From Sanguinoderma infundibulare (lineage: Eukaryota; Basidiomycota; Agaricomycetes; Polyporales; Polyporaceae): a DNA stretch of 64,000 bases. Below, in pieces: positions 1-64,000 of this stretch. The notes beneath the pieces were generated by a model. That model saw nothing but the letters and a program-made list of their open reading frames with translations. It searched no databases and had not been told where the DNA came from. The stretch is from NCBI GenBank assembly GCA_032821775.1, contig JAVLRN010000008.1, positions 1-64,000 of the forward strand, given 5' to 3'. Within the stretch, counting starts at the first letter, position 1. Every line of letters starts with the position of its first letter. The translations under genes and the position numbers were made by a program.

Positions 1-145
1 CCTAACCCTAACCCTAACCCTAACCCTAACCCTAACCCTAACCCTAACCCTAACCCTAACCCTAACCCTAACCCTAACCCTAACCCTAACCCTAACCCTA
101 ACCCTAACCCTAACCCTAACCCTAACCCTAACCCCTAACCCTAAG
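1..145. repeat. Telomere, (CCCTAA)n tract
   Basis: An almost perfect run of CCCTAA from the first base to about 145, roughly 24 units, with one slipped unit (an extra C) near 131-137. CCCTAA at the left end of a + strand is the C-rich strand of a TTAGGG telomere, the usual type in filamentous fungi. The window therefore begins at a true chromosome end. Confidence 0.98.
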
Positions 146-154
146 TGATAAGGC

Positions 155-590
155 ACACACGTGATGCATCTTATCTTATCTTTCCCGGACTACGGTCCGG
201 ATGTGATGGGAAGAGATCAACATCGCGAACACGTGCTGATCGGTTGTCCGGCCATCAAACGTAAGCACTATTAGTCGTCGGCCCGCCCGATGCTATTTTG
301 AGAGCCGTTGACGTCTTATGGCGTGCTCCGGCATGTCGACTTTCCCGTCGGCATCACGCAATCGTTGCGCATTCGATTTGCAATTACGCACGGACCATGG
401 TACGATTTGTCCGTATCCAATGAGAGTTCGTGCGACCCGTGCAAACACGGGATTACTAAGGTTGCCCTGACGAGCTTATAAGCGAAACGGGGCTGGGACG
501 TGGTACTACCAAGTCCCCCGTTGGCAACCGTTTCGTAGCATAGTCGTTCGTGGTGTTCATCTCCTCCCTAACACTAACCCTAACCCTAAC
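155..590. repeat. Subtelomeric repeat, 436-bp unit, copy 1
   Basis: First of two direct repeats with a period of 436 bp (ACACACGTGATGCATC recurs at 155 and 591). The unit starts next to telomere repeats and ends in an interstitial telomeric tract (about 567-590, CCCTAACACTAACCCTAACC and following). It contains an inverted motif, CCGGACTACGGTCCGG (186-201). No credible gene is visible. It resembles a telomere-associated (X/TAS-like) element by position only. Confidence 0.9.
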
Positions 591-1020
591 ACACACGTGA
601 TGCATCTTATCTTATCTTTCCCGGACTACGGTCCGGATGTGATGGGAAGAGATCAACATCACGAACACGTGCTGATCGGTTGTCCGGCCATCAAACGTAA
701 GCATTATTAGTTGTCGGCCCGTCCGATGCTATTTTGAGAGCCGTTGACGTCTTATGGCGTGCTTCGGCATGTCGACCTTCCCGTCGGCATCACGCAATCG
801 TTGCGCATTCGATTTGCAATTGCGCACGGACCATGGTATGATTTGTCCGTATCCAATGAGAATTCGTGCGACCCGTGCAAACACGGGAATACTAAGGTTG
901 CCCTGACGAGCTTATAAGCGAAACGGGGCTGGGACGTGGTACTACCAAGTCCCCCGTTGGCAACCGTTTCGTAGCACTAGTCGTTCGTGGTGTTCATCTC
1001 CTCTCTAACCCTAACCCTAA
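591..1020. repeat. Subtelomeric repeat, 436-bp unit, copy 2
   Basis: Second copy, differing from the first by scattered single-base changes. It again ends in a short telomeric tract (1006-1020, CTAACCCTAACCCTAA). The arrangement telomere, unit, telomere tract, unit, telomere tract suggests the unit was added or exchanged together with telomere sequence. Confidence 0.9.
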
Positions 1021-1050
1021 GGACACGCGAGTGCTGTGTCCGCGCGGACA

Positions 1051-3101
1051 CTAGGGGTCAAATATATTTTGCAGAAGACTCACCCACTGGATCGTCGGCC
1101 CGTACTGCTCCAGGATCCGCCGCAGATCCTGCAGGAACGACGCAGTCGGCCAAGGTAGGTCGTACGCCTCCTCCGCATCGACCATCTCGCGCGTCCACCG
1201 CAACCACCGCGCAGCTCCAGCCAACGCCTTCACATCCTTCTCCTCGCTCAACCCAGCCTCGGGCTCCCACGTCCCAGTCACATTGCCCTCCTCGTCCTCC
1301 GTCTGAAGGTACACTCCAAGCCGCGCCTCCCAGTCCACAACCAGGATCCGATCCACCGCCTTCTTGTACTTCGCCAGCGCACCCACATAGATCGCGTTCT
1401 CCGGGTGCCCAAGGTAGTTGATCGCGCCCCGCGGCCGAAGCAGCAGCACGTACTGCTCGTCGATCTTCTTCAGCACATCTTGCGTCCACACAATGTCCCG
1501 CACCCCAGCTCCAAACACTGCCCCCTCCAGCTTCTCGTACCGCCCCATGACCTCCTTCTCATGCTTCGCCTGAAGGACGCGCCGCTCCCGCTCAAGCAGC
1601 TGCTCCCACGTCTTGCCCCGATGGTGCTTCGCCACAAGCTCCGCAGGGACCGCCACCACGTCCTGCGGATCGTTCGCCCAGATCTTCACCACCTGCCGCA
1701 GCATCCGCCCCTCCTCGTCCTCCGCGTCGTCCATGTCAGGGAAGTCCGCCGGGCTCGCGATCAGCCGCATCCGCCGCATCCCATCCCGCACAAGCCGAGC
1801 CCAGAACTGTACAAACATATCAGCACACATTCGCGCATCGCGCATCGCACATCCCACTCCTGTCTGCAAACAACAACTCACCTCCCCAATCGCGCACGAC
1901 TGGTTGTGCGCTCGTGTCGGCGGCTTCAGCACCGAATCAAACAGCTTCACAGTCAGAATCTGCCCGTTCCGGTACACCGCGAACGTCGCCAAGTCCCTCA
2001 CAATCTCCCACAACGCAGGCGTCGTCAGCAGGTACGACGGCGGGAACGCACTCTGCTGCGCCGCCATCATCACCGACCGCACAATCGTCCCGCCCCACTC
2101 CCGCACGTACGGCGTCATCTCCCCACCAGGGTGCTCCCTCTTCCACTCACCAAGGTTCGCCTCCATCGACGCAAGATACCCAAACAACCGCTCCTCCAGC
2201 GTCGCGCGCAGGCTCGGCAGATACTCGTTCTGCGACAAGTGCCGGCACAGCGCGTCCGGGCACTCCTCTGAAACAGTAACATCATCACTTCACCTCATGC
2301 CACAAATATTCAAAACAATCTCTTACCAGTGATGAACAGGTGCACGCACCACTGCCCCGCATTCGCGATCTTCCCCTCAACAACCTCCACCGCAAGACGA
2401 AGCGTCTCAAGCTCCTCCATCTGCTTCTTCGACCCCCCGTCCCCAAGCTTGTTCATCACCCGCGCAACCCCCTCCACCTTCTTCTCCCGCTCCTTCTCCA
2501 GCCGCGTCTTCCACGCCGCCATCGCCTTCGCCCGGTGCTGCCCGCTGAAAAACTCCACAACCAGCGGCGGAAGTCCCGCACGCGACTTGAACCGAAGCTC
2601 GGGGAGCTCCTCCCACGGAACAGCGTCCTCGCCCTTCTTCGCATACGTCCCCTCCACAAGGTCCTCCACCCGCACCTGCATCAGCAGCGGCGCCGTGTTC
2701 GGGTGCTTACCTTCCGTGTCGAACGACCGCACCAGCTTCGCAACCGACCCCTGCACCACCCCCCGCTGGTTCCACGTCCCCCAGTGGAACGACACCCCCG
2801 CCGGCTCCGTCAGCACGTCCAGCCGACACTTCCCCAGGAACGCCTTCTCCTCCTCCCGTTGACGCGCCTTGATCATCTGCTCCTGCGGGTGCGGAGCCGT
2901 CTCCTCCTCCTTCACCTTCGGCATCCGCACCCCGGACACCTGCCAAAACGTCAGTCGTCCGAACCTGTCTCGCATCCGTCCGTTACGTACCTTCCCCTCG
3001 TCCTGTCATCGTACACTAGCGTTAGCCCCAGCTGTGATCGGTGCAGCCGATCGACTCACCTCGGTCCCCTCGGTTTTTTTCGCTCGAGCTCGAGGCGCCA
3101 T
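1051..3101 (-). CDS. Uncharacterised subtelomeric protein, copy 1 (3' end abuts satellite unit)
   Basis: I do not recognise the family. Exons on the minus strand: 3101-3060 (starts MAPRAR), a 12-nt micro-exon 3002-2991 (DEGK), 2939-2327, and 2267 to the stop at 1051-1053. All junctions are GT-AG and phases agree. A possible 75-nt in-frame intron lies at 1881-1807 (GTGAGT...TACAG), so the product is 627 or 602 aa. The middle exon is rich in Lys/Glu and predicted helical; no signal peptide or membrane segment is evident. The stop codon lies directly beside one TGTCCGCGCGGACA palindrome (1037-1050), the core of the satellite at 3771. The original 3' end may have been replaced: a GTGAGT motif sits in the last codons. 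A second copy at 4356-5590 conserves the exon structure, supporting a real gene. Confidence 0.65.
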
Positions 3102-3770
3102 GCTTGTCTGCAAATCGCGTTAGAATCATCCCCCTCGTACTACGATGAGCACTTACATATGATTCTGCTTGGGCTTGATTTACTCTTTGATGTTCTGCTT
3201 GCTTGCTCGCGTCGCTGGTGAGCAATGGGGAGAAGGAGAACGCCTCTGCGTCCCCCATCCTCGATCGCCCCCATTGATCGATGCCCTGTGCCCAGCCTCA
3301 TGGCACATCCCTTCCCGGTCCCTCGACACCAAATCCAGCCGATCGCCGCCCCGCCGCTCGACACTTTCCCTCCGACCAACTCCCGCCAGGCACCGGCGAC
3401 ACCCGGTCTTCTCTCTGCATCCGACCTCTTCTCTTCCCGTGTGGCACTGTCTTCTTCCTCAGTACCTTATTGTGTCGCACTGCCACACGTCTTCTCTGTC
3501 CGATCGGTCTGAAGCTTAACTCTGTTTCCTCTTCAACTGTGTGCGCTTTCCCTGGTGTGTCCCCTCTATGTAACCCTCTTCTATTTGTTGTAGAATATGT
3601 TTCTGGAATATATCTGCTGTTTATGCACACATTTCAACTGCACTGTGTCTGCTTGCTTGCGCGGACGCAGCTTCATTGTGTCCGCTCGGATCATCTGTAT
3701 ATATTATAATAATGTAATATTTTGAATGACAAACGAATGCCGGACACCACGGGCCGGGCCGGCCCACTTC
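3102..3770. other. Gene-free spacer upstream of subtelomeric gene copy 1
   Basis: This is the 5' side of the minus-strand gene, so it should hold its promoter. It is similar along its length to 5591-6239, the matching spacer of the second module. Short open frames on both strands are not supported by splice patterns or family motifs. No TATA box stands out. Confidence 0.6.
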
Positions 3771-4305
3771 CCGTCCGCGCGGACACACCTCCCTTGTGTC
3801 CGCGCGGACACAGCACCCTTGTGTCCGCGCGGACACACCACCCTTGTGTCCGCGCGGACACACCACCCTTGTGTCCGCGCGGACACAGCACTCGTGTGTC
3901 CGCGCGGACACACCACCCTTGTGTCCGCGCGGACACAGCACTCGTGTGTCCGCGCGGACACAGCACTCGTGTGTCCGCGCGGACACACCACCCTTGTGTC
4001 CGCGCGGACACACCACCCTTGTGTCCGCGCGGACACAGCACTCGTGTGTCCGCGCGGACACAGCACCCTTGTGTCCGCGCGGACACACCACCCTTGTGTC
4101 CACGCGGACACACCACCCTTGTGTCCGCGCGGACACAGCACTCGTGTGTCCGCGCGGACACAGCACTCGTGTGTCCGCGCGGACACACCTCCCTTGTGTC
4201 CGCGCGGACACACCACCCTTGTGTCCGTGCGGACACACCTCCCTTGTGTCCGCGTAGACACACCTCCCTTGTATTCGCGCAGACACAGGGGTGCTGTGTC
4301 CGCGC
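3771..4305. repeat. 25-bp palindromic satellite array 1 (about 21 units)
   Basis: A head-to-tail array with an exact 25-bp register: GTGTC falls at 3796, 3821, 3846 and onward to 4296. Each unit has the perfect palindrome TGTCCGCGCGGACA plus a variable spacer such as CACCACCCTT, CAGCACTCGT, CAGCACCCTT or CACCTCCCTT. Because 25 is not a multiple of 3 and the unit lacks stops, every frame on both strands stays open and gives artificial 25-residue periodic translations. These are not genes. Confidence 0.97.
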
Positions 4306-4374
4306 ACTTTCAACATCGAAGTCCTAGCTTTTCGCAGCCCTAACCCTGACCCAGCCTACTCAACACCCCCTTTC
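4306..4374. other. Module junction with telomere-like CCCTAACCCTGA
   Basis: The satellite ends in CACTTTCAACATCGAAGTCC and a short A/T-rich stretch, then CCCTAACCCTGA at 4338-4349. The same block closes satellite 2 (CCCTAACCCTGA at 6809-6820). It marks the seam between the two tandem modules and may be a relic of an older chromosome terminus. Confidence 0.7.
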
Positions 4375-5590
4375 ATCGCGCACGACTGGTTGTGCGCTCG
4401 TGTCAGCAGCTTCAGCACAGAGTTGAACAACTTCACAGTCAAGATCTGCCCATTCCGATATGCCAAAAACGTCGCCAAGTCCATCACGATCTCCCACAGC
4501 ACAGGCGTCGTCAGCAGGTAAGATGGCGGGAACACACTCTGCTGCGCCTGCATCATCACAGGACGCAGAATCACATTGCTCCACTTCCCCACATATGGTG
4601 TCATCTCCCCGCCCCCAGCATGCGTCTTCTTCCACTCCACAACATTCGCCTCCATTGCAGCAAGGTACCCAAACAACCGCTCCTCCAGCGTCGCATGGAG
4701 GCTCGGCAGGTACTCGTTCTGCGACAAGTGCCGGCACAGTGCCTCCCCGCACTCCTCTGAATCATTCACATCATCACTTTACCATATTCAACAAAAATCC
4801 AGAACAACCACTCACCCGCGATAAACAGGTGCATGCACCACTGCCCCGCACTCGCGATCTTCCCCTCCACAACCTCCAACACAAGCCGAACCGTCTCCAG
4901 CTCCTCCATCTGCTTCTTCGACCCCCCATCCCCCAGCTTGTTCGTCACCCGTGCCAGGCCCTCCGCCTTCTTCTTCTGCTCCTTCTCCAGCCGTGCCTTC
5001 CACGCCGCCATCGCCTTCGCCCAGTGCTGCCCGCTGAAAAAATCAACCACCAGCGGCGGAAGATCTGCCCGCGACTTGAATCGCAGCTCGGGGAGCTCCT
5101 CCCACGGAATGGCCTCGTCCATCTTCCTCGCATACGTCCCCTCCACCAGGTCCTCCACCCGCACCTGCATCAGCAGCGGTGCCGTGTTCGGGTGCTTACC
5201 TTCCGTGTTGAACGACCGCACCAGCCGCGCGACCGACGCCAGCACGACCCCCCGCTGGTTCCACTGGCCCCAGCGGTACGACACCCCTACCGGCTCTGTC
5301 AGCACGTCCAGCCGACACTTGCCCAGGAACGCCTTCTCCTCTTCATGCTGCCACGCCCGGATCGCCTGCTCCTGCAGGTGCGGAGCCGTCTCCTCCTCCT
5401 TCACCTTCGGCATCCACACCCCGGACACCTGTACAAACGTTAGTCCTCCTCACTGATCACACAGCCGTCCATACCGTACCTTGCCCTCGTCCTGTCATTC
5501 CGCAATATAATTAGTACCAGCCACGATTGACGCAGCCAATTGACTTACCTCGGTCCCCTCATTCTTTTTCGATTTACCACGAGGTGGCAT
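4356..5590 (-). pseudogene. Subtelomeric gene copy 2, 3' truncated
   Basis: A paralogue of the gene at 1051-3101 with the same gene structure: exon 5590-5549 (42 nt), the same 12-nt micro-exon coding DEGK at 5491-5480, exon 5428-4816 (613 nt, identical length to copy 1), and a last exon from 4756. Similarity to copy 1 stops at about 4375, near the point where copy 1 has its possible 75-nt intron. From there a short unrelated tail runs to a stop at 4356 in the satellite junction. About 260 C-terminal residues of copy 1 are missing. It may still be transcribed, but is best treated as a truncated copy. Confidence 0.7.
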
Positions 5591-6239
5591 GCTTATCTGC
5601 AAATTGTGTCAGAATGGTTCCCCTCGTACCACGATTAGCACTTACATATGATTCTCCTTGCGATTGATTTATGCTTGAACGGTCTGCTTGTTTGCTCGCG
5701 TCGCTGGTGAGCAATGGGGAGAAAGAGAACGCCACCGTGTCCTCCATCCTCGATCGCCCCCATCGATCGATGCCCTGTGCCCAGCCTCATGGCATGTCCC
5801 TTCCCGGTCCCTCCACTCCAAATCCAGCCAATCGCCGCCCTGCCACTCGACACTTTCCCTCCGACCAACTCCCGCCAGGCACCGGTGACACCCGGTCTTC
5901 TCTCTGCATCCGACCTCTTCTCTTCCCGTGTGGCACTGTCTTCTTCCTCCGTACCTTATTGTGTCGCACTGCCACACGTCTTCCGTGTCCGATCGGTTTG
6001 AAGCTTAACTCTGTTTCCTCTTCAACTCCGTCGATTTTTCTGGTGTTTCCCCTGCATGTAATCCTCTTCCATTTGTTGTAGGATATGTTTCTGTAATATA
6101 TCTGCAGTTTATTGAGACCTTTCGAAGGCAGACTGCTGCTTGTGCTTGCGCGGACGCAGCTTCATGGTGTCCGCTCGGAACATCTGTATGTTTTGATTGA
6201 CATACAAAGCCCGGAAACCCCGGCCCGGCCCAGCCCACA
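5591..6239. other. Gene-free spacer upstream of subtelomeric gene copy 2
   Basis: Homologous to 3102-3770, sharing for example GGTGAGCAATGGGGAGAA near 5706. It should contain the promoter of the truncated copy. No coding sequence is supported. Confidence 0.6.
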
Positions 6240-6781
6240 GCACCTCCGCGCGGACGCACCACCTCTGTGTCCGCGCGGAGACACGACCCCTGTGTCCACG
6301 CAGACACACTGCCCATGTGTCTGCGTGGAGCCATGACCCATGTGTCTGCGCAGACACATGACCCTTGTGTCCGCGCGGAGCCACGACCCTTGTGTCCGCG
6401 CGGAGCCACGACCCTTGTGTCCGCGCGGACACACTACCTATGTGTCTGCGCGGAGACATGACCCATGTGTCTGCGCAGACACACGACCCTTGTGTCCGCG
6501 TGGAGCCACGACCCTTGTGTCCGCGCGGACACACTACCCATGTGTCTGCGCAGAGACACGACCCTTGTGTCCGCGCGGACACACTACCCATGTGTCTGCG
6601 TGGAGCCATGACCCTTGTGTCCATGCGGAGCCACGACCCTTGTGTCCGCGTGGACACACTACCTATGTGTCTGCGCGGAGACATGACCCATGTGTCTGCG
6701 CAGACACAGGACCCTTGTGTCTGCGCGGACACACTGCCCATGTGTCCGCGCGGACGCAGCACCCCTGTGTCCACGCACTTT
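6240..6781. repeat. 25-bp satellite array 2, diverged
   Basis: Same 25-bp period as array 1: GTGTC at 6267 and again exactly 500 bp (20 units) later at 6767. Units are more varied; TGTCTGCGCGGAGA and TGTCCACGCGGA replace the perfect palindrome in many. It is therefore probably older or under less homogenisation than array 1. Open frames across it on both strands are artefacts of the period. Confidence 0.95.
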
Positions 6782-6847
6782 CAACAACGAAGTCCTAGCT
6801 TTTCGTTGCCCTAACCCTGATCCCCTCTACTCAACCCCCCTGTTCAT

Positions 6848-7092
6848 GTCAGAACCTGGTTGCAATCGCATGGCCGCTCAGATGGTATGCCATTGCCACA
6901 TTAAACAGACTGTCATGTACGGATGCTAAATCATCGTGCTAGCTCTACGCCGCCGTCGAACACGTCCACTCGCATGGCATCGTCCACTGCGTCATCAAGC
7001 CGTCGAATATCCTGCTCGGACGCGGCCCCAAGAAGTCGCAGGTTTTCCTCACCGATTTTGGCCTACATCGCGACCTCGACATTCCGATATAG
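6848..7092 (+). pseudogene. CK1-like protein kinase relic, catalytic-loop segment
   Basis: From 6943 the frame reads [20 protein letters not shown] and then [15 protein letters not shown], which is the catalytic loop and DFG region of a CK1-like kinase. The usual HRD/HCD Asp is Val here (HCVIKPSN). A stop follows at once. Upstream, NLVAIA and QMV pieces lie in different frames. A second copy of the same segment lies in the pseudogene at 49270-49866, with a 12-nt deletion. The N-lobe is absent here. Confidence 0.75.
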
Positions 7093-8401
7093 CGGGACCA
7101 GCGGGACGCCGAAAGCGAGTACTAGTGTTCTGCTTCTGAGACGGTCTTGGCCACTCTAGCACTGGCAAGAACAATAAGTTTAACCCGGCCTGCACTTGTC
7201 GGGCCCCTTCGCTCTCGCCCGACATGTCTGCGCTTCTCGTCCTCTGCTGATCGCATTCATGGGCTGCGCTCGCCTGGTATCGCGGAAACGCACGCCGCCC
7301 CCAGCACCCAAACTCCAATCACTGGCTGACCTCGGCGTGTCCGAGTCATTGTGTGTAGTGCGAGATTGGTGCGCACGAACCTTCCTGCTCGGTGGTGACA
7401 TGCTCAGGATGCGGTATTCATAGTCATCTAATCGTTACGGTCGGCTACACGGTAGACGTACCAGGAACGCTCCGCTTCGGGATGGGACTTCGAGAACGGA
7501 TGACTGACGAAATCACAGTCGAGATCGAGAAAACAGAGAAACCAGCCGAAGTCGAGGAGAGTCCCTCCACCGTTGTTGGGGAAACCCTGGTCGAGGATGA
7601 AGCTGTCTCGCTTCCGCCATACATAAACGGCAAGTCGAATCCACTCTCGCTCCGTCAGTAAATGCTGGTCGAGCCGGGCTACCTGCTACTGTACGTCATT
7701 GCTGAGCTCTACGCATTGCAATGTCCGCGCTGGCATGCTCACCTTCCACCTACTTCTACCCGGACGCGGTCCACCATACGGTCCTGTTTATCCCTCGCTA
7801 TCCTCGTCCTCGTACACAGGTCTCATTTCGCTGCAACACAGCGTCGATTGTTCACTTCAACTACCGCCATTCGCCGGGGCCTCGACGGAGACGACAGGCT
7901 CATGGGACTGCGCATTTCTGTTATCCGATACAGACAAACGCGGGTCGCGACACCGGTGTGTGCCATTTACAGAACGACGGAGCCGCGAGAGAGCATCAAT
8001 CTGACGCACGCCGAACTCAAGGAAAACCGCCCGCGGTCACGGTAGTATGGCAGCGCCGTTATCGTGGACATGCTTGCCTCGATGGCGGCGTACACGTCGA
8101 GCGAAGAGAGTATGCAGTGGATAGGGTATTGGAGAGAAAAGAAAACTATATGATACAGGTTATGCGCAGCCCGTCGCTCTTCAAGCTTCAAGGTCGATCC
8201 ACCCCCAGCCTCCAGCACGCCGAACACGATCCGCCAGCCAGCCCAGAGCGCAGAGATGGTTCATACCCTCGGCCGCTGCCTGAGCTCGCACTCGCAATAC
8301 CGGTTAATTTGCGCTGCCAGCGGACTTCCGCCTGTCATCGCCATCGCGGACCTGATATCAGCTCTGGGGTGTCGCCTCCACCGCAAGACGGAAGAGAGCA
8401 C
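7093..8401. other. Mostly gene-free stretch with one unrecognised open frame
   Basis: No known gene is recognised. A plus-strand frame at 7480-7661 reads acidic sequence (MTDEITVEIEKTEKPAEVEE) and ends at a stop after SLRQ. It could be the C-terminal exon of a decayed membrane protein gene, but nothing upstream supports it. The rest shows no convincing splice-linked exons. Confidence 0.4.
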
Positions 8402-8723
8402 TCACAGCTGGTACCCGCAGGCGATGAAGGGCACGAGGAAAGCCGTGCCGAGCGACAGCCCCATCTTGACGGCGAACTTGCGCTTGTCGGCGTAGGAGAA
8501 GGGAAAGTTCTGTTCCGTGGCCGGCGCACGACGACCACCAGGTTCAGGGCGGTTCGGAATGAGAGTTAGGATGGGAAGGGGGGATGCAGAGGGGCAGGGG
8601 ACGTACGTTGTGCGCGACGTGCTCGCGGGTGGTGTACAGCGTCCGCACCTGGGCGGGCGAGCTGCTGGTCCGGCAGGCGGCGCGGAGGGATGCTTGGCCG
8701 ACGCGTGCTGCGAGGGGGGACAT
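8402..8723 (-). CDS. Cytochrome c oxidase subunit VIIc (COX8-type), nuclear, mitochondrial
   Basis: Small subunit of mitochondrial complex IV, the terminal electron-transfer enzyme of respiration. Two exons: 8723-8607 (39 codons) and 8509-8402 (35 codons plus stop), joined at phase 0 across a 97-nt intron with GTACGT donor and CAG acceptor; product 74 aa. The N-terminus is Arg/Ser-rich without acidic residues, as in a mitochondrial presequence (MSPLAARVGQASLRAACRTS). The mature part begins about NFPFSYADKRKFAVK and continues with one membrane span ending in FIACGYQL, the VIIc pattern. Length and layout are normal for the family, so the gene looks intact. This is the first clear housekeeping gene in from the telomere. 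Confidence 0.85.
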
Positions 8724-9577
8724 GGTGGAAATGGCGCGTTGGCTATTGGACGTCCGTCGAGTTCGAGTTCGGGTCGGATCGCGAGAGGAGCGTCGGTGTC
8801 AAGCACAAGGACGACGAACGGCGAACGGCGATGAGACGAGTTGGTATATCGACGAGACCCGAAGGAGGAATGTCGCGGAAGCAAGTACAGACCACTGTGT
8901 TCTCGGCTCCGGACAGGTTATATGTGAATGTACGCTCGGGGAAAACAGGCAGCCCCGCATCGGCCCACGACGCGCATCTCGCCATCGACAGATGGGGTAT
9001 TGGGCGCGGGCTTCAAGACCCCTCTGGAGCAGGACTAGAATACAGCCAGCGGTTCTGGCCTGCGAAGACGCGCCCGGCTGACCGTCCGGCACAGGCTTCC
9101 TTGGGCATTCGGAACAGGTTGGGGGACGGTGGATGTGGAGAAACCGGGGGGCAGCTGATCATTTGTAATAGCGTTCGGTCTGGGAAGGGCGAGAGCGTGG
9201 GCGTTGCGTTCCAGGTTTGATGGGCTGCTGAATGTGCGTGGGGCGGCTCGCGCCAGGTCGTGGATGCGGAAGCGCAGACGTTGCCCCGAGAAGGTCACGG
9301 TCCTGTTGGTTCAACTTTAGCCACGACAATTCAAAGGGTTCGTCGGCGCGAGTCGACGCTGTGCGCACCCACGTAAGTTGTTCTCGCGTACCTAACGTCT
9401 AAAAGACTGCGTTTAATTTGGCCTTCGAAGAATCGGCCTGGGGTGAGGGGATCTGGGCAGATGATGGTGGATGGTCGAGAGTCACCCAGATCGACGTAGC
9501 CGCGAAGCTTCTGGCTGTACCTGCGGAACGTCATATTCTGACACCTGATGTTGTTTCAATGGCCTACCCACTTAATT
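8724..9577. other. Intergenic, nothing recognised
   Basis: Holds the promoter side of the COX VIIc gene at its left edge and the region before tRNA-Thr at its right. Short open frames occur on both strands, but none shows a family motif or plausible exon chain. Confidence 0.4.
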
Positions 9578-9661
9578 GCCGCATTGGCGTAGTGGTATGC
9601 GCGCCCCACTTGTACCTGCAAGGTCATGGGGAGGTCACTCGTTCGACCCGGGTATGTGGCA
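9578..9661 (+). tRNA. tRNA-Thr(UGU) with an 11-nt intron
   Basis: Folds cleanly: acceptor GCCGCAT paired with ATGTGGC, D-arm GCGT/GCGC with loop AGTGGTAT, anticodon stem CCCCA/TGGGG, T-arm ACTCG-TTCGACC-CGGGT, discriminator A at 9661. The anticodon loop is CTTGTA plus A, interrupted after position 37 by an 11-nt intron (CCTGCAAGGTC), the canonical position. The anticodon is TGT (UGU), so the tRNA carries threonine. A box and B box are present within the gene. Confidence 0.92.
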
Positions 9662-9845
9662 ATACTTCCAGCGGGTTGTCTTTTTACGCGGGTCCTCATT
9701 ACCGTAGCTCTTGAGGTCATTTGCCGGGTAAGAGCTATCTTCTCTCTTCCCATCTACCAATAGACTGAACTGGACGCTGACCTAGTACTACACTCGAGTC
9801 CACGCTCTATGAACTAAGGTCTTCCGACGGCGAACGCATCTCGCA

Positions 9846-10628
9846 CTACGTAAATCGCCTCATGCAGTCCCTCATCTGTCTTCCAAAGTCCTTATACCGC
9901 AGCTTGTTTGGAGACACGCTCGTCCCCCTCACCGCCGCGCCCGCCGCCTCCGGCCCCAGCACCTGCACCGACTTCCGCATCGATCGCATCTGCGGATTCG
10001 GCTCCAGCGACAGCCGCAACTTGCGTCTCGCATGCTTGCGATGGAGCGAGCTCGCGTTCGACACCTCCGAGAGCCACGACTTGGCCGAACTTGGCGTCCG
10101 CCTGCCCCTTGCGCTCCGAGGAGACCGCGTGGGCGTCGTCGGAGGGGACTCAGACGTCGCGCCCCTCGGACGAGTGGCGGCGAGGGACGGGAAGGCCACG
10201 GATCGTCCTGAAGGAGGGTCTGCGGAGGAGAGGCCATCTTCGTGAGTGTCCATTTCGTCGTTGTCCCGCGCTCCCATCCCCTCTTCTCGCTCCGCGTGTG
10301 CACTGGTGACGTCCCAGTCTATCGCATGCTCGTCCCCGAACGGGTCCTTCGTGCCCGGAGAGCCCTCGGGGATGGGCCATGGCTGCATGAAGATGCGAGT
10401 TCTGGGCGGCGACTCTGGCTTGTCCGCCTTCCCTCTGCGGAAGATGTTGAGGCGAGTGAGTCTCTGTCGCGCCTTCTTCGCTTTACCCTCTACGGCGACC
10501 TCGTCGCGTTCGTCGGCGAGCGGTGCCTCCTCTGACCGTCCGCTCTCGGTCTCGCTGAGCCGGCGGAAAGGGTGGTGTCGGTCTCCCTTTGGACGGCCGT
10601 CGCCGTTGCTTGTCAGTGGCAGACGCAT
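9846..10628 (-). CDS. Hypothetical protein, Ser/Arg-rich, 260 aa
   Basis: A single open frame from MRLPLTSNGDGRPKG to a stop at 9846. The product is highly charged and low in complexity, with several SP/TP and RxxS patterns and a basic cluster near residues 190-210. No membrane segment or signal peptide is seen. I do not recognise a family. The length without stops in GC-rich sequence is suggestive, but opposite-strand frames of about 130 aa also exist, so the call is moderate. It could be the main exon of a longer gene. Confidence 0.45.
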   Translation of the reverse strand: MRLPLTSNGDGRPKGDRHHPFRRLSETESGRSEEAPLADERDEVAVEGKAKKARQRLTRLNIFRRGKADKPESPPRTRIFMQPWPIPEGSPGTKDPFGDEHAIDWDVTSAHAEREEGMGARDNDEMDTHEDGLSSADPPSGRSVAFPSLAATRPRGATSESPPTTPTRSPRSARGRRTPSSAKSWLSEVSNASSLHRKHARRKLRLSLEPNPQMRSMRKSVQVLGPEAAGAAVRGTSVSPNKLRYKDFGRQMRDCMRRFT

Positions 10629-12290
10629 GGGGGGAGGGCAGATCCAGCAGAACCGGTGGCGTCGAATGTATGTTGGTAAGGTGTGGAAGGCGAGTGGGTT
10701 TCCGTGTTTTTACGGTAGTTATGCGAGCGGCACTATCGCCTTTGTCATTGCCTTGTACTCGATGGTCGCATGGCCTGCATGCGCCTAAATCATGTCTTCC
10801 TTTGTGCATTCGGTCACCTGCTGTGCACTCCTTTGTACATCCTCTTTGGAAGACCTAGTGTACCCGGGCCTGGTATCCGAGAGTGTTGATAAACACAAAC
10901 ATTGACGCTTGGATGTAGTCTCGGACAACCCGCCTAGGGGGGGGAGTTCGCGGGACCGAGATGTCTTGCGACTGAGTCTTCGAGAGGGAGCTCGCGTCTT
11001 GCTCGTAAGGAGAGGCATTTGGGGCGGTAGGATCGAAGTCCTGGACGAGTTGCTGCGAGAACGAGCAGGGCGCGCACCATCCCTGCCCAGAGTGCCCTAT
11101 ACCTGGTCTGACCCACAGCTCTGCGTGCAATCTCGAGGACGCGAGAACGACCCTAGCGGTGCTCTGGCGAGCGGATGAGAATCACGATGCGGTATAGTGG
11201 ATCGTTCCCCAGCATCCTGCTCACCGTTAGCCCCCGGAGTACGCAGCAGCCTCTCCGCTCCCCTTGGGATGGACAGCAACGGGCTCTTCGTTCTCTTGGC
11301 TAGGATCCGAGACAGTCGACGCTTGCCGACTGTCAGGAACTTGCTGTCTCTCCGCACTCCCTCTCTCAATCGTGTCCCAGATCGCCTGCCGCCGCCTCTT
11401 GAAATTCTCAAACTCCTCCACTTCCGCCTCCTTCAGCAGCACTTCCGGGAAATGCTTAGCGGTATTACTGAATTTTGAAATGTCACTCTAAATGTCGCTC
11501 AGCCGGTCAAGCTGCTGTTGTCAGCCGCGAAGCCGTTTGACGTTGCTGTGGCACCAAATGCTCGTAAGTGCCTTCCACCGATGTACCTCCGCTCTCCCAA
11601 CGCCCAGCAATACACCCTGGCTAGTAACCAGATCTGTGTGAGGGGATATGATTCGAGCGTATTTGTTGCTGAAAATCCTCCACAGTATCCCGTTAATCCG
11701 TCCAGCGCGTCAAGTCGTCAAGCAAAATCCGGCATTAGACTGCATCATGAGCCGGACAGTCTGCGAGTTGATGCCGCGAAGGTTTTGACTGCATCACCAT
11801 CATCCGTATAATGCGGGCACGCGTCTATGATTCAGTAACCTGCGATAAGAGACGTACATATCGGAGCACTTGGTGAGGTTAGTACATGACACATAGGCGG
11901 TTTCGTCATGGCATCTTCAGGCACAATGCTCCTTGAGGCGGCGTTTAATTGTCTCCGTAATCGCGCAATCCTAGAACTGTTGCCGCCTTGGATCTCAAGA
12001 TTGCGGTAAGTGCTTGAAATCTAAGTGGTGTCTCGTGCTCGCTGAAAACAACCTACAGGTCACTGGTTTGGTCAAGGTTGAAGTTTGATAGCGTTCCGAC
12101 AGACTCAGAGCGGACCCCATCAGGTTCCCATATCGGAACGGATTCTCTCAGGGACAAGGCAGCACCTTACTGGCCACGATAGCATTCGTCCAACCTATTC
12201 CCTCGTTATCTCTCCCTCTGTCTATATCATCCTCCACGAATTCCCCGATTTCCTCACATTGTGCATGCCTGGCTCAGGGCTGTCGAAGTG
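10629..12290. other. Long intergenic stretch; possible exons at 11227-11442 (minus)
   Basis: The minus-strand frame at 11442-11227 reads LLKEAEVEEFENFKRRRQAI and on to a stop after AAYSGG. It looks protein-like (amphipathic, charged) and may be a terminal exon of an unrecognised gene whose other exons I cannot place. The right end, about 11820-12290, is the promoter side of the urea carboxylase gene. Nothing else is supported. Confidence 0.3.
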
Positions 12291-15200
12291 ATGGCTGCCA
12301 CATCCCCGTTCTCGTCTCATAAACTCCTCATCGCGAACCGTGGCGAGATTGCCGTACGCATCCTGCGCAGTGCGACGCGTCTGGGCATATCCACGGTCAC
12401 AGTATACACCCGCACCGAGGCAACTGCGCCACACGTCGCCCTTGCGGACGAGGCCTTTGCACTCCGGCCCGAAGACGAGGATCCGGTCTCGAACGCCCGA
12501 GGGTATCTTGATGCGGACGCCATCGTCGCCGTATGCAAGGAGCACGGTGTGACTCTCCTTCATCCTGGTTACGGCTTCCTCTCTGAAGACCCTCGGTTCG
12601 CGCGGAAGGTCGTTGATGCCGGCGTGACTTGGTTGGGCCCCCGATCGGAGACCATTCAAGCCGTGGGACTCAAGCATCGCGCGCGAGAGCTTGCGAGAGA
12701 GGTGGAAGTCCCTGTCGTACCCGGATCGAACGGATTGTTGCAAGATGCGGACGAGGCAGTCGCGTTCGCCGAGGGGATAGGGTTCCCGGTGATGCTCAAG
12801 TCCACGGCCGGAGGTGGTGGTATGGGTCTCGTCGTGTGCAGAACCGCTGACGAGCTCCGAGCCAAGTTCTCAACTACGGAAACCCGCGCAGAAGTGAGCG
12901 TATGCGTACCTTTTAGCTACCTTCGCGTGTAACCGTAACCTCTCGCACAGACCTTATTCGACAACAGTGGACTATTCATTGAGCGATACTACCCTACAGC
13001 ACGACATGTCGAGGTCCAGGTATGCTCCATCACGTCTTTATCATCTTGCGCTAAGCCTTGGCTACACAGATATTCGGTGATGGCACCGGCCACGTGATCC
13101 ATATGGGCGAACGGGAGTGTAGCATTCAGAGAAGGAACCAGAAGGTGGTAGAAGAGGCCCCGAGTCCGTTTATGCTCAGCCTCCCTGGTGAGTAGGCTTG
13201 CGCTCATCCTCACGTCAGAAAATCGTTGTTCACGGGATGGAGCCATATGTACAGATATCCGTGAGAAGATGTGCGACGCGGCGGTTCGTCTTGCAAGCCA
13301 CGTAAAGTACGAATCTGCTGGAACCGTCGAATTCCTGGTCGACGACGCCACAGGAGGATTTTTCTTCCTGGAGATGAACACCCGCCTGCAGGTCAGCGTT
13401 CCAGAGTGTCCAAAACTCTATGAAAGATATCGTGCTGATGCGTCCTCGGAAAAGGTCGAGCATCCGATTACGGAGCAGATCAACCCAGGGCTCGACATCG
13501 TAGAGTTAATGATCCTGCAAGGCATGGCACGGCGGGACGACACGGACGGCAGGATTTTGTCCCATCCATTCTACGATCAGTCCCTCTATACGACGCCTCC
13601 TACTCGCCATGCTATTGAAGTCCGACTCTACTGCGAGAACCCTGCTGCGCAGTTCAAGCCCTCCCCCGGAGTTCTACAGCAGGTCAACTTCCCCGCCGCC
13701 GACTGGCTCAGAGTCGATTCGTGGGTCGAAACCGGGACTGCCATCACGCCTTACTTCGACCCACTCGCATGCAAACTCGTCGTGACGGGATCGACCCGCG
13801 CGGAAACCATCGCACGTCTCGCAGAGGTGTTGGATCGGACGGAGTTGTACGGCCCTCCGAACAACGTGCAGTACCTCCGGGCTATATGTGCTTCCGAGAC
13901 GTTCTGGTCTGGGAATGCTACGACGACGTTTTTGGACACGTTTCCTTTCGTACCTAGGTCTTACTTTTGGTTGTAATCTCGTCGTGCCTCGCTGACGATC
14001 ATCTCGCAGAGCGTTCACGGTGTTGAGCGGCGGGCTCGAGGCGACTGTACAAGATTATCCCTGCCGTCGCGTCGGACTCGGCATCCCGCGCAGTGGGCCC
14101 ATGGACTCCCTCGCCTTCCGCATCTCGAACATCCTCGTCGGGAATGATCCCGGCGTCGAAGGCCTCGAGATCACTGTCACCGGCTGCCGTCTCCTCTTCC
14201 ACACTGCCGCCGTTGTCGCTGTCGCCGGTGCGCCCGCGAAGGTGACAGTCGACGAGAAGGAGGTGCGAATGTGGGAACGCGTCGTCGTCCCCGCGGGCAC
14301 GAAGCTCGTTGTCGGTCCCGTTCAAGGCGCGGGCATGCGCGCGTACCTCTCTGTGCGCGGAGGGTTCCCGGAGATAACAAAGTACCTGGGCTCGAAGTCG
14401 ACCTCGCTCAGTTTCGGGGGGTACCAAGGGCGCGCGCTCGCTGCCGGAGACCAGATCGCGCTTGGCGAGTGCGCGCCTGTAGCCACGGACGTCTCCGCGC
14501 TCGCGCTCCCCGAGAGCTTGATTCCTACTTATCCGTCTGAGTGGACCATCCATGCCCTGCCCGGTCCGCAATGCGACTCGGGGTTCATCACCGAACAAGG
14601 CATCCAAGACTTCTTCACGACCAAGTGGACGGTGAGCTCCGCGAGCAACCGGATGGGCATCCGCCTCGAAGGCCCACGTATCGGTTGGGCCCGCGAGAAT
14701 GGCGGCGAGGGCGGGTCGCACCCGAGCAACATCCTCGACGACGGGTACACGCTTGGGGCGGTGAACGTGAACGGGGACACCCCGGTCATTCTGGCGAACG
14801 AGGGTCCTGACATGGGTGGGTACGTGTGTGTGTGTACTGTTGCGAGTGCGGAGCTGTGAGTATTCCTCTATCTAGAGTTTGAGAAGCGAGAGGGAGATGC
14901 TGACGGCGCGATAGGTGGAAACTAGGACAGCTGTGCGCAGGTTCTACGATACAGTTCAAGCGCGTTTCCTACGAGCAGGCAAGCGATCTTGCCCGGGCGA
15001 CGGAGCAGTTCTTGCGCGGGCTGCAAGAGGCGGTCGGGTCTTCTTCTCCGTCTCCAGCATTCTTCCCGTCATCCCTGCCCATGTGCCAAACGGCGGACAG
15101 CCATGTCGACCCTATTCTATACCAGACTCGGTCGGATCAATCTACCGGACGTCCCGGAGTAGTATGCAGGCAAGCGGGGGATTCGGCAATACTCGTAGAG

Positions 15201-16890
15201 TTCGGAGAGATGGCGCTGGACTTCTCCGTGCGCGCGCGCGTCCACGCGTTCGAGGCCGAAGTCAGACAACGCGCTCTGCCTGGAGTCTGGTCCCTCGCGC
15301 CCTGCATTCGCTCCACGATGGTGAGTTGACTCAATCCTCTCGATCCCAGTCGACTCATGCGCTTGCGAAGGTGCACTTCGACCCGCTCATCACGACACAA
15401 GCGGATGTGCTCGCCGCGCTCGTCGACGCTGAGGCTACGCTCCCCGCCAGCGTCGACTCGCTCGCCTTCCCCGGTCGGCGGATCACCTTCCCTGCCGTCC
15501 TCGACGATAGGTGGAACCGCGAGGCGCTGGAGAAGTACATGCGCAACACTCGGGCGACCGCTGCGTACCTACCGAGTAATATCGAGTATCTAGCGAGGAA
15601 CAACGGTCTGGGTGGGGCGGAAGAGGCGTTGCGGAAGCTAGTCGGCACGGATTGGGTGAGCTCGAGCGTCGAATACGTGTGCGGAGCGTTTGCTTGTTTC
15701 GCTGACTCAGTCTGTATTGAAGCTTGTGTTCGGGGTAGGATTCTACCTGGCCACCCCGTTCCTCGTGCCTGTGGGTAGAACGGCCTTCCGCTGTTCTTCG
15801 GCTGACGTCACGATATGCGCAGGTCGATCCACGCTGCCGACTCGTCGGGCAGAAGATGAACCCGTCGCGGACGTTCACCCCTCGAGTACGTATGCTCACC
15901 CTCTTCCCTGCCCGACGATACAAACACTAATGAGCGCATATCCAGGGGGCGATCGGCATGGCGGGCCTCGTCGCGGCGATATATCCGACCGAGTCTCCGG
16001 GAGGGTATCAGCTCTTCGGCCGGACGCTGTCCCCGTGGCAGACTTGGGGCAAAGGACAGGACTTCTCTCCAGATAGCCCGTGGCTGTTGCGGCCGTTCGA
16101 CCAGGTAAGGGGAAGCCTTTCGGCTTACTTGAACGGCTCTGGTTGACATGCGGCCCTGGATAGGTTCGCTTTGAGGTCGTGAGCGAGAAGGAGTACCTGC
16201 AGGTGAGCCAGAGTGCCTAACAATGACAATTCGGACCTTGGTGGCATGGATATTCAATGTACATCCACTTTCTTGCAGGCGGAGAGTCAGTTCGACGCGG
16301 GGCAGTACAAGTTCAAGATCGAAGAGCGGACGTTCTCCATGGCGGAGTACACCGCGTTTGTGCGCGGTGTCTCGGACGAAGTCGACGGGTTCAAGGAGAA
16401 GCAGGCGCTCGGCGTCGCGTCTGAGGAAGCTCGGTGAGTCCGCGTCGTAACACGATCCTCCTGGAAGTATGTCATTAATCATGACCGGGGTCGTTTAGGG
16501 AAAGGGCGATGTTCGCCGAGTGGGACGAGCGGCGCCGCAAGGAGCTCGAGGCACGACGAGTCGGGCCGCTTCCTCCGGACAGAACTGGTACGTCACCCCC
16601 GGGGTCACGGTCGATTCTTTCCCGGGCCGTTGAGAATATATCTTGCAGGAGTGGAAGGCGGCGCGTGCGTCACCTCGTCTCTGACCGCGCACGTCTGGAA
16701 GATCACATGCGCCGTCTGGGACGTCATCAATTCTGCGGAGGACGTGCTCGTCGTGCTCGAAGCGATGAAGACCGAGGTGAATGTCGAGGCGGAAGAGGAG
16801 AACGTCGGGCGGCAGGTGGTCGGCTTTGGGCAAGGCGTCCGGGAGGGTGCTACCGTGCGAGCGGGTGATCCTTTGGTCTACTTGGAATGA
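12291..16890 (+). CDS. Urea carboxylase, stand-alone (biotin carboxylase-AHS2-AHS1-biotinyl domain)
   Basis: Carboxylates urea (or guanidine, in some relatives) to allophanate using ATP, bicarbonate and biotin. Fifteen exons, all GT-AG with agreeing phases: 12291-12893, 12951-13019, 13070-13187, 13255-13391, 13455-13957, 14010-14819, 14915-15320, 15371-15655, 15723-15770, 15823-15885, 15946-16104, 16164-16202, 16279-16433, 16499-16587, 16649-16890; 1241 aa. Domain order: biotin carboxylase ([16 protein letters not shown]-grasp loop [21 protein letters not shown]), AHS2/KipA-like ([13 protein letters not shown]), AHS1/KipI-like ([32 protein letters not shown]), and a biotin attachment site EAMKTE close to the C-terminus. 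It lacks the N-terminal allophanate hydrolase (amidase) domain of yeast Dur1,2, so the second step must come from another gene. An upstream in-frame ATG at 12261 is an alternative start. Intact; decayed copies lie at 25590-26660 and 62560-62880. Confidence 0.93.
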
Positions 16891-17118
16891 TGTAGCGTTC
16901 AATCGTTTGAACATGTTGGTTGTGTTATCTACCGCGACACGCCATTAGTAGTAGTAGCACCCCCGTTGCCTGTTAGCACGATATTAAAGCAATAAAGTAT
17001 CCATGAAAATGGGAACATTCGTGTATGTAGAGTTGATAGTAACTCAAATGAACTTGTGTGTCATGACTATAACTTACAACTGAAGGGGCCAAAAATTGGC
17101 TGCATTAGTATCACACAA

Positions 17119-17190
17119 TTCCGGGACCGGGAATCGAACCCCGGGCTATCGCGTGAGAGACAATAATGTCAGCCACGACACCATATCGGA
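17119..17190 (-). pseudogene. tRNA-Glu(CUC)-like, probably decayed
   Basis: The minus strand reads TCCGATATGGTGTCGTGGCT and so on, with anticodon loop CTCTCAC (anticodon CUC) and T-loop TTCGATT. Compared with the good copy at 63379 it has two acceptor-stem mismatches (A5-C68 and T6-C67) and one T-stem mismatch (G50-G64). The anticodon arm still pairs. Probably a pseudogene. Confidence 0.7.
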
Positions 17191-17390
17191 ATTTATCGAA
17201 GCCAAGCTTATAAAGACTATGTGTAGTTGTGCTTACGGAAGCACATTTGTGTGTTGATGGCAGGCAAAGGTGAGGACACCGTCTGGTGGCAGACGTCGCT
17301 CGCCGTCCTCGTCGACGGTGACCACGTCCGCACCCTCACATCCGCGCCCCGGCCCCTGGAAGATGGACCTGTCGTCTTCAAGCCGAACGG

Positions 17391-19947
17391 ATGCCGTCGA
17401 GTCTCTCCAGGCTGCGGAATCTATCGGCCACGGGTCCTCGGCAGATCGGCATGCCGACCACACGGCACAATCACAACCATTCCAAGCCTCGAGCGGCATC
17501 GTGGAAGAGGACGCCTCGGACGAGAATAGGCCCTCGAGGAAGCCTTCTTCCGTCACCGACGAGGTCGCGGAACCTCCCGGCTACCATGGCTGTGAGTTCT
17601 CCGTCACCTCGCCGCTCGTCTCCGGATGCTCACCCAAACGGACTAGTCTTCTCCCCCGGATTTGCACCCCTACGGAGAGGCTACTTTACTATCATAGCCC
17701 GAGCCACGGTCGTGATCATGGTTCTTCAGTGGATCAGCCTTCCAGTGTGAGTACGCTCCATTTCTTGCTGCACGGCCACCGTCACATTGTCCCCTGTCCT
17801 CCGGCAATCGTTGTGATGTGGCAGTTGCCGTGTATGGTTGATGAAAGAAACCGTCCCGTACGGTGTGCTGTGCGTGAACCTTCCTCGCTGACCCTGATCT
17901 TCTTCATTCAGCTACTGGGGCGCTCTCACGGATGCCCCGAGCTTAACCGGAAACCTCGAGGCCTGGTTCATCGACCGGGACGGCGCCCGCATCGGCCAAA
18001 GCTTGACGTCCGCGGTGGGCAAGTACGCGCCGCCCGGTCCACGGCTCAAGTGGAAATTCATGGACCCGGATATCGTCGGAGACGACGCCAACGTGGCGGA
18101 CATGGTTCTTCGGGAGCAGGTTTGGGTCGCCGTCGTTGGTGAGTGCCCTTACAGCTACTGCCATGTCTTTCTGGACCCCGAGTTCTCCGACGTGGCTGTC
18201 CTGTATCTTCGCACGTGCGTTGAGTCCCCGGGCTTCGGACTCGCCGCTGGCTGCGCTACGAACCTCTCGGCATCTCTAGCGCCGAATTCGGCACGCACGG
18301 CATTAATCTATAGGACGACTGAGCGGTTCGGAATGCCCCGTGAGCCCGAGAAGTAGCACAGGCGGCGAAGAACTTTATGTCCTCGCAGATAAGGGTCGCG
18401 GAAGCCGTAAGAGCTCACCGCATCACCGGCGAGGTAGCCTCTCCTTCCTCACTCGACGTCCAACGCGCTCTCCACGTTTGTGTCCCTCCTCCTCAGTTTA
18501 TATCGGGCGGATATGGACGGAGAGTTATGTAGAAGTTCATACTTCCGATTACAGTGCAACCGAATGCGACACAGACACTATCGCGTGCCCGCACGGCCGG
18601 TGACACGACATACAACCCCGCTTCGGCCATCAAGGTCTTCTACGCCCAGGTGCGTCCACCTCCCTTGTATATACCTCCCTCCCACCGACGTTTATCCGCG
18701 AAGGCACGTCAAGAGATCGCGACCGGCAACTACATCGTACCGCTGACCACCGCGATGCTGCAAAGCACCACCACCAGCTACGCCACGGCGAGCGCGCAGC
18801 GCTACTTCGCCCAGGTCAATTCGAACGGCCAGCCGAACTCCACCGCCCTCCAACTTATCGCCAATGCTCCTCAGACGATTGCACCCGGCATCAGCTGGAC
18901 AATGGTGAACCTCCGCCCCTACACGTACGTGTCTCCGCAAGCTCATGTCGGTTTGGGAGTTGACAAGTTCTCTGAAGCGCCCCGGCCGCGCAAGCTGTGA
19001 CGCTGGTTGGAAACATATTCTTATGCATATTCGCGTGAGTTGCGATCGACCCGATCATGCTGTTACGCTCCATTGACATCTGCCCTTAGGTTTATGATTG
19101 TGCGTACCTGTCACTGCAGAGATAGCGCTGCCACTCACCGCCTAACCAGACGATGGCAAACTCTACTGCACGGGAAATTGTTATCCCGCACATGAACTTC
19201 CTGCCATACATCGGCCTCCGTATCTTAGTGCCCCTCGTGGCGTACATCCCGCTGAGCATGAACTTTGCGCTCCTCAATGTCGCGTTCAAGCTGCCCCTCG
19301 GGACGAAGTTCGGTGAAGGCGTCGGATTCATCCTCTTTTTTTTCTACGTCTACCTCGGCATGGCTGCGTTGGGGCTGTCGATCGAGGCTATGATCACACT
19401 CGTTACGCCCCGATTCGCGCCGTTCTTCCTGTTTATCCTAGTGCGTCGCACCGCAATATTCCGTCGCTTATGCCGCTAACTTTTGCTTCCCTCCGAGATC
19501 CTATACAACGTCTCCCCGGTCGTGCTCCCCGACGAACTCCAAAATTCATTCTACACATACGGTAACGGTTTTCCCATCTGGTACGTCCCTGTTTGTCCTC
19601 TGTCGGCGGATCCGCACTAACGCTGTATACAGGAACCTGTAAGCCAAGCCGGTCGTTGGTGGCACGTGTGCGCACTGTTCACTCATCCTCCCCTTCTTAG
19701 CTCACAAGCACTTCGGACGATCCTGTTCAATACGAACTCGCACCTGGGTCGCAACGCTGCCGTCATCATCGCCTGGATCATCATGTCGTGCGCGACGATC
19801 ACGGTGTTCACCTGGCTCCTGCGCTACATAGAGAAGCGTCGTCTCCTTCGAAGGCAGCAGGTGAGATCCCCGCGCTCGAAGAGCCCCGAGGTTATGATTG
19901 CTATGCCATCGGAGGTCGAGAAGGGCAAGGAGAAGTGTGTCGCATAG
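17391..19947 (+). CDS. SNG1-like (DUF3533) polytopic membrane protein
   Basis: Relative of yeast SNG1, a plasma-membrane protein linked to nitrosoguanidine resistance and lipid asymmetry. Exons: 17391-17746, 17912-18138, 18555-18649, 18704-18924, 18978-19034, 19090-19099, 19150-19440, 19498-19580, 19633-19638, 19701-19947; 530 aa, all phases consistent. After a polar N-terminus comes one membrane span (IIARATVVIMVLQWISLPVY), a long extracytoplasmic loop with YNPASAIKVFYAQ, then about five spans, the conserved WNLSQALRTILFNT stretch and a basic tail. Two exons are tiny: 10 nt (19090-19099) and 6 nt (19633-19638). The 6-nt exon lies inside the WNLSQ motif and is needed to complete it. The intron at 18139-18554 is 416 nt, far longer than its neighbours, and may contain inserted sequence. 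The start is the first ATG after an in-frame stop. Confidence 0.85.
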
Positions 19948-20082
19948 ATACGAGTAATGCATTGTATTAGCGCAGGTATGTATGCTGTATGTCTCCCGTA
20001 ACTTCCGATTGAACGCACGCGCGTGTTCTTGTGTTCTGGCTCTTCGTCTCTCTCCCTCCGATTCCTGTCCATCAAGAACACA

Positions 20083-20840
20083 TCATATCCAAGGTCGTCT
20101 GTACGTCCAGGGGCGTAGGGAACATACCATCTGACATATGATCGCGACCAGGTTCCGGTACGTCAGAGGCTTCTTGTACCAGATGAACCATTTGCGTAGG
20201 TCAGGACCGAGCAACTGCGTCGCGAGATGCTCGAAGCTTTGGGACCTGCCCCAACCGTAGACCTCAGCGATGCTAGAATGACCTGCAACGAAGGTGTCTC
20301 TCGCAGGTGAGTTCTTGCATATGCGCCCGGATATCCAAAGGACTAACCCCGAAGTTGCACCAGCGCAGCTGCTTCGTGGAGATGCAGAAGACGTTTCACG
20401 CATTCCGTTATCCGTACCTTCTTGAAGGCGACGACTCGAAGGACGGGCTCACTCTTCACGAGAACCCAGTACACCCTCCCTGTGCGATAGCGTCAGACAC
20501 ACCAGCCCATTGTGGGAGAGTCGAGGATCACATACTGAATCCACCATGACCGATCGGGCCAAGCCTGTACACGAGCCGCATTCCTGGGGTTCCTGTCAGA
20601 CCGGCTTTGAGAGCGGGGGCCGACATAATGGAGATGGTACGTAGCTGCAGTCTGAAAGGAACACTTTCAACTCGGACTAACCACCGTGGTCGGAGCTTGG
20701 AGATCGTCAACCACCAGATTTCGATCGGGCCTCGTCGCTCGATGCCTCCATACTCCGACACCTCCGACCGGTTTAGATGGAGACCACCACGACGGATAAT
20801 GCTGGTACCACCCTCCAGATACCGTTTCCCGACATCCATC
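20083..20840 (-). pseudogene. CK1-like protein kinase relic, N-lobe and hinge
   Basis: Reading on the minus strand: a glycine-rich loop YRLGPIGHGGFS near 20535-20570 followed by a premature TGA, then FKKVRITECVKRLLHLHEAA (N-lobe with lysine), a frame change, then VYGWGRSQSFEHLATQLLGP and PLTYRNLVAIICQMV. Parts match the CK1-like pseudogene at 49270-49866 and the catalytic-loop fragment at 6848. The catalytic loop is absent here. Stops and frame changes show it is dead. Confidence 0.7.
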
Positions 20841-21061
20841 CGCGGTCCGTGAGTGCGATTCGTCCCTTGTTAGGTTTCCAAATGGTCGATTGCATTTCAA
20901 AACTCTAACATGCAACAGATGGTATCTTCGGGAAGGTGCCGCTTCCAGAGGACGCACTCGAGCATCCTACGGGCCCTTAATAGGGCGGAGACCCTGCTTC
21001 ACGGCTGGGGGGAGCCCCGAGTAGTACGATCGCATCTACTCCGGCCTGCTGAGTTACTGCC

Positions 21062-22751
21062 ATGTCCGTCTCGCTCAATGCATCCTCCTTCCAAGACTCG
21101 CAATCAACGTTCACGGTCCCGTACAACACGCTAGGCGCCATCTCGACGGAGCTGAACAATGTCCTCAGTGATGGAATAGGCAGGATGAGACTGAAAATGG
21201 TCGCGGTGCTGTTGTCGACGATCTGTATGGGTGAGTGAGCGCCTTGATGCCGATGACATGACGCTCTGACTGACTAGTACTCGCATCTCCACGCAAAGCA
21301 ATATACACCATTTGTGCCGCCTATGCTGCCCGAAAACTAATGTCAGTCGCCTAATCTAATACTTCTCTCTGGCTCACACCGTGCTGCAGTGACAGGGGGT
21401 TGAAGGGGAACCGGCGAAACCTTATCTACGCTACTGCAGCAATGTACACGGCAGCGGTCGTGTGCTGGATCACGGGACTAGCGGGACAGTTCAAAGTATT
21501 CCGCAACATCGAAGCGTATTTGTCAACTGCATACTCGTTGGTACCTCCCATGGATTGTTTCCACCTCCAAACAGCGGATGGGGTATCGGTACCTGCGTAT
21601 TGCACACTAATCCCTGCCTCACCTGAGCCCCGGACGCTCGCGAGTGCACAGTGGGATTCGACACAAGATTGCGTGGGCACGATGACCCTGACATTCAACG
21701 TATGTTGCTCGAGACTTCGTCAGGAATACCAGTGTCCAGTACTCAGCTTCGGGCAGGTTTTCATTGGAGATGCCATCGTTTGGTGGAGAGTGTGGGTCTT
21801 GTGGGATAAAAACCGCCTGGTGCTCTTCTCATTTTGCATCCTCTTGCTCGCCACTCTAGGTTCGTCCATCCTTGCTATTTGTGCGTCTTGTGCTCATCCA
21901 GGATCCCGCCACTAGTGTTTGGTTTCCTGGAGACGTTACATGGGTGTGTCAGAGCGCCGTCTCTACCAGTCATTCATGATTTCTCCCTGGTCTTCGGTCT
22001 ATGCGCTATCGGCCTGTCGCTCTTCTCGAATACAGCAGCGACGTTGCTTGTTGGCTACAAAGCTTGGTGAGCGTTTGAGTTTCGATGACATAATAACCTG
22101 CTCATCCGTGTCGGACCCCACAGGAAGCACTGGCAGATCACTAAAGGAGCATTCACCCATATCACTCGAGTACAACGTGCCTTGACGCTGTTGATCGAGT
22201 CCGGGATCGTGTACTGTCTCCTCTGGGTAACGTACTGTCCTCTTTGTGTCACTAAAGCTAAAGCATCGCTGAACTGCGAACGTTTGTCAGGCAATAGTTC
22301 TCTCTGGACAAATAACATCGATGGTCTACCCCTTGTCGCTCACCTCAGATCAGAAGGTTTTATCTTGGCCGAACGGCGTGCTGTACTTCACGGTCGGGTG
22401 TCTCGTCACAGTCGTCGTAAGTCTTCGCGTCGATATCCACGATGCAGATCTATGGTCTCATTGACGGTCTCCGGGCAGGGCTTATACCCGACGGTCATCA
22501 TCATTCTCGTCGCACTCGACAAGTCTGAAGTCGAGAGACAGTCCATGGCGCACTCACTCCCTGTCATGCGCACAATTCCGTCGTCTCCTTCGCAGGTAGA
22601 GGTCACCGCGTCGGACATCACCTCCATGGCGGATGCACGCATGAGCCACGAGGGGCGTCCACATTCGGTGATTCGTATGGCCACGTCTTCGCCTCTGAAC
22701 AGCTCTTCTGCCCGGTTGAGCGATGAGACTGAGCGAGTGGAAAAGGGGTGA
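21062..22751 (+). CDS. 7-TM membrane protein, family copy A
   Basis: Eight exons with GT-AG introns of 40-60 nt; product about 430 aa starting MSVSLNASSF. Seven hydrophobic segments can be read: the MRLKMVAVLLSTICM and AIYTICAAYAARKL region, NLIYATAAMYTAAVVCWITG, GDAIVWWRVWVLW, LFSFCILLLATL, LVFGLCAIGLSLFSNTAATL, LTLLIESGIVYCLLW, and YFTVGCLVTVVG with YPTVIIILVALDKSE. The tail is Ser/Thr-rich and cytoplasmic. The W-x-R-x-WVLW motif after the third span is shared with a large uncharacterised Agaricomycete membrane-protein family; substrate or ligand is unknown. Frame and splice sites look intact. Its 3' end faces an HNH-gene remnant, as at the other copies. Confidence 0.8.
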
Positions 22752-22932
22752 TGGTATAAACGTGCACCAAATATCCTCTGAATCGTCTCCGTCCTCGAGG
22801 GATCCCGTAGCACTGCTTTGCGGCGTAATTTGGTAGTCCATCTGTATTTCTTCGCGTGTTCTGTAGGAGTAGCTCGATCATGTCGAACTCCTCCGCGAGT
22901 GCCTCGCTGCGAGGCAGCCGCGTACTGTTCAA
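22752..22932 (-). pseudogene. HNH-nuclease gene relic, C-terminal part only
   Basis: The minus strand reads RSEALAEEFDMIELLLQNTR and then NYAAKQCYGIPRG. This aligns with the C-terminal end of the HNH gene at 43735-44442 (NEVLAREFYTVELLLAR ... YAAKQRFGIRRG). The zinc/HNH core is not found upstream. Position and orientation, tail-to-tail with a 7-TM gene, match the other HNH loci. Confidence 0.65.
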
Positions 22933-23940
22933 TGGAAGGCCCTGTTTCGGTCAGTGTACTCTTCTGAGGGGTCGCCGGGGATTCGTTCGCGACTCGGACA
23001 TGGGACCCACCGAACATGTAACAGTGGTACGTCGCCCTCGTACTTCGTGCCACCATCCTTAACCCCGTTCTCGCACGCGGACAGAGCAGACACGTACGTG
23101 TCGTCTCCTGCCTCGCCAGTGACCTTTGGACGCGATGGATGACGAGACGGTATCACCCAACTCATCTCTGTCTCGGACCACATTGCCGTGCCGAAAGCTC
23201 TTCCGGGGTCGGATTCTTGTCTCGGTATGTACGAGCTCATGCCTGTACTTCATTCTCCCTTTGGAACGCTAATTGCCAATCCGCAAGTGATGGAGGGGGT
23301 CTAAGAGCGTTGGTGGCCTGGGCTGGACTGATGACCGCGCTCGCCCATGCGGAAGATTGTACTGCGATGGAGGCGCATAAATGCTTCCAGCACGAGTACC
23401 GGGAGAGGTCACGGCGCAGACTTGTCCGGACGGGGAAAGTCGACTATCGTGGACTCTGCTCTTGAATGGAGCGAGAGGGAGTGTTCGTCGTTCTCGTACG
23501 TTGGGCTCTTGCGTTGTTGATATGTTGCTCGCTTTGGCTAACCTGTCGCTGATGGCAGCCTACCTGGCCGAAACCATCGTTGTACGCGCGTCCTGTGTCG
23601 CAGCCGGCTGCTAACTCTATCCTGAGAGAATTACGTCGTTGGACGGGTTGGCCAGAACCATTCGCTCAGGTGGACTTGTCCGCCGGGGATCCCCATCTTG
23701 TCTTATACCACCCTCTTTATCTTCACAGTAAGGGCATATCACTCCAACATGTCCTGCACCGTCTGACAGCCCATCGCCGTGGTGTCTATAGGACGCTACC
23801 AACTCGAGCTGATCGCGTCTCATCCTATCAATCCTCTCTGGTCGGTACCAGTCATATGATGAAGTAATGTATTCCAAAGCGGTACGTCCATATTTCCTAC
23901 TTGGTCGTTATACTTAGATCACTTACTGACTCTCGAACAG
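22933..23940. other. Unresolved region; perhaps 5' exons of the Cys-rich gene
   Basis: I recognise no family. A frame ending ...SYDEVMYSKA at 23892 with a GTACGT donor could be spliced to the exon beginning at 23941, but that frame has a TGA about 30 codons upstream. Other frames are short. It probably contains decayed sequence. Confidence 0.35.
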
Positions 23941-24303
23941 ATCCGAGCTCGAGGCGATCACCAGCGACGTCACCAGCTCAGCTCGCACGCGGATACCGTC
24001 CATCCAAGCGAGCTGCGCCCGGAGTACCGACAACTTACCTACCTTGCGGACGCCAGTTGCTCCGTCAACAGCGGCATCGGCGTCGACTTCCGCAACCCCG
24101 GCTGCCGAGGCGAGGCGGGGCGTGGCTCGAAGTACATCCTGAACACCGGCCTGGGCACGTCGGGCGACAACCAGTGGTGCCTCGTCACGGTCATCACGTC
24201 CAACAGCGGGAGCTGCGCGTGCCAGAACATGGGGTCCGACTTCACGGCGACCGGGTTCTGCAAGACGTTGAACCCGAGTGACCAGAGCTACCGCTTCATC
24301 TCG
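23941..24303 (+). CDS. Cys-rich, probably secreted protein, partial (one exon)
   Basis: The exon is bounded by a CGAACAG acceptor and a GTGAGT donor. It encodes YLADASCSVNSGIGVDFRNP, then YILNTGLGTSG, QWCLVTVITSNSGSCACQN and GFCKTLNPSDQSYRFIS, with six cysteines. This resembles small secreted cysteine-rich proteins of basidiomycetes, but no signal peptide exon is identified. A near-identical inverted copy of the exon is at 63891-64000. The next exon after 24303 is not found, so the gene may be broken. Confidence 0.45.
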
Positions 24304-25019
24304 GTGAGTGGTGGTGTTTGCTGCTTACCGTCGACGAGTATGTAGCTGGGATTCTGGGCTGCTCTGTGCGTTTGGTGGAAAGGACGGGCCGCTCGACAAG
24401 GCGGACGATGCGGGGGTCGCGTTTGGCCGGAGACGCGGACGAGAGAGAGCGACAAAGAGGGGGAGTCTCCTTGCAAACGCGTGAGGTACAGGAATACAGC
24501 AGTACAAAATATAAGTAGATACGGAGGCTTCTGTAAACGTATATACGAGCGGAGCTGAACGTAAACGAGGCGGGTCCGAGCGGAAACGTTCACCAAAGCG
24601 CCCGAAAGCCAACACGTTTTGCATGACAGGGCTCATGCGCTGCTCATAACTGCTGAGAGTGATGGTCACGGTCAGCTCAAGTCAGCACTGACGAACTACG
24701 GAAGGATTATGTTGGGAAACTTGGACATTGATATTTTGTAATGTTTGACATTGAATATTGATACTTATTGTGCGACGAGCGAACCGTCAACTGAAATCGG
24801 GAGCCCGACCGAAGGGGTCCGACTATAGGACAGCTATACTGGTGTCTTCACTGAGTAAAAAGCTGGCAAGTACGGGTTCCGGTTGGGAAAACGCCATACC
24901 TAGGGCGCCCTCGGGGATACTTATCGCGCGTGCGTCATACATAAATGCACTCGAGATTGTGGAGGCCGCAAGTGCAGAGCGATTCATCGGAGACAAAATA
25001 AAGTCACCGTGGAGATAGG
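24304..25019. other. Arm of an inverted repeat, gene-free
   Basis: Repeats in reverse complement at about 63451-63890, including an A/T-rich tract near 24700-24770 and TACGGGTTCCGGTTGGGAA near 24870. No coding sequence is seen. The two copies differ by small indels. Confidence 0.6.
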
Positions 25020-25091
25020 TTCCGACACGGGGAATCGAACCCCGGGCTATGGCGTGAGAGGCGATAATGTTAGCCACTACACCATATCAGA
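25020..25091 (-). tRNA. tRNA-Glu(CUC), one stem mismatch
   Basis: 72-nt cloverleaf on the minus strand: TCTGATATGGTGTAGTGGCT..., anticodon loop CTCTCAC (CUC, glutamate), T-arm CGGGG-TTCGATT-CCCCG. Compared with 63379-63450 it carries C for T at position 3 of the acceptor (a wobble pair) and one C-C mismatch in the anticodon stem. It may be weakly functional or a recent pseudogene. Confidence 0.75.
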
Positions 25092-25182
25092 AATGATTAA
25101 CGCATCGATTATTGCTATGTGTGAGGGGCCAAGGCCTGGTGGTCATCGTCATCGTCATTGTGCGGCTCGGCAGTGCGCAACC

Positions 25183-25490
25183 TGCATTGGCACGTCCATC
25201 TCGCCCGCTCGACTCGATTATCCATGACCCCTGCGCTGCATATGGTTGCTGCGGCTACAGCTACCTCCACATCGCGTCCCTCGCAATGGCCCGCCGATAG
25301 GCCCACTCGATTCGCAGATCCTCCGCATCCGACGCCGAGATGGGCTCAGCATCCGCGACAAATCGACTGGGAGGCTCTTCTTGTCTTGCCCTCGACACCT
25401 CCACGCAGCTCGTCGGACGTGCTTTGCTCGAGGACATGCGTTGCACTGGGGTGAGGGATCGGACAGTCATTGTCCTGCTTGGTTGTCGAG
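25183..25490 (+). pseudogene. Fragment of the WDR48-like gene 5' end
   Basis: DNA similarity to the start of the gene at 36322: the stretch around CGTCCCTCGCAATGGC and CGACGCCGAGATGGGCTCAG ([10 protein letters not shown] in the intact gene) is present, followed by the region of [12 protein letters not shown]. Frame is lost and the start codon is gone. It is one of four such fragments (also at 43207, 53116 and 62980). Confidence 0.75.
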
Positions 25491-25589
25491 AGCGTTTGAA
25501 TGAGGGAAAGGTTTAATCTCGCTACTTGGACGATAGTTCCGGTATGGGAAGGGTGGGCGTCATAGTGAGTTTTTCGTTTAATGCAGCTC

Positions 25590-26660
25590 CCTCAAGTTCC
25601 CTCCATCGAACAGCACTATTCTGCTGCATGCGCATCGAGGCCCAGGTACGTTCTATCATGTTGCATCCCCTTGCGCCCCCTATTGACTGCAGGTATTCGT
25701 AGCGACCCATATGAGCGAGCGCGAGTGTAGCGTTCAGAGGAGGCACTAGTTTATTGTGCCATCGCCGGCTCATGAGACCGTTGATCTTAGCATGAAGGTG
25801 TCATAGATATTCACGAGACGATCTACGACCCGGCGGTTCTCCTTTCGAGGCACGGAACGTACGAGTATGACAGAACCGCCAAGTTCGGCCCCCCTTGCTT
25901 GACGTATAAGTACGACCCCGGCATCCATGTCCGCCAAACCCTCACGATCCTCAACTCCACGCGCTCTCGATGGGATAACAAAGCCGACTGGCTCAGACTC
26001 GGAATATCACCCCGCACTTCGTACTACTCACTCGTCCGATGCGACACGGTCCACTTGCACCTCTCAACAACATGCTACCACTGCCGGCCATAGCGCGCGG
26101 GCAGGGGGGGTGGGTTCTAGTCTGGGAGAGCCACGTCGATGTTATCGGCTCCTTTCACTGTCCCGTCTAGGTATCACAATTCGTTGTATGTTCGCCGTGC
26201 CACGCTGACGATCATATCGTAAAGCTTTCAAGGTATATACTGAGCGGCGGGCTTGAGACAACGGCGTAAGACTATCCCGTCAGCCACGTTGGACTTGGCA
26301 TCCCTCGCGGTGTCCCTATGGACTGCCTCGCCTTCCGCATCACGAACATCCTCGTCGGGACCGACCTCGGTGTCGTGGCCTTCGGGCTTGCTCCTACCGG
26401 CTATCGTCTCCTGCTCTACACCGCCGCTGTCGTCACCGCCACTGGACGCCGGCAAACGTTACAGTCGACTACAAGAAGGTGCGAATACGGGAATGCGTTG
26501 TCGTCCCCGGGTCCCCCAGCTCCTCGCTGTCGGGTGGCGGTATGCGTGCGTACCTTGCAGTGTGCGGAGGGTTCCCGCGGATACCGGAGTTCCTAGGCCC
26601 CAGTTGACATTGACTGATCAGATCGCGCTTGTGGACCAAGCGCCTTTGATTCCGTCACGA
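25590..26660 (+). pseudogene. Urea carboxylase relic (exons 2 to 6 region)
   Basis: A decayed DNA copy of the gene at 12291-16890. It retains, in order: the exon 2 segment and GTACGT donor (25590-25645), a GERECSVQRR segment (25715-25745), the [11 protein letters not shown] region (about 25812), ADWLR...TPYF (about 25988), and most of the AHS2 domain start (26230-26600: LSGGLET, GIPRGVPMDCLAF, NILVG). Introns are kept, so it arose by DNA duplication, not retroposition. Many stops and frameshifts; clearly dead. Confidence 0.85.
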
Positions 26661-26689
26661 TCGCGCTGACGACAACTTTCTTGTAGGAC

Positions 26690-26940
26690 TACTGTTAGCA
26701 CTACGCGAGCCTGACCGCGGTGACGAAACGCTGTTTCCAGCGCGTGTGCACCCATGCCTCGCCGTTTCGGAGGCTCCGCGAATAATCCAGGAAAGAGCCA
26801 AGGACCGCTGGACGGCTCATCACCCCAGTCCTGTCTACTTGGAGGCCCACACGGCGGAAGATATGTCGCCGTGCCAGGGAACGTATCCTTGAGATGATGC
26901 GCGCGAGCGAGTCCCGCTCGCAGCGGTCGCCATGGGAAGA
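26690..26940. repeat. Shared ~200-bp block found at three loci
   Basis: Contains GCCGTTTCGGAGGCTCCGCG and a segment with CGGCGGAAGATATGTCGCCG. Reverse-complement relatives lie at about 52657-52870 (full) and 62410-62600 (with an internal deletion). In each case it lies 5' of a 7-TM gene. No function is evident; probably a relic of a gene. Confidence 0.6.
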
Positions 26941-26944
26941 TTGG

Positions 26945-27451
26945 GGTTTGTACCCGACGGTTATCATCATCCTCGTCGCCCTCGACAAGTCGGAAGTCAG
27001 GAAGCAGTCCGTGGCGCGGTGTCAAGCTTTGCAGGTAGATGTCACGACCCACACCACTTGCATGGCGGATGCGAACACGAGCGACGGCGTGCGTCTTCAC
27101 GGATCCTCTGCCCGGTTGAGCGACGGGACGTTCGACGAGGCCGAGCGTGCGGAGAACGGGACGGGTCTTAGGCTTGGAGAGGAGACTTTGACCAAGGCGA
27201 TGGTGGGCCCGGGAGAGACTGTGCACGTTTTAAGACTGCCCCATAAAGGTTCACCGCATTACGTGTATTTCGTTCGTGCCTTGCGCGGTACCCGAGATGG
27301 ATGTCAGCGTGTTTGCAGCGACGATGGCAGCCTCAGATCGCACTTTGACAGGGAGGGCACAACGAGCCAGAGTGCGAGTCGCAAGTTCGGACTGACTTGG
27401 ACGTCGACTGAGGTGCACGGGATCAGGATGCTCGAGGCGACGGAAGGCTGA
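26945..27451 (+). pseudogene. 7-TM family copy C, last exon only
   Basis: Starts GLYPTVIIILVALDKSEV, the final exon of the family, and continues through TCMADANTSDG and KAMVGPGETVHVL as in copy H (60302-62109). All upstream exons are missing. The inverted counterpart still has the whole gene, so a deletion here removed about 1.7 kb, joining the shared block at 26690 to the last exon. Confidence 0.8.
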
Positions 27452-27886
27452 GGAAACGTGCGTGAAGTCATAGGATCGATCATTGATTGTCGCTTCACCT
27501 TCTGCTCGGCTTGGACACTGGCCGGTGACTCAACTTGGCGCCGCCTCATTGCGCTCCGATTAGAAAGGTATCGTATCTAAAGATGCCAACAGATATTTCG
27601 CATCTGCTAATGGTTATGGCTAACAGGTTCTCATTTCGGAATGCATGCTGTCCTCCTGGCGTCGTTCGCGACATCCATCTGTCCGTCCGTGTCACGACGC
27701 CTTGTTGAGTGCCACCCTAATTCCGACAGATGGTATCTCAGGGCAGGCGTGGTTCATGTGTTGGGCGCGGGTTCCAGAGACGCACTTGAGCCTTCATGGG
27801 GCCCTTAATAGGGCTGAAGCTCTGCTCCACAGCCGCTCGGAACCCCAACTAGTGCGATCGCCTCGACTCCACCCTGCATCACAGCC
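27452..27886. other. Conserved 5' flank of 7-TM copy B
   Basis: Similar in reverse complement to 59437-60010, 46747-47130 and 42888-43080. Repeated features include GATGGTATCTC, a CCCTTAATAGGGC inverted motif (27802-27814) and a GCATCA...CCATGTCCG start context. It probably holds the promoter and 5' UTR of the gene family. Confidence 0.55.
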
Positions 27887-29608
27887 ATGTCCGTGTCACT
27901 CAATGCATCCTCCTTCACCAATGGGCGGTCAACGTTCACACTCCCATACAATACGGTGGCCGACATTTCGACAGAGTTATACAATGTCGTTGATCATGGA
28001 CTAGCTCACATGGAGGTTGCAATTGTCTCCGTGCTATTGTCGACGATCTGTATGGGTGAGTGTTCAACATTCTGTCGATGCTTAGGCGCTCTCAGAGTCT
28101 CTGTATCAAGGGATATACAGCATTTGTGCGGCCTATGCTGCAAATAAACTGATGTGGGTCGCCTAATCTCGTAGTTTTGCGTTGCTCATCGTGTCACTCA
28201 GTCGCCGGGGTCTGAAGGGGAGCAGGAGATACCTTCTCTATGCTACCGCTGCAATGTACTTGGCGACCATTGTCGCCTGGATGGCGGCGTTTGTGGAAGA
28301 GTTCAAAATATTCCACAACATCAAAACGTACTTATCAGCCGCATATTCGCGAGTACCCCCTCCGGATTGTTTCGGCTGGAGAGAGGCGCAACACGTACCT
28401 GGGTATTGTACAACGATCCCTGAGTCACCTAGCCCAGGGATGGTCGGAGCTGCATGGGATTCGACATACACCTGTGTAGGCACGACAAGCCTTACATTGA
28501 ATGTATGTTACTCGAGACTTTGTCGCGGATACGCACTCAAACTCAGACAGGTTTTCATTGGCGATGCCATTGTTTGGTGGAGAGTTTGGGTCTTGTGGAG
28601 CAAGAACCGATCGGTCCTCTTGTCGTGTTGCTTCCTCTTGCTCGCTACTCTAGGTCCGTTCTTCGTCGTTATTTCTGTGCCTTGCGCTTATGGCTTCAAC
28701 TAGGGATTTCGTTGGTTGAGACGGTTGAGTCGTGTTTGGATTCCTCTTCTTTCATTTACATTTCCTCTGGGATCAACGGGCCGTGGGCATTTTTCGGACA
28801 CGACTTCTACGGTCTATTGGTCATCAGCTTGTCGCTCTTCTCGAACGTAGTAGCGACATTACTGGTTGGCTGCAAAGCTTGGTGAGCATTTTCATGGTTA
28901 CTAGGCTTCTCGTACCTGATGGCCGGACTCCACAGGACGCACAGTCAGATAATGAAAGAAAGCTTCTCTAAAATGACTCAAGTGCAGCGTGCACTCGCGG
29001 TGTTGATCGAGTCCGGGATCGTGTACTGCCTCCTCTGGGTAACGGATCCTCCGCTCTGTACTACCGAAGCCGTACTGAACTATTATCAGGCGCTAGTTCT
29101 ATCTGGCCAAATAACCTGGTTCATCTACTTTCCTTCGTCGCCATGGTCTAACGCTATGCGGTACTTTACGTACGGATGTCTCGTGGCATTTGTCGTAAGC
29201 TCCCGCCTCCCTATCTGCAGCGCAAATGTATGTACTAATTTACCGCGGCTCCCTCGGGTCAAACAGGGTTTATACCCGACGGTCATCATCATCCTCGTCG
29301 CCCTCGACAAGTCCGAAGTCGAGAAACAGTCCATGGCGTACTCCCTCCCTGTGGCGCATGCGATCCTGTTGTCCCCTTTGCAGGTAGAGTTCACGACCGA
29401 CACCAGCTGCATGGCGGATGCGAGCACGAGCGAGGACGGGAGTCCACTTTCGGTCATTGATATCGCTATACCCTCACCTCTTAACGACCCTTCCACGCGG
29501 TTGATGAGCGACACCACGTTCGACGAGGCCGAGCATGTGGATAAAGGGGAGTATCTCAGGAGAGCAGAATCTGACGAAAGGGATGGTGGGAGACGGCGCA
29601 CGTTTTAG
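27887..29608 (+). CDS. 7-TM membrane protein, family copy B
   Basis: The same eight-exon architecture as copy A with every junction identified: exon 1 ends at 28055 (ATG G|GTGAG); the membrane segments AAMYLATIVAWMAAFV, GDAIVWWRVWVLW, LLSCCFLLLATLG, LVISLSLFSNVVATLLVG, VLIESGIVYCLLW and YPTVIIILVALDKSE are all present. The tail ends DERDGGRRRTF. No stop or frameshift, so likely functional. The 3' end converges on HNH copy 1. Inverted relatives are copies E and G. Confidence 0.8.
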
Positions 29609-29797
29609 GGCTGCTCGTGTCGTGTCTGCATACAGTTGTCCAGCGTCAGATGCATGTCGCTCGCTCCGTATTTGACTGTGCTCTGAACTGTCTCCCCCGT
29701 GGTTCCCGAAATACATGAGAGGCTACAGCTAGCCCTAGTAGGTTTCAGTGACGCGCGATTTTCATGGGCCATGGCAGAGCCTCACAGGCCCGAGCAA
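29609..29797. other. Conserved 3' flank between 7-TM copy B and HNH copy 1
   Basis: Repeated in reverse complement at 44800-44974 and, more diverged, near 50270-50600 and 57560-57737. Contains GGTTCCCGAAATACATGAGA. No gene is recognised. Confidence 0.5.
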
Positions 29798-30850
29798 TCA
29801 ACGACTCCTCGGGGCGCGACTTCCAAGTCTGGATTCTGATTCGTCAACCGCCACAGCGTACTTCCTCCACCGTTGAATGTCTTCGCGCGCTAGGAGCAGT
29901 TTGACGGTGTAAAACTCCCTCGCGAGCACCTCGTTGCTCGCGATGCCGTGCACCGCTGAGTGACAGAGCCTATCGGAGGGGATCGACGTCTGTCAGCCCA
30001 CCCTGAGGACTGCTTGGGAATTCAGGAGGCACGCACCGACATAGCCACGCGACGGAGTTGAGCATCGCCTCGGGATGCCGCTTCTTCTTCAGCACTTTGT
30101 CATGCACCTCGCGCGGAATGAGGTGGTGGTACGTGAGTGGGACCTCGCGCTCGCAAATCTCGCACTCCGCAGTGCGTGTCTTGGACCATACGGGGGGTGG
30201 CGCGCATGCCTCGGTAACGTAGGCCTTGAGCACCTTCCGCAAGAATGCGACCGCGGCGTCTGGTTCGTCCGCGAGCCGGCAAGAAATGAGGGTGTCTGAG
30301 AAGGCAGTCGGTATGGCGTCGAGGGAGAGGTCGTCCACGTCTGGCACGTCGTCGCGGCTTTCGTACGTAGCATCTCGTAAGGCCGGGGGCAGGCATGGCC
30401 AGATCTCTTCTGCGAGATAGGACGTGAAGTCGTCGAGAGTGCTGGACTCCTCCTGAGGGTTTGAAGGTGCGAAGATGTCTGGATCTGAGACATCAGCAAA
30501 AGCGCAACCTGCCTGCAAGGCTACACTGCTTAAGCGCTAGGGGGCTATGCTAGATTTCGCAGGATCCGGCCCCACCGTGTAGGACTCTGTAGGAAGTCGT
30601 CGGATACGATGAAATCCTGGAGGGTTCAGCTGTATACGATTAATCATTGTAGAGCCCTGTAATGCTGCCGCCGGGTGATAGTAATTATTACAGAGCAATG
30701 CGACAGATACCATCAATCACTGCAATGTGATGCAATTCATCCTCCGCGTGTGGCCAATTATTGCAGAGCAATACAGCACGTATAGCCCGCTGCCCGGGAG
30801 AAATACTTGGCAAATATTTAGTGCAGTAGGACCCGGGCGCACAAGAGAGA

Positions 30851-30858
30851 TATAAAAG
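30851..30858 (+). promoter_or_regulatory. TATA box inside the element
   Basis: TATAAAAG about 90 bp before the first ATG codons of the Lys-rich frame (30941 and 30946). Copy 2 has the same motif at 55000. In copy 3 the matching site reads TATGAAAG. Confidence 0.55.
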
Positions 30859-30945
30859 AGAGCGCCAGACGTGGGTCCACTGTCACATGACCAGGCTGTC
30901 CCCATACGCGCGGAAGCATCTGATTCTCTCTCTCTCCCCAATGAC

Positions 30946-31510
30946 ATGCCCCCTCGACTTCCCCATAAAACGACCCCCGCGCTCCCCATCAATCTCAGAG
31001 TCGCTTCTTGACTCCTTACATCCTCGATCTCGCAGCCCCGTCAAAAATGTCCATCAGGAACGGCCTCACTCAGACGAGGGGTCGCGCAGCGACGAGCACC
31101 AACCCGACGAGGCCCGCAAAAACCCCAGCCTCCCCAGCCCGCACCCAAGAAGGCGGCAGCAACCCCGGCCAAGAAGGCATCAACGACAATGAAGAAAACG
31201 GCGGGCCGAAGGTTGCGTCGAAGGCTGCTCAAAGTAAGTCCTCGATTATCCCGCCTCTGGACTCTAGTGACGGCAGGGAGGCGGATAAGAAAACCCCAAA
31301 TGTTACGGGACATGGTGAGGGTAGGGCGGAGGATGGACAGGATGAGGGTGAGGGTGAGGACGAGGACGAGGACGCGTCCATCCAGCTCCTTTGCAGGCCG
31401 GATCACAGAGCCAAGTGAGTCCTTCATTGTCAGCTACTGTGTACGTGGCTGTATGCGCGCATATAGTGAGGATACCTGGGCGTACCTCGGGATCGAGGAA
31501 ATATATTAGG
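30946..31510 (+). pseudogene. Lys-rich element gene, decayed copy (element copy 1)
   Basis: Matches the first exon and part of the second exon of the gene in copy 3 (34521-35816). The frame opens MPPRLPHKTTPALPINLRVA and stops at a TGA where copy 3 has TGG. Further on, acidic sequence DEGEGEDEDEDAS matches. An intron with GTGAGT...CATATAG follows. The next exon stops at TAG (31507) where copy 3 has CAG. After this point similarity to copy 3 ends and aminotransferase sequence begins. Confidence 0.7.
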
Positions 31511-31689
31511 ACGCCCGCATTCTCGGCCGCCATATGACCGAGTTCTGCGATTTGGGGAAGGACTCGGCACTGAGGGCCGCGCTATCCTTCTGAGTACTGC
31601 TTCTCTTCCTCCGCCCTTGCCCGGCTCCTTGCGAGCACACGAACGCTGGTCCTGAGCATCGTCCCATATTCGTCCAGGTCACGACTGTC

Positions 31690-32620
31690 CGCAGCGCGCG
31701 CGGACGAAGCACAGTGAGCCGTCCTTGAATTCTTCCGCGCCCCGCCAGGGTACACTGTCATCTTCACGGCCAACGCCAGCGACGCACTCAAGCTGGTAGG
31801 AGAGTCCTTCTCCTTCACCTCCGGCAGCACATACGTCCTCGGCGCGGACTCGCACAATAGCGTGCACGGCGTCCACCAGTTTGCGACTGCTCGCGGCGCA
31901 CAGGTGTGCTACATCGAGTCAACCGATGTTGGCGGCGTGGACATCGCAGAGGCAAAGGTAACGTACATGTTCCCGCGATCCTGCCATCTCCGCGCACTAG
32001 GTCATCGGTATCCTCTCATGTCCCTCTGGGATCCCGGTCTACCCTGAACCACCTAATAGGCCGTCCTCGGGCACCACCGCCCACACGGCCGCCGCGCACC
32101 GAGTCTGTTCACGCTCACGGGCCAATCGAATGTATCGAACACAAAGAACACCCTTTCCCTCATCGAGTTCGCCGCGTCACAAGGCTATCCACGCTGCTCG
32201 ACGCCGCCGCGCTGGCAAGGACATCGGTGATCTCGCTCGCCGACACACCTGTGGACGCGATGGCGATCAGTTTCTACAAGATGTTCGGATTCCCGACTGG
32301 CATCGGCGTGCTGGTCGCGAAAGAGCCATTCCTGGCGCGCCTGGAGCGAGCCTGGTTCGCTGGCGGCACCGTCGACATCGTCCAGGCGCCTGGCGAAATC
32401 GTGACTATGGCGGCCGAGATGCACGAGCGTTTTGAGGTGCGCGTCCGCGTTTGCGATCCCATCCTTGGGAGGCATTATGGTTATTCTCAGTGGCGGCGGT
32501 GGCCGCGGGCGAGTGCGAGTACGAGAGCGGGTTTGGCTGACTTTGGCGCGTTTTGCACTCCAGGACGGCACGATCTTGACCTCCTCCCTGGCTACGCTGT
32601 CTGCTCGCTGCCTTGATGGC
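31690..32620 (+). pseudogene. Aminotransferase class V (PLP, Mo-cofactor-sulfurase-like) fragment
   Basis: Exon pieces read AVLEFFRAPPGYTVIFTANA, LGADSHNSVHGVHQFATARG, an intron, SLFTLTGQSNVSNTKN, then, in a shifted frame, LLDAAALARTSVISLADTPV, SFYKMFGFPTGIGVLVAKE and WFAGGTVDIVQAPG. FYKMFGFPTG marks the usual Lys-PLP region. There is a TGA just before the first piece, a one-base loss after QGY (about 32181), and the 3' part is lost. The same frameshift is in element copy 2. A host gene fragment captured by the element. Confidence 0.82.
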
Positions 32621-33483
32621 TCTCTCTGTCCTCCTCGCCTGTTCTCATTCTGACTGTCGATTCGCAAGTGCCTCGGTCTCTGTTTGTCTCGCAGCCACAC
32701 TCTCTTGCTGGTGATGTCTACGGTCCACAAATCGCGCGTTCGCGCGCTCTCTCTTTTTGTAATAGATGCCGTGATGTATTGTTGCTCCGCCCGCCAAAAT
32801 TGATGATTTTGACCATTATTAAATTCCGTGTGCGTTGCATGGCCATGGGCGAGCACCAGAGAAATGTCTGCCAGGGAGCCCACTATACAGCAACTACAGC
32901 CATTCACCGTACACTACCATACGCCGGGGGACTATTGTAGTCCTCTACCATATCTTCCCATTAGTCCTGCATGGTGCTACAATATATCCCCATTGATCCT
33001 ACATGGCACTACAAGGAGCGCGCACCTATCCGACAGGCCACTACAGTATTTCCCCCGGCTCCGGCGAAATCCTACAGCGCCCTGGAGCACGCTCAGCTGT
33101 AAACTGTAGGGAATTAGCGTGTCCGCCGGAAGGCTGCAGAGCCAGAATCTAAACTGGAATATCGGGTGAGGCACCTACTAACCACTACAGAGCTAGTTGC
33201 ATTATTACAGGTCTTTCTAAACCTCGAACCCAGTTTGCTGATGGAGAACACGGCGGGCAAGGGAGTCCTTGAAAGCCGAGAACTGCTGCGATTGCGCCAT
33301 CTTGCGAATGATAAGATACTGAGCATCAACAGCCTGAGCGAAGGGCAAAAGTCTACCTTTCGAATGTCGGTGTACTCAAGGTTGAGCGCAGTCAAACTCT
33401 GTATGGGAATGGGAAAGGGAGGGGTCGGCTACGGCAGGTTATGAAAGATAAAAATGACCAAAATCAGAGACAAAGTTCCTGCC

Positions 33484-33547
33484 GGACGGATCAAACCCTG
33501 ATGAGCGGTGAGCCAAGCCGTGGCGTTAGCCACTACGCCATATGAGA
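33484..33547 (-). pseudogene. tRNA-Glu-like relic
   Basis: The minus strand reads TCATATGGCGTAGTGGCTAA (acceptor edge, A box and D-arm as in tRNA-Glu), a CTCAC in the anticodon region and GGGTTTGATCC in place of the B box. Stems no longer pair. It lies between HNH copy 1 and the WDR48-like gene, where tRNA-Glu would be expected from the other loci. Confidence 0.5.
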
Positions 33548-33633
33548 ACAACAAAAGTCATTGATTATCTATGTCCTTCTGGAAAGAAAGCTAGTGCGCT
33601 CCCGCTTTGACCGGGCGGGGTCGCCGTGAATGT

Positions 33634-36271
33634 CATCAGCAAACCGGGTTTGAGGTTTACAAAGACCTGTAACAATGCATGTAGCTCTGTAACCATCGTA
33701 GTGGTTAGTAGGTGCCTCACCCGATATTCCAGTTTAGATTCTGGCTCTGCAGCCTTCCGGCGGACACGCTGATTCCCTACAGTTTACAGCTGAGCGTGCT
33801 CCAGGGCATCGTAGGATTTCGCCGGAGATGGGGTAAATACTGTAGTGGCCTGTCGGATAGGTGCGCGCTCCTTGTAGTGCCATGTAGGATCAATGGGGAT
33901 ATATTGTAGCACCATGCAGGACTAATGGGGAGATATGGTAGCAGCATATAGGACTGATGCGGAGATATGGTAGAGGACTACAATAGTCCCCCAGCGTATG
34001 GTAGTGTACGGTGAAAGGCTGCAGTTGCCGTATAGTGGGCTTCCTGGAGGGCATTGCTTTGGTACTCGCCCACGACCATGCAACGCACACGAAACTTAAT
34101 AATGGTCAAAATCATCAATTTTGGCGGGCGAAGCAACACTACATTACGGCTTCTATTACGAAACGACAGAGAGCGCAAGCATGCAATTTGTGGACTGCAG
34201 ACATCACCAGAAAGACAGCATGAGACTGCCGCAGGCGCGAGCTCGAGTTTGGCCAAAGGCGCCGGGTCCATACTAGAATAACCCGAGGGGTCACGAGGTT
34301 CGTGTTAAAGTTTCCTTTGCGGAGAGAACGAGGTAGTATGCACTGCGTTCTGTGATCGGATGCGGCTGCTCGATGAGGCTCCTCCATTTCCGAACAGGGT
34401 TGATGGGGCAGTTGGCCGGGGTGTACCCTTACTCGCGAAGTTTTGCTTCAATGCTAGAGTGGGTTGAACCACTCAGAGCAACCGAGCGACATTCAAGTTA
34501 GGTGTTGGAACCAACCTCGCTCACTGAGCTCTCTTCGCCGCCTTAATTGCTCCTTTCCGCTCGCGCTCGGAGCGCTCCACCCAGGTCATCACCGCGAAAG
34601 CATGCTTGTTGGAGAAAGGCGGCATCCTCATGAGTGCAACATGAAAGGCTGATTCCGGTGACTCGGGACTCACTGCCTGCCTCTCACGCACATACGCAAA
34701 CCACCCCTCCAAGTTGATCCTCTCGAGCGCAGCGCGGGGAAGCGAGTGCAGGAAGATGCCTCGCGAACGCGATTTCTACGACCGACGTCGTGTGAAAGTT
34801 GCATATTGAAGATGTCCAGTCAGCGTGACAGTGCTCACCTTCCTCTGTGTCACATGGGACGAGCTTTAGCACGAGGCACTCCGCAGGATAAAACACGTTG
34901 GTACGCCCGTACAGGTGCGGACCGTCCAAGATGCTGCATGGGAAGAGAGAGAGATTGAGATCAGTGAGCAATGGATATGCATCACCACCTACTTCTCCAA
35001 GTAGCATTCAGCACAGAACCGGACCCTCATCGCGTGGTCGGTGCTGTACCCTCGCTTGCTTCCGCATGCCTGCTGCAACATTTAGTAATCAACTGAGGGA
35101 AAGGATGCATCAGGAATATACAATGCGATGACTCACAAAACAGTGGCGGCCAAATACGAGCATCGTGTGAGCGTGGCCGCCTCACGCGCCATGGCGCGCT
35201 CGCTGGTCTGGGCATCCTGACATATCTTGTCAATCCCGAGGTACGCCCGGGTATCCTCACTATATGCGCGCATACAGCCATGTACACGGTAGCTGGCATT
35301 GGAGGACTCACTACTTGGCTTTGTGATCCAGCCTGCGAAGGACCTGGATGGACGCGTCCTCGTCCTCTCCCCCGTCCTCATCCTGCCTGTCCTCCGCCCT
35401 GCCCTCACCATGTCCCACAACATTTGGAGCACTCTCGTCCACCTCCCCTTCATCACTAGAGTCCAGAAGCGGGATAATCGAGGGCTTACTTTGAGCAGGC
35501 TTCGGCCCGCCGTTGGAGGCAGCCATTTTCTTCGTTGTCATCGACACTTTCTTGAGCGTGGTGGGCGTTTTTTTTTGGCCGCGGTCGGTGTTTTCTTGGC
35601 CGGGGTTGATGCCGCCTTCTTGGGTGCGGGTTGGGAGTTCGAGACTGGGGGTTTGGCGGGCCTCGTGGGGTTGGCGCGACCCTTGCGTCTGAGTGAGGCC
35701 GTTCCTGATGGACATGTTGGACAGGGCTGCGAGATCGAGGATGAAAGAGGCCAAGAAGCGACTCTGAGATTGATGGGGAGCGCGAAGGTCATTTTATGGG
35801 GAAGTCGAAGGCGCATGTCATTGGAGAGAGAGAATCAGATGCTTCCGCGCGTATGGGGACAGGTTGGTCATGTGACCGTCTCCGCTCGCCAGCATCCGGC
35901 GCTCTCTTTCATATCGCTCTGGTGCACCCGGGTCCTACTGCACTGAATATCTGCGAAGTATTTCTCCCGGGCTATACCTGCTGTATTGCTCTGCAATAAT
36001 TGGCCGCACGCCGAGGATGAATTGCCTCACTTTGCAATGATTGATGGCATCCGTCGGCACAGCTACATTGCTCGGTAATAATTACTATCACCCGGCGGCT
36101 GCATTACAGGGCTCTACAATGATTAATGGTATACGGTTGAACCCTCCAGGATTCCATCGTATCCAACGACTTCCTACAGAGTCCTACACGATGGGGCCGG
36201 ATCCTGCGAAATCTGGCATAGCCCCTTAGCGCTTAGTGTAGCCTTGCAGGCAGGTTGCGCTTTTGCTGATG
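33634..36271 (-). mobile_element. CATCAG element, copy 3 (2638 bp, inverted)
   Basis: Ends are CATCAGCAAACCGGG at the left and the complement of CATCAGCAAAAGCGC at the right, so it lies opposite to copies 1 and 2. Flanked by GT on each side (33632-33633 and 36272-36273). End regions match copy 1. The interior differs: it has the full Lys-rich gene in place of the aminotransferase fragment. The right end lies 50 bp before the WDR48-like start codon. Only 390 bp separate it from copy 1. Confidence 0.82.
34521..35816 (-). CDS. Lys-rich / Cys-motif protein carried by the element
   Basis: Unrecognised family. Minus-strand exons: from MRLRLPHKMTFALP at 35816 through a Lys/Pro/Ala-rich stretch, an acidic run (GEDEDAS), then YEDTRAYLGIDKI...SERAMAREAATLTR, a Cys-bearing part (YSTDHAMRVRFCAECYLEN, FYPAECLVLKLVPCDTEE) and a helical charged tail ending KRAQ. 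The first exon needs a one-base correction at a run of nine A (in the 35571-35581 region, seen as T on the plus strand); either a sequencing slip or a true frameshift. One donor (GTTTTG) is unusual. It could be the element's own gene or a captured one. It is not similar to any transposase I can name. Confidence 0.45.
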
Positions 36272-36321
36272 GTTGAGCTCATCGTCCGCAACGTCCACCT
36301 CGCCCGCTCGACCCTCTCTTC

Positions 36322-39300
36322 ATGGCGCCTGCACGGCGTCGGGTGTCGTACGTGATACCGCCCCCAATCGACCCTCCACCGCGACTACAGCTACCTCCGC
36401 ATGGCGTCCCTCGCAATGGCTCGATAGGCCCGATTCTCATACCCATTCAATCCGCAGGTCCCCCTCCCCCTCCGACGCCCAAATGGGCTCAGCATCCGCG
36501 ACATCGACTCGGAGTCTCTTGCATCGCGCTCGATACGTCGACGCAGCTCGTTGGACGCGCCTCTCCAGAAGGCATCCTCTACACCGGCGGGCGGGATGGG
36601 ACGCCTATCGCTTGGGACCTGGGTGTCCCCATGAAGAGGCGTGCGCAGCGATACGGATATATGGGCAGGAGTCTGAGGAGGTGGGAGGTGATGACGAACT
36701 GGTCGGACGACGTGATCGAGGAGGAGGCGGAGGAGGGGGACGAATACCGGAGCGATGGCGACGTCTTGGGTGAGGTTACCGGTAGGGCGCGCCGCCGTAT
36801 ACCCACCGACACCATGATACCTTACGAGGAGCAGTGGGAGACGGACATAGACGCATACCAAGCTCTCAAGGTGCGTTCCAATTCCCTACTGCGTCCAGCG
36901 TTCGTCGCACCAACAGGCCTCACTCGCCACCCTCAGGCCCACCCGCCAACATCCCATTTCCGCCAAGCTGTACAAATGCACTCGGACTGGATCAACGATA
37001 TGATATTGTGTAATTATAATCAGACACGTACGTGGGCTCCACTATATCCTCGATTACAGTTCTTGACTTTTTCGCAGTTGTAACCGCATCTTCCGACGGG
37101 ACAATCAAAGCCTGGTCGCCCCACACCCATAGTCATACCACTCCTCTTCATGAACCCACCGTTGTTGGAACCCACTCCGACTATGTTCGCTGCTTGACGT
37201 ACTGGTGTGTGCTATCCCCGTTGCCTTATCACACGCCTCACATCCTGTAGCCGTGAACAGCAGTGGTTTGCTTCTGGATCATTCGACCGGACCATTAAGC
37301 TCTGGGACCTCGCATCCGCGTCGCATAGGACGGATTCGCTCATTACACTCCATGCCCCCGAAGGCGGCGGTCCCAAGGCATCCGTTTACGCGTTAACAAC
37401 TGATCCGTACGGCTCTATGATCGCGTCTGGATCGCCAGAGCGCGTCATTCGAATGTGGGACCCCAGGTCAGGCAAGCGAATAGCAAAGCTCGTCGGCCAC
37501 ACGGACAACATTCGTGCCATCCTCATGTCCGAAGACGGCAAATACGTGCGTCCTGTCGTGCTATGGCGCGCACAGTGTCCGTCTGACCGTCCGCCAGTTG
37601 CTTACAGGCTCTGCGGATGGTACGTATAATCAGTTTGCTCCAGATCAGGCACCTGAACGTTTCGGCAGCCTCCATCAAACTCTGGTCTTTGTCCTCTCAG
37701 CGCTGTCTGCATACGTTCACGCACCACACAGAATCTGTCTGGTCCCTCTTCTCATCGCACCCCGCGTTGGAGGTCTTCTATTCTGGTGATCGTTCTGGCT
37801 TGGTCTGCAAGGTCGACGTCGAGGGCTGTGCGGATGTCGCAGAGGGTGAATGTTTAGTGCTCTGCCAGGACTCGGGCTTGGATCGACCTGGAACGTCTGG
37901 CTCAGGTTCTGAGGGCATCAACAAGATCGTTGCTATGGACGACAACGTGCTCTGGGCAGCGTCGGGCAGCTCAAGCATCAAGCGATGGCGCCTTCCTCCA
38001 CGACGCGCACTCCGGGCCACAGCTCTGAGCGCGGAAGGTGCCACTGACAGCCCGGTCTCTTCCCCACCGCCCTTGGATTACCTCCCTGGCGCCCGCTCGA
38101 AATCTCCCGTACGTGACTCCTCTCTGTCTCAGCAGAACTCGCGGAGCAGCAGTCCCCTGGCATCGCGCTCTCCTCGCGTTTCGATCGCGCCCTCGCTGAC
38201 CTCAAACAACGGCGGGACGACGGTGGACCTTGAAATGGGCCCCCAACGCGAGGGCGAAGACACGTGGTACGGCATCCCCCTCGAGAGCCTTGTCCGCCTC
38301 ACTTCGCCCAACGACTCCGGCTTCGGCATGGTCGGGCGGTCCCTGCGCGGACACGACCCCGAGATCGCGACGCTATACTCCGCTGCGTCTGTGATGAGCG
38401 TACCACGCATGGTGCGCTCCCCCGTCCAGAACATCTTCAACCAGTCCGCGCCAGGGGCCATGCGCAGTCCGAGCCCATTTAAGAGCGACACCCTCCGGTC
38501 GCAGACGCGGCTGAACGAGGAGAGCCAGACGCTGCACGCGCCTCGCCCGCGGGTAGCGTTCGAAATCCGGGAAGTCGCGGCGGACGCGATCCCGCTCCGG
38601 CTCGAGGCGGACGAGGTCATCCACGGCGAACACGGACTTGTCCGTTGCGTGATGCTCAACGACCGCGTTCATGCCCTCACTGTCGACACCGCGGGCGAGG
38701 TAGCGGTGTGGGACGTCGTGCGCGGAGTGTGCCTCGGGCGGTACCCGTGCGAGGACGTCGCCGCGGCGAGCTTTCGCGGGAGCGATAGGAGCGGAAGCAA
38801 TGCGGGCGGGGACCCCGACTCTCCCGAGACGCAGCGGAGCCCGCGAGAGGCGCTGGAGACGGTGCGCGAGCGGATCGAGGGCGAGGCGGTCGTGCCGTCG
38901 TGGTCCGTGGTGGACACGAAGACGGGGGTGTTGACCGTGCATCTGGGCGAGAAGTGCTTCGAGGCCGAGATCTACGCGGACGAGGCGGGGTACGGGCATG
39001 AGCGGCAGTTTGGCGAGGAGGCGCGACGTGAGTTGCTCTTTCCTGCAGAAGTGAGAGGGTTTTGGCTGACGTCGGAATCAGTGAATATCGGCAAGTGGGT
39101 GCTACGCAACTTGTTTTACGGTTTCATCCGCGAGGAGCAACGTCAGGCCTCACGGCGGGCCCGAGAACATAGCTCTCACGACATATCCCAGCATCGGTTA
39201 CAGCGCGGTACCGCGCCGACTCATGTCGAGTTCAACAGCGCGAGTACATACGGGAGGAGTCGCGCCTCGTCAGACGTCTCCGTGCGTAGCTCGTCATCCG

Positions 39301-40708
39301 CCGCGACAGGTCCACGAAGCGCCACGATAATATTCTCCCCGAACATGCTTCCCGCCATTTCGCCCACCATGTCTGCGGCACCTCGTTCGTCCCCGCTCAT
39401 GACACCCTTGATTCCGCTGCACGGCGGTCTGCGCGATTCCGGACTGCCTCCTATTCCTCAGTCACCCAACCCTTCAGATGCACCACCCGTGTTGCACGGT
39501 TCGCGCGAGAGCCAACGATCGGACACCAGCGCGACAGCCATACCCCCTTCGGCCTACGGGACTGCCGGAAACGGCGACCACTTCTCACAGAAGGGCAGCA
39601 GCCGCCGTCCGTCCGTCTCGTCGCCAGGTGGCCCGATCACTGACGATTTCTCTGGGTGGGGCGGGAAATCGACGTCGTCGGTCAGCTCTGGGTCGGACAC
39701 GGCGCCGATCCAGACGCCGACGACGCCGACGATGGGGAGCCTGATGGGCAGGCTGAACAAGGCGTTCTCGAAGACGAAGCGGCAGGCGAGCGAGAGCGCG
39801 GGGACGACGTCGCAGGGTAGTGCTGCGGCCAGCACGCAGGCCGAGACGGTGGTTGGGGTGAGTGTCCTTCGGCCTGGTTCTCCAGCCGTTTTTTTGGTCT
39901 GACGACATTTATAAACTTTTCAGGATCCCTCGCCTCCCGTGAAAACGCCAGCACAAGCCCTTCTTGCAGGACCTATCACTCCGCCGCCCTCGAGCGAAGC
40001 GCCGAGTCTGCCGATCCCGCAGAACACCTCTGTCGTCATCTCGGAGGAGGCGCCATCGGGTTGGCTTACGCTGTACCGTGGACACGTCTCGAGCACGGCG
40101 ATGGATGCGAGATTACTGGAGGAAGTGATGCCGCTGTGGTTGCTTGAGTGTGTGCTGCAGAACAAGACGGCAACAGTCCCTGTCACGAAGGTCAGCTTCG
40201 TGTTGCTGCCGTTTAAGGAACCGGATGTCGAGCCATTGCCGGAGTTGTTGAACACGTATGTCTCCGTCGTCTGGTCTCGAGGGTCAGTGGCTAATATCCG
40301 TGCCCATGGTTGTAGGCAGCAGTCGAAGCTCACGGCGAGTCGCTTCCTGCGCGTTCGAAAGCTCACCGTTCACGTACGTCCTTGCCATCATCTATCCCGA
40401 CCTCGCCTTCAATGCTGACGGCCGTCCAGGTCCAGGACAAGCTCGAGAAGATCGCCAACGGGGGCGGCAACTCGCCAGTGACGCCCCGATCGTCGATCGA
40501 CCGCCGCTCGACGCACTCCTCCCGCGTGCGCGAGCACGACTCGCGCCCGCGGGCGGACGAGCAGTACGAGATCCTCTGCAACGGCGTGCTCCTCCCGCTC
40601 GAGATGACCCTCGCCGCCGTCCGGCAGTACGTCTGGCGGCAATCGGGGGAGCTCGTGATGCACTACCGCCGTAAGGCCCCCGTGCATCTAATAGTTCACG
40701 CGCAGTAA
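36322..40708 (+). CDS. WDR48/Bun107-like WD40 protein
   Basis: WDR48 (UAF1; Bun107 in fission yeast) binds and activates ubiquitin-specific proteases. Nine exons, phases all consistent: 36322-36870, 36937-37027, 37078-37204, 37251-37545, 37598-37619 (22 nt), 37669-39857, 39924-40255, 40316-40373, 40430-40708; 1313 aa. N-terminal WD40 repeats include [54 protein letters not shown] and LLTGSADASIKLW. A long Ser/Pro-rich middle follows. The C-terminus has the DUF3337-type part ending [20 protein letters not shown]. Start [14 protein letters not shown] agrees with family relatives. No defects seen, so probably functional, although an element ends 50 bp upstream. Fragments of its 5' end occur at four other places in the window. 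Confidence 0.9.
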
Positions 40709-41171
40709 CGAGGAGCCGCTCGAGCTCTGAACACCCATATTTATTGCATAGTACATTGTGGTTAATTCAGGTATACTTTGTATAACGGTGTTTGTAGACT
40801 TGGTGTTTGTAGTGATGTATCGTAACGGCGTATTCTTGGATTTCTGACGAGTTGCGGCTGACTCACCACGCCGGAAGTCTACCGTGAGCTGCCATCGCCA
40901 CCATGTGAACTAGGGGTAATCACGATACATAGGAACGTCTACAACGGTGTACAATTCACGGTGCACGTATCCCAAGATACATATAGTAGATATATCCAAT
41001 GCCAAGAAAATTGAAACACAACACCCAGTCCGAAGACGCGCACTTATCTTTCAATGAGTTTATCAGAGTCGTACCGCAGATGAGGATCTGGGTGGTTGGG
41101 GGTAGGAAAAAGAACCACGGAGAGTCGAGACTCCAACGCTGGCGGTCCCGTCTCCAGCTATGCTTCATGCG
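40709..41171. other. Intergenic between WDR48-like gene and 7-TM copy D
   Basis: 3' ends converge here, so it should contain both terminators and 3' UTRs. A/T-rich, with no supported gene. Confidence 0.5.
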
Positions 41172-42887
41172 TCAAGACTCAACCAAGAAGGTGCCCTTTA
41201 CAGCACGCTCGGCCTCGTCTAACGTGATGTTGTCGTGTAACTGAGGGGATGAGCCGTTGAGAGGCGAGGGGATGCCGATATGAATGACCGAACTTTGTGG
41301 ACGCCCGTCGTCGCTCGCGTTCGGATCCGCCATGGATGTGGGGTCGGTTGTAACCTCTGCCCGCACGGGAGACAGCGGGAATGCACGTGCCACATGGAGA
41401 GAGTACGCCATGGACTGTTTGTCGGCTTCGGACTTGTCGAGGGCGACGAGGATGATGATGACCGTCGGGTATAAGCCCTATGTGGCCCGAGGGGACCGCT
41501 GTACGTTAGCCTACAGTTTTCACTGTAGATATCGTGCGAGGACGCTTACGACAAGTGCCACGAGACAGCCTTCCATGAAGTACGACACGCCGGGGGACCA
41601 TGAGAACGTGGCGAAGGGCGAGGGATGCGGAGTTACGTTTACAGATAGAACCAGTGCCTGATAGAATCCACACTTTAATCAGGCTTCAATGATACGGAGC
41701 GGAGAGTACCTTACCCAGAGAATACAGTAGGCGATCCCTGACTGGATGAGCAGCGTAAGTGCACGCTGGACCCGACTCTTTTGAGTGAAGCTTCCTTTTG
41801 TGATCTGCCAGTGCTTCCTGTGGAGTCCGATGGGCCATCAGGTAAGAGAAACTTGATGACCATGTAAACGCTCACCAAGCTTTGTAGCCAACAAGTAATG
41901 TCGCTGCCACATTCGAGATGAGCGACAAGACAATGGCACATGGCCCGTAGAGGTCTTTGCCGAAATATGGACCCCGCGCAGCGACGACGGAGGGAGAATG
42001 TAGCATAGTAGAAGACATGTAATTCGTGCACGAAGTTTTCGTTTCCAGCACGCCCAATGCTAGTTGCGGCTATCAGCACAAAGCGCAGAAATGACAACGA
42101 CGAACGAACCTAGAGTAGCAAGCAAGGGAATGCAAAATGACAACAGGATTGCGCGTTTCTTGTCCCACAAGACCCAAACTCTCCACCAGACAATGGCATC
42201 GCCGATGAGAACCTGACTGAGTTGAGCACGCATTCGCGAAGAAGTCTCGACGCAGAGTAACATACGTTAAATATCATACTTGTTAAGCGAACACAGCCGC
42301 CTGTCCCCCATGCCATCTTCGAGTCGAGCGTCGAGGGGTCAGGTGAAGCAGGGATCGCTGTGCAATGCCCAGGAACCAGTACATCCTCTCCTATCCGGGG
42401 ATAGAAACAATCCGCTGGGGGTACTAGGGAGTATGCGGCTGACAAACTCGTTTCGATAGTGTGGAATATTTGAAACTCTGCCACAAGCACTGCAATCCAG
42501 GACACGACAGTTGCCAAGTACATTGCAGCAGTAGCATAGAGAAGGTATCTCTTTGCCCCTTTAAGACCCTTGCGACTAAGGAAGGTTGTGAGCAACAGTG
42601 AACGACGAGAGAATGAGGCTTACATTAGTGTTTTTGCAGCATACGCGGCACAAATAGTGTATATCCCTTCACACGGGGATGAGGGCGGGTAGCGATCGAT
42701 AGAATATTGAAGACTCACCCATGCATATCGTCGACAACAGCGCGACCACCATTTCAAACTTCATCTGCCCCAGTCCATAGCTGAGTACGTACAACTCTGT
42801 CGACGTATAGGCGAGCGTATTGTATGGGAGTGTGAACGTTGAATTCGGTTCTGGGTTGAAGGAGGATGCGTTGAGCGACACGGACAT
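41172..42887 (-). CDS. 7-TM membrane protein, family copy D
   Basis: All eight exons can be placed on the minus strand, from MSVSLNASSFNPEPNSTF at 42887 to a tail ending AVKGTFLVES. Membrane segments match the other copies (LLYATAAMYLATVVSWIAVLV, GDAIVWWRVWVLW, PCAIVLSLISNVAATLLVG, TLLIQSGIAYCILW). The extracytoplasmic loop before exon 4 is diverged (MAWGTGGCVRLTS where others have AWDSTQDCVGTTS), so one conserved Trp-Asp is lost. No stop or frameshift found. Confidence 0.75.
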
Positions 42888-43206
42888 GGTAGTGATGCGG
42901 GGTGGAGGTAACGCGCTTGGGGCTCCATGAAGCCGACCTTCAGTGCTGTTAAGGACCGCATGAGCGCCCGAGCGCGTCTCTTGAAGTGAGGCTATACGGC
43001 ATTTAACACAGGAGCCACGCCTTCGCGGAGACACCATCTGTCACGAATTGGAGTTTTGGAATGTGACATACCGAAACTTAACAAACCGTCGGAACGCAAA
43101 CAGACAGATGGACGTTGCAAACCACGCCCCGGGGACAGCACATATGGCGAAATGGGAACCTGCTGAGCATTATCGGACTCGAAAACTCTTCTTGGCTTAG
43201 TCTGCG
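42888..43206. other. 5' flank of 7-TM copy D
   Basis: Shares the conserved block seen upstream of copies B, E, F and G (GATGGTGTCTCC, AAGAGACGCGCTCGGGCG in reverse complement). Presumed promoter; no coding sequence supported. Confidence 0.5.
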
Positions 43207-43450
43207 GTGGAAACCTTGATTGTAGATAGGGCTATCAGGCGACATCGCGCAAGGAGATCCAGAGGGATGGAACAGACCTGCACCTCGGATTGGATGGGTA
43301 TGAGAATGGGGCCTATCGAGCCATTCCGAGGGAGTGGAGGTAGCTACGCCGTAGCCGCGGCGGAGGCTCTGTTGGGGACGTTATCACATATGGCACCCGA
43401 CGCCGTGCACTGTGCGCCGGCGAGGTGGACGTTGCAGACGGTGAGCTCAT
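43207..43450 (-). pseudogene. Fragment of the WDR48-like gene 5' end
   Basis: The reverse complement contains GCAACGTCCACCTCGCC, GCACGGCGTCGGGTGCCATA and the block corresponding to the first 40 codons of the intact gene (RRRV...YVI, then EPPPRLR). Start codon and frame are lost. Confidence 0.7.
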
Positions 43451-43504
43451 CGGCGCTTGCAGTGTCCCTGCAGGAACATTAACCTTCCTTACGTAATCAA
43501 GCCC

Positions 43505-43590
43505 TATATGTATGGCAATTTTGCGTCGCGGCTAAAGGTGCCACCTCTTTGAAGACTGTCCGGGGTTCGATTCACCAGCTGGGAATACCA
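43505..43590 (+). pseudogene. tRNA-like relic
   Basis: A GGGGTTCGATTC B-box match and a GCGTCGCGGCTAAAGGTGCC stretch resembling a D-arm, but no cloverleaf can be formed. It sits between a WDR48 fragment and an HNH gene, the place taken by tRNA-Glu relics elsewhere. Confidence 0.35.
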
Positions 43591-43734
43591 GGCGTTGGGT
43601 TTTCTTTTTTGTCTCTCAGCCCGGGATCCGTCGACTTTGACTACGCTCGGTATCGACCGCATTGAAATAGGGTAGACCCTTGTTCTTCGCTCAGTCTGTT
43701 GATGCTGAACGATATCCATCTTATCATTTGCAGG

Positions 43735-44442
43735 ATGGTGCAATCCCAGCAGTTCTCGGCTTTCAAGGACTCCCTTGCCCACCGTGTCCTCTCGGATCCA
43801 GAGATTTCGCACCTTCCAACAACACACTCGACGACTTCACATCCTATCTCGTAGAAGAGATCTGGCCATGCCTTCCCCCGGCCCTACCAGAGGCTACGTA
43901 CGAAAGCCGCGACGACGTGCCAGACGTGGACGACCTCTCCCTCGACGCCATACCGACTGCCTTCTCAGACACCCTCATTTCTTGCCGGCTCGCGGACGAA
44001 CCAGACGCCGCGGTCGCATTCTTGCGGAAGGTGCTCAAGGCCTACGTTACCGAGGCGTGCGCGCCGCCCCCCATGTGGTCCAAGACGCGCACGGCCGAGT
44101 GCGAGATTTGCGAGCGCGAGGTCCCGCTCACGTATCACCATCTCATGCCGCGCGAGGTGCACGACAAAGTGTTGAAGAAGAAGTGGCATCCCGAGGCGAT
44201 GCTCAACTCTGTCGCGTGGCTATGTCGGTGCGTGTCTCCTGAGTCTGCAAGCAGTCCTCAAGGTGGGCTGACAGACGTCGATCTCCTTCGATAGGCCCTG
44301 TCACTCAGCGGTCTACGGCGTCGCGAGCAACGAGGTGCTCGCGAGGGAGTTTTACACCGTCGAACTGCTCCTAGCGCGCGAAGACATACAGAGGTGGAGG
44401 AAGTACGCCGCAAAGCAGCGCTTTGGGATCCGTCGGGGATGA
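43735..44442 (+). pseudogene. HNH-nuclease-like gene copy 2, uninterrupted but damaged
   Basis: Begins MVQSQQFSAFKDSLAHRVLS and so spans the site where copy 1 carries the element (GTC CTC TCG GAT here). Relative to copy 1 one base is missing soon after (GAGATTTCGC for GACATCTTCGC), which shifts the frame. The rest is open: CEICEREVPLTYHHLMPREV, LNSVAWLCR, an intron (GTGCGT...CGATAG), then PCHSAVYGVAS and a tail ending RFGIRRG. The last HNH histidine is tyrosine here (SAVY against SAVH). Both changes suggest loss of activity. Confidence 0.75.
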
Positions 44443-44974
44443 AGTCGGTTCAGAGGGTCCCCGTTGTGCTATGCAATAGTCTGGCTTATCCAGATCACGA
44501 TTCATCGCTTTTAGTCGCGTCAGTCCTGCCACTGGGGAAACCCCAGTACGGAGAGACTTGAGGGTAAGACGAGATGTAGCAGGGTGCGCGGGAAGCACGA
44601 GGGAAAAACTCTCAAGGCTGGCGGCATTCCGGACGGTTGGCTCTCCGCCTGGGCCGCCCCTGGGTCCAAACTCGACCATAAGTTCAGGCCGTGCGTTTTT
44701 ATGTGAGCTTGCGGACGTCGATGTCATTGTGGCGGTTGACGAACCAGAATCCACACTTGGAAATCGCGCCCCGAGGAGTCGTTGATTGCTCCCTACAGTG
44801 AGGCTCTGCCATGGCCCACGCAAATCGCGCGTTGGTGAAACCTACTAGGGCTAGCTGTAGCCTCTCATGTATTTCGGGAACCACGGGGGAGACAGTTCAG
44901 AGCACAGTCAAATACGGAGCGAGCGACATGCATCTAACGCTGGACAACTGTATGCAGACACGACACGAGCAGCC
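44443..44974. other. Conserved region between HNH copy 2 and 7-TM copy E
   Basis: The right part repeats 29609-29797 in reverse complement. The left part has no recognised gene. 3' ends of the two genes converge here. Confidence 0.5.
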
Positions 44975-46746
44975 CTAAAACGTGCGCCGTCTCCCGCCAT
45001 CGCTTTCGTCCGATTTTGCTCTACCGAGATATGCCCCTTTATCCACACGCTCGGCCTCGTCGAACGTGGTGTCGCTCATCAGCCGCGTGGAAGGGTCGTT
45101 AAGAGGTGAAGGTATGGCGATATCAATGACCGAAAGTGGACTCCTGTCCTCGCTCGTGTTTGCATCCGCCATGCAGCTGGTGTCGGTCGTGACCTCTGCC
45201 TGCAAAGGAGAGAACGGGATCGCACGCGCCACAGGGAGGGAATACGCCGCCATGGAATGTTTCTCGACTTCGGACTTGTCGAGGGCGACGAGGATGATGA
45301 TGATCGTCGGGTACAAACCCTGTGCGAGTTAGCTCATAGGTTTGCGCTGTGGATCATAGGGAGGCGGAGGCAGAGGCTCACGACAAGGGCGACGAGACAG
45401 CCTTCCATGAAGTAGAGCACGCCAATCGACCAGGATCGAAAATTCTGGTGTGTGGTTGGGGACGAGGGATTGATGATCGATGTTAGTTGTCCAGATAGAA
45501 CTAGTGTCTGGTAAATTATCATAGTCAGTAGTGCTTCGTTAATACAGAGGGGGGAGTACCGTGACTTACCCAGAGGAGGCAGTACGCGATCCCGGACTCT
45601 AGTAACAGCGCGAGTGCACGCTGTACTCGAGTGGTCTGCGTAAAGGCTCCTTTTGTGATCTGCCAGTGCTTCCTGTGGAGTCTTATAAGCCATCCGGTCA
45701 GAGCACTTGAGCCTGAAAACTGGACGCTCACCAAGCTTGGTAGCCAACACATAACGTCGCCACCACATTCGAGATGAGTGACAAGCCTATGGCACACAGC
45801 CCGTAGAGATCGTTCCCAAAAAATGCAGCGGGCGCCGCGACGGAGGAGGAAGTATAGAGCATAGTGAAAATCAAGGTATCCGGGGCGCACGAGTTTTTGA
45901 TTTCCAGCACTCCAGACACTAGTTGCGGCGATCAGCGAAAAAGAAAACACAAAGCGCAGAAAAGACAGCGACGAGCGAACCTAGAGTAGCGAGCAAGAGG
46001 ACGCAACACGACCAAAGGACCGCACGGTTTCTGTCCCACAAGACCCAAACCCTCCACCAAACAATGGCATCGCCAATGAAAACCTGACTGAGCTGAGTAC
46101 GCATCCACGACGAAGTCTCAAGTGACATACGTTAAATGTAAGGCTTGTTGTGCCGACACAGTCGTATGTCGAATCCCATGCACCTCCGACAGTCAATGGG
46201 CTAGGTGACGCAGGGATCGTTGTACAATACCCAGGTACGTCTTCCTCGTATTCCCAGCCGAAACAATCCGGAGGGGGTATTCGCGAATATGCGGCGGATA
46301 AGTACGTTTTGATGTCGTGGAATGTGTTGAACTCTCCCACAAGCGCTGCGATCCAGGACACGACTGTCGCCAAGTACATTGTAGCAGTAGCGTAGAGGAG
46401 GTATCTCCTGCTCCCTTTTAAACCCCGGCGACTGGGAGACAACGTGAGCAACGGTGTCCTACGAGATAAGGCTACTTACATCAATTTATGTGCAGCGTAG
46501 AAGGCACAAATGGTGTATATCGCTTTACATGGGTATGAGGGGATGTAGTCATCGACACAACGTTGAACACTCACCCATGAAGATCGTCGACAGTAGCGCA
46601 GCGACCATTGCGAGTTTCATATCGTCTACTCCATCACCAAGGACGTTGTTTAATTCCGTCGAAATGTCGCCCACCGTATTGTATGGGAGCGCGAACGTTG
46701 AGTTCGACCCTTGGGTGAAGGAGGATGCGTTGAGTGACACGGACAT
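44975..46746 (-). CDS. 7-TM membrane protein, family copy E
   Basis: Eight exons on the minus strand starting MSVSLNASSFTQGSNSTF at 46746 (an upstream in-frame ATG adds about ten residues, but the family start is preferred). Spans: LLYATATMYLATVVSWIAALV, GDAIVWWRVWVLWDRN, LWSCCVLLLATLG, LCAIGLSLISNVVATLCVG, ALLLESGIAYCLLW, YPTIIIILVALDKSE. Tail ends GGRRRTF as in copy B, its inverted counterpart. No defects seen. Confidence 0.8.
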
Positions 46747-47080
46747 GGCAAACGTTGGAATGAAGACTCGGGGCACCTAGCGGCCGTAAGCAGAGGTTCG
46801 GCCCTATTAAGGGCCCCATGAAGGTTCAAGTGCATCTCTGGAAGCGGTTCACAACACACGAGACACACTACACCATCTGTCATGAATTAGAGTTTTGGGA
46901 TGTAACATACCGAAACGGACATGACAGTGATGAAGCGTGGATGCGATCATAATAGTAGCTAGGGCTTCTGCCCTATTAAGGCCGCAATGAATGCTCAAGT
47001 GCGTCTCTTGAAGGGGCGCCCAACACCCGAGCCACGCCTTGCCGGAGGTACCATCTGTCGCAAATTAGAGTTTGGGCGCT
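46747..47080. other. Duplicated 5' flank of 7-TM family
   Basis: Two incomplete copies of the family's upstream block lie in tandem, each with a CTATTAAGG(G)CC motif (46804-46815 and 46973-46983). The second joins directly to the serine-hydrolase relic. Confidence 0.5.
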
Positions 47081-47129
47081 TACCAGGCGTCGGGACGCAG
47101 ACGGACAGATGAAGTTCGCGAACGACACC

Positions 47130-48300
47130 GGAGGACAGCATAGATTCCAAATGAGGAACCTGTTGGGCATGCTCTGATACCTGTTGGCATCTTTGGATGC
47201 GATAGCTTTCTGATTGTAGTGCAATGCATCGACGCCGTGAAGCGGCTCTGAGCCATCTGTGTTGAGCTGAGTATAGACAGCGAGGTTGTCATCCGGGAGG
47301 ACCATGAATGATGTGGTGAATCCTGGGATGCCGCTGTCGTGCGTGGTAAACTAGCCATAGCATTAGCCTTCTGAAGACGAGGTCCGGGCAGCGAAACTTG
47401 AAACCTACGTCGTGACTGAAGAAGTCGTTATGCTGCCAGCCCAGACCGTATCCGACGATTGACACCGTCTTGTCGCCCGTTACATTGCCAGCTTGGATGA
47501 CCCGCGGGGTGGTGATCTCGCGTATGCGGATGTGGGTATGATCATCTTATTCGACCCCGCCGTTGAGGATCATCGCTGCCCATTTGCTCTGAATAATATT
47601 TGTGAACGGTAAGGCAGTAATTTAAGCGTGTAAACAACGATGGCACGTACGATGTCAATGGCATTGGATAGGACTCCCCCAACACCGGCGATGAGGTCGG
47701 ACGTTGCGGGGTCTTCGATGATGATCGGAATCCACCGCCCAAAGTACGTCCAGGTCGGGCTCCGATGACCGGTGGCGTTATCCTCCTGCGTAGAGAACGT
47801 GATGGATATCATGTTGAGGGGCTCAAAGGTCCGCTCCTTGACGAAGTCTTGGAATGTCTGCACAGTGCACGCAGAGATAATCTCGGAGGCGAAAATGTAA
47901 AACGCCTGCAAATATGGGTCATGGCGATTCGTCCATGCTTCGGGATATCTGTGAATTAATGTATGATCAGACGCATCCTTCATTTTTAAATGTGTCTAAG
48001 AGGTGGGACGTACCACATGCCAAGCGAAACGTCTGTTGAAGAACCACACTGCCGCTTTGTAGCAATGTCGTCTCCGCCATTCCAAGTGACTGTACGCAGC
48101 GGATGAGCGGATCGACTTCAGTGGTCACCCAATGCGGGAAATGAGACCTTCGCACCAATGGATACCAAGTCCTCCATTGTTTCGTTCGGTGGATTGGCGG
48201 GATAGCGGCTGCCCATGACGCGCGGGGCATTGATCGCGATCGCTTCATCGACTTGTCTTCATAGACCGAGTCAGTTTAAGACTCCATGTAACACACGTTG
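47130..48300 (-). pseudogene. Beta-lactamase-like serine hydrolase relic
   Basis: Minus-strand pieces of a fungal beta-lactamase/penicillin-binding-protein-like hydrolase: ETMEDLVSIGAKV (frame-shifted), TFQDFVKERTFEPLNMISIT, TWTYFGRWIPI, GVGGVLSNAID, ITTPRVIQAGNVTGDKTVSI, GYGLGWQHNDFF, THDSGIPGFTTSFMVLPDDN. Pieces lie in different frames and the N-terminal SxxK motif is not found. It is cut at its 3' end by the 5' block of 7-TM copy E. Confidence 0.65.
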
Positions 48301-49269
48301 TCCGGGAAGCACTCACAAGTGCACGACTGCCTGCGCGATGCTCTCGTGAACCGGGTACTCGCTTGTTAGCGTAGCGGAAAGTCTGCGAAGAAAGCGATCA
48401 AGCAAATGGCGTCAGAGTCATTCGGGAAATACAACTGGCTGCCAGTGGACGTACAGCTTGTCCCTCGACGCTCAGATTAGCGTCAAAACACAGGGACATG
48501 TAGGTGGACAACGGGAGAGAGCAGCGGGGTCACAGCGAACTCTGGGTATAGGAGGGTGCAGGATCGCCGAGTGCCATCAGTGAAGAAGTTGCATTCGAGC
48601 CCGAGGGTCGGTTGGATGAAGGAAGGCTCAGAGAGTTTGGCGTGCGAGTATGGATTGGACGAGTACGTTAGGTCGGGCTGTAGTCAGGTAGCCCGGCATT
48701 CCATGCCTCGGCAGAGGCGAAGTGGCCGGATGTATTAAGGTCACAGTCACTAGTACCTAATGAAAGCAGGGGGAACAGGAATAAAGGCTGCACAAGGTGA
48801 ATGCAGGGTGCATCTCCGTAGAATACGAAGAGACCGGAGAGATAGAACAACCACTCGTGTGCAAGGCGGGTAGAAGGAAGCATCGAGGAGAGACTCGGAC
48901 TCGGACCCAGGCCGCGCCACCGCCTGTGACAGCGTGACGAGGCGGGGTTCCAAACACGTCACATCACGCATCCGAGAGGTCACGCATTGCAGTTTATACG
49001 TGATTCTTTCTGTCAACCACGACCTTGGGTGAATACCGCGCCAGCTATTCCCGTAACTTGCGTGTGAAATTACTGAAACTGCGCCGCTGCACCGTTTGGC
49101 GTAGTGTCAACAACTCGGTCTTCCGTCACGCTATTCCGAAGACGTCTAACTCGAGTACAACGCCCGACTCAAACCGCCTTGACCAGCGACAGACAACGAA
49201 TTCTCACCTGCCTTGTCTTTCTCCGAGTTCTACCCCGACACTTTGAATCACTTAGAACAAGGAATGCAG
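48301..49269. other. Unresolved region, possibly the 5' part of the hydrolase relic
   Basis: On the minus strand a hydrophobic stretch HEWLFYLSGLFVFYG occurs near 48820-48865, but it cannot be joined to the relic in frame. No other support for a gene. Confidence 0.3.
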
Positions 49270-49866
49270 TTGGCATTCAGGGATGGCTCGATAGGGTTTG
49301 GTGCCTACGGTACGTGGCGCGCATGCTGCATGGTAGGCAGGCGTTGACACTGGCAGGTTCGCGCACCTGTTGTCTTTGAGCCCTCGTAAAGGACGAGTCC
49401 CCATCCAGAGTCATGGCCCTCAAGAAGGTACGCATCTCGGACTACGCCAAGTACCTTCCCCTCCTTCACGAGGCGGCTTCCCTGGTGCGCCTTCGAGGAG
49501 GTCATCTGAATATCCTACAGGTCTGCGGCTTGGGGAGATCGCAGCCCTTCCAGTAGTTTTCGATGGAGTTGCTCGATCCGGATCTATACCGGTAGTTCCT
49601 TAGGGAGGAAAGACCCCTCACGTGTCGGAACCTGGTTGCAATCGCATGGCCGCTCAGATGGTATGCCACTGCTTGCGGCGTAACATTAAACAGACCGTCA
49701 TGTACGGATGCTAGATCATCGTGCTAGCTCGAATACGTCCACTCGCATGGCATCGTCCACTGCGCCATCAAGCAGTCGAACATCCTGCTCGGACGCGGCC
49801 CCAAGAAGTCGCAGGTTCACCTCACCGACTTTGGCCTACATCGCGACCCCGACATTCCGACATAGC
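49270..49866 (+). pseudogene. CK1-like protein kinase pseudogene
   Basis: In order: a glycine-rich loop GSIGFGAYGTW (49285-49317), LVKDESPSRVMALKKVRISD with the ATP-site lysine, LLHEAASLVRLRGG, GLGRSQPFQ followed by an in-frame TAG, MELLDPDLY, then NLVAIA, and after small breaks [19 protein letters not shown] and [11 protein letters not shown]. The catalytic Asp is Ala (HCAIKQSN). It links the relics at 6848 and 20083, which each keep one half of the same gene. Confidence 0.8.
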
Positions 49867-50669
49867 GGGTTTATACCACAGACAGAATGAGCTCCGTAGC
49901 TCACCTCAAACGGCTCGAGATAGATGCACAGCCCCGAGCGGATGGTTCTTGTTCTCGCTTTCGAGCTCCGAGCGGATCTTGTCCTGGGTCGCCCTCGAGG
50001 TTAACTCCGCCGTGTTCCGCGCAGGAGCCCCCGCGCGGTGTCCTTAATTCGAGATCCAGGATGCATTTCTACTTCACGCTCGCTGGCGCGGTCCGCAGCA
50101 TCTCTTCCTGCAACGTCTTGCCGCGCTTCCGTTACCCAGTACTCAGCTTCGTACATCGTTTTTTGTTTCATTGTGTGCCGGCATTGCATAGTCTGACCTC
50201 GCCAGATTACGATCCTTCGCTCGGGATTACCAGGGGCATAACGTTGCAAAGGGGCTAGACGGCAAGACAAGATGTGGCAGTGTGCGCCGGAGCCGGGAGG
50301 GAAGAACGCGGGCTGACCGCGTCGATGTCACGATGTCAGGCCCTCACCTTGTGGCGGCGTCGAGCGCCGTGCGCATGGCGAGCTCGCGGACGTGGCTGTA
50401 GTCGTGGCTGTTGGTGAATGAGAACCCATACTTGCCGAGTCGTTGATTCCTCCCTATCAGGCCCGTCGCTCGTCGCTGAAACCCGGCCGGGTATGCCGAA
50501 AGGAGAGGCAGCTGTAGCTGGTGGCATGCATTTCGGATACCGCGGCGTAGCAGCCACAGTTCAGTGCACAGTGGCACATTTGGGAGTGAACGAAATACAT
50601 CTATTGTCGAAAAATGGCATGGGCCGTCCCAAAAGTGCGCTGTCCGAGTCTCCGGCCATCCCCGGGCCT
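49867..50669. other. Unresolved region 3' of 7-TM copy F
   Basis: A TTTATACCACAGACAGAATG block (49870-49890) recurs near 54490. On the minus strand KYGFSFTNSHDYSHVRELAM (about 50350-50440) reads well and has diverged relatives near 57440 and 60100, always 3' of a 7-TM gene. It may be a relic of a gene I cannot name. Confidence 0.4.
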
Positions 50670-52405
50670 TTAGTCCGAATGCACTCCCCGGAGATACGTC
50701 CCTTTTCCTGCACCATCTAACGAGGTGTCGCTCATCAATCGGGTGGAAGAGCCGTTGAGAGGTGAAGGCACAGTGGCGACATGAACAACCGAATGTGGAC
50801 TCCCATCCTCCGAGCTCGTGTGAGTCGCATCCGCCGGCATGCAGGCGGTGTCCGTCATGGCCTCTACCCGCAAAGGAGACAGCGGGATCGCCCGCGACAC
50901 ATGGAGAGAGTAAGCCGCCATGGACTGTTTCTCCACTTCGGACTTGTCGAGGGCGACCAGCATGATTATGACCGTCGGGTATAAACCCTGTTTGACCCGA
51001 GGAAACCGCGATAAATTAGTACATACATTTGCGCTGCAGATAGAGAGGCGGGGGCTTACGACAAATGCCACGAGACATCCATACGTAAAGTACTGCACAG
51101 CGTTAGACCATGGCGACGCGGAAGAGTAGATGAACAAGGGTATTTGGCCAGATAGAACTAGCGCCTGATAATACTAGTTCAGTACGGCTTGGGGAGTACA
51201 GAGCGGAGAATGCGTTACCCAGAGGAGGCAGTACGCGATCCCGGACTCGATCAACAACGCGAGTGCACGCTGCACTTGAGTCCTTTTAGAGAAGCTTCCT
51301 TTTGTCATCTGCCCGTGCTTCCTGTGGACTCGGAAAGGCCATCAAGTAAGAGAAGCCTGGTAGCTATGTCAACGCTCACCAAGCTTTGTAGGCAACAAGT
51401 AATGTCGCTGCCGTATTGGTGACGAACGACAAGGTGATGACGAATGTGCCGGCCACGTCATCTCCGAAGAACGCACCCGTGGGCATGACTTCGGAGGAAT
51501 TAAGAGGGACGGCCAGAGACGAGCTCGCACACGATTCAAACACCTCGAACAAGCTGAGCCCTAGTTGCGGCGATGAGCATACGGTTCAGAAATAACGACG
51601 CGACAGACGGACCTAGAGTGGCCACCAAGAGGATGCAACACGACCAGAGGATCGGGCGGTTTTTTGCCCACAGCATCCACACTCTCCACCAAACGATGGC
51701 ATCTCCGATAAAAACCTGTCTGAGGCTCAGTCCGCATCCGCAGAGATGTGTCGAGGAACAAAACATACGTTAAACGTAAGGCTTGTTGTGCCTACACAGC
51801 TGTATGTCGAATCCCATGCGATCCCCGAGCCAAGCATCGAAGGGTCCACCGGGGCAGGCGACGAAGGGATTCGGGTACAATACCCAGGTACGTCTTCTAT
51901 CCCAGAGAACTTGAAATAGAAACAATCTGCAGAAGGTAATCGCGAATATGTCGCTGACAAGTACGATTCGACGTTGTGGAATAGTTTGAACTCCCCCACA
52001 AGCGCTGCGATCCAGGACACGATGGTCGCCAAGTACATTGCAGCAGTAGCATAGAGCAGGTATCTCCTGCCCCCTATTAGACCCCTGCGACTAAGTAACG
52101 TCGTGAGCAACGGTGAACTACGAGATAATGCAACTTACATGAGTGTTTTTGCAGCATACGTCGCACAAATGGTGTATACTCCTTCACATGGGGATGAGTG
52201 CGTCTAGTCGCCAGCAGAATGTCGAACGCTCACCGATGCATATCGTCGACAACAGGGTGGCGACCATTGCAAGTTTCATCTTCTCCAGTCCATAGGTGAG
52301 GATGCTGTTTAACACTATCGAAGTATCGCCCAATGTATTGTATGGGAGTGTGAACGTTGCTGGCCCCCCTTGGGTGAAGGACGATGCGTTGAGCGACACG
52401 GACAT
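50670..52405 (-). CDS. 7-TM membrane protein, family copy F
   Basis: Eight exons from MSVSLNASSFTQGGPATF at 52405 to a tail ending KGTYLRGVHSD. The spans are complete: LLYATAAMYLATIVSWIAALV, GDAIVWWRVWMLWAKN, TFVITLSFVTNTAATLLVAYK, ALLIESGIAYCLLW, YPTVIIMLVALDKSE. Exon 5 encodes a distinct loop (LNSSEVMPTGAFFGDDVAG). No stop or frameshift found. Likely functional. Confidence 0.8.
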
Positions 52406-53115
52406 GGCAGTGATGCGGGGTGGAGGTACCGCGCTTAAGCTCCATGAAGCCGACCTTCAGTGCTGTTAAGGACCGCGGCATGAACGCCCGAGCGCGTCCC
52501 TTGCAGGGACGCTACATAGCATCCAACACAGAAGCCACGCCTTCGCGGAGATACCATTTGAGCGTTTGGCAACTTGAACTCAACGCACCATTTCGAAACT
52601 TTTTAGGACGCCTAAACCCCGACGAACGGCACACGCTTCACTCGCCGTGGTGACCGTTGCAACCTGGACTCGCTCGCGTGCATCGTCCCCGAGCTGAGTT
52701 TCCTCCAGGCACGGCGACATATCTTCCCCCGCGTGCGTCTGCAAGCAGACTAGACCGGGGAGCACTAGATGACGACGCTGGGCTGTCCACGTTTCCTTCC
52801 GCTCCTTCCGGGGTTATTCGCGGAGCCTCCGGCAAGACGAGGTACCGGCGTATGCGCGCTGGAAATGGCGTTTTGACAGCCGCGAAGTTCTATATCCCGG
52901 CGCAAGACCGGTACATGTACAACCCAGCGACGCACTGTTCTATGTCCGTAACTGGTGAACGATCGGAGGCCAGGGTGAGGCCGGGAGGACTGTGAGAGGG
53001 CAGACTGCACGAAACGCGGAACTCACTATGCCTCCTGTAACATCGCAAATAATACCACAGTCTCTGTGATACAAGCCAGCACTAGACGTTCTGCTTCAAA
53101 AATGCCGAAGTAGCT
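52406..53115. other. 5' flank of 7-TM copy F plus a shared block
   Basis: 52406-52600 is the family's upstream block. 52657-52870 matches the blocks at 26690 and 62410 in sequence (same orientation as the latter). The remainder is unrecognised. Confidence 0.5.
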
Positions 53116-53470
53116 TCATTGTAGGGTAGTGGGGCTGGAGCCTGGGTGGGCACCAGGTGCACGCAAGAGCCACTCGATCTGCCCGCCCGGCCGCCCTCGA
53201 ACGTGAAGGATGCTCTCGGGCGATGCGCGTTGGGCGAGATGGTTGGACGTGTCGAGGGCAAGTCGATAAGCTCCCAGTTGATGTCGCGGATGCCAAACCC
53301 ATTTCTGTGTTGGAGGCGGAGGGGAACCTGTGGCCCATTGAATGGGTACGAGAATCGGCCGGCCTATCGAGCCGTTGGGAGGGACGCCATGTGGAGGTGA
53401 CTGCAGTCGTGGCGGAGGGTCGGTCTGGAGTGGTGTCACGTAGGACATCGGACTGACATGCAGAGTGAGT
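53116..53470 (-). pseudogene. Fragment of the WDR48-like gene 5' end
   Basis: The minus strand reads MSYVTPLQTDPPPRLQSPPH, GSIGRPILVPIQ and LALDTSNHLAQRASPESIL. This is the best-preserved of the four fragments. It is colinear with codons 8 to about 110 of the gene at 36322, with the frame kept but substitutions throughout, and ends in unrelated sequence. Confidence 0.8.
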
Positions 53471-53739
53471 CGAGTGGATGAGGCGGACGTTGCGGACGAC
53501 GAGGTCAGCGCCGGTGTCCCACGGTCGAGGCGGGATCCAAAAGTAGGCAGTAGCGCCGGTGCATGTCATCCCAATATGGCCATATGGCCTACCGGATAAT
53601 ATTGCCGGTCTCACGCCCAACAGGCCGTGCCTCCGTGTAATTCTTGTCTCTCAGACCCTCTCTGCTACAATATACGACTCCGCACCTTCGACTGCCTCGA
53701 AACACGGACGTAGGTCTCGTCCTCTGCTCAGGTTGTGGA

Positions 53740-54450
53740 TGCTGAGAGATATCCTTTGCAGGATAACGTTCTCCGCCTACTTTGCCCGCTGTGTTCTCGC
53801 TGATCCAGAAGTCCTCGACGATTCGAATCCTTAGGAGGAATCCAACGCACTCGACGATTTCACATCGCATCTCGCAGAAGAGACCTGGCCATGCCTTCCC
53901 AGCCTCAGACTTGCGAGACGCAACGCACACAAGCCGCGACGCTGTGCCAGGCGTCGACGATCTGTCCCTCGACGCCATCCCAACTGCGTTCTCAAACACC
54001 CTCATATCTTACGGAATCGCGAATTCCCCGTACTCAGCAGTGACGTTCTTGCGGAAGATGCTCAAGGCCTACGCCGCCGACGCGCGTGCACCACCCCCGT
54101 GTGGTCCAAGGCGCGCACGGCGGAGTGCGAGATTTGCGAGCGCGAAGTCCCGCTCACGTACCACCACCTCACACCGCACGAGGTGCACGACAAAGTGCTG
54201 AAGGAGAAATGACATCCCGAGGCGATGCTCAACTCCGTCGCGTAGCTATGTCGGTAGGTGTCTCGATTTCCCGCCTAGACCACTCGGTTCAGCCTGCGTT
54301 GGCCGACAGAGGTTTCCTCTATACAGTCCCCGCCATTCGGCGGTACATGTCATCGCGAGCAAGGAGGTACTCGCGAAGGAGTCCTAGACGGTCGAACTAC
54401 TCCAAGCGCGCGAAGGCATACAGAAACATGCCGCCAAGCAGCGCTTCGGA
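53740..54450 (+). pseudogene. HNH-nuclease-like gene copy 3
   Basis: Recognisable parts: LDDFTSHLAEETWPCLP (about 53850), FLRKMLKAYAADA (54048), CEICEREVPLTYHHLTPHEV (54125-54185). Frameshifts split these, the AAG AAG CGG-type run is followed by TGA (54211), and the conserved Trp codon of SVAWLCR is TAG (54243-54245). Dead. Element copy 2 lies 0.2 kb downstream. Confidence 0.8.
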
Positions 54451-54999
54451 TGGATACGCCGGGGATGAAGGCGATTCGAGTGCGCATTTATACCACAGAC
54501 AAAATGACCTCTCTTTTAACTCACCTCAGACGGCTCGTGATAGATGTAACAGCGTGCGCGGGAACCGAGAGGGAAGTACGCAGGCTGGCCGTGTCGATAG
54601 GCTCTCAAGCTGCGGCGGCGCAGCCGCACCTTCAATAACTCGACATCATCAGCAAAAGCGCAACCTGCCTGCAAGGCTACACTACTTAAGCGCTAGGGGG
54701 CTATGCCAGATTTCGCAGGATCCGGCCCCACCGTGTAGGACTCTGTAGGAAGTCGTCGGATACGATGGAATCCTGGAGGGTTCAGCTGTATACGATTAAT
54801 CATTGTAGAGCCCTGTAATGCTGCCGCCGGGTGATAGTAATTATTACAGAGCGATGCGACAGATACCATCAATCACTGCAATGTGATGCAATTCATCCTC
54901 CGCGTGCGGCCAATTATTGCAGAGCAATACAGCACGTATAGCCCGGGAGAAATACTTGGCAAATATTTAGTGCAGTAGGACCCGGGCGCACAAGAGAGA

Positions 55000-55007
55000 T
55001 ATAAAAG
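55000..55007 (+). promoter_or_regulatory. TATA box inside the element
   Basis: TATAAAAG, same position relative to the element end as in copy 1 (about 350-360 bp in). It precedes the decayed Lys-rich frame by about 90 bp. Confidence 0.55.
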
Positions 55008-55094
55008 AGAGCGCCGGACGCGGGTCCACTGTCACATGACCAGGCTGTCCCCATACGCGCGGAAGCATCTGATTCTCTCTCTCTCCCCAATGAC

Positions 55095-55660
55095 ATGCCC
55101 CCTCGACTTCCCCATAAAACGACCCCCGCGCTCCCCATCAATCTTCAGAGTCGCTTCTTGACCTCTTACATCCTCGATCTCGCAGCCCCGTCAAAAAAGT
55201 CCATCAGGAACGGCCTCACTCAGACGAGGGGTCGCGCAGCGACGAGCACCAACCCGACGAGGCCCGCAAAAACCCCAGCCTTCCCAGCCCGCACCCAAGA
55301 AGGCGGCAGTAACCCCGGCCAAGAAGGCATCAACGACAATGAAGAAAACGGCGGGCTGAAGGCTGCGTCGAAGGCTGCTCAAAGTAAGTCCTCGATTATC
55401 CCGCCTCTGGACTCTAGTGACGGCAGGGAGGCGGACAAGAAAACCCCAAATGTTACGGGACATGGTGAGGGCAGGGCGGAGGATGGACAGGATGAGGGTG
55501 AGGGTGAGGACGAGGACGAGGACGCGTCCATCTAGCTCCTTTTGCAGGCCGGATCACAGAGCCAAGTGAGTCCTTCATTGTCAGCTACTGTGTACGTGGC
55601 TGTATGCGCGCATATAGTGAGGATACCTGGGCGTACCTCGGGATCGAGGAAATATATTAG
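55095..55660 (+). pseudogene. Lys-rich element gene, decayed copy (element copy 2)
   Basis: Same relic as in copy 1, with an extra T near 55144 that shifts the frame, the shared TGA, and a further TAG at 55532 where copy 1 reads CAG. The shared stop dates from before the two copies separated; the others are later. Confidence 0.7.
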
Positions 55661-55839
55661 GACGCCCGCATTCTCGGCCGCCATATGACCGAATTCTGCG
55701 ATTTGGGGAAGGACTCGCCACTGAGGGCGGCGCTATCCTTCTGAGTACTGCTTCTCTTCCTCCGCCCTTGCCCGGCTCCTTGCGAGCACACGAACGCTGG
55801 TCCTGACCATCGTCCCATATTCGTCCAGGTCACGAATGT

Positions 55840-56770
55840 CCGCAGCGCGCGCGGACGAAGCACAGTGAGCCGTCCTTGAATTCTTCCGCGCCCCGCCAGG
55901 GTACACTGTCATCTTCACAGCCAACGCCAGCGACGCACTCAAGCTGGTAGAAGAGTCCTTCTCCTTTACCTCCGGCAGCACATACGTCCTCGGAGCAGAC
56001 TCGCACAATAGCGTGCACGGCGTCCACCAGTTTGCAACTGCTCGCGGCGCACAGGTGTGCTACATCGAGTCAACCGATGTCGGCGGCGTGGACATCGCAG
56101 AGGCAAAGGTAACGTACATGTTCCCGTGATCCTTCCATCTCCGCGCACTAGGTCATCGGTATCCTCTCATGTCCCTCTGGGATCCCGGTCTGCCCTGAAC
56201 CACCTAATAGGCCGTCCTCGGGCACCACCGCCCACACGGCCGCCGTGCACCGAGTCTGTTCACGCTCACGGGCCAATCGAATGTATCGAACACAAAGAAC
56301 GCCCTTTCCCTCATCGAGTTCGCCGCGTCACAAGGCTATCCACGCTCCTCGACGCCGCCGCGCTGGCAATGACATCGGTGATCTCGCTCGCCGACACACC
56401 TGTGGACGCGATGGCGATCAGTTTCTACAAGATGTTCGGATTCCCGACTGGCGTCGGCGTGCTGGTCGCGAAAGAGCCGTTCCTGGCGCGCCTGGAGCAA
56501 GCCTGGTTCGCTGGCGGCACCGTCGACATCGTCCAGGCGCCTGGCGAAATCGTGACTATGGCGGCCGAGATGCACGAGCGTTTTGAGGTGCGCATCCGCG
56601 TTTGCGATCCCGTCCTTGGGAGGCATTATGGTTATCCTCAATGGCGGCGGTGGCCGCGGGCGAGTGCGAGTACGAGAGCGGGTTTGGCTGACTTTGGCGC
56701 ATTTTGCACTCCAGGACGGCACGATCTCGACCTCCTCCCTGGCTACGCTGTCTGCTCGCTGCCTTAATGG
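55840..56770 (+). pseudogene. Aminotransferase class V fragment (element copy 2)
   Basis: Colinear with 31690-32620. It has the same TGA before AVLEFFRAPPG, the same one-base loss after QGY (about 56337) and the same 3' truncation. Differences are scattered substitutions (for example GVGVLVAKE for GIGVLVAKE). Confidence 0.82.
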
Positions 56771-57408
56771 CTCTCTCTGTCCTGCTCGCCTGTTCTCATT
56801 CTGACTGTCGATTCGCAAGTGCCTCGGTCTCTGTTTGTCTCGCGGTGTTCTCATGCTGTCTTGCTGGTGATGTCTACGGTCCACAAATCGCGCGTTTGCG
56901 CGCTCTCTCTTTTTGTAATAGATGCCGTGATGTATTGTTGCTCCGCCCGCCAAAATTGATGATTTTGACCATTATTAAATTCCGTGTGCGTTGCATGGCC
57001 GTGGGCGAGCACCAGAGAAATGTCTGCCAGGGAGCCCACTATACAGCAACTACAGCCATTCACCGTACACTACCATACGCCGGGGGACTATTGTAGTCCT
57101 CTACCATATCTCCCCATTAGTCCTGCATGGTGCTACAATATATCCCCATTGATCCTACATGGCACTACAGGGAGTGCGCACCTATCCGACAGGCCACTAC
57201 AGTATTTCCCCCGGCTCCGGCGAAATCCTACAGCGCCCTGGAGCACGCTCAGCTGTAAACTGTAGGGAATCGGCGTCTCCGCGGGAAGGCTGCAGAGCCA
57301 GAATCTAAACTGGAATATCGGGTGAGGCACCTACTAACCACTACGATGGCTACAGAGCTAGTTGCATTATTACAGGTCTTTCTAAACCTCGAACCCGGAT
57401 TGCTGATG

Positions 57409-57737
57409 ATCATGCATGAGCTCGTGGACGTTGAGTCGCTGTAGTCGTGGCTGCTTGTCAATCCTGAGAACCCAGACATCGGATCGCGCTCTGACTGGTT
57501 ACGTTGGTTCGTCCCTATCAGGCTCTGAGTCATCGCTCATCGCTGAAACCCCGCCAGGAATTCCGAAACGAGGGCTGGCTGTAGCCTGGCATGCATTTTG
57601 GATACCCCGGTGTAGCATTCACAGTTCAGTTCACAACAGCGTATATAGAGGGAACAACATGCATCTAATGTTGAGAAGCTCCAGGCATGGTACGAGTAGT
57701 TCCAAAAGTGCGCTGTTTCACAACATAACCCATTCCT
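57409..57737. other. 3' flank of 7-TM copy G
   Basis: Relic sequence similar to 50350-50620 on the minus strand (FSGLTSSHDYSDSTSTSS against FSFTNSHDYSHVREL). No functional gene. Confidence 0.4.
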
Positions 57738-59436
57738 TTAGTCCGAATTTACTCTCCCGAGATACGTCCCTTTTTCCGCACGCTCGGCCTCGTCGAAAAT
57801 GGTGGAAGAGCCGTCGAGAGGTGAAGGTATGGCAATATGGATGACCGAATGTGGACGCCCGTCCTCGCTCATGGTCGCATCCGCCATGCAGGTGGTGTCC
57901 GTCATGACATCTACCTGCACAGGAGACAGCGGGACTGCACGCGCCACAGGGAGGGAGTACGCCGCCATGGACTGTTTCTCAACTTCGGACTTGTCGAGGG
58001 CGACGAGGATGATGATGACTGTCGGGTATAAACCCTACCAGCGCGGAGGGAACCGGGGCCAATTAACAAATAGATTCGCACTGTGGATATGGAGGTGGAC
58101 GCTTACGATGAATGCAACGAGACAGCCTTCCGTGAAGTACTGTACGCCAATCGTCCATGGCGATGCGGAAGAGTAGATAAACGAGGTTATTTCGCCAGAT
58201 AGAACTAGCGTCTGATAATAGTAGTTCAGTACGGCTTCGGTAGTACAGAGCGGAAAGTCCGTTACCCAGATGAGGCAGTACGTGATCCCGGACTCAATCA
58301 GCAACGTGAGGGCACGCTGCACTCGAGTTATTTGAGTGAAGCTTCCTTTCATCATCTGCCCGTGCGTCCTGCGGAGTCCGATGGGCCTCCCATCAGATAA
58401 GAGAAGCCTAGTAACTATGAAAACGCTCACCAAGCTTTGCAGCCAACCAGTAATGTCGCTACTACATTCGAGAAGAGCGACAAGCTGATGTCACATAGAC
58501 CGAAGAAGTCGTTTCCGGAAGATGCCTCCGGCCCCAATTTGATCACGGAGGAAATAGCAATGCTAATGAAAGAAAAGGAATCCGAACACGACTCAAGCGT
58601 CTCCATCAACGAAAGACCTAGTTGAGGCCATAAGCACAAGGCACAGAAATAACGACAGCGAACGAACCTAGAGTGACAACCGAGACCAGGTAACACAACA
58701 AGAGGACCCATCAGTTCTTGCTCCACAAGACCCAAACCCTCCACCAAACAATGGCATCGCCAATGAAAACCTGTCTGAGTTTGAGTGCGTATCCGCGACA
58801 ACGTCTCGAGTAACATACATTAAATGTAACGCTTGTCATGCCCACGCAGTAATATGTCGAATCCCATGCACCTCCGACCGTCAATGGACTAGGTGACGCA
58901 GGGATAGTTGTACAATACCCAGGTACGTATTCCTCGTATTCCCAGTTCCCGAAACAATCCGGAGGGGGTACTAGCGAGTACGTGGCGGATAAGTACGTTT
59001 CGATGTTGTGGAACGTCTTGAACTCTCCCACAAGCGCTGTGATCCAAGATACGACAGTGGCCAAGTACATTGCAGCGGTAGCATAGAGGAGGTATCTCCT
59101 GCTCCCTTTTAAACCCCGGCGACTGAGGAACGTTGTGAGCAAGGGCGAACTACGAGTGAATGCGACTTACATTAGTTTATTTGCAGCATACGCTGCACAA
59201 ATAGTGTATATCCCTTCACACGGGGATGAGGACACGTAGCAATCGACGAGATGTTGCAGACTCACCCATACACATCGTCGACAACAGCGCAGTCACCAGT
59301 GCAAGCTTCATGTTCCCCAGTCCATTGTTGAGGACATTGCTTAACTCTGTTGAAATGTCGCCCAAAGTATTGTATGGGAGTGTGAACGTTGAGTTCGACC
59401 CTTGGGTAAGGAGGATGCGTTGAGTGACACGGACAT
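57738..59436 (-). pseudogene. 7-TM membrane protein, copy G, exon 1 frameshift
   Basis: All eight exons and splice sites are present and their later frames are open (spans LLYATAAMYLATVVSWITALV, GDAIVWWRVWVLW, LCDISLSLFSNVVATLLVG, YPTVIIILVALDKSE). In exon 1 one base is missing: the plus strand has CTTGGGTAAGGAGG (59401-59414) where copy E has CTTGGGTGAAGGAGG. After MSVSLNASS the frame shifts and stops about 20 codons later. Either a young pseudogene or a sequence error. Confidence 0.75.
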
Positions 59437-60301
59437 GGGAGTGATGCGGGGTGGAGGTACCGCGCTTGGGGCTCCATGAAGCCGATCTTCAGTGCTGTTA
59501 AAGACCGCGGAATGAACGCCCGAGCGCGTCTCTTGAAGGGACGCAACACAGCATCCAACACAACAGCAACGCCTTCGGGGAGATACCATCTGTCACGAAT
59601 TAGAGTTTGGGATGTAACGTACCGAAACTTAACAAAGCGTCGAAACGCAAACAGACAGATGGACCTTGCGAACCATGCCCCGAGGACAGCACATATGGCG
59701 AAATGGGAACCACGGACATGACGGTGATGGAGCATGGGTGCGATCGTAATAGTGGGGGCTTCTGCCTGATTAAGGCCCCAATGAACGCTCAAGTGCGTCT
59801 CTTGAACCCGCGCCCAAGACAAGAACCACGCCTGCCCCGAGATACCATCTGTCGGAATTAGGGTGGCACTCGACAAGGCGTCGTGATACGGACGGACAAA
59901 TGGATGTCGCGTACGACGCCAAGAGGACACCATGCATTCCGAAATGAGAACCTGTTAGCCATTAGCAGATGCGAAATATCTAATGACGCGGCGCCAAATA
60001 CGGTTGAGTCACCGGCCAGTGTCCGAGCCGAGCAGAAGGTGAACTGACCATCGATGATCAACCTATGACTTCACGTACGTTTCCTCAGCCTTCCGTCGCC
60101 TCGAGCATCCTGATCCCGTGCACCTGGGCGGACGTCGAAGTCGATGTACTCGCGGCCGTCGGCGAACATTTGTCCGAACTTGGAACTCGCACTCCGGGTC
60201 GTTGTTTTCTCCCTGTCAAAGCGCAGTCTGAGGCTGTCACCGTCGCTGAAAACCCGCTGACATCCATCTCGGGTACCGCGCAAGGCACGAACGAAATATA
60301 C
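59437..60301. other. Tandem 5' flank blocks and inverted counterpart of 27452-27886
   Basis: 59437-59700 is the upstream block of copy G and 59720-60060 a second one. 59870-60301 matches 27250-27720 in reverse complement. The minus-strand frame near 60075-60280 (DREKTTTRSASSKFGQMFAD) is the same relic as in copy C. No functional gene is supported. Confidence 0.5.
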
Positions 60302-62109
60302 CTAATGCGGCCAACCTTTATGAGGCAGTCCTAAAACGTGCACCGTCTCTCCAGAGCCCACCATCGCCTTAGTCCAAGTGTCCTCTCCAAGACCAAGACC
60401 AAGACCCGTCCCGTTCTCCGCACACTCGACCCCGTCGAGCGTCTCGTCGCTCAACCGGGCAGAGGATCGGGGAAGACGCGGAGGGATGGCGACATGAATG
60501 ACCGAATGTCGGCGCACGCCGTCGCTCGTGTTCGCATCCGCCATGCAAGTGGTATCGGTCGTGACCTCTACCTGCAAAGCTTGACACCGCGCCACGTGGA
60601 GGGAGCACGCCACGGACTGCTTCTCGACTTCCGACTTGTCGAGGGCGACGAGGATGATGATGACCGTCGGGTACAAACCCTACCACCGCCGAGGGAACCA
60701 CGGTGAATCAGAGGTTAGCACATAGATTCGCATGGGGGATACGGACGCGGAGGCTCACGACGAATGCTACCAGACAGCCTTCCGTGAAGCACTGCACACC
60801 GTTCGACCATGATAATGACCTTGGGGAGTGAAAGATGAACGGGGGTATTTGTCCAGACAAGACCAGTGCCTGATAAATCTGTTAAGCAGCGCTTCGACAA
60901 CACGGAGCGGAGCGTACGTTACCCAGAGGAGACAATACACGATCCCGGACTCAATCAGCAGCGTAAGTGCGCGCTGTACTCGAGTCACCTTAGGGAAGCT
61001 TCCTCTTATAATCTGCCCATGCTTCCTGCCCCGGAGTCTGATGAGTGGTTAGGTTGCAAAGCCCCGGTAACTAAGTGCTCACCAGGCTTTGTAGCCAACA
61101 AGGAACGTCGCCACCGTATTCGAGACGAGCGATAAACCGATGGCGCATACACCCCAGACGTCGTTTCCAAAAAATGCGCCCGGCTCGGTGACTTCGCCAA
61201 AACCGTCGAGGAGCTGCAAATATCGGGGTCTCGCACACGAGTTTATCATCTCCAGTAACCCAAACGCTAATCGTGGCCATAAGTGCGGGACACGGGAACG
61301 AGAGCAAGGAACGAACCTAGAGTGGCAAGCAAGAGCATGCAACATGACAAGCGGACCAGGCGGTTTTTGCCCCACAAGACCCATACTCTCCACCAAACAA
61401 TGGCATCGCCGATGAAAACCTGGGGCTGAGGCTGAACACGCATCCACGACTCCAAAGTCTCAAGCAACGTACGTTAAACGTCAGGCTCGTTGTGCCGACA
61501 CAGTCTTGCGTCGAATCCCATGCGCTGCTCCCGATCTTCAAACGACCAGGCGAGGCCGCAGGGAGTAGCGTACAATACGCAGGTACCGGTGTACCGCCCT
61601 CGTTTCCCGTGGGGAGAAGGAAACAGTTTTCGGGAGGTACAAGCGAGTACGCGGTCGACAAGCCCGTTTCGATCTCCTGGAGTATCTTGAACTCTGCCAC
61701 AAGCCCTGAGACCCAGGACACGACCGTTGCCAAGTACATTGCCGCAGTAACGTAGAGAAGGTTCCTCCTGTTTCCCTCTAGACCCCTGCGACTGCAGTAT
61801 GTCGTGAGCAACAGAAAAAATTACATCCGGCGACTTACATCAGTCGTTTGACAGCATAGACGGCACAAATAGTATATATTCCTTGATACGAATATGAGCC
61901 TGTCTAGTTATCGATGCACTGTTTAATGTTTAGCACTCACCCATAAAGATTGTTGACAATAACGAAGCAACCATCTGAAGTTTTATCTTGTCTACCCCCT
62001 CCGTTTTGATATCACCTAACTGCCACGAAATGCCGCGCAACGTATTGTACGGGATTGCGAACGTCGATTCCGACCCTTGGAAGGAGGACGCGTTGAGTGA
62101 CACGGACAT
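60302..62109 (-). CDS. 7-TM membrane protein, family copy H
   Basis: Eight exons from MSVSLNASSFQGSESTF at 62109 to a tail ending LGLPHKGWPH. It is the most diverged copy: loop sequence LLPTGNEGGTPVPAYC, exon 5 with YLQLLDGFGEVTEPGAFFGN. Spans are intact (LLYVTAAMYLATVVSWVSGLV, GDAIVWWRVWVLWGKN, VCAIGLSLVSNTVATFLVG, TLLIESGIVYCLLW, YPTVIIILVALDKSE). No stop or frameshift. Copy C at 26945 is the remnant of its inverted counterpart. Confidence 0.8.
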
Positions 62110-62559
62110 GGCAGTGATGCAGGGTGGACGTAACGCGGTTGGGGCTCCATGAAGCAGACCTATTAAGGACCGGATGAACGCCCAAGCGCGTCACACTCCA
62201 CAGCATCCAGCACAGGAGCGACGCCTCCCCCGAGGTACCATATGTCATAGATTAGAGTTGTGCAACGCAACTTACGATTTGGAAACTTACTGCAGCGCCT
62301 CTATGCAGACGAATAGATGGCTGATCGGAAAAGACACCTGGAGTGCCTTGTCCACAATGTGAGAATTAATAATCAAATCACATCTCACGCACGTTTCACT
62401 ATGTATCCCTTATCTTCCCATGGAGACCGCTGCGAGCTGGACTCGCTCACGCGCATCATCTCAAGGATACGCGTCCAGGTTATTCGCGGAGCCTCCGAAA
62501 CGGCGAGGCACGGGTGCACGCGCGCTGGAAACAGCGTTTCATCACCGCGGTCGGTCTCG
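62110..62559. other. 5' flank of copy H plus shared block
   Basis: 62110-62290 is a diverged family upstream block. 62410-62600 repeats the block at 26690-26940 in reverse complement, but lacks about 90 bp of its middle. No gene. Confidence 0.5.
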
Positions 62560-62880
62560 CGCGGTGCTCACAGCAGTCCTACAACAAAGTTGTCGTCAGC
62601 ACGATCATGACTGAATCGAAGGCGCCTGGCCCACAAGCGCGATCTGGTCAGCAACGCCAACTCGGGTCTAGGACTCAACTCCGGTGTTCGCGGGAACCGT
62701 CCGCACACTGCAAAGTACACACGCACACCGCCACCCGACAGTGAGGAGCTGGCGGACGCGGGGACGACAATGCATTCCCATATTCGCACCTTCTTGTAGT
62801 CGATTTTAACGTTTGCCGGCGTCCGGTGGCGGGGGAGCAAGCCTCGATGCGCTATGCGGCAGGACAGTGCTGTTCGATGG
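62560..62880 (-). pseudogene. Urea carboxylase relic, second copy
   Basis: The minus strand reads TPANVKIDYKKVRIWECIVV and VRVYFAVCGRFPRTPE (AHS2 region), then at 62830-62880 a piece of exon 2. Compared with its inverted counterpart at 25590-26660, about 0.8 kb between these two pieces has been deleted. Confidence 0.8.
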
Positions 62881-62979
62881 AGGGAACTTGAGGGAGCTGC
62901 ATGAAACGAAAAACTCACCATGACGCCCACCCTTCCCATACCCGACCCATCGTCCAAGCAGCGAGAAACCTTGCCCTCA

Positions 62980-63280
62980 TTCCAACGCTATGACAAGCAA
63001 GCAGGACGATGACTGTCCCATCCCTCACCCCGGTGGAACGCATGACCTCGAGCGATGAGCGTCCGACGAGCTGCGTGGGGGTGTCGAGGGCAAGACAAGA
63101 GCCTCCCAGTCGATTTGTCGCGGATGCTGAGCCCATCTCGGCGTCGGATGCGGAGGATCTGCAGATCGGGTGGGCCTATCGGCGAGCCATTGCGAGGGAC
63201 GCGATATGTAGGTAGCTGTAGCCGCAGCGCAAAGTCGGTATCGCGGAGGACACCATATGCAGCCCAAGGGTTATGAATAA
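62980..63280 (-). pseudogene. Fragment of the WDR48-like gene 5' end
   Basis: Inverted counterpart of 25183-25490, with the same lost frame; TPRWAQHPRQIDWEALVLPS can be read on the minus strand. Similarity to the intact gene at 36322 covers roughly its first 110 codons. Confidence 0.75.
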
Positions 63281-63378
63281 TAGAGTCGAGATGGACGTGC
63301 CGATGGCAGTGCAGGCTCTTACTCACGCCTTGCCCGCCATCAAAGAGACGAATAGCAACAATCGACACAGTAAGTATT

Positions 63379-63450
63379 TCCGATATGGTGTAGTGGCTAA
63401 CATTATCGCCTCTCACGCGATAGCCCGGGGTTCGATTCCCCGTGTCGGAA
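63379..63450 (+). tRNA. tRNA-Glu(CUC)
   Basis: A clean 72-nt cloverleaf: acceptor TCCGATA/TGTCGGA, anticodon stem ATCGC/GCGAT with loop CTCTCAC (anticodon CUC), T-arm CGGGG-TTCGATT-CCCCG, discriminator A. No intron. This is the best of the tRNA-Glu copies in the window and probably functional. Confidence 0.92.
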
Positions 63451-63890
63451 TGCCATGATGGGCATTTGTTTTTGTCTCCGATGAATTGCGCTGCACTTGC
63501 GGCCGCCGCAATCTCGAGTCCATTTATGACGCACGGGCGATATGTATCCCCGAGGTCGCCCTAGGTATAGTGTCTTCCCAACCGGAACCCGTACTTGTCA
63601 GTGAAGACACCAGTATCACTGTCCTATAGGACCCCTTCGGTTGGGCTCCCGATTTCGGCTGACGGTTCGCTCGTTGCACAGTAAGTATCAATTTTCAATG
63701 TCAAATATTACAAAATATCAATGTCCAACTTTCCCAACGTAATCCTTCCGTAGGTCGTCAGTGCTGACTTCAGCTGACCATCAGACTTAGCAGTTGTTAG
63801 CAGCGCACGAGCCCTGTCATGCAGAAGGCACAGAGCAGCTCAGAATACCACCCACTGCGTCGACGGTAAGCAGCAAACACTACCACTCAC
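63451..63890. other. Arm of an inverted repeat, gene-free
   Basis: Reverse complement of about 24304-25019 with some deletions. Contains the same A/T-rich tract (63690-63730). No gene. Confidence 0.6.
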
Positions 63891-64000
63891 CGAGATGAAG
63901 CGGTAGCTCTGGTCGCTCGGGTTCAGCGTCTTGCAGAACCCGGTCGCCGTGAAGTCGAACCCGACGTTCTGGCACGTGCAGCTCCCGCTGTTGGACGTGA
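63891..64000 (-). CDS. Cys-rich, probably secreted protein, exon cut by window end
   Basis: Nearly identical to the end of the exon at 23941-24303 on the other strand: SNSGSCTCQNVGFDFTATGF and then CKTLNPSDQSYRFIS before a GTGAGT donor. The window ends inside the exon, so the rest lies beyond 64000. This copy may be the intact one. Confidence 0.5.

Follow-up and report, generated by a model that had tools for sequence, protein, structure and literature searches.

How does an element that codes for no transposase come to stand three times in one stretch of fungal DNA, and what does it carry in place of that gene? The question is raised by a window of 64,000 nucleotides (the whole stretch of DNA that was analysed) from the basidiomycete Sanguinoderma infundibulare, in which a first-pass annotation had defined three copies of a mobile element and had read no transposase in any of them. 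The absence of a transposase stands, but the annotation overlooked the fragments of captured genes inside. The copies and the duplications at their flanks are as follows (here and below, places outside the window are given by contig and coordinates).

30491–33243, plus strand: copy 1, very probably a nonautonomous PlavakaB-type element, 2753 bp, with exact 10-bp inverted ends; blocks match the long element A2 of contig C4
33634–36271, minus strand: copy 2, inverted and with different cargo, 2638 bp, both ends exact
54647–57408, plus strand: copy 3, 2762 bp, right end CATCAGCAAT
30489–30490, unstranded: target-site duplication GA, left of copy 1 (flank reading; empty-site alignment)
33244–33245, unstranded: target-site duplication GA, right of copy 1 (flank reading; empty-site alignment)
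33632–33633, unstranded: target-site duplication GT, left of copy 2 (flank reading)
36272–36273, unstranded: target-site duplication GT, right of copy 2 (flank reading)
54645–54646, unstranded: target-site duplication AT, left of copy 3 (flank reading)
57409–57410, unstranded: target-site duplication AT, right of copy 3 (flank reading)

The 10-bp inverted ends are CATCAGCAAA. The coordinates, the exact ends and the different 2-bp duplications are read in the sequence as the first-pass annotation gave them, except that the end matching at 9 of 10 positions, which it assigned to copy 2, belongs to copy 3 (57399–57408). The chance of three 2-bp flank matches, put earlier at about 1 in 4,000, comes to 2.8e-4 (about 1 in 3,600) when recomputed with the dinucleotide frequencies of the window. 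Aligned within the window, copies 1 and 3 agree from end to end at 97% identity. Copy 2, in the opposite orientation, has the ends and part of the interior in common with them: its end blocks align at 86–94% and a further block at 82–83%, and its middle is unrelated. Alignment of the window found no homology among the three copies beyond their ends, and the flanks differ from copy to copy, which agrees with the earlier claim of a mobile element inserted on separate occasions. The 10-mer with one mismatch is not rare by itself (6 in the window against 3.5 expected); the case is carried by pairing, homology and genome-wide counts.

One of the insertions lies close to a possible gene. Within 36277–39902, a reading opens with an ATG at 36322, 48 bp after the duplication that follows the end of copy 2 at 36271; a second reading comes after it at 37587–39902, with a weak WD-repeat match (PF25173, 24.6 bits, far under the cut-off of 154). 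Copy 2 may sit in a promoter or leader.

In the genome as a whole (48.9 Mb, 87 contigs), CATCAGCAAA occurs 384 times, as compared to 47 for the reversed control, and the longer ends typical of the family, allowing at most 3 mismatches, occur 64 times as left-type and 58 times as right-type, with none in the reversed controls. The search proposed by the first-pass annotation, for inverted pairs with 2-bp flanking repeats, was fruitful: family ends form 49 inverted pairs within 12 kb, and among the 18 of these with both flanks read, 11 have an exact 2-bp duplication, 2 an exact 3-bp duplication instead (cgt and tcg) and 5 neither. Flanks shuffled among the elements gave a mean of 1.6 duplication matches and a maximum of 8 in 20,000 shuffles. 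Two of the five pairs without a duplication have identical flanks and probably represent one duplicated locus. Other subfamilies that end in CATCAGCAAA show a 2-bp duplication in 9 of 14 pairs and none in 5, a count that omits loci L011 and L013 and in which L009 and L010 stand for two units of a single tandem array. L013 had appeared to be a large element (8.1 kb between inverted CATCAGCAAA, with an AT duplication), but its flanks belong to inverted arms of 1.75 kb that are 89% alike, and L011 joins the ends of two subfamilies; both were rejected.

Two arrangements elsewhere in the genome are of a different kind. At C1:128675–164370 (L002–L010), pairs of CATCAGCAAA spanning 184 bp stand at intervals of 11,889 bp, with no matching 2 bp in the flanks of the two that were read and with L004 equal to L006 over 3 kb; an Rfam search, which also included L034, found no match to this 11.9-kb unit in L002 or L006. 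At C6:3079311–3084655 and again at C16:342227–347565, a spacer of 13 bp separates two family elements of opposite orientation; the flanks, as far as they can be read, are the same at both places, and this pair is a composite that has been duplicated or moved as a unit.

The family also has long members, listed here with a third long element from another subfamily and with the part of copy 1 that descends from their interior.

C2:2146989–2157534: long element of 10,546 bp, duplication TC, same family-specific ends, PF18759 match of 40 bits
C4:1353778–1363609: long element A2, 9,832 bp, duplication CT, family-specific ends, PF18759 match of 37.4 bits
C3:3769702–3779317: third long element, of another subfamily, 9,616 bp, duplication CC, with a Plavaka match
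30878–31548, plus strand: in copy 1, remnant of the second-gene side of the long elements (A2 6283–7050), upstream of the capture point

The C2 and C4 elements have four main blocks in common, 91–95% alike. Matches between the window copies and the long elements fall in three parts of the latter: bases 1–393, a block in the middle and about the last 700 bases; in copy 1 the blocks correspond to A2 positions 1–393, 6283–7050 and 9114–9832.

PlavakaB families are described as having duplications of 2 or 3 bp and termini CATCA..TGATG, and Plavaka as grouped with EnSpm, Mirage, Chapaev and Transib (Kojima 2025, PMC12730594). The termini CATCA..TGATG are found on the three window copies and on both long relatives; the duplications are those counted above (exact 2-bp in 11 of 18, exact 3-bp in 2, neither in 5); and the C2 and C4 elements, with the same ends, match the Plavaka transposase profile PF18759 above its cut-off. 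From these features the three elements very probably belong, as nonautonomous members, to a family of cut-and-paste DNA transposons of PlavakaB type, and are kin, with internal deletions, of the elements of about 10 kb. By termini, duplication length and transposase family, theirs is best assigned as a new nonautonomous family within the known PlavakaB group. The first-pass annotation had suspected kinship with CACTA/CMC elements, which holds, and had thought that the family may be new; the terminal type CATCA..TGATG is already published, and novelty is confined to a family within PlavakaB. With PlavakaB as described, the family shares termini, duplication lengths and, in its long members, the transposase; it differs in that the window copies have captured gene fragments and no transposase, and in that the three long members examined have a match to DUF6698 and none to TET/JBP. 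In Marasmius oreades, autonomous Plavaka elements were defined by PF18759, the ends of Plavaka elements were given and nonautonomous DNA elements were sorted by ends and duplications (PMC8290104), a scheme that, compared by description only, resembles the one used here.

One rival reading would place these elements in CACTA/EnSpm proper and have them moved by a CACTA-type transposase. CACTA/EnSpm elements have CA..TG ends, short duplications and short subterminal repeats, and each of these is found here. The terminus, however, is CATCA and not CACTA or CAC, the duplications are mostly of 2 bp (3 bp in 2 of 18), and the long copies with the same ends match Plavaka, so that this reading is very unlikely.

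As for the subterminal repeats, 13 of the 14 instances of CTGTA/TACAG in copy 1 and 13 of the 15 of CTACA/TGTAG fall within its terminal 750 bases (first 350 and last 400). In the C2 long element no 5-mer is more enriched at the ends than CTACA, which has 12 of its 26 occurrences in 7% of the element's length. For CTGTA, a motif chosen after looking, the other elements show weaker enrichment at their ends: p is 0.003 for copy 2, 0.009 and 0.001 for the long elements and 0.05 for L020. By analogy, these repeats may bind the transposase, for which the subterminal repeats of CACTA elements provide a precedent.

What the copies hold between their ends is, in large part, sequence from elsewhere in the genome.

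31552–32575, plus strand: piece of a host gene captured by copy 1, with exons and introns of a class-V aminotransferase (cysteine-desulfurase-like), 93.4% identical to C2:1795659–1796688
55703–56726, plus strand: copy 3's version of this fragment (positions taken from copy 1 by adding 24151)
34241–35168, minus strand: the captured fragment of copy 2, unlike that of copies 1 and 3; donor-like place C8:2478586–2479585

The first of these occupies positions 1062–2085 of copy 1 and matches PF00266 in two reading frames. At the donor locus (L042) the gene continues on both sides of the captured piece, and its joined exon peptides cover positions 2–369 of the 371 in PF00266 (E 4.9e-28); they resemble cysteine desulfurases, in PDB matches as well, and reach no NCBIfam cut-off. 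Judged by eye, the start of the piece falls in seemingly non-coding sequence ahead of an exon and its end 12 bases inside a later exon; the introns come with it, so its source was DNA rather than spliced RNA. When 17 loci were compared with copy 1, the alignment crossed the left capture junction in 13 of them, as it does in copy 3; the other four are the donor itself, L039, which has the piece but where the alignment breaks at the junction, and two loci without the piece, L045 and L049. L036 and L037, which match identically, are probably one duplicated locus. Because 13 of the 17 loci and copy 3 align across the junction, the copies are most simply explained by one capture followed by amplification. 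C-to-T or G-to-A differences from the donor, with direction unpolarised, affect 25 of 282 C/G in CpG and 11 of 383 others in copy 1, and 29 of 282 and 14 of 383 in copy 3, an excess in CpG as would be expected if the copies were CpG-methylated.

One might suppose the reverse, that the element had the aminotransferase fragment from the first and that the supposed donor gene derives from it, since the direction of transfer is undated. That is highly improbable, given that the piece at L042 lies within a longer gene spanning almost all of PF00266, that copy 1 matches the 4-kb L042 locus nowhere else, and that the cargo of copies 1 and 3 finds no match in either long element at E 1e-3.

The donor of the second fragment is less sure. 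The cargo of copy 2 appears in another element (C8:491589–495153) and at C8:2478586–2479585 (92% and 85% in two blocks), near which the search for left- and right-type ends listed none, and the latter is likely a host gene. Apparent GT..AG introns were seen by eye in the copy at 492 kb of C8. Two pieces of the cargo tested against Pfam gave no match; the cargo may resemble basidiomycete F-box proteins.

Capture from a gene with retention of inverted ends invites comparison with Pack-TYPE elements of plants, which are nonautonomous DNA transposons able to take up coding DNA and shuffle it (PMC8903248). Copies 1 and 3 have these features (nonautonomous, inverted ends, captured gene sequence), and copy 2 has them too, the nature of its donor being less certain. 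The elements differ from the plant ones in their fungal host and Plavaka ends, and their captured pieces are known from sequence alone. Helitrons of Pleurotus ostreatus also capture gene fragments in a mushroom-forming fungus (PMC4289320), but these move by rolling circle, while the elements here have inverted ends and duplications. Among the matches listed in a literature search on Plavaka with gene capture or nonautonomous elements, only PMC8290104 mentions Plavaka; a broader search on gene capture gave Helitron, plant and other work among the matches listed.

The first-pass annotation predicted a helper element elsewhere and proposed looking for a longer relative coding for a transposase, and the C2 and C4 elements answer that description: they are the probable helper for the window copies. 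When joined, the exons of the C4 element add up to 1,179 residues, interrupted by four gaps of which two exceed 500 bases, and the joined core matches PF18759 positions 105–318 of 325 (89.7 bits, E 2.8e-25, cut-off 26.3), with a CPRC stretch inside the predicted core. Single pieces give modest matches. The six stop-to-stop pieces of the transposase strand chosen first had no match in Pfam, and of seven single pieces compared with PF18759, one exceeded the cut-off at 40.7 bits, one fell just under it at 23.8 and five had no match. A wholly new superfamily, to which one might be led by window copies without a readable transposase, is still less probable than the alternatives above, in view of the PF18759-bearing elements with the same ends and the published PlavakaB signature.

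The C2 long element carries on the strand opposite the transposase a reading that matches PF20414, or DUF6698 (E 1.6e-5, 25.1 bits, cut-off 23.7). Clustered at 5 kb, the genome has 13 loci of PF20414 and 20 of PF18759. Of the 13 PF20414 loci, seven have a Plavaka locus no more than 10 kb away, against 0.1 expected, and all seven adjoin the weaker Plavaka loci (7 of 10, at 23–63 bits, one under the cut-off), as compared to none of the ten stronger loci (94–358 bits). By coordinates, inverted ends enclose both genes at C2:2146989–2157534, C4:1353778–1363609, C3:3769702–3779317, C10:559968–570699, C4:1978028–1989679 and C10:2287882–2309228, which are six of the nine DUF6698 loci with a Plavaka match within 16 kb (two of the ends have one mismatch). 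The remaining three have one end (C4:366–371 kb) or none among those listed (C8:273–279 kb and C14:122–137 kb). Two further DUF6698 loci lie in shorter family pairs without a PF18759 match (C15:265660–268446 and C21:102648–105434), and two have no Plavaka match on their contig (C5:3863 kb and C23:2 kb).

From proximity in one genome, DUF6698 may be a companion transposition protein. In Spm, TnpA stands beside the transposase in a comparable way. The literature searched makes no mention of DUF6698. A larger picture, toward which I lean somewhat less than away, is that this PlavakaB lineage is a two-gene machine that needs DUF6698 and repeatedly captures and spreads fragments of host genes, a fungal counterpart of Pack elements. 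TET/JBP was considered as a companion gene and rejected, none of the genome's matches falling inside the three long elements examined. Those matches to the TET/JBP dioxygenase profile PF12851 number 29, of which 22 exceed the cut-off (one only with its neighbours), and are perhaps carried by other transposons.

The state before insertion can be seen for copy 1. Its joined flanks, with the element removed and one GA kept, match two places in the window, both on the minus strand.

43671–43973, minus strand: paralogous empty site of copy 1, 85% match, one GA and no element
53782–54000, minus strand: second paralogous empty site of copy 1, 79%, the match reaching 15 bases beyond the junction

With the element in place the sequence is GGATCTGAGA [element] GAGAACACGG; in the paralogues it is GGATCCGAGAGGACACGG and GGATCAGCGAGAACACAG, which in alignment have the length of the joined flanks and a single GA. 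The comparison with empty sites proposed earlier upholds the duplication at copy 1, with one GA in two paralogues as against two in the filled site. Slippage at this GA-rich site keeps a small possibility, and is disfavoured because two separately diverged paralogues agree. Eleven flank pairs were made, of which L039 (its flank holds another element end) and L015 were left out and L025 offered only 46 bases; the eight searched genome-wide, whole or nearly whole, were copies 1–3, L034, L041, L020, L019 and L017. A match elsewhere spans the junction for three of the eight (copy 1, L034 and L041) and none was found for the other five, including copies 2 and 3. By coordinates only, the joined flanks of the copy at C16:486384 find a spanning match at C6:3248605–3248995 (96%), and those of the copy at C17:78261 find two, at C17:167381–167763 (79%) and C17:151913–152200 (81%). 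For copy 2, the paralogues in the window are too diverged on the left flank to span the junction; for copy 3, the genome search gave no match spanning the joined flanks. Segmental duplication or chance in place of transposition is hardly credible: the neighbourhood does have paralogous repeated segments, and some copies elsewhere lie in duplicated loci, but the flanks differ for each copy, homology stops at the ends and the empty site has one GA.

The region around copies 1 and 2 (flanks within 30291–36473) has two diverged inverted paralogues in the window, at 43282–43973 and 53312–54000. Elsewhere in the window, readings at 12183–12932 and 13996–14859, within 12183–15778, have biotin carboxylase N-terminal, ATP-binding and carboxyltransferase A/B domains and are perhaps one urea-amidolyase-like gene. 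Two minisatellite-like readings at 3621–4355 and 6109–6780 (minus) consist of short repeated units (e.g., CPRGHKGGVSARTQ). Three readings at 22089–22751, 26786–27451 and 28886–29608 have GLYPTVIIILVALDKSEV in common and form a locally repeated gene family, of which the one reading tested had no Pfam match.

The preferred account, of nonautonomous PlavakaB-type elements, can be put as follows. Elements of about 10 kb, of the CACTA/EnSpm-Mirage-Chapaev-Transib clade, would have a Plavaka transposase gene on one strand and, on the opposite strand, a gene for a DUF6698 protein. The short copies would be their internally deleted relatives, keeping CATCAGCAAA and several hundred subterminal bases rich in CTACA/CTGTA, and would probably be mobilised in trans by the transposase of the long elements, leaving duplications of 2 and sometimes 3 bp. 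In place of the lost interior the lineage would have taken up genomic DNA, part of an aminotransferase-V gene in copies 1 and 3 and another fragment in copy 2, presumably through DNA repair or template switching.

A seemingly orphaned repeat family has in this way a probable helper, and one Plavaka family can be viewed with its long coding copies, short copies, empty site and donor gene side by side. Most deserving of further study are the captured exons and the possible DUF6698 companion, the family by itself being of modest interest. Elements of this kind can move host-gene exons to new places in a fungal genome, and their association with DUF6698 offers a first lead on what that domain may do.
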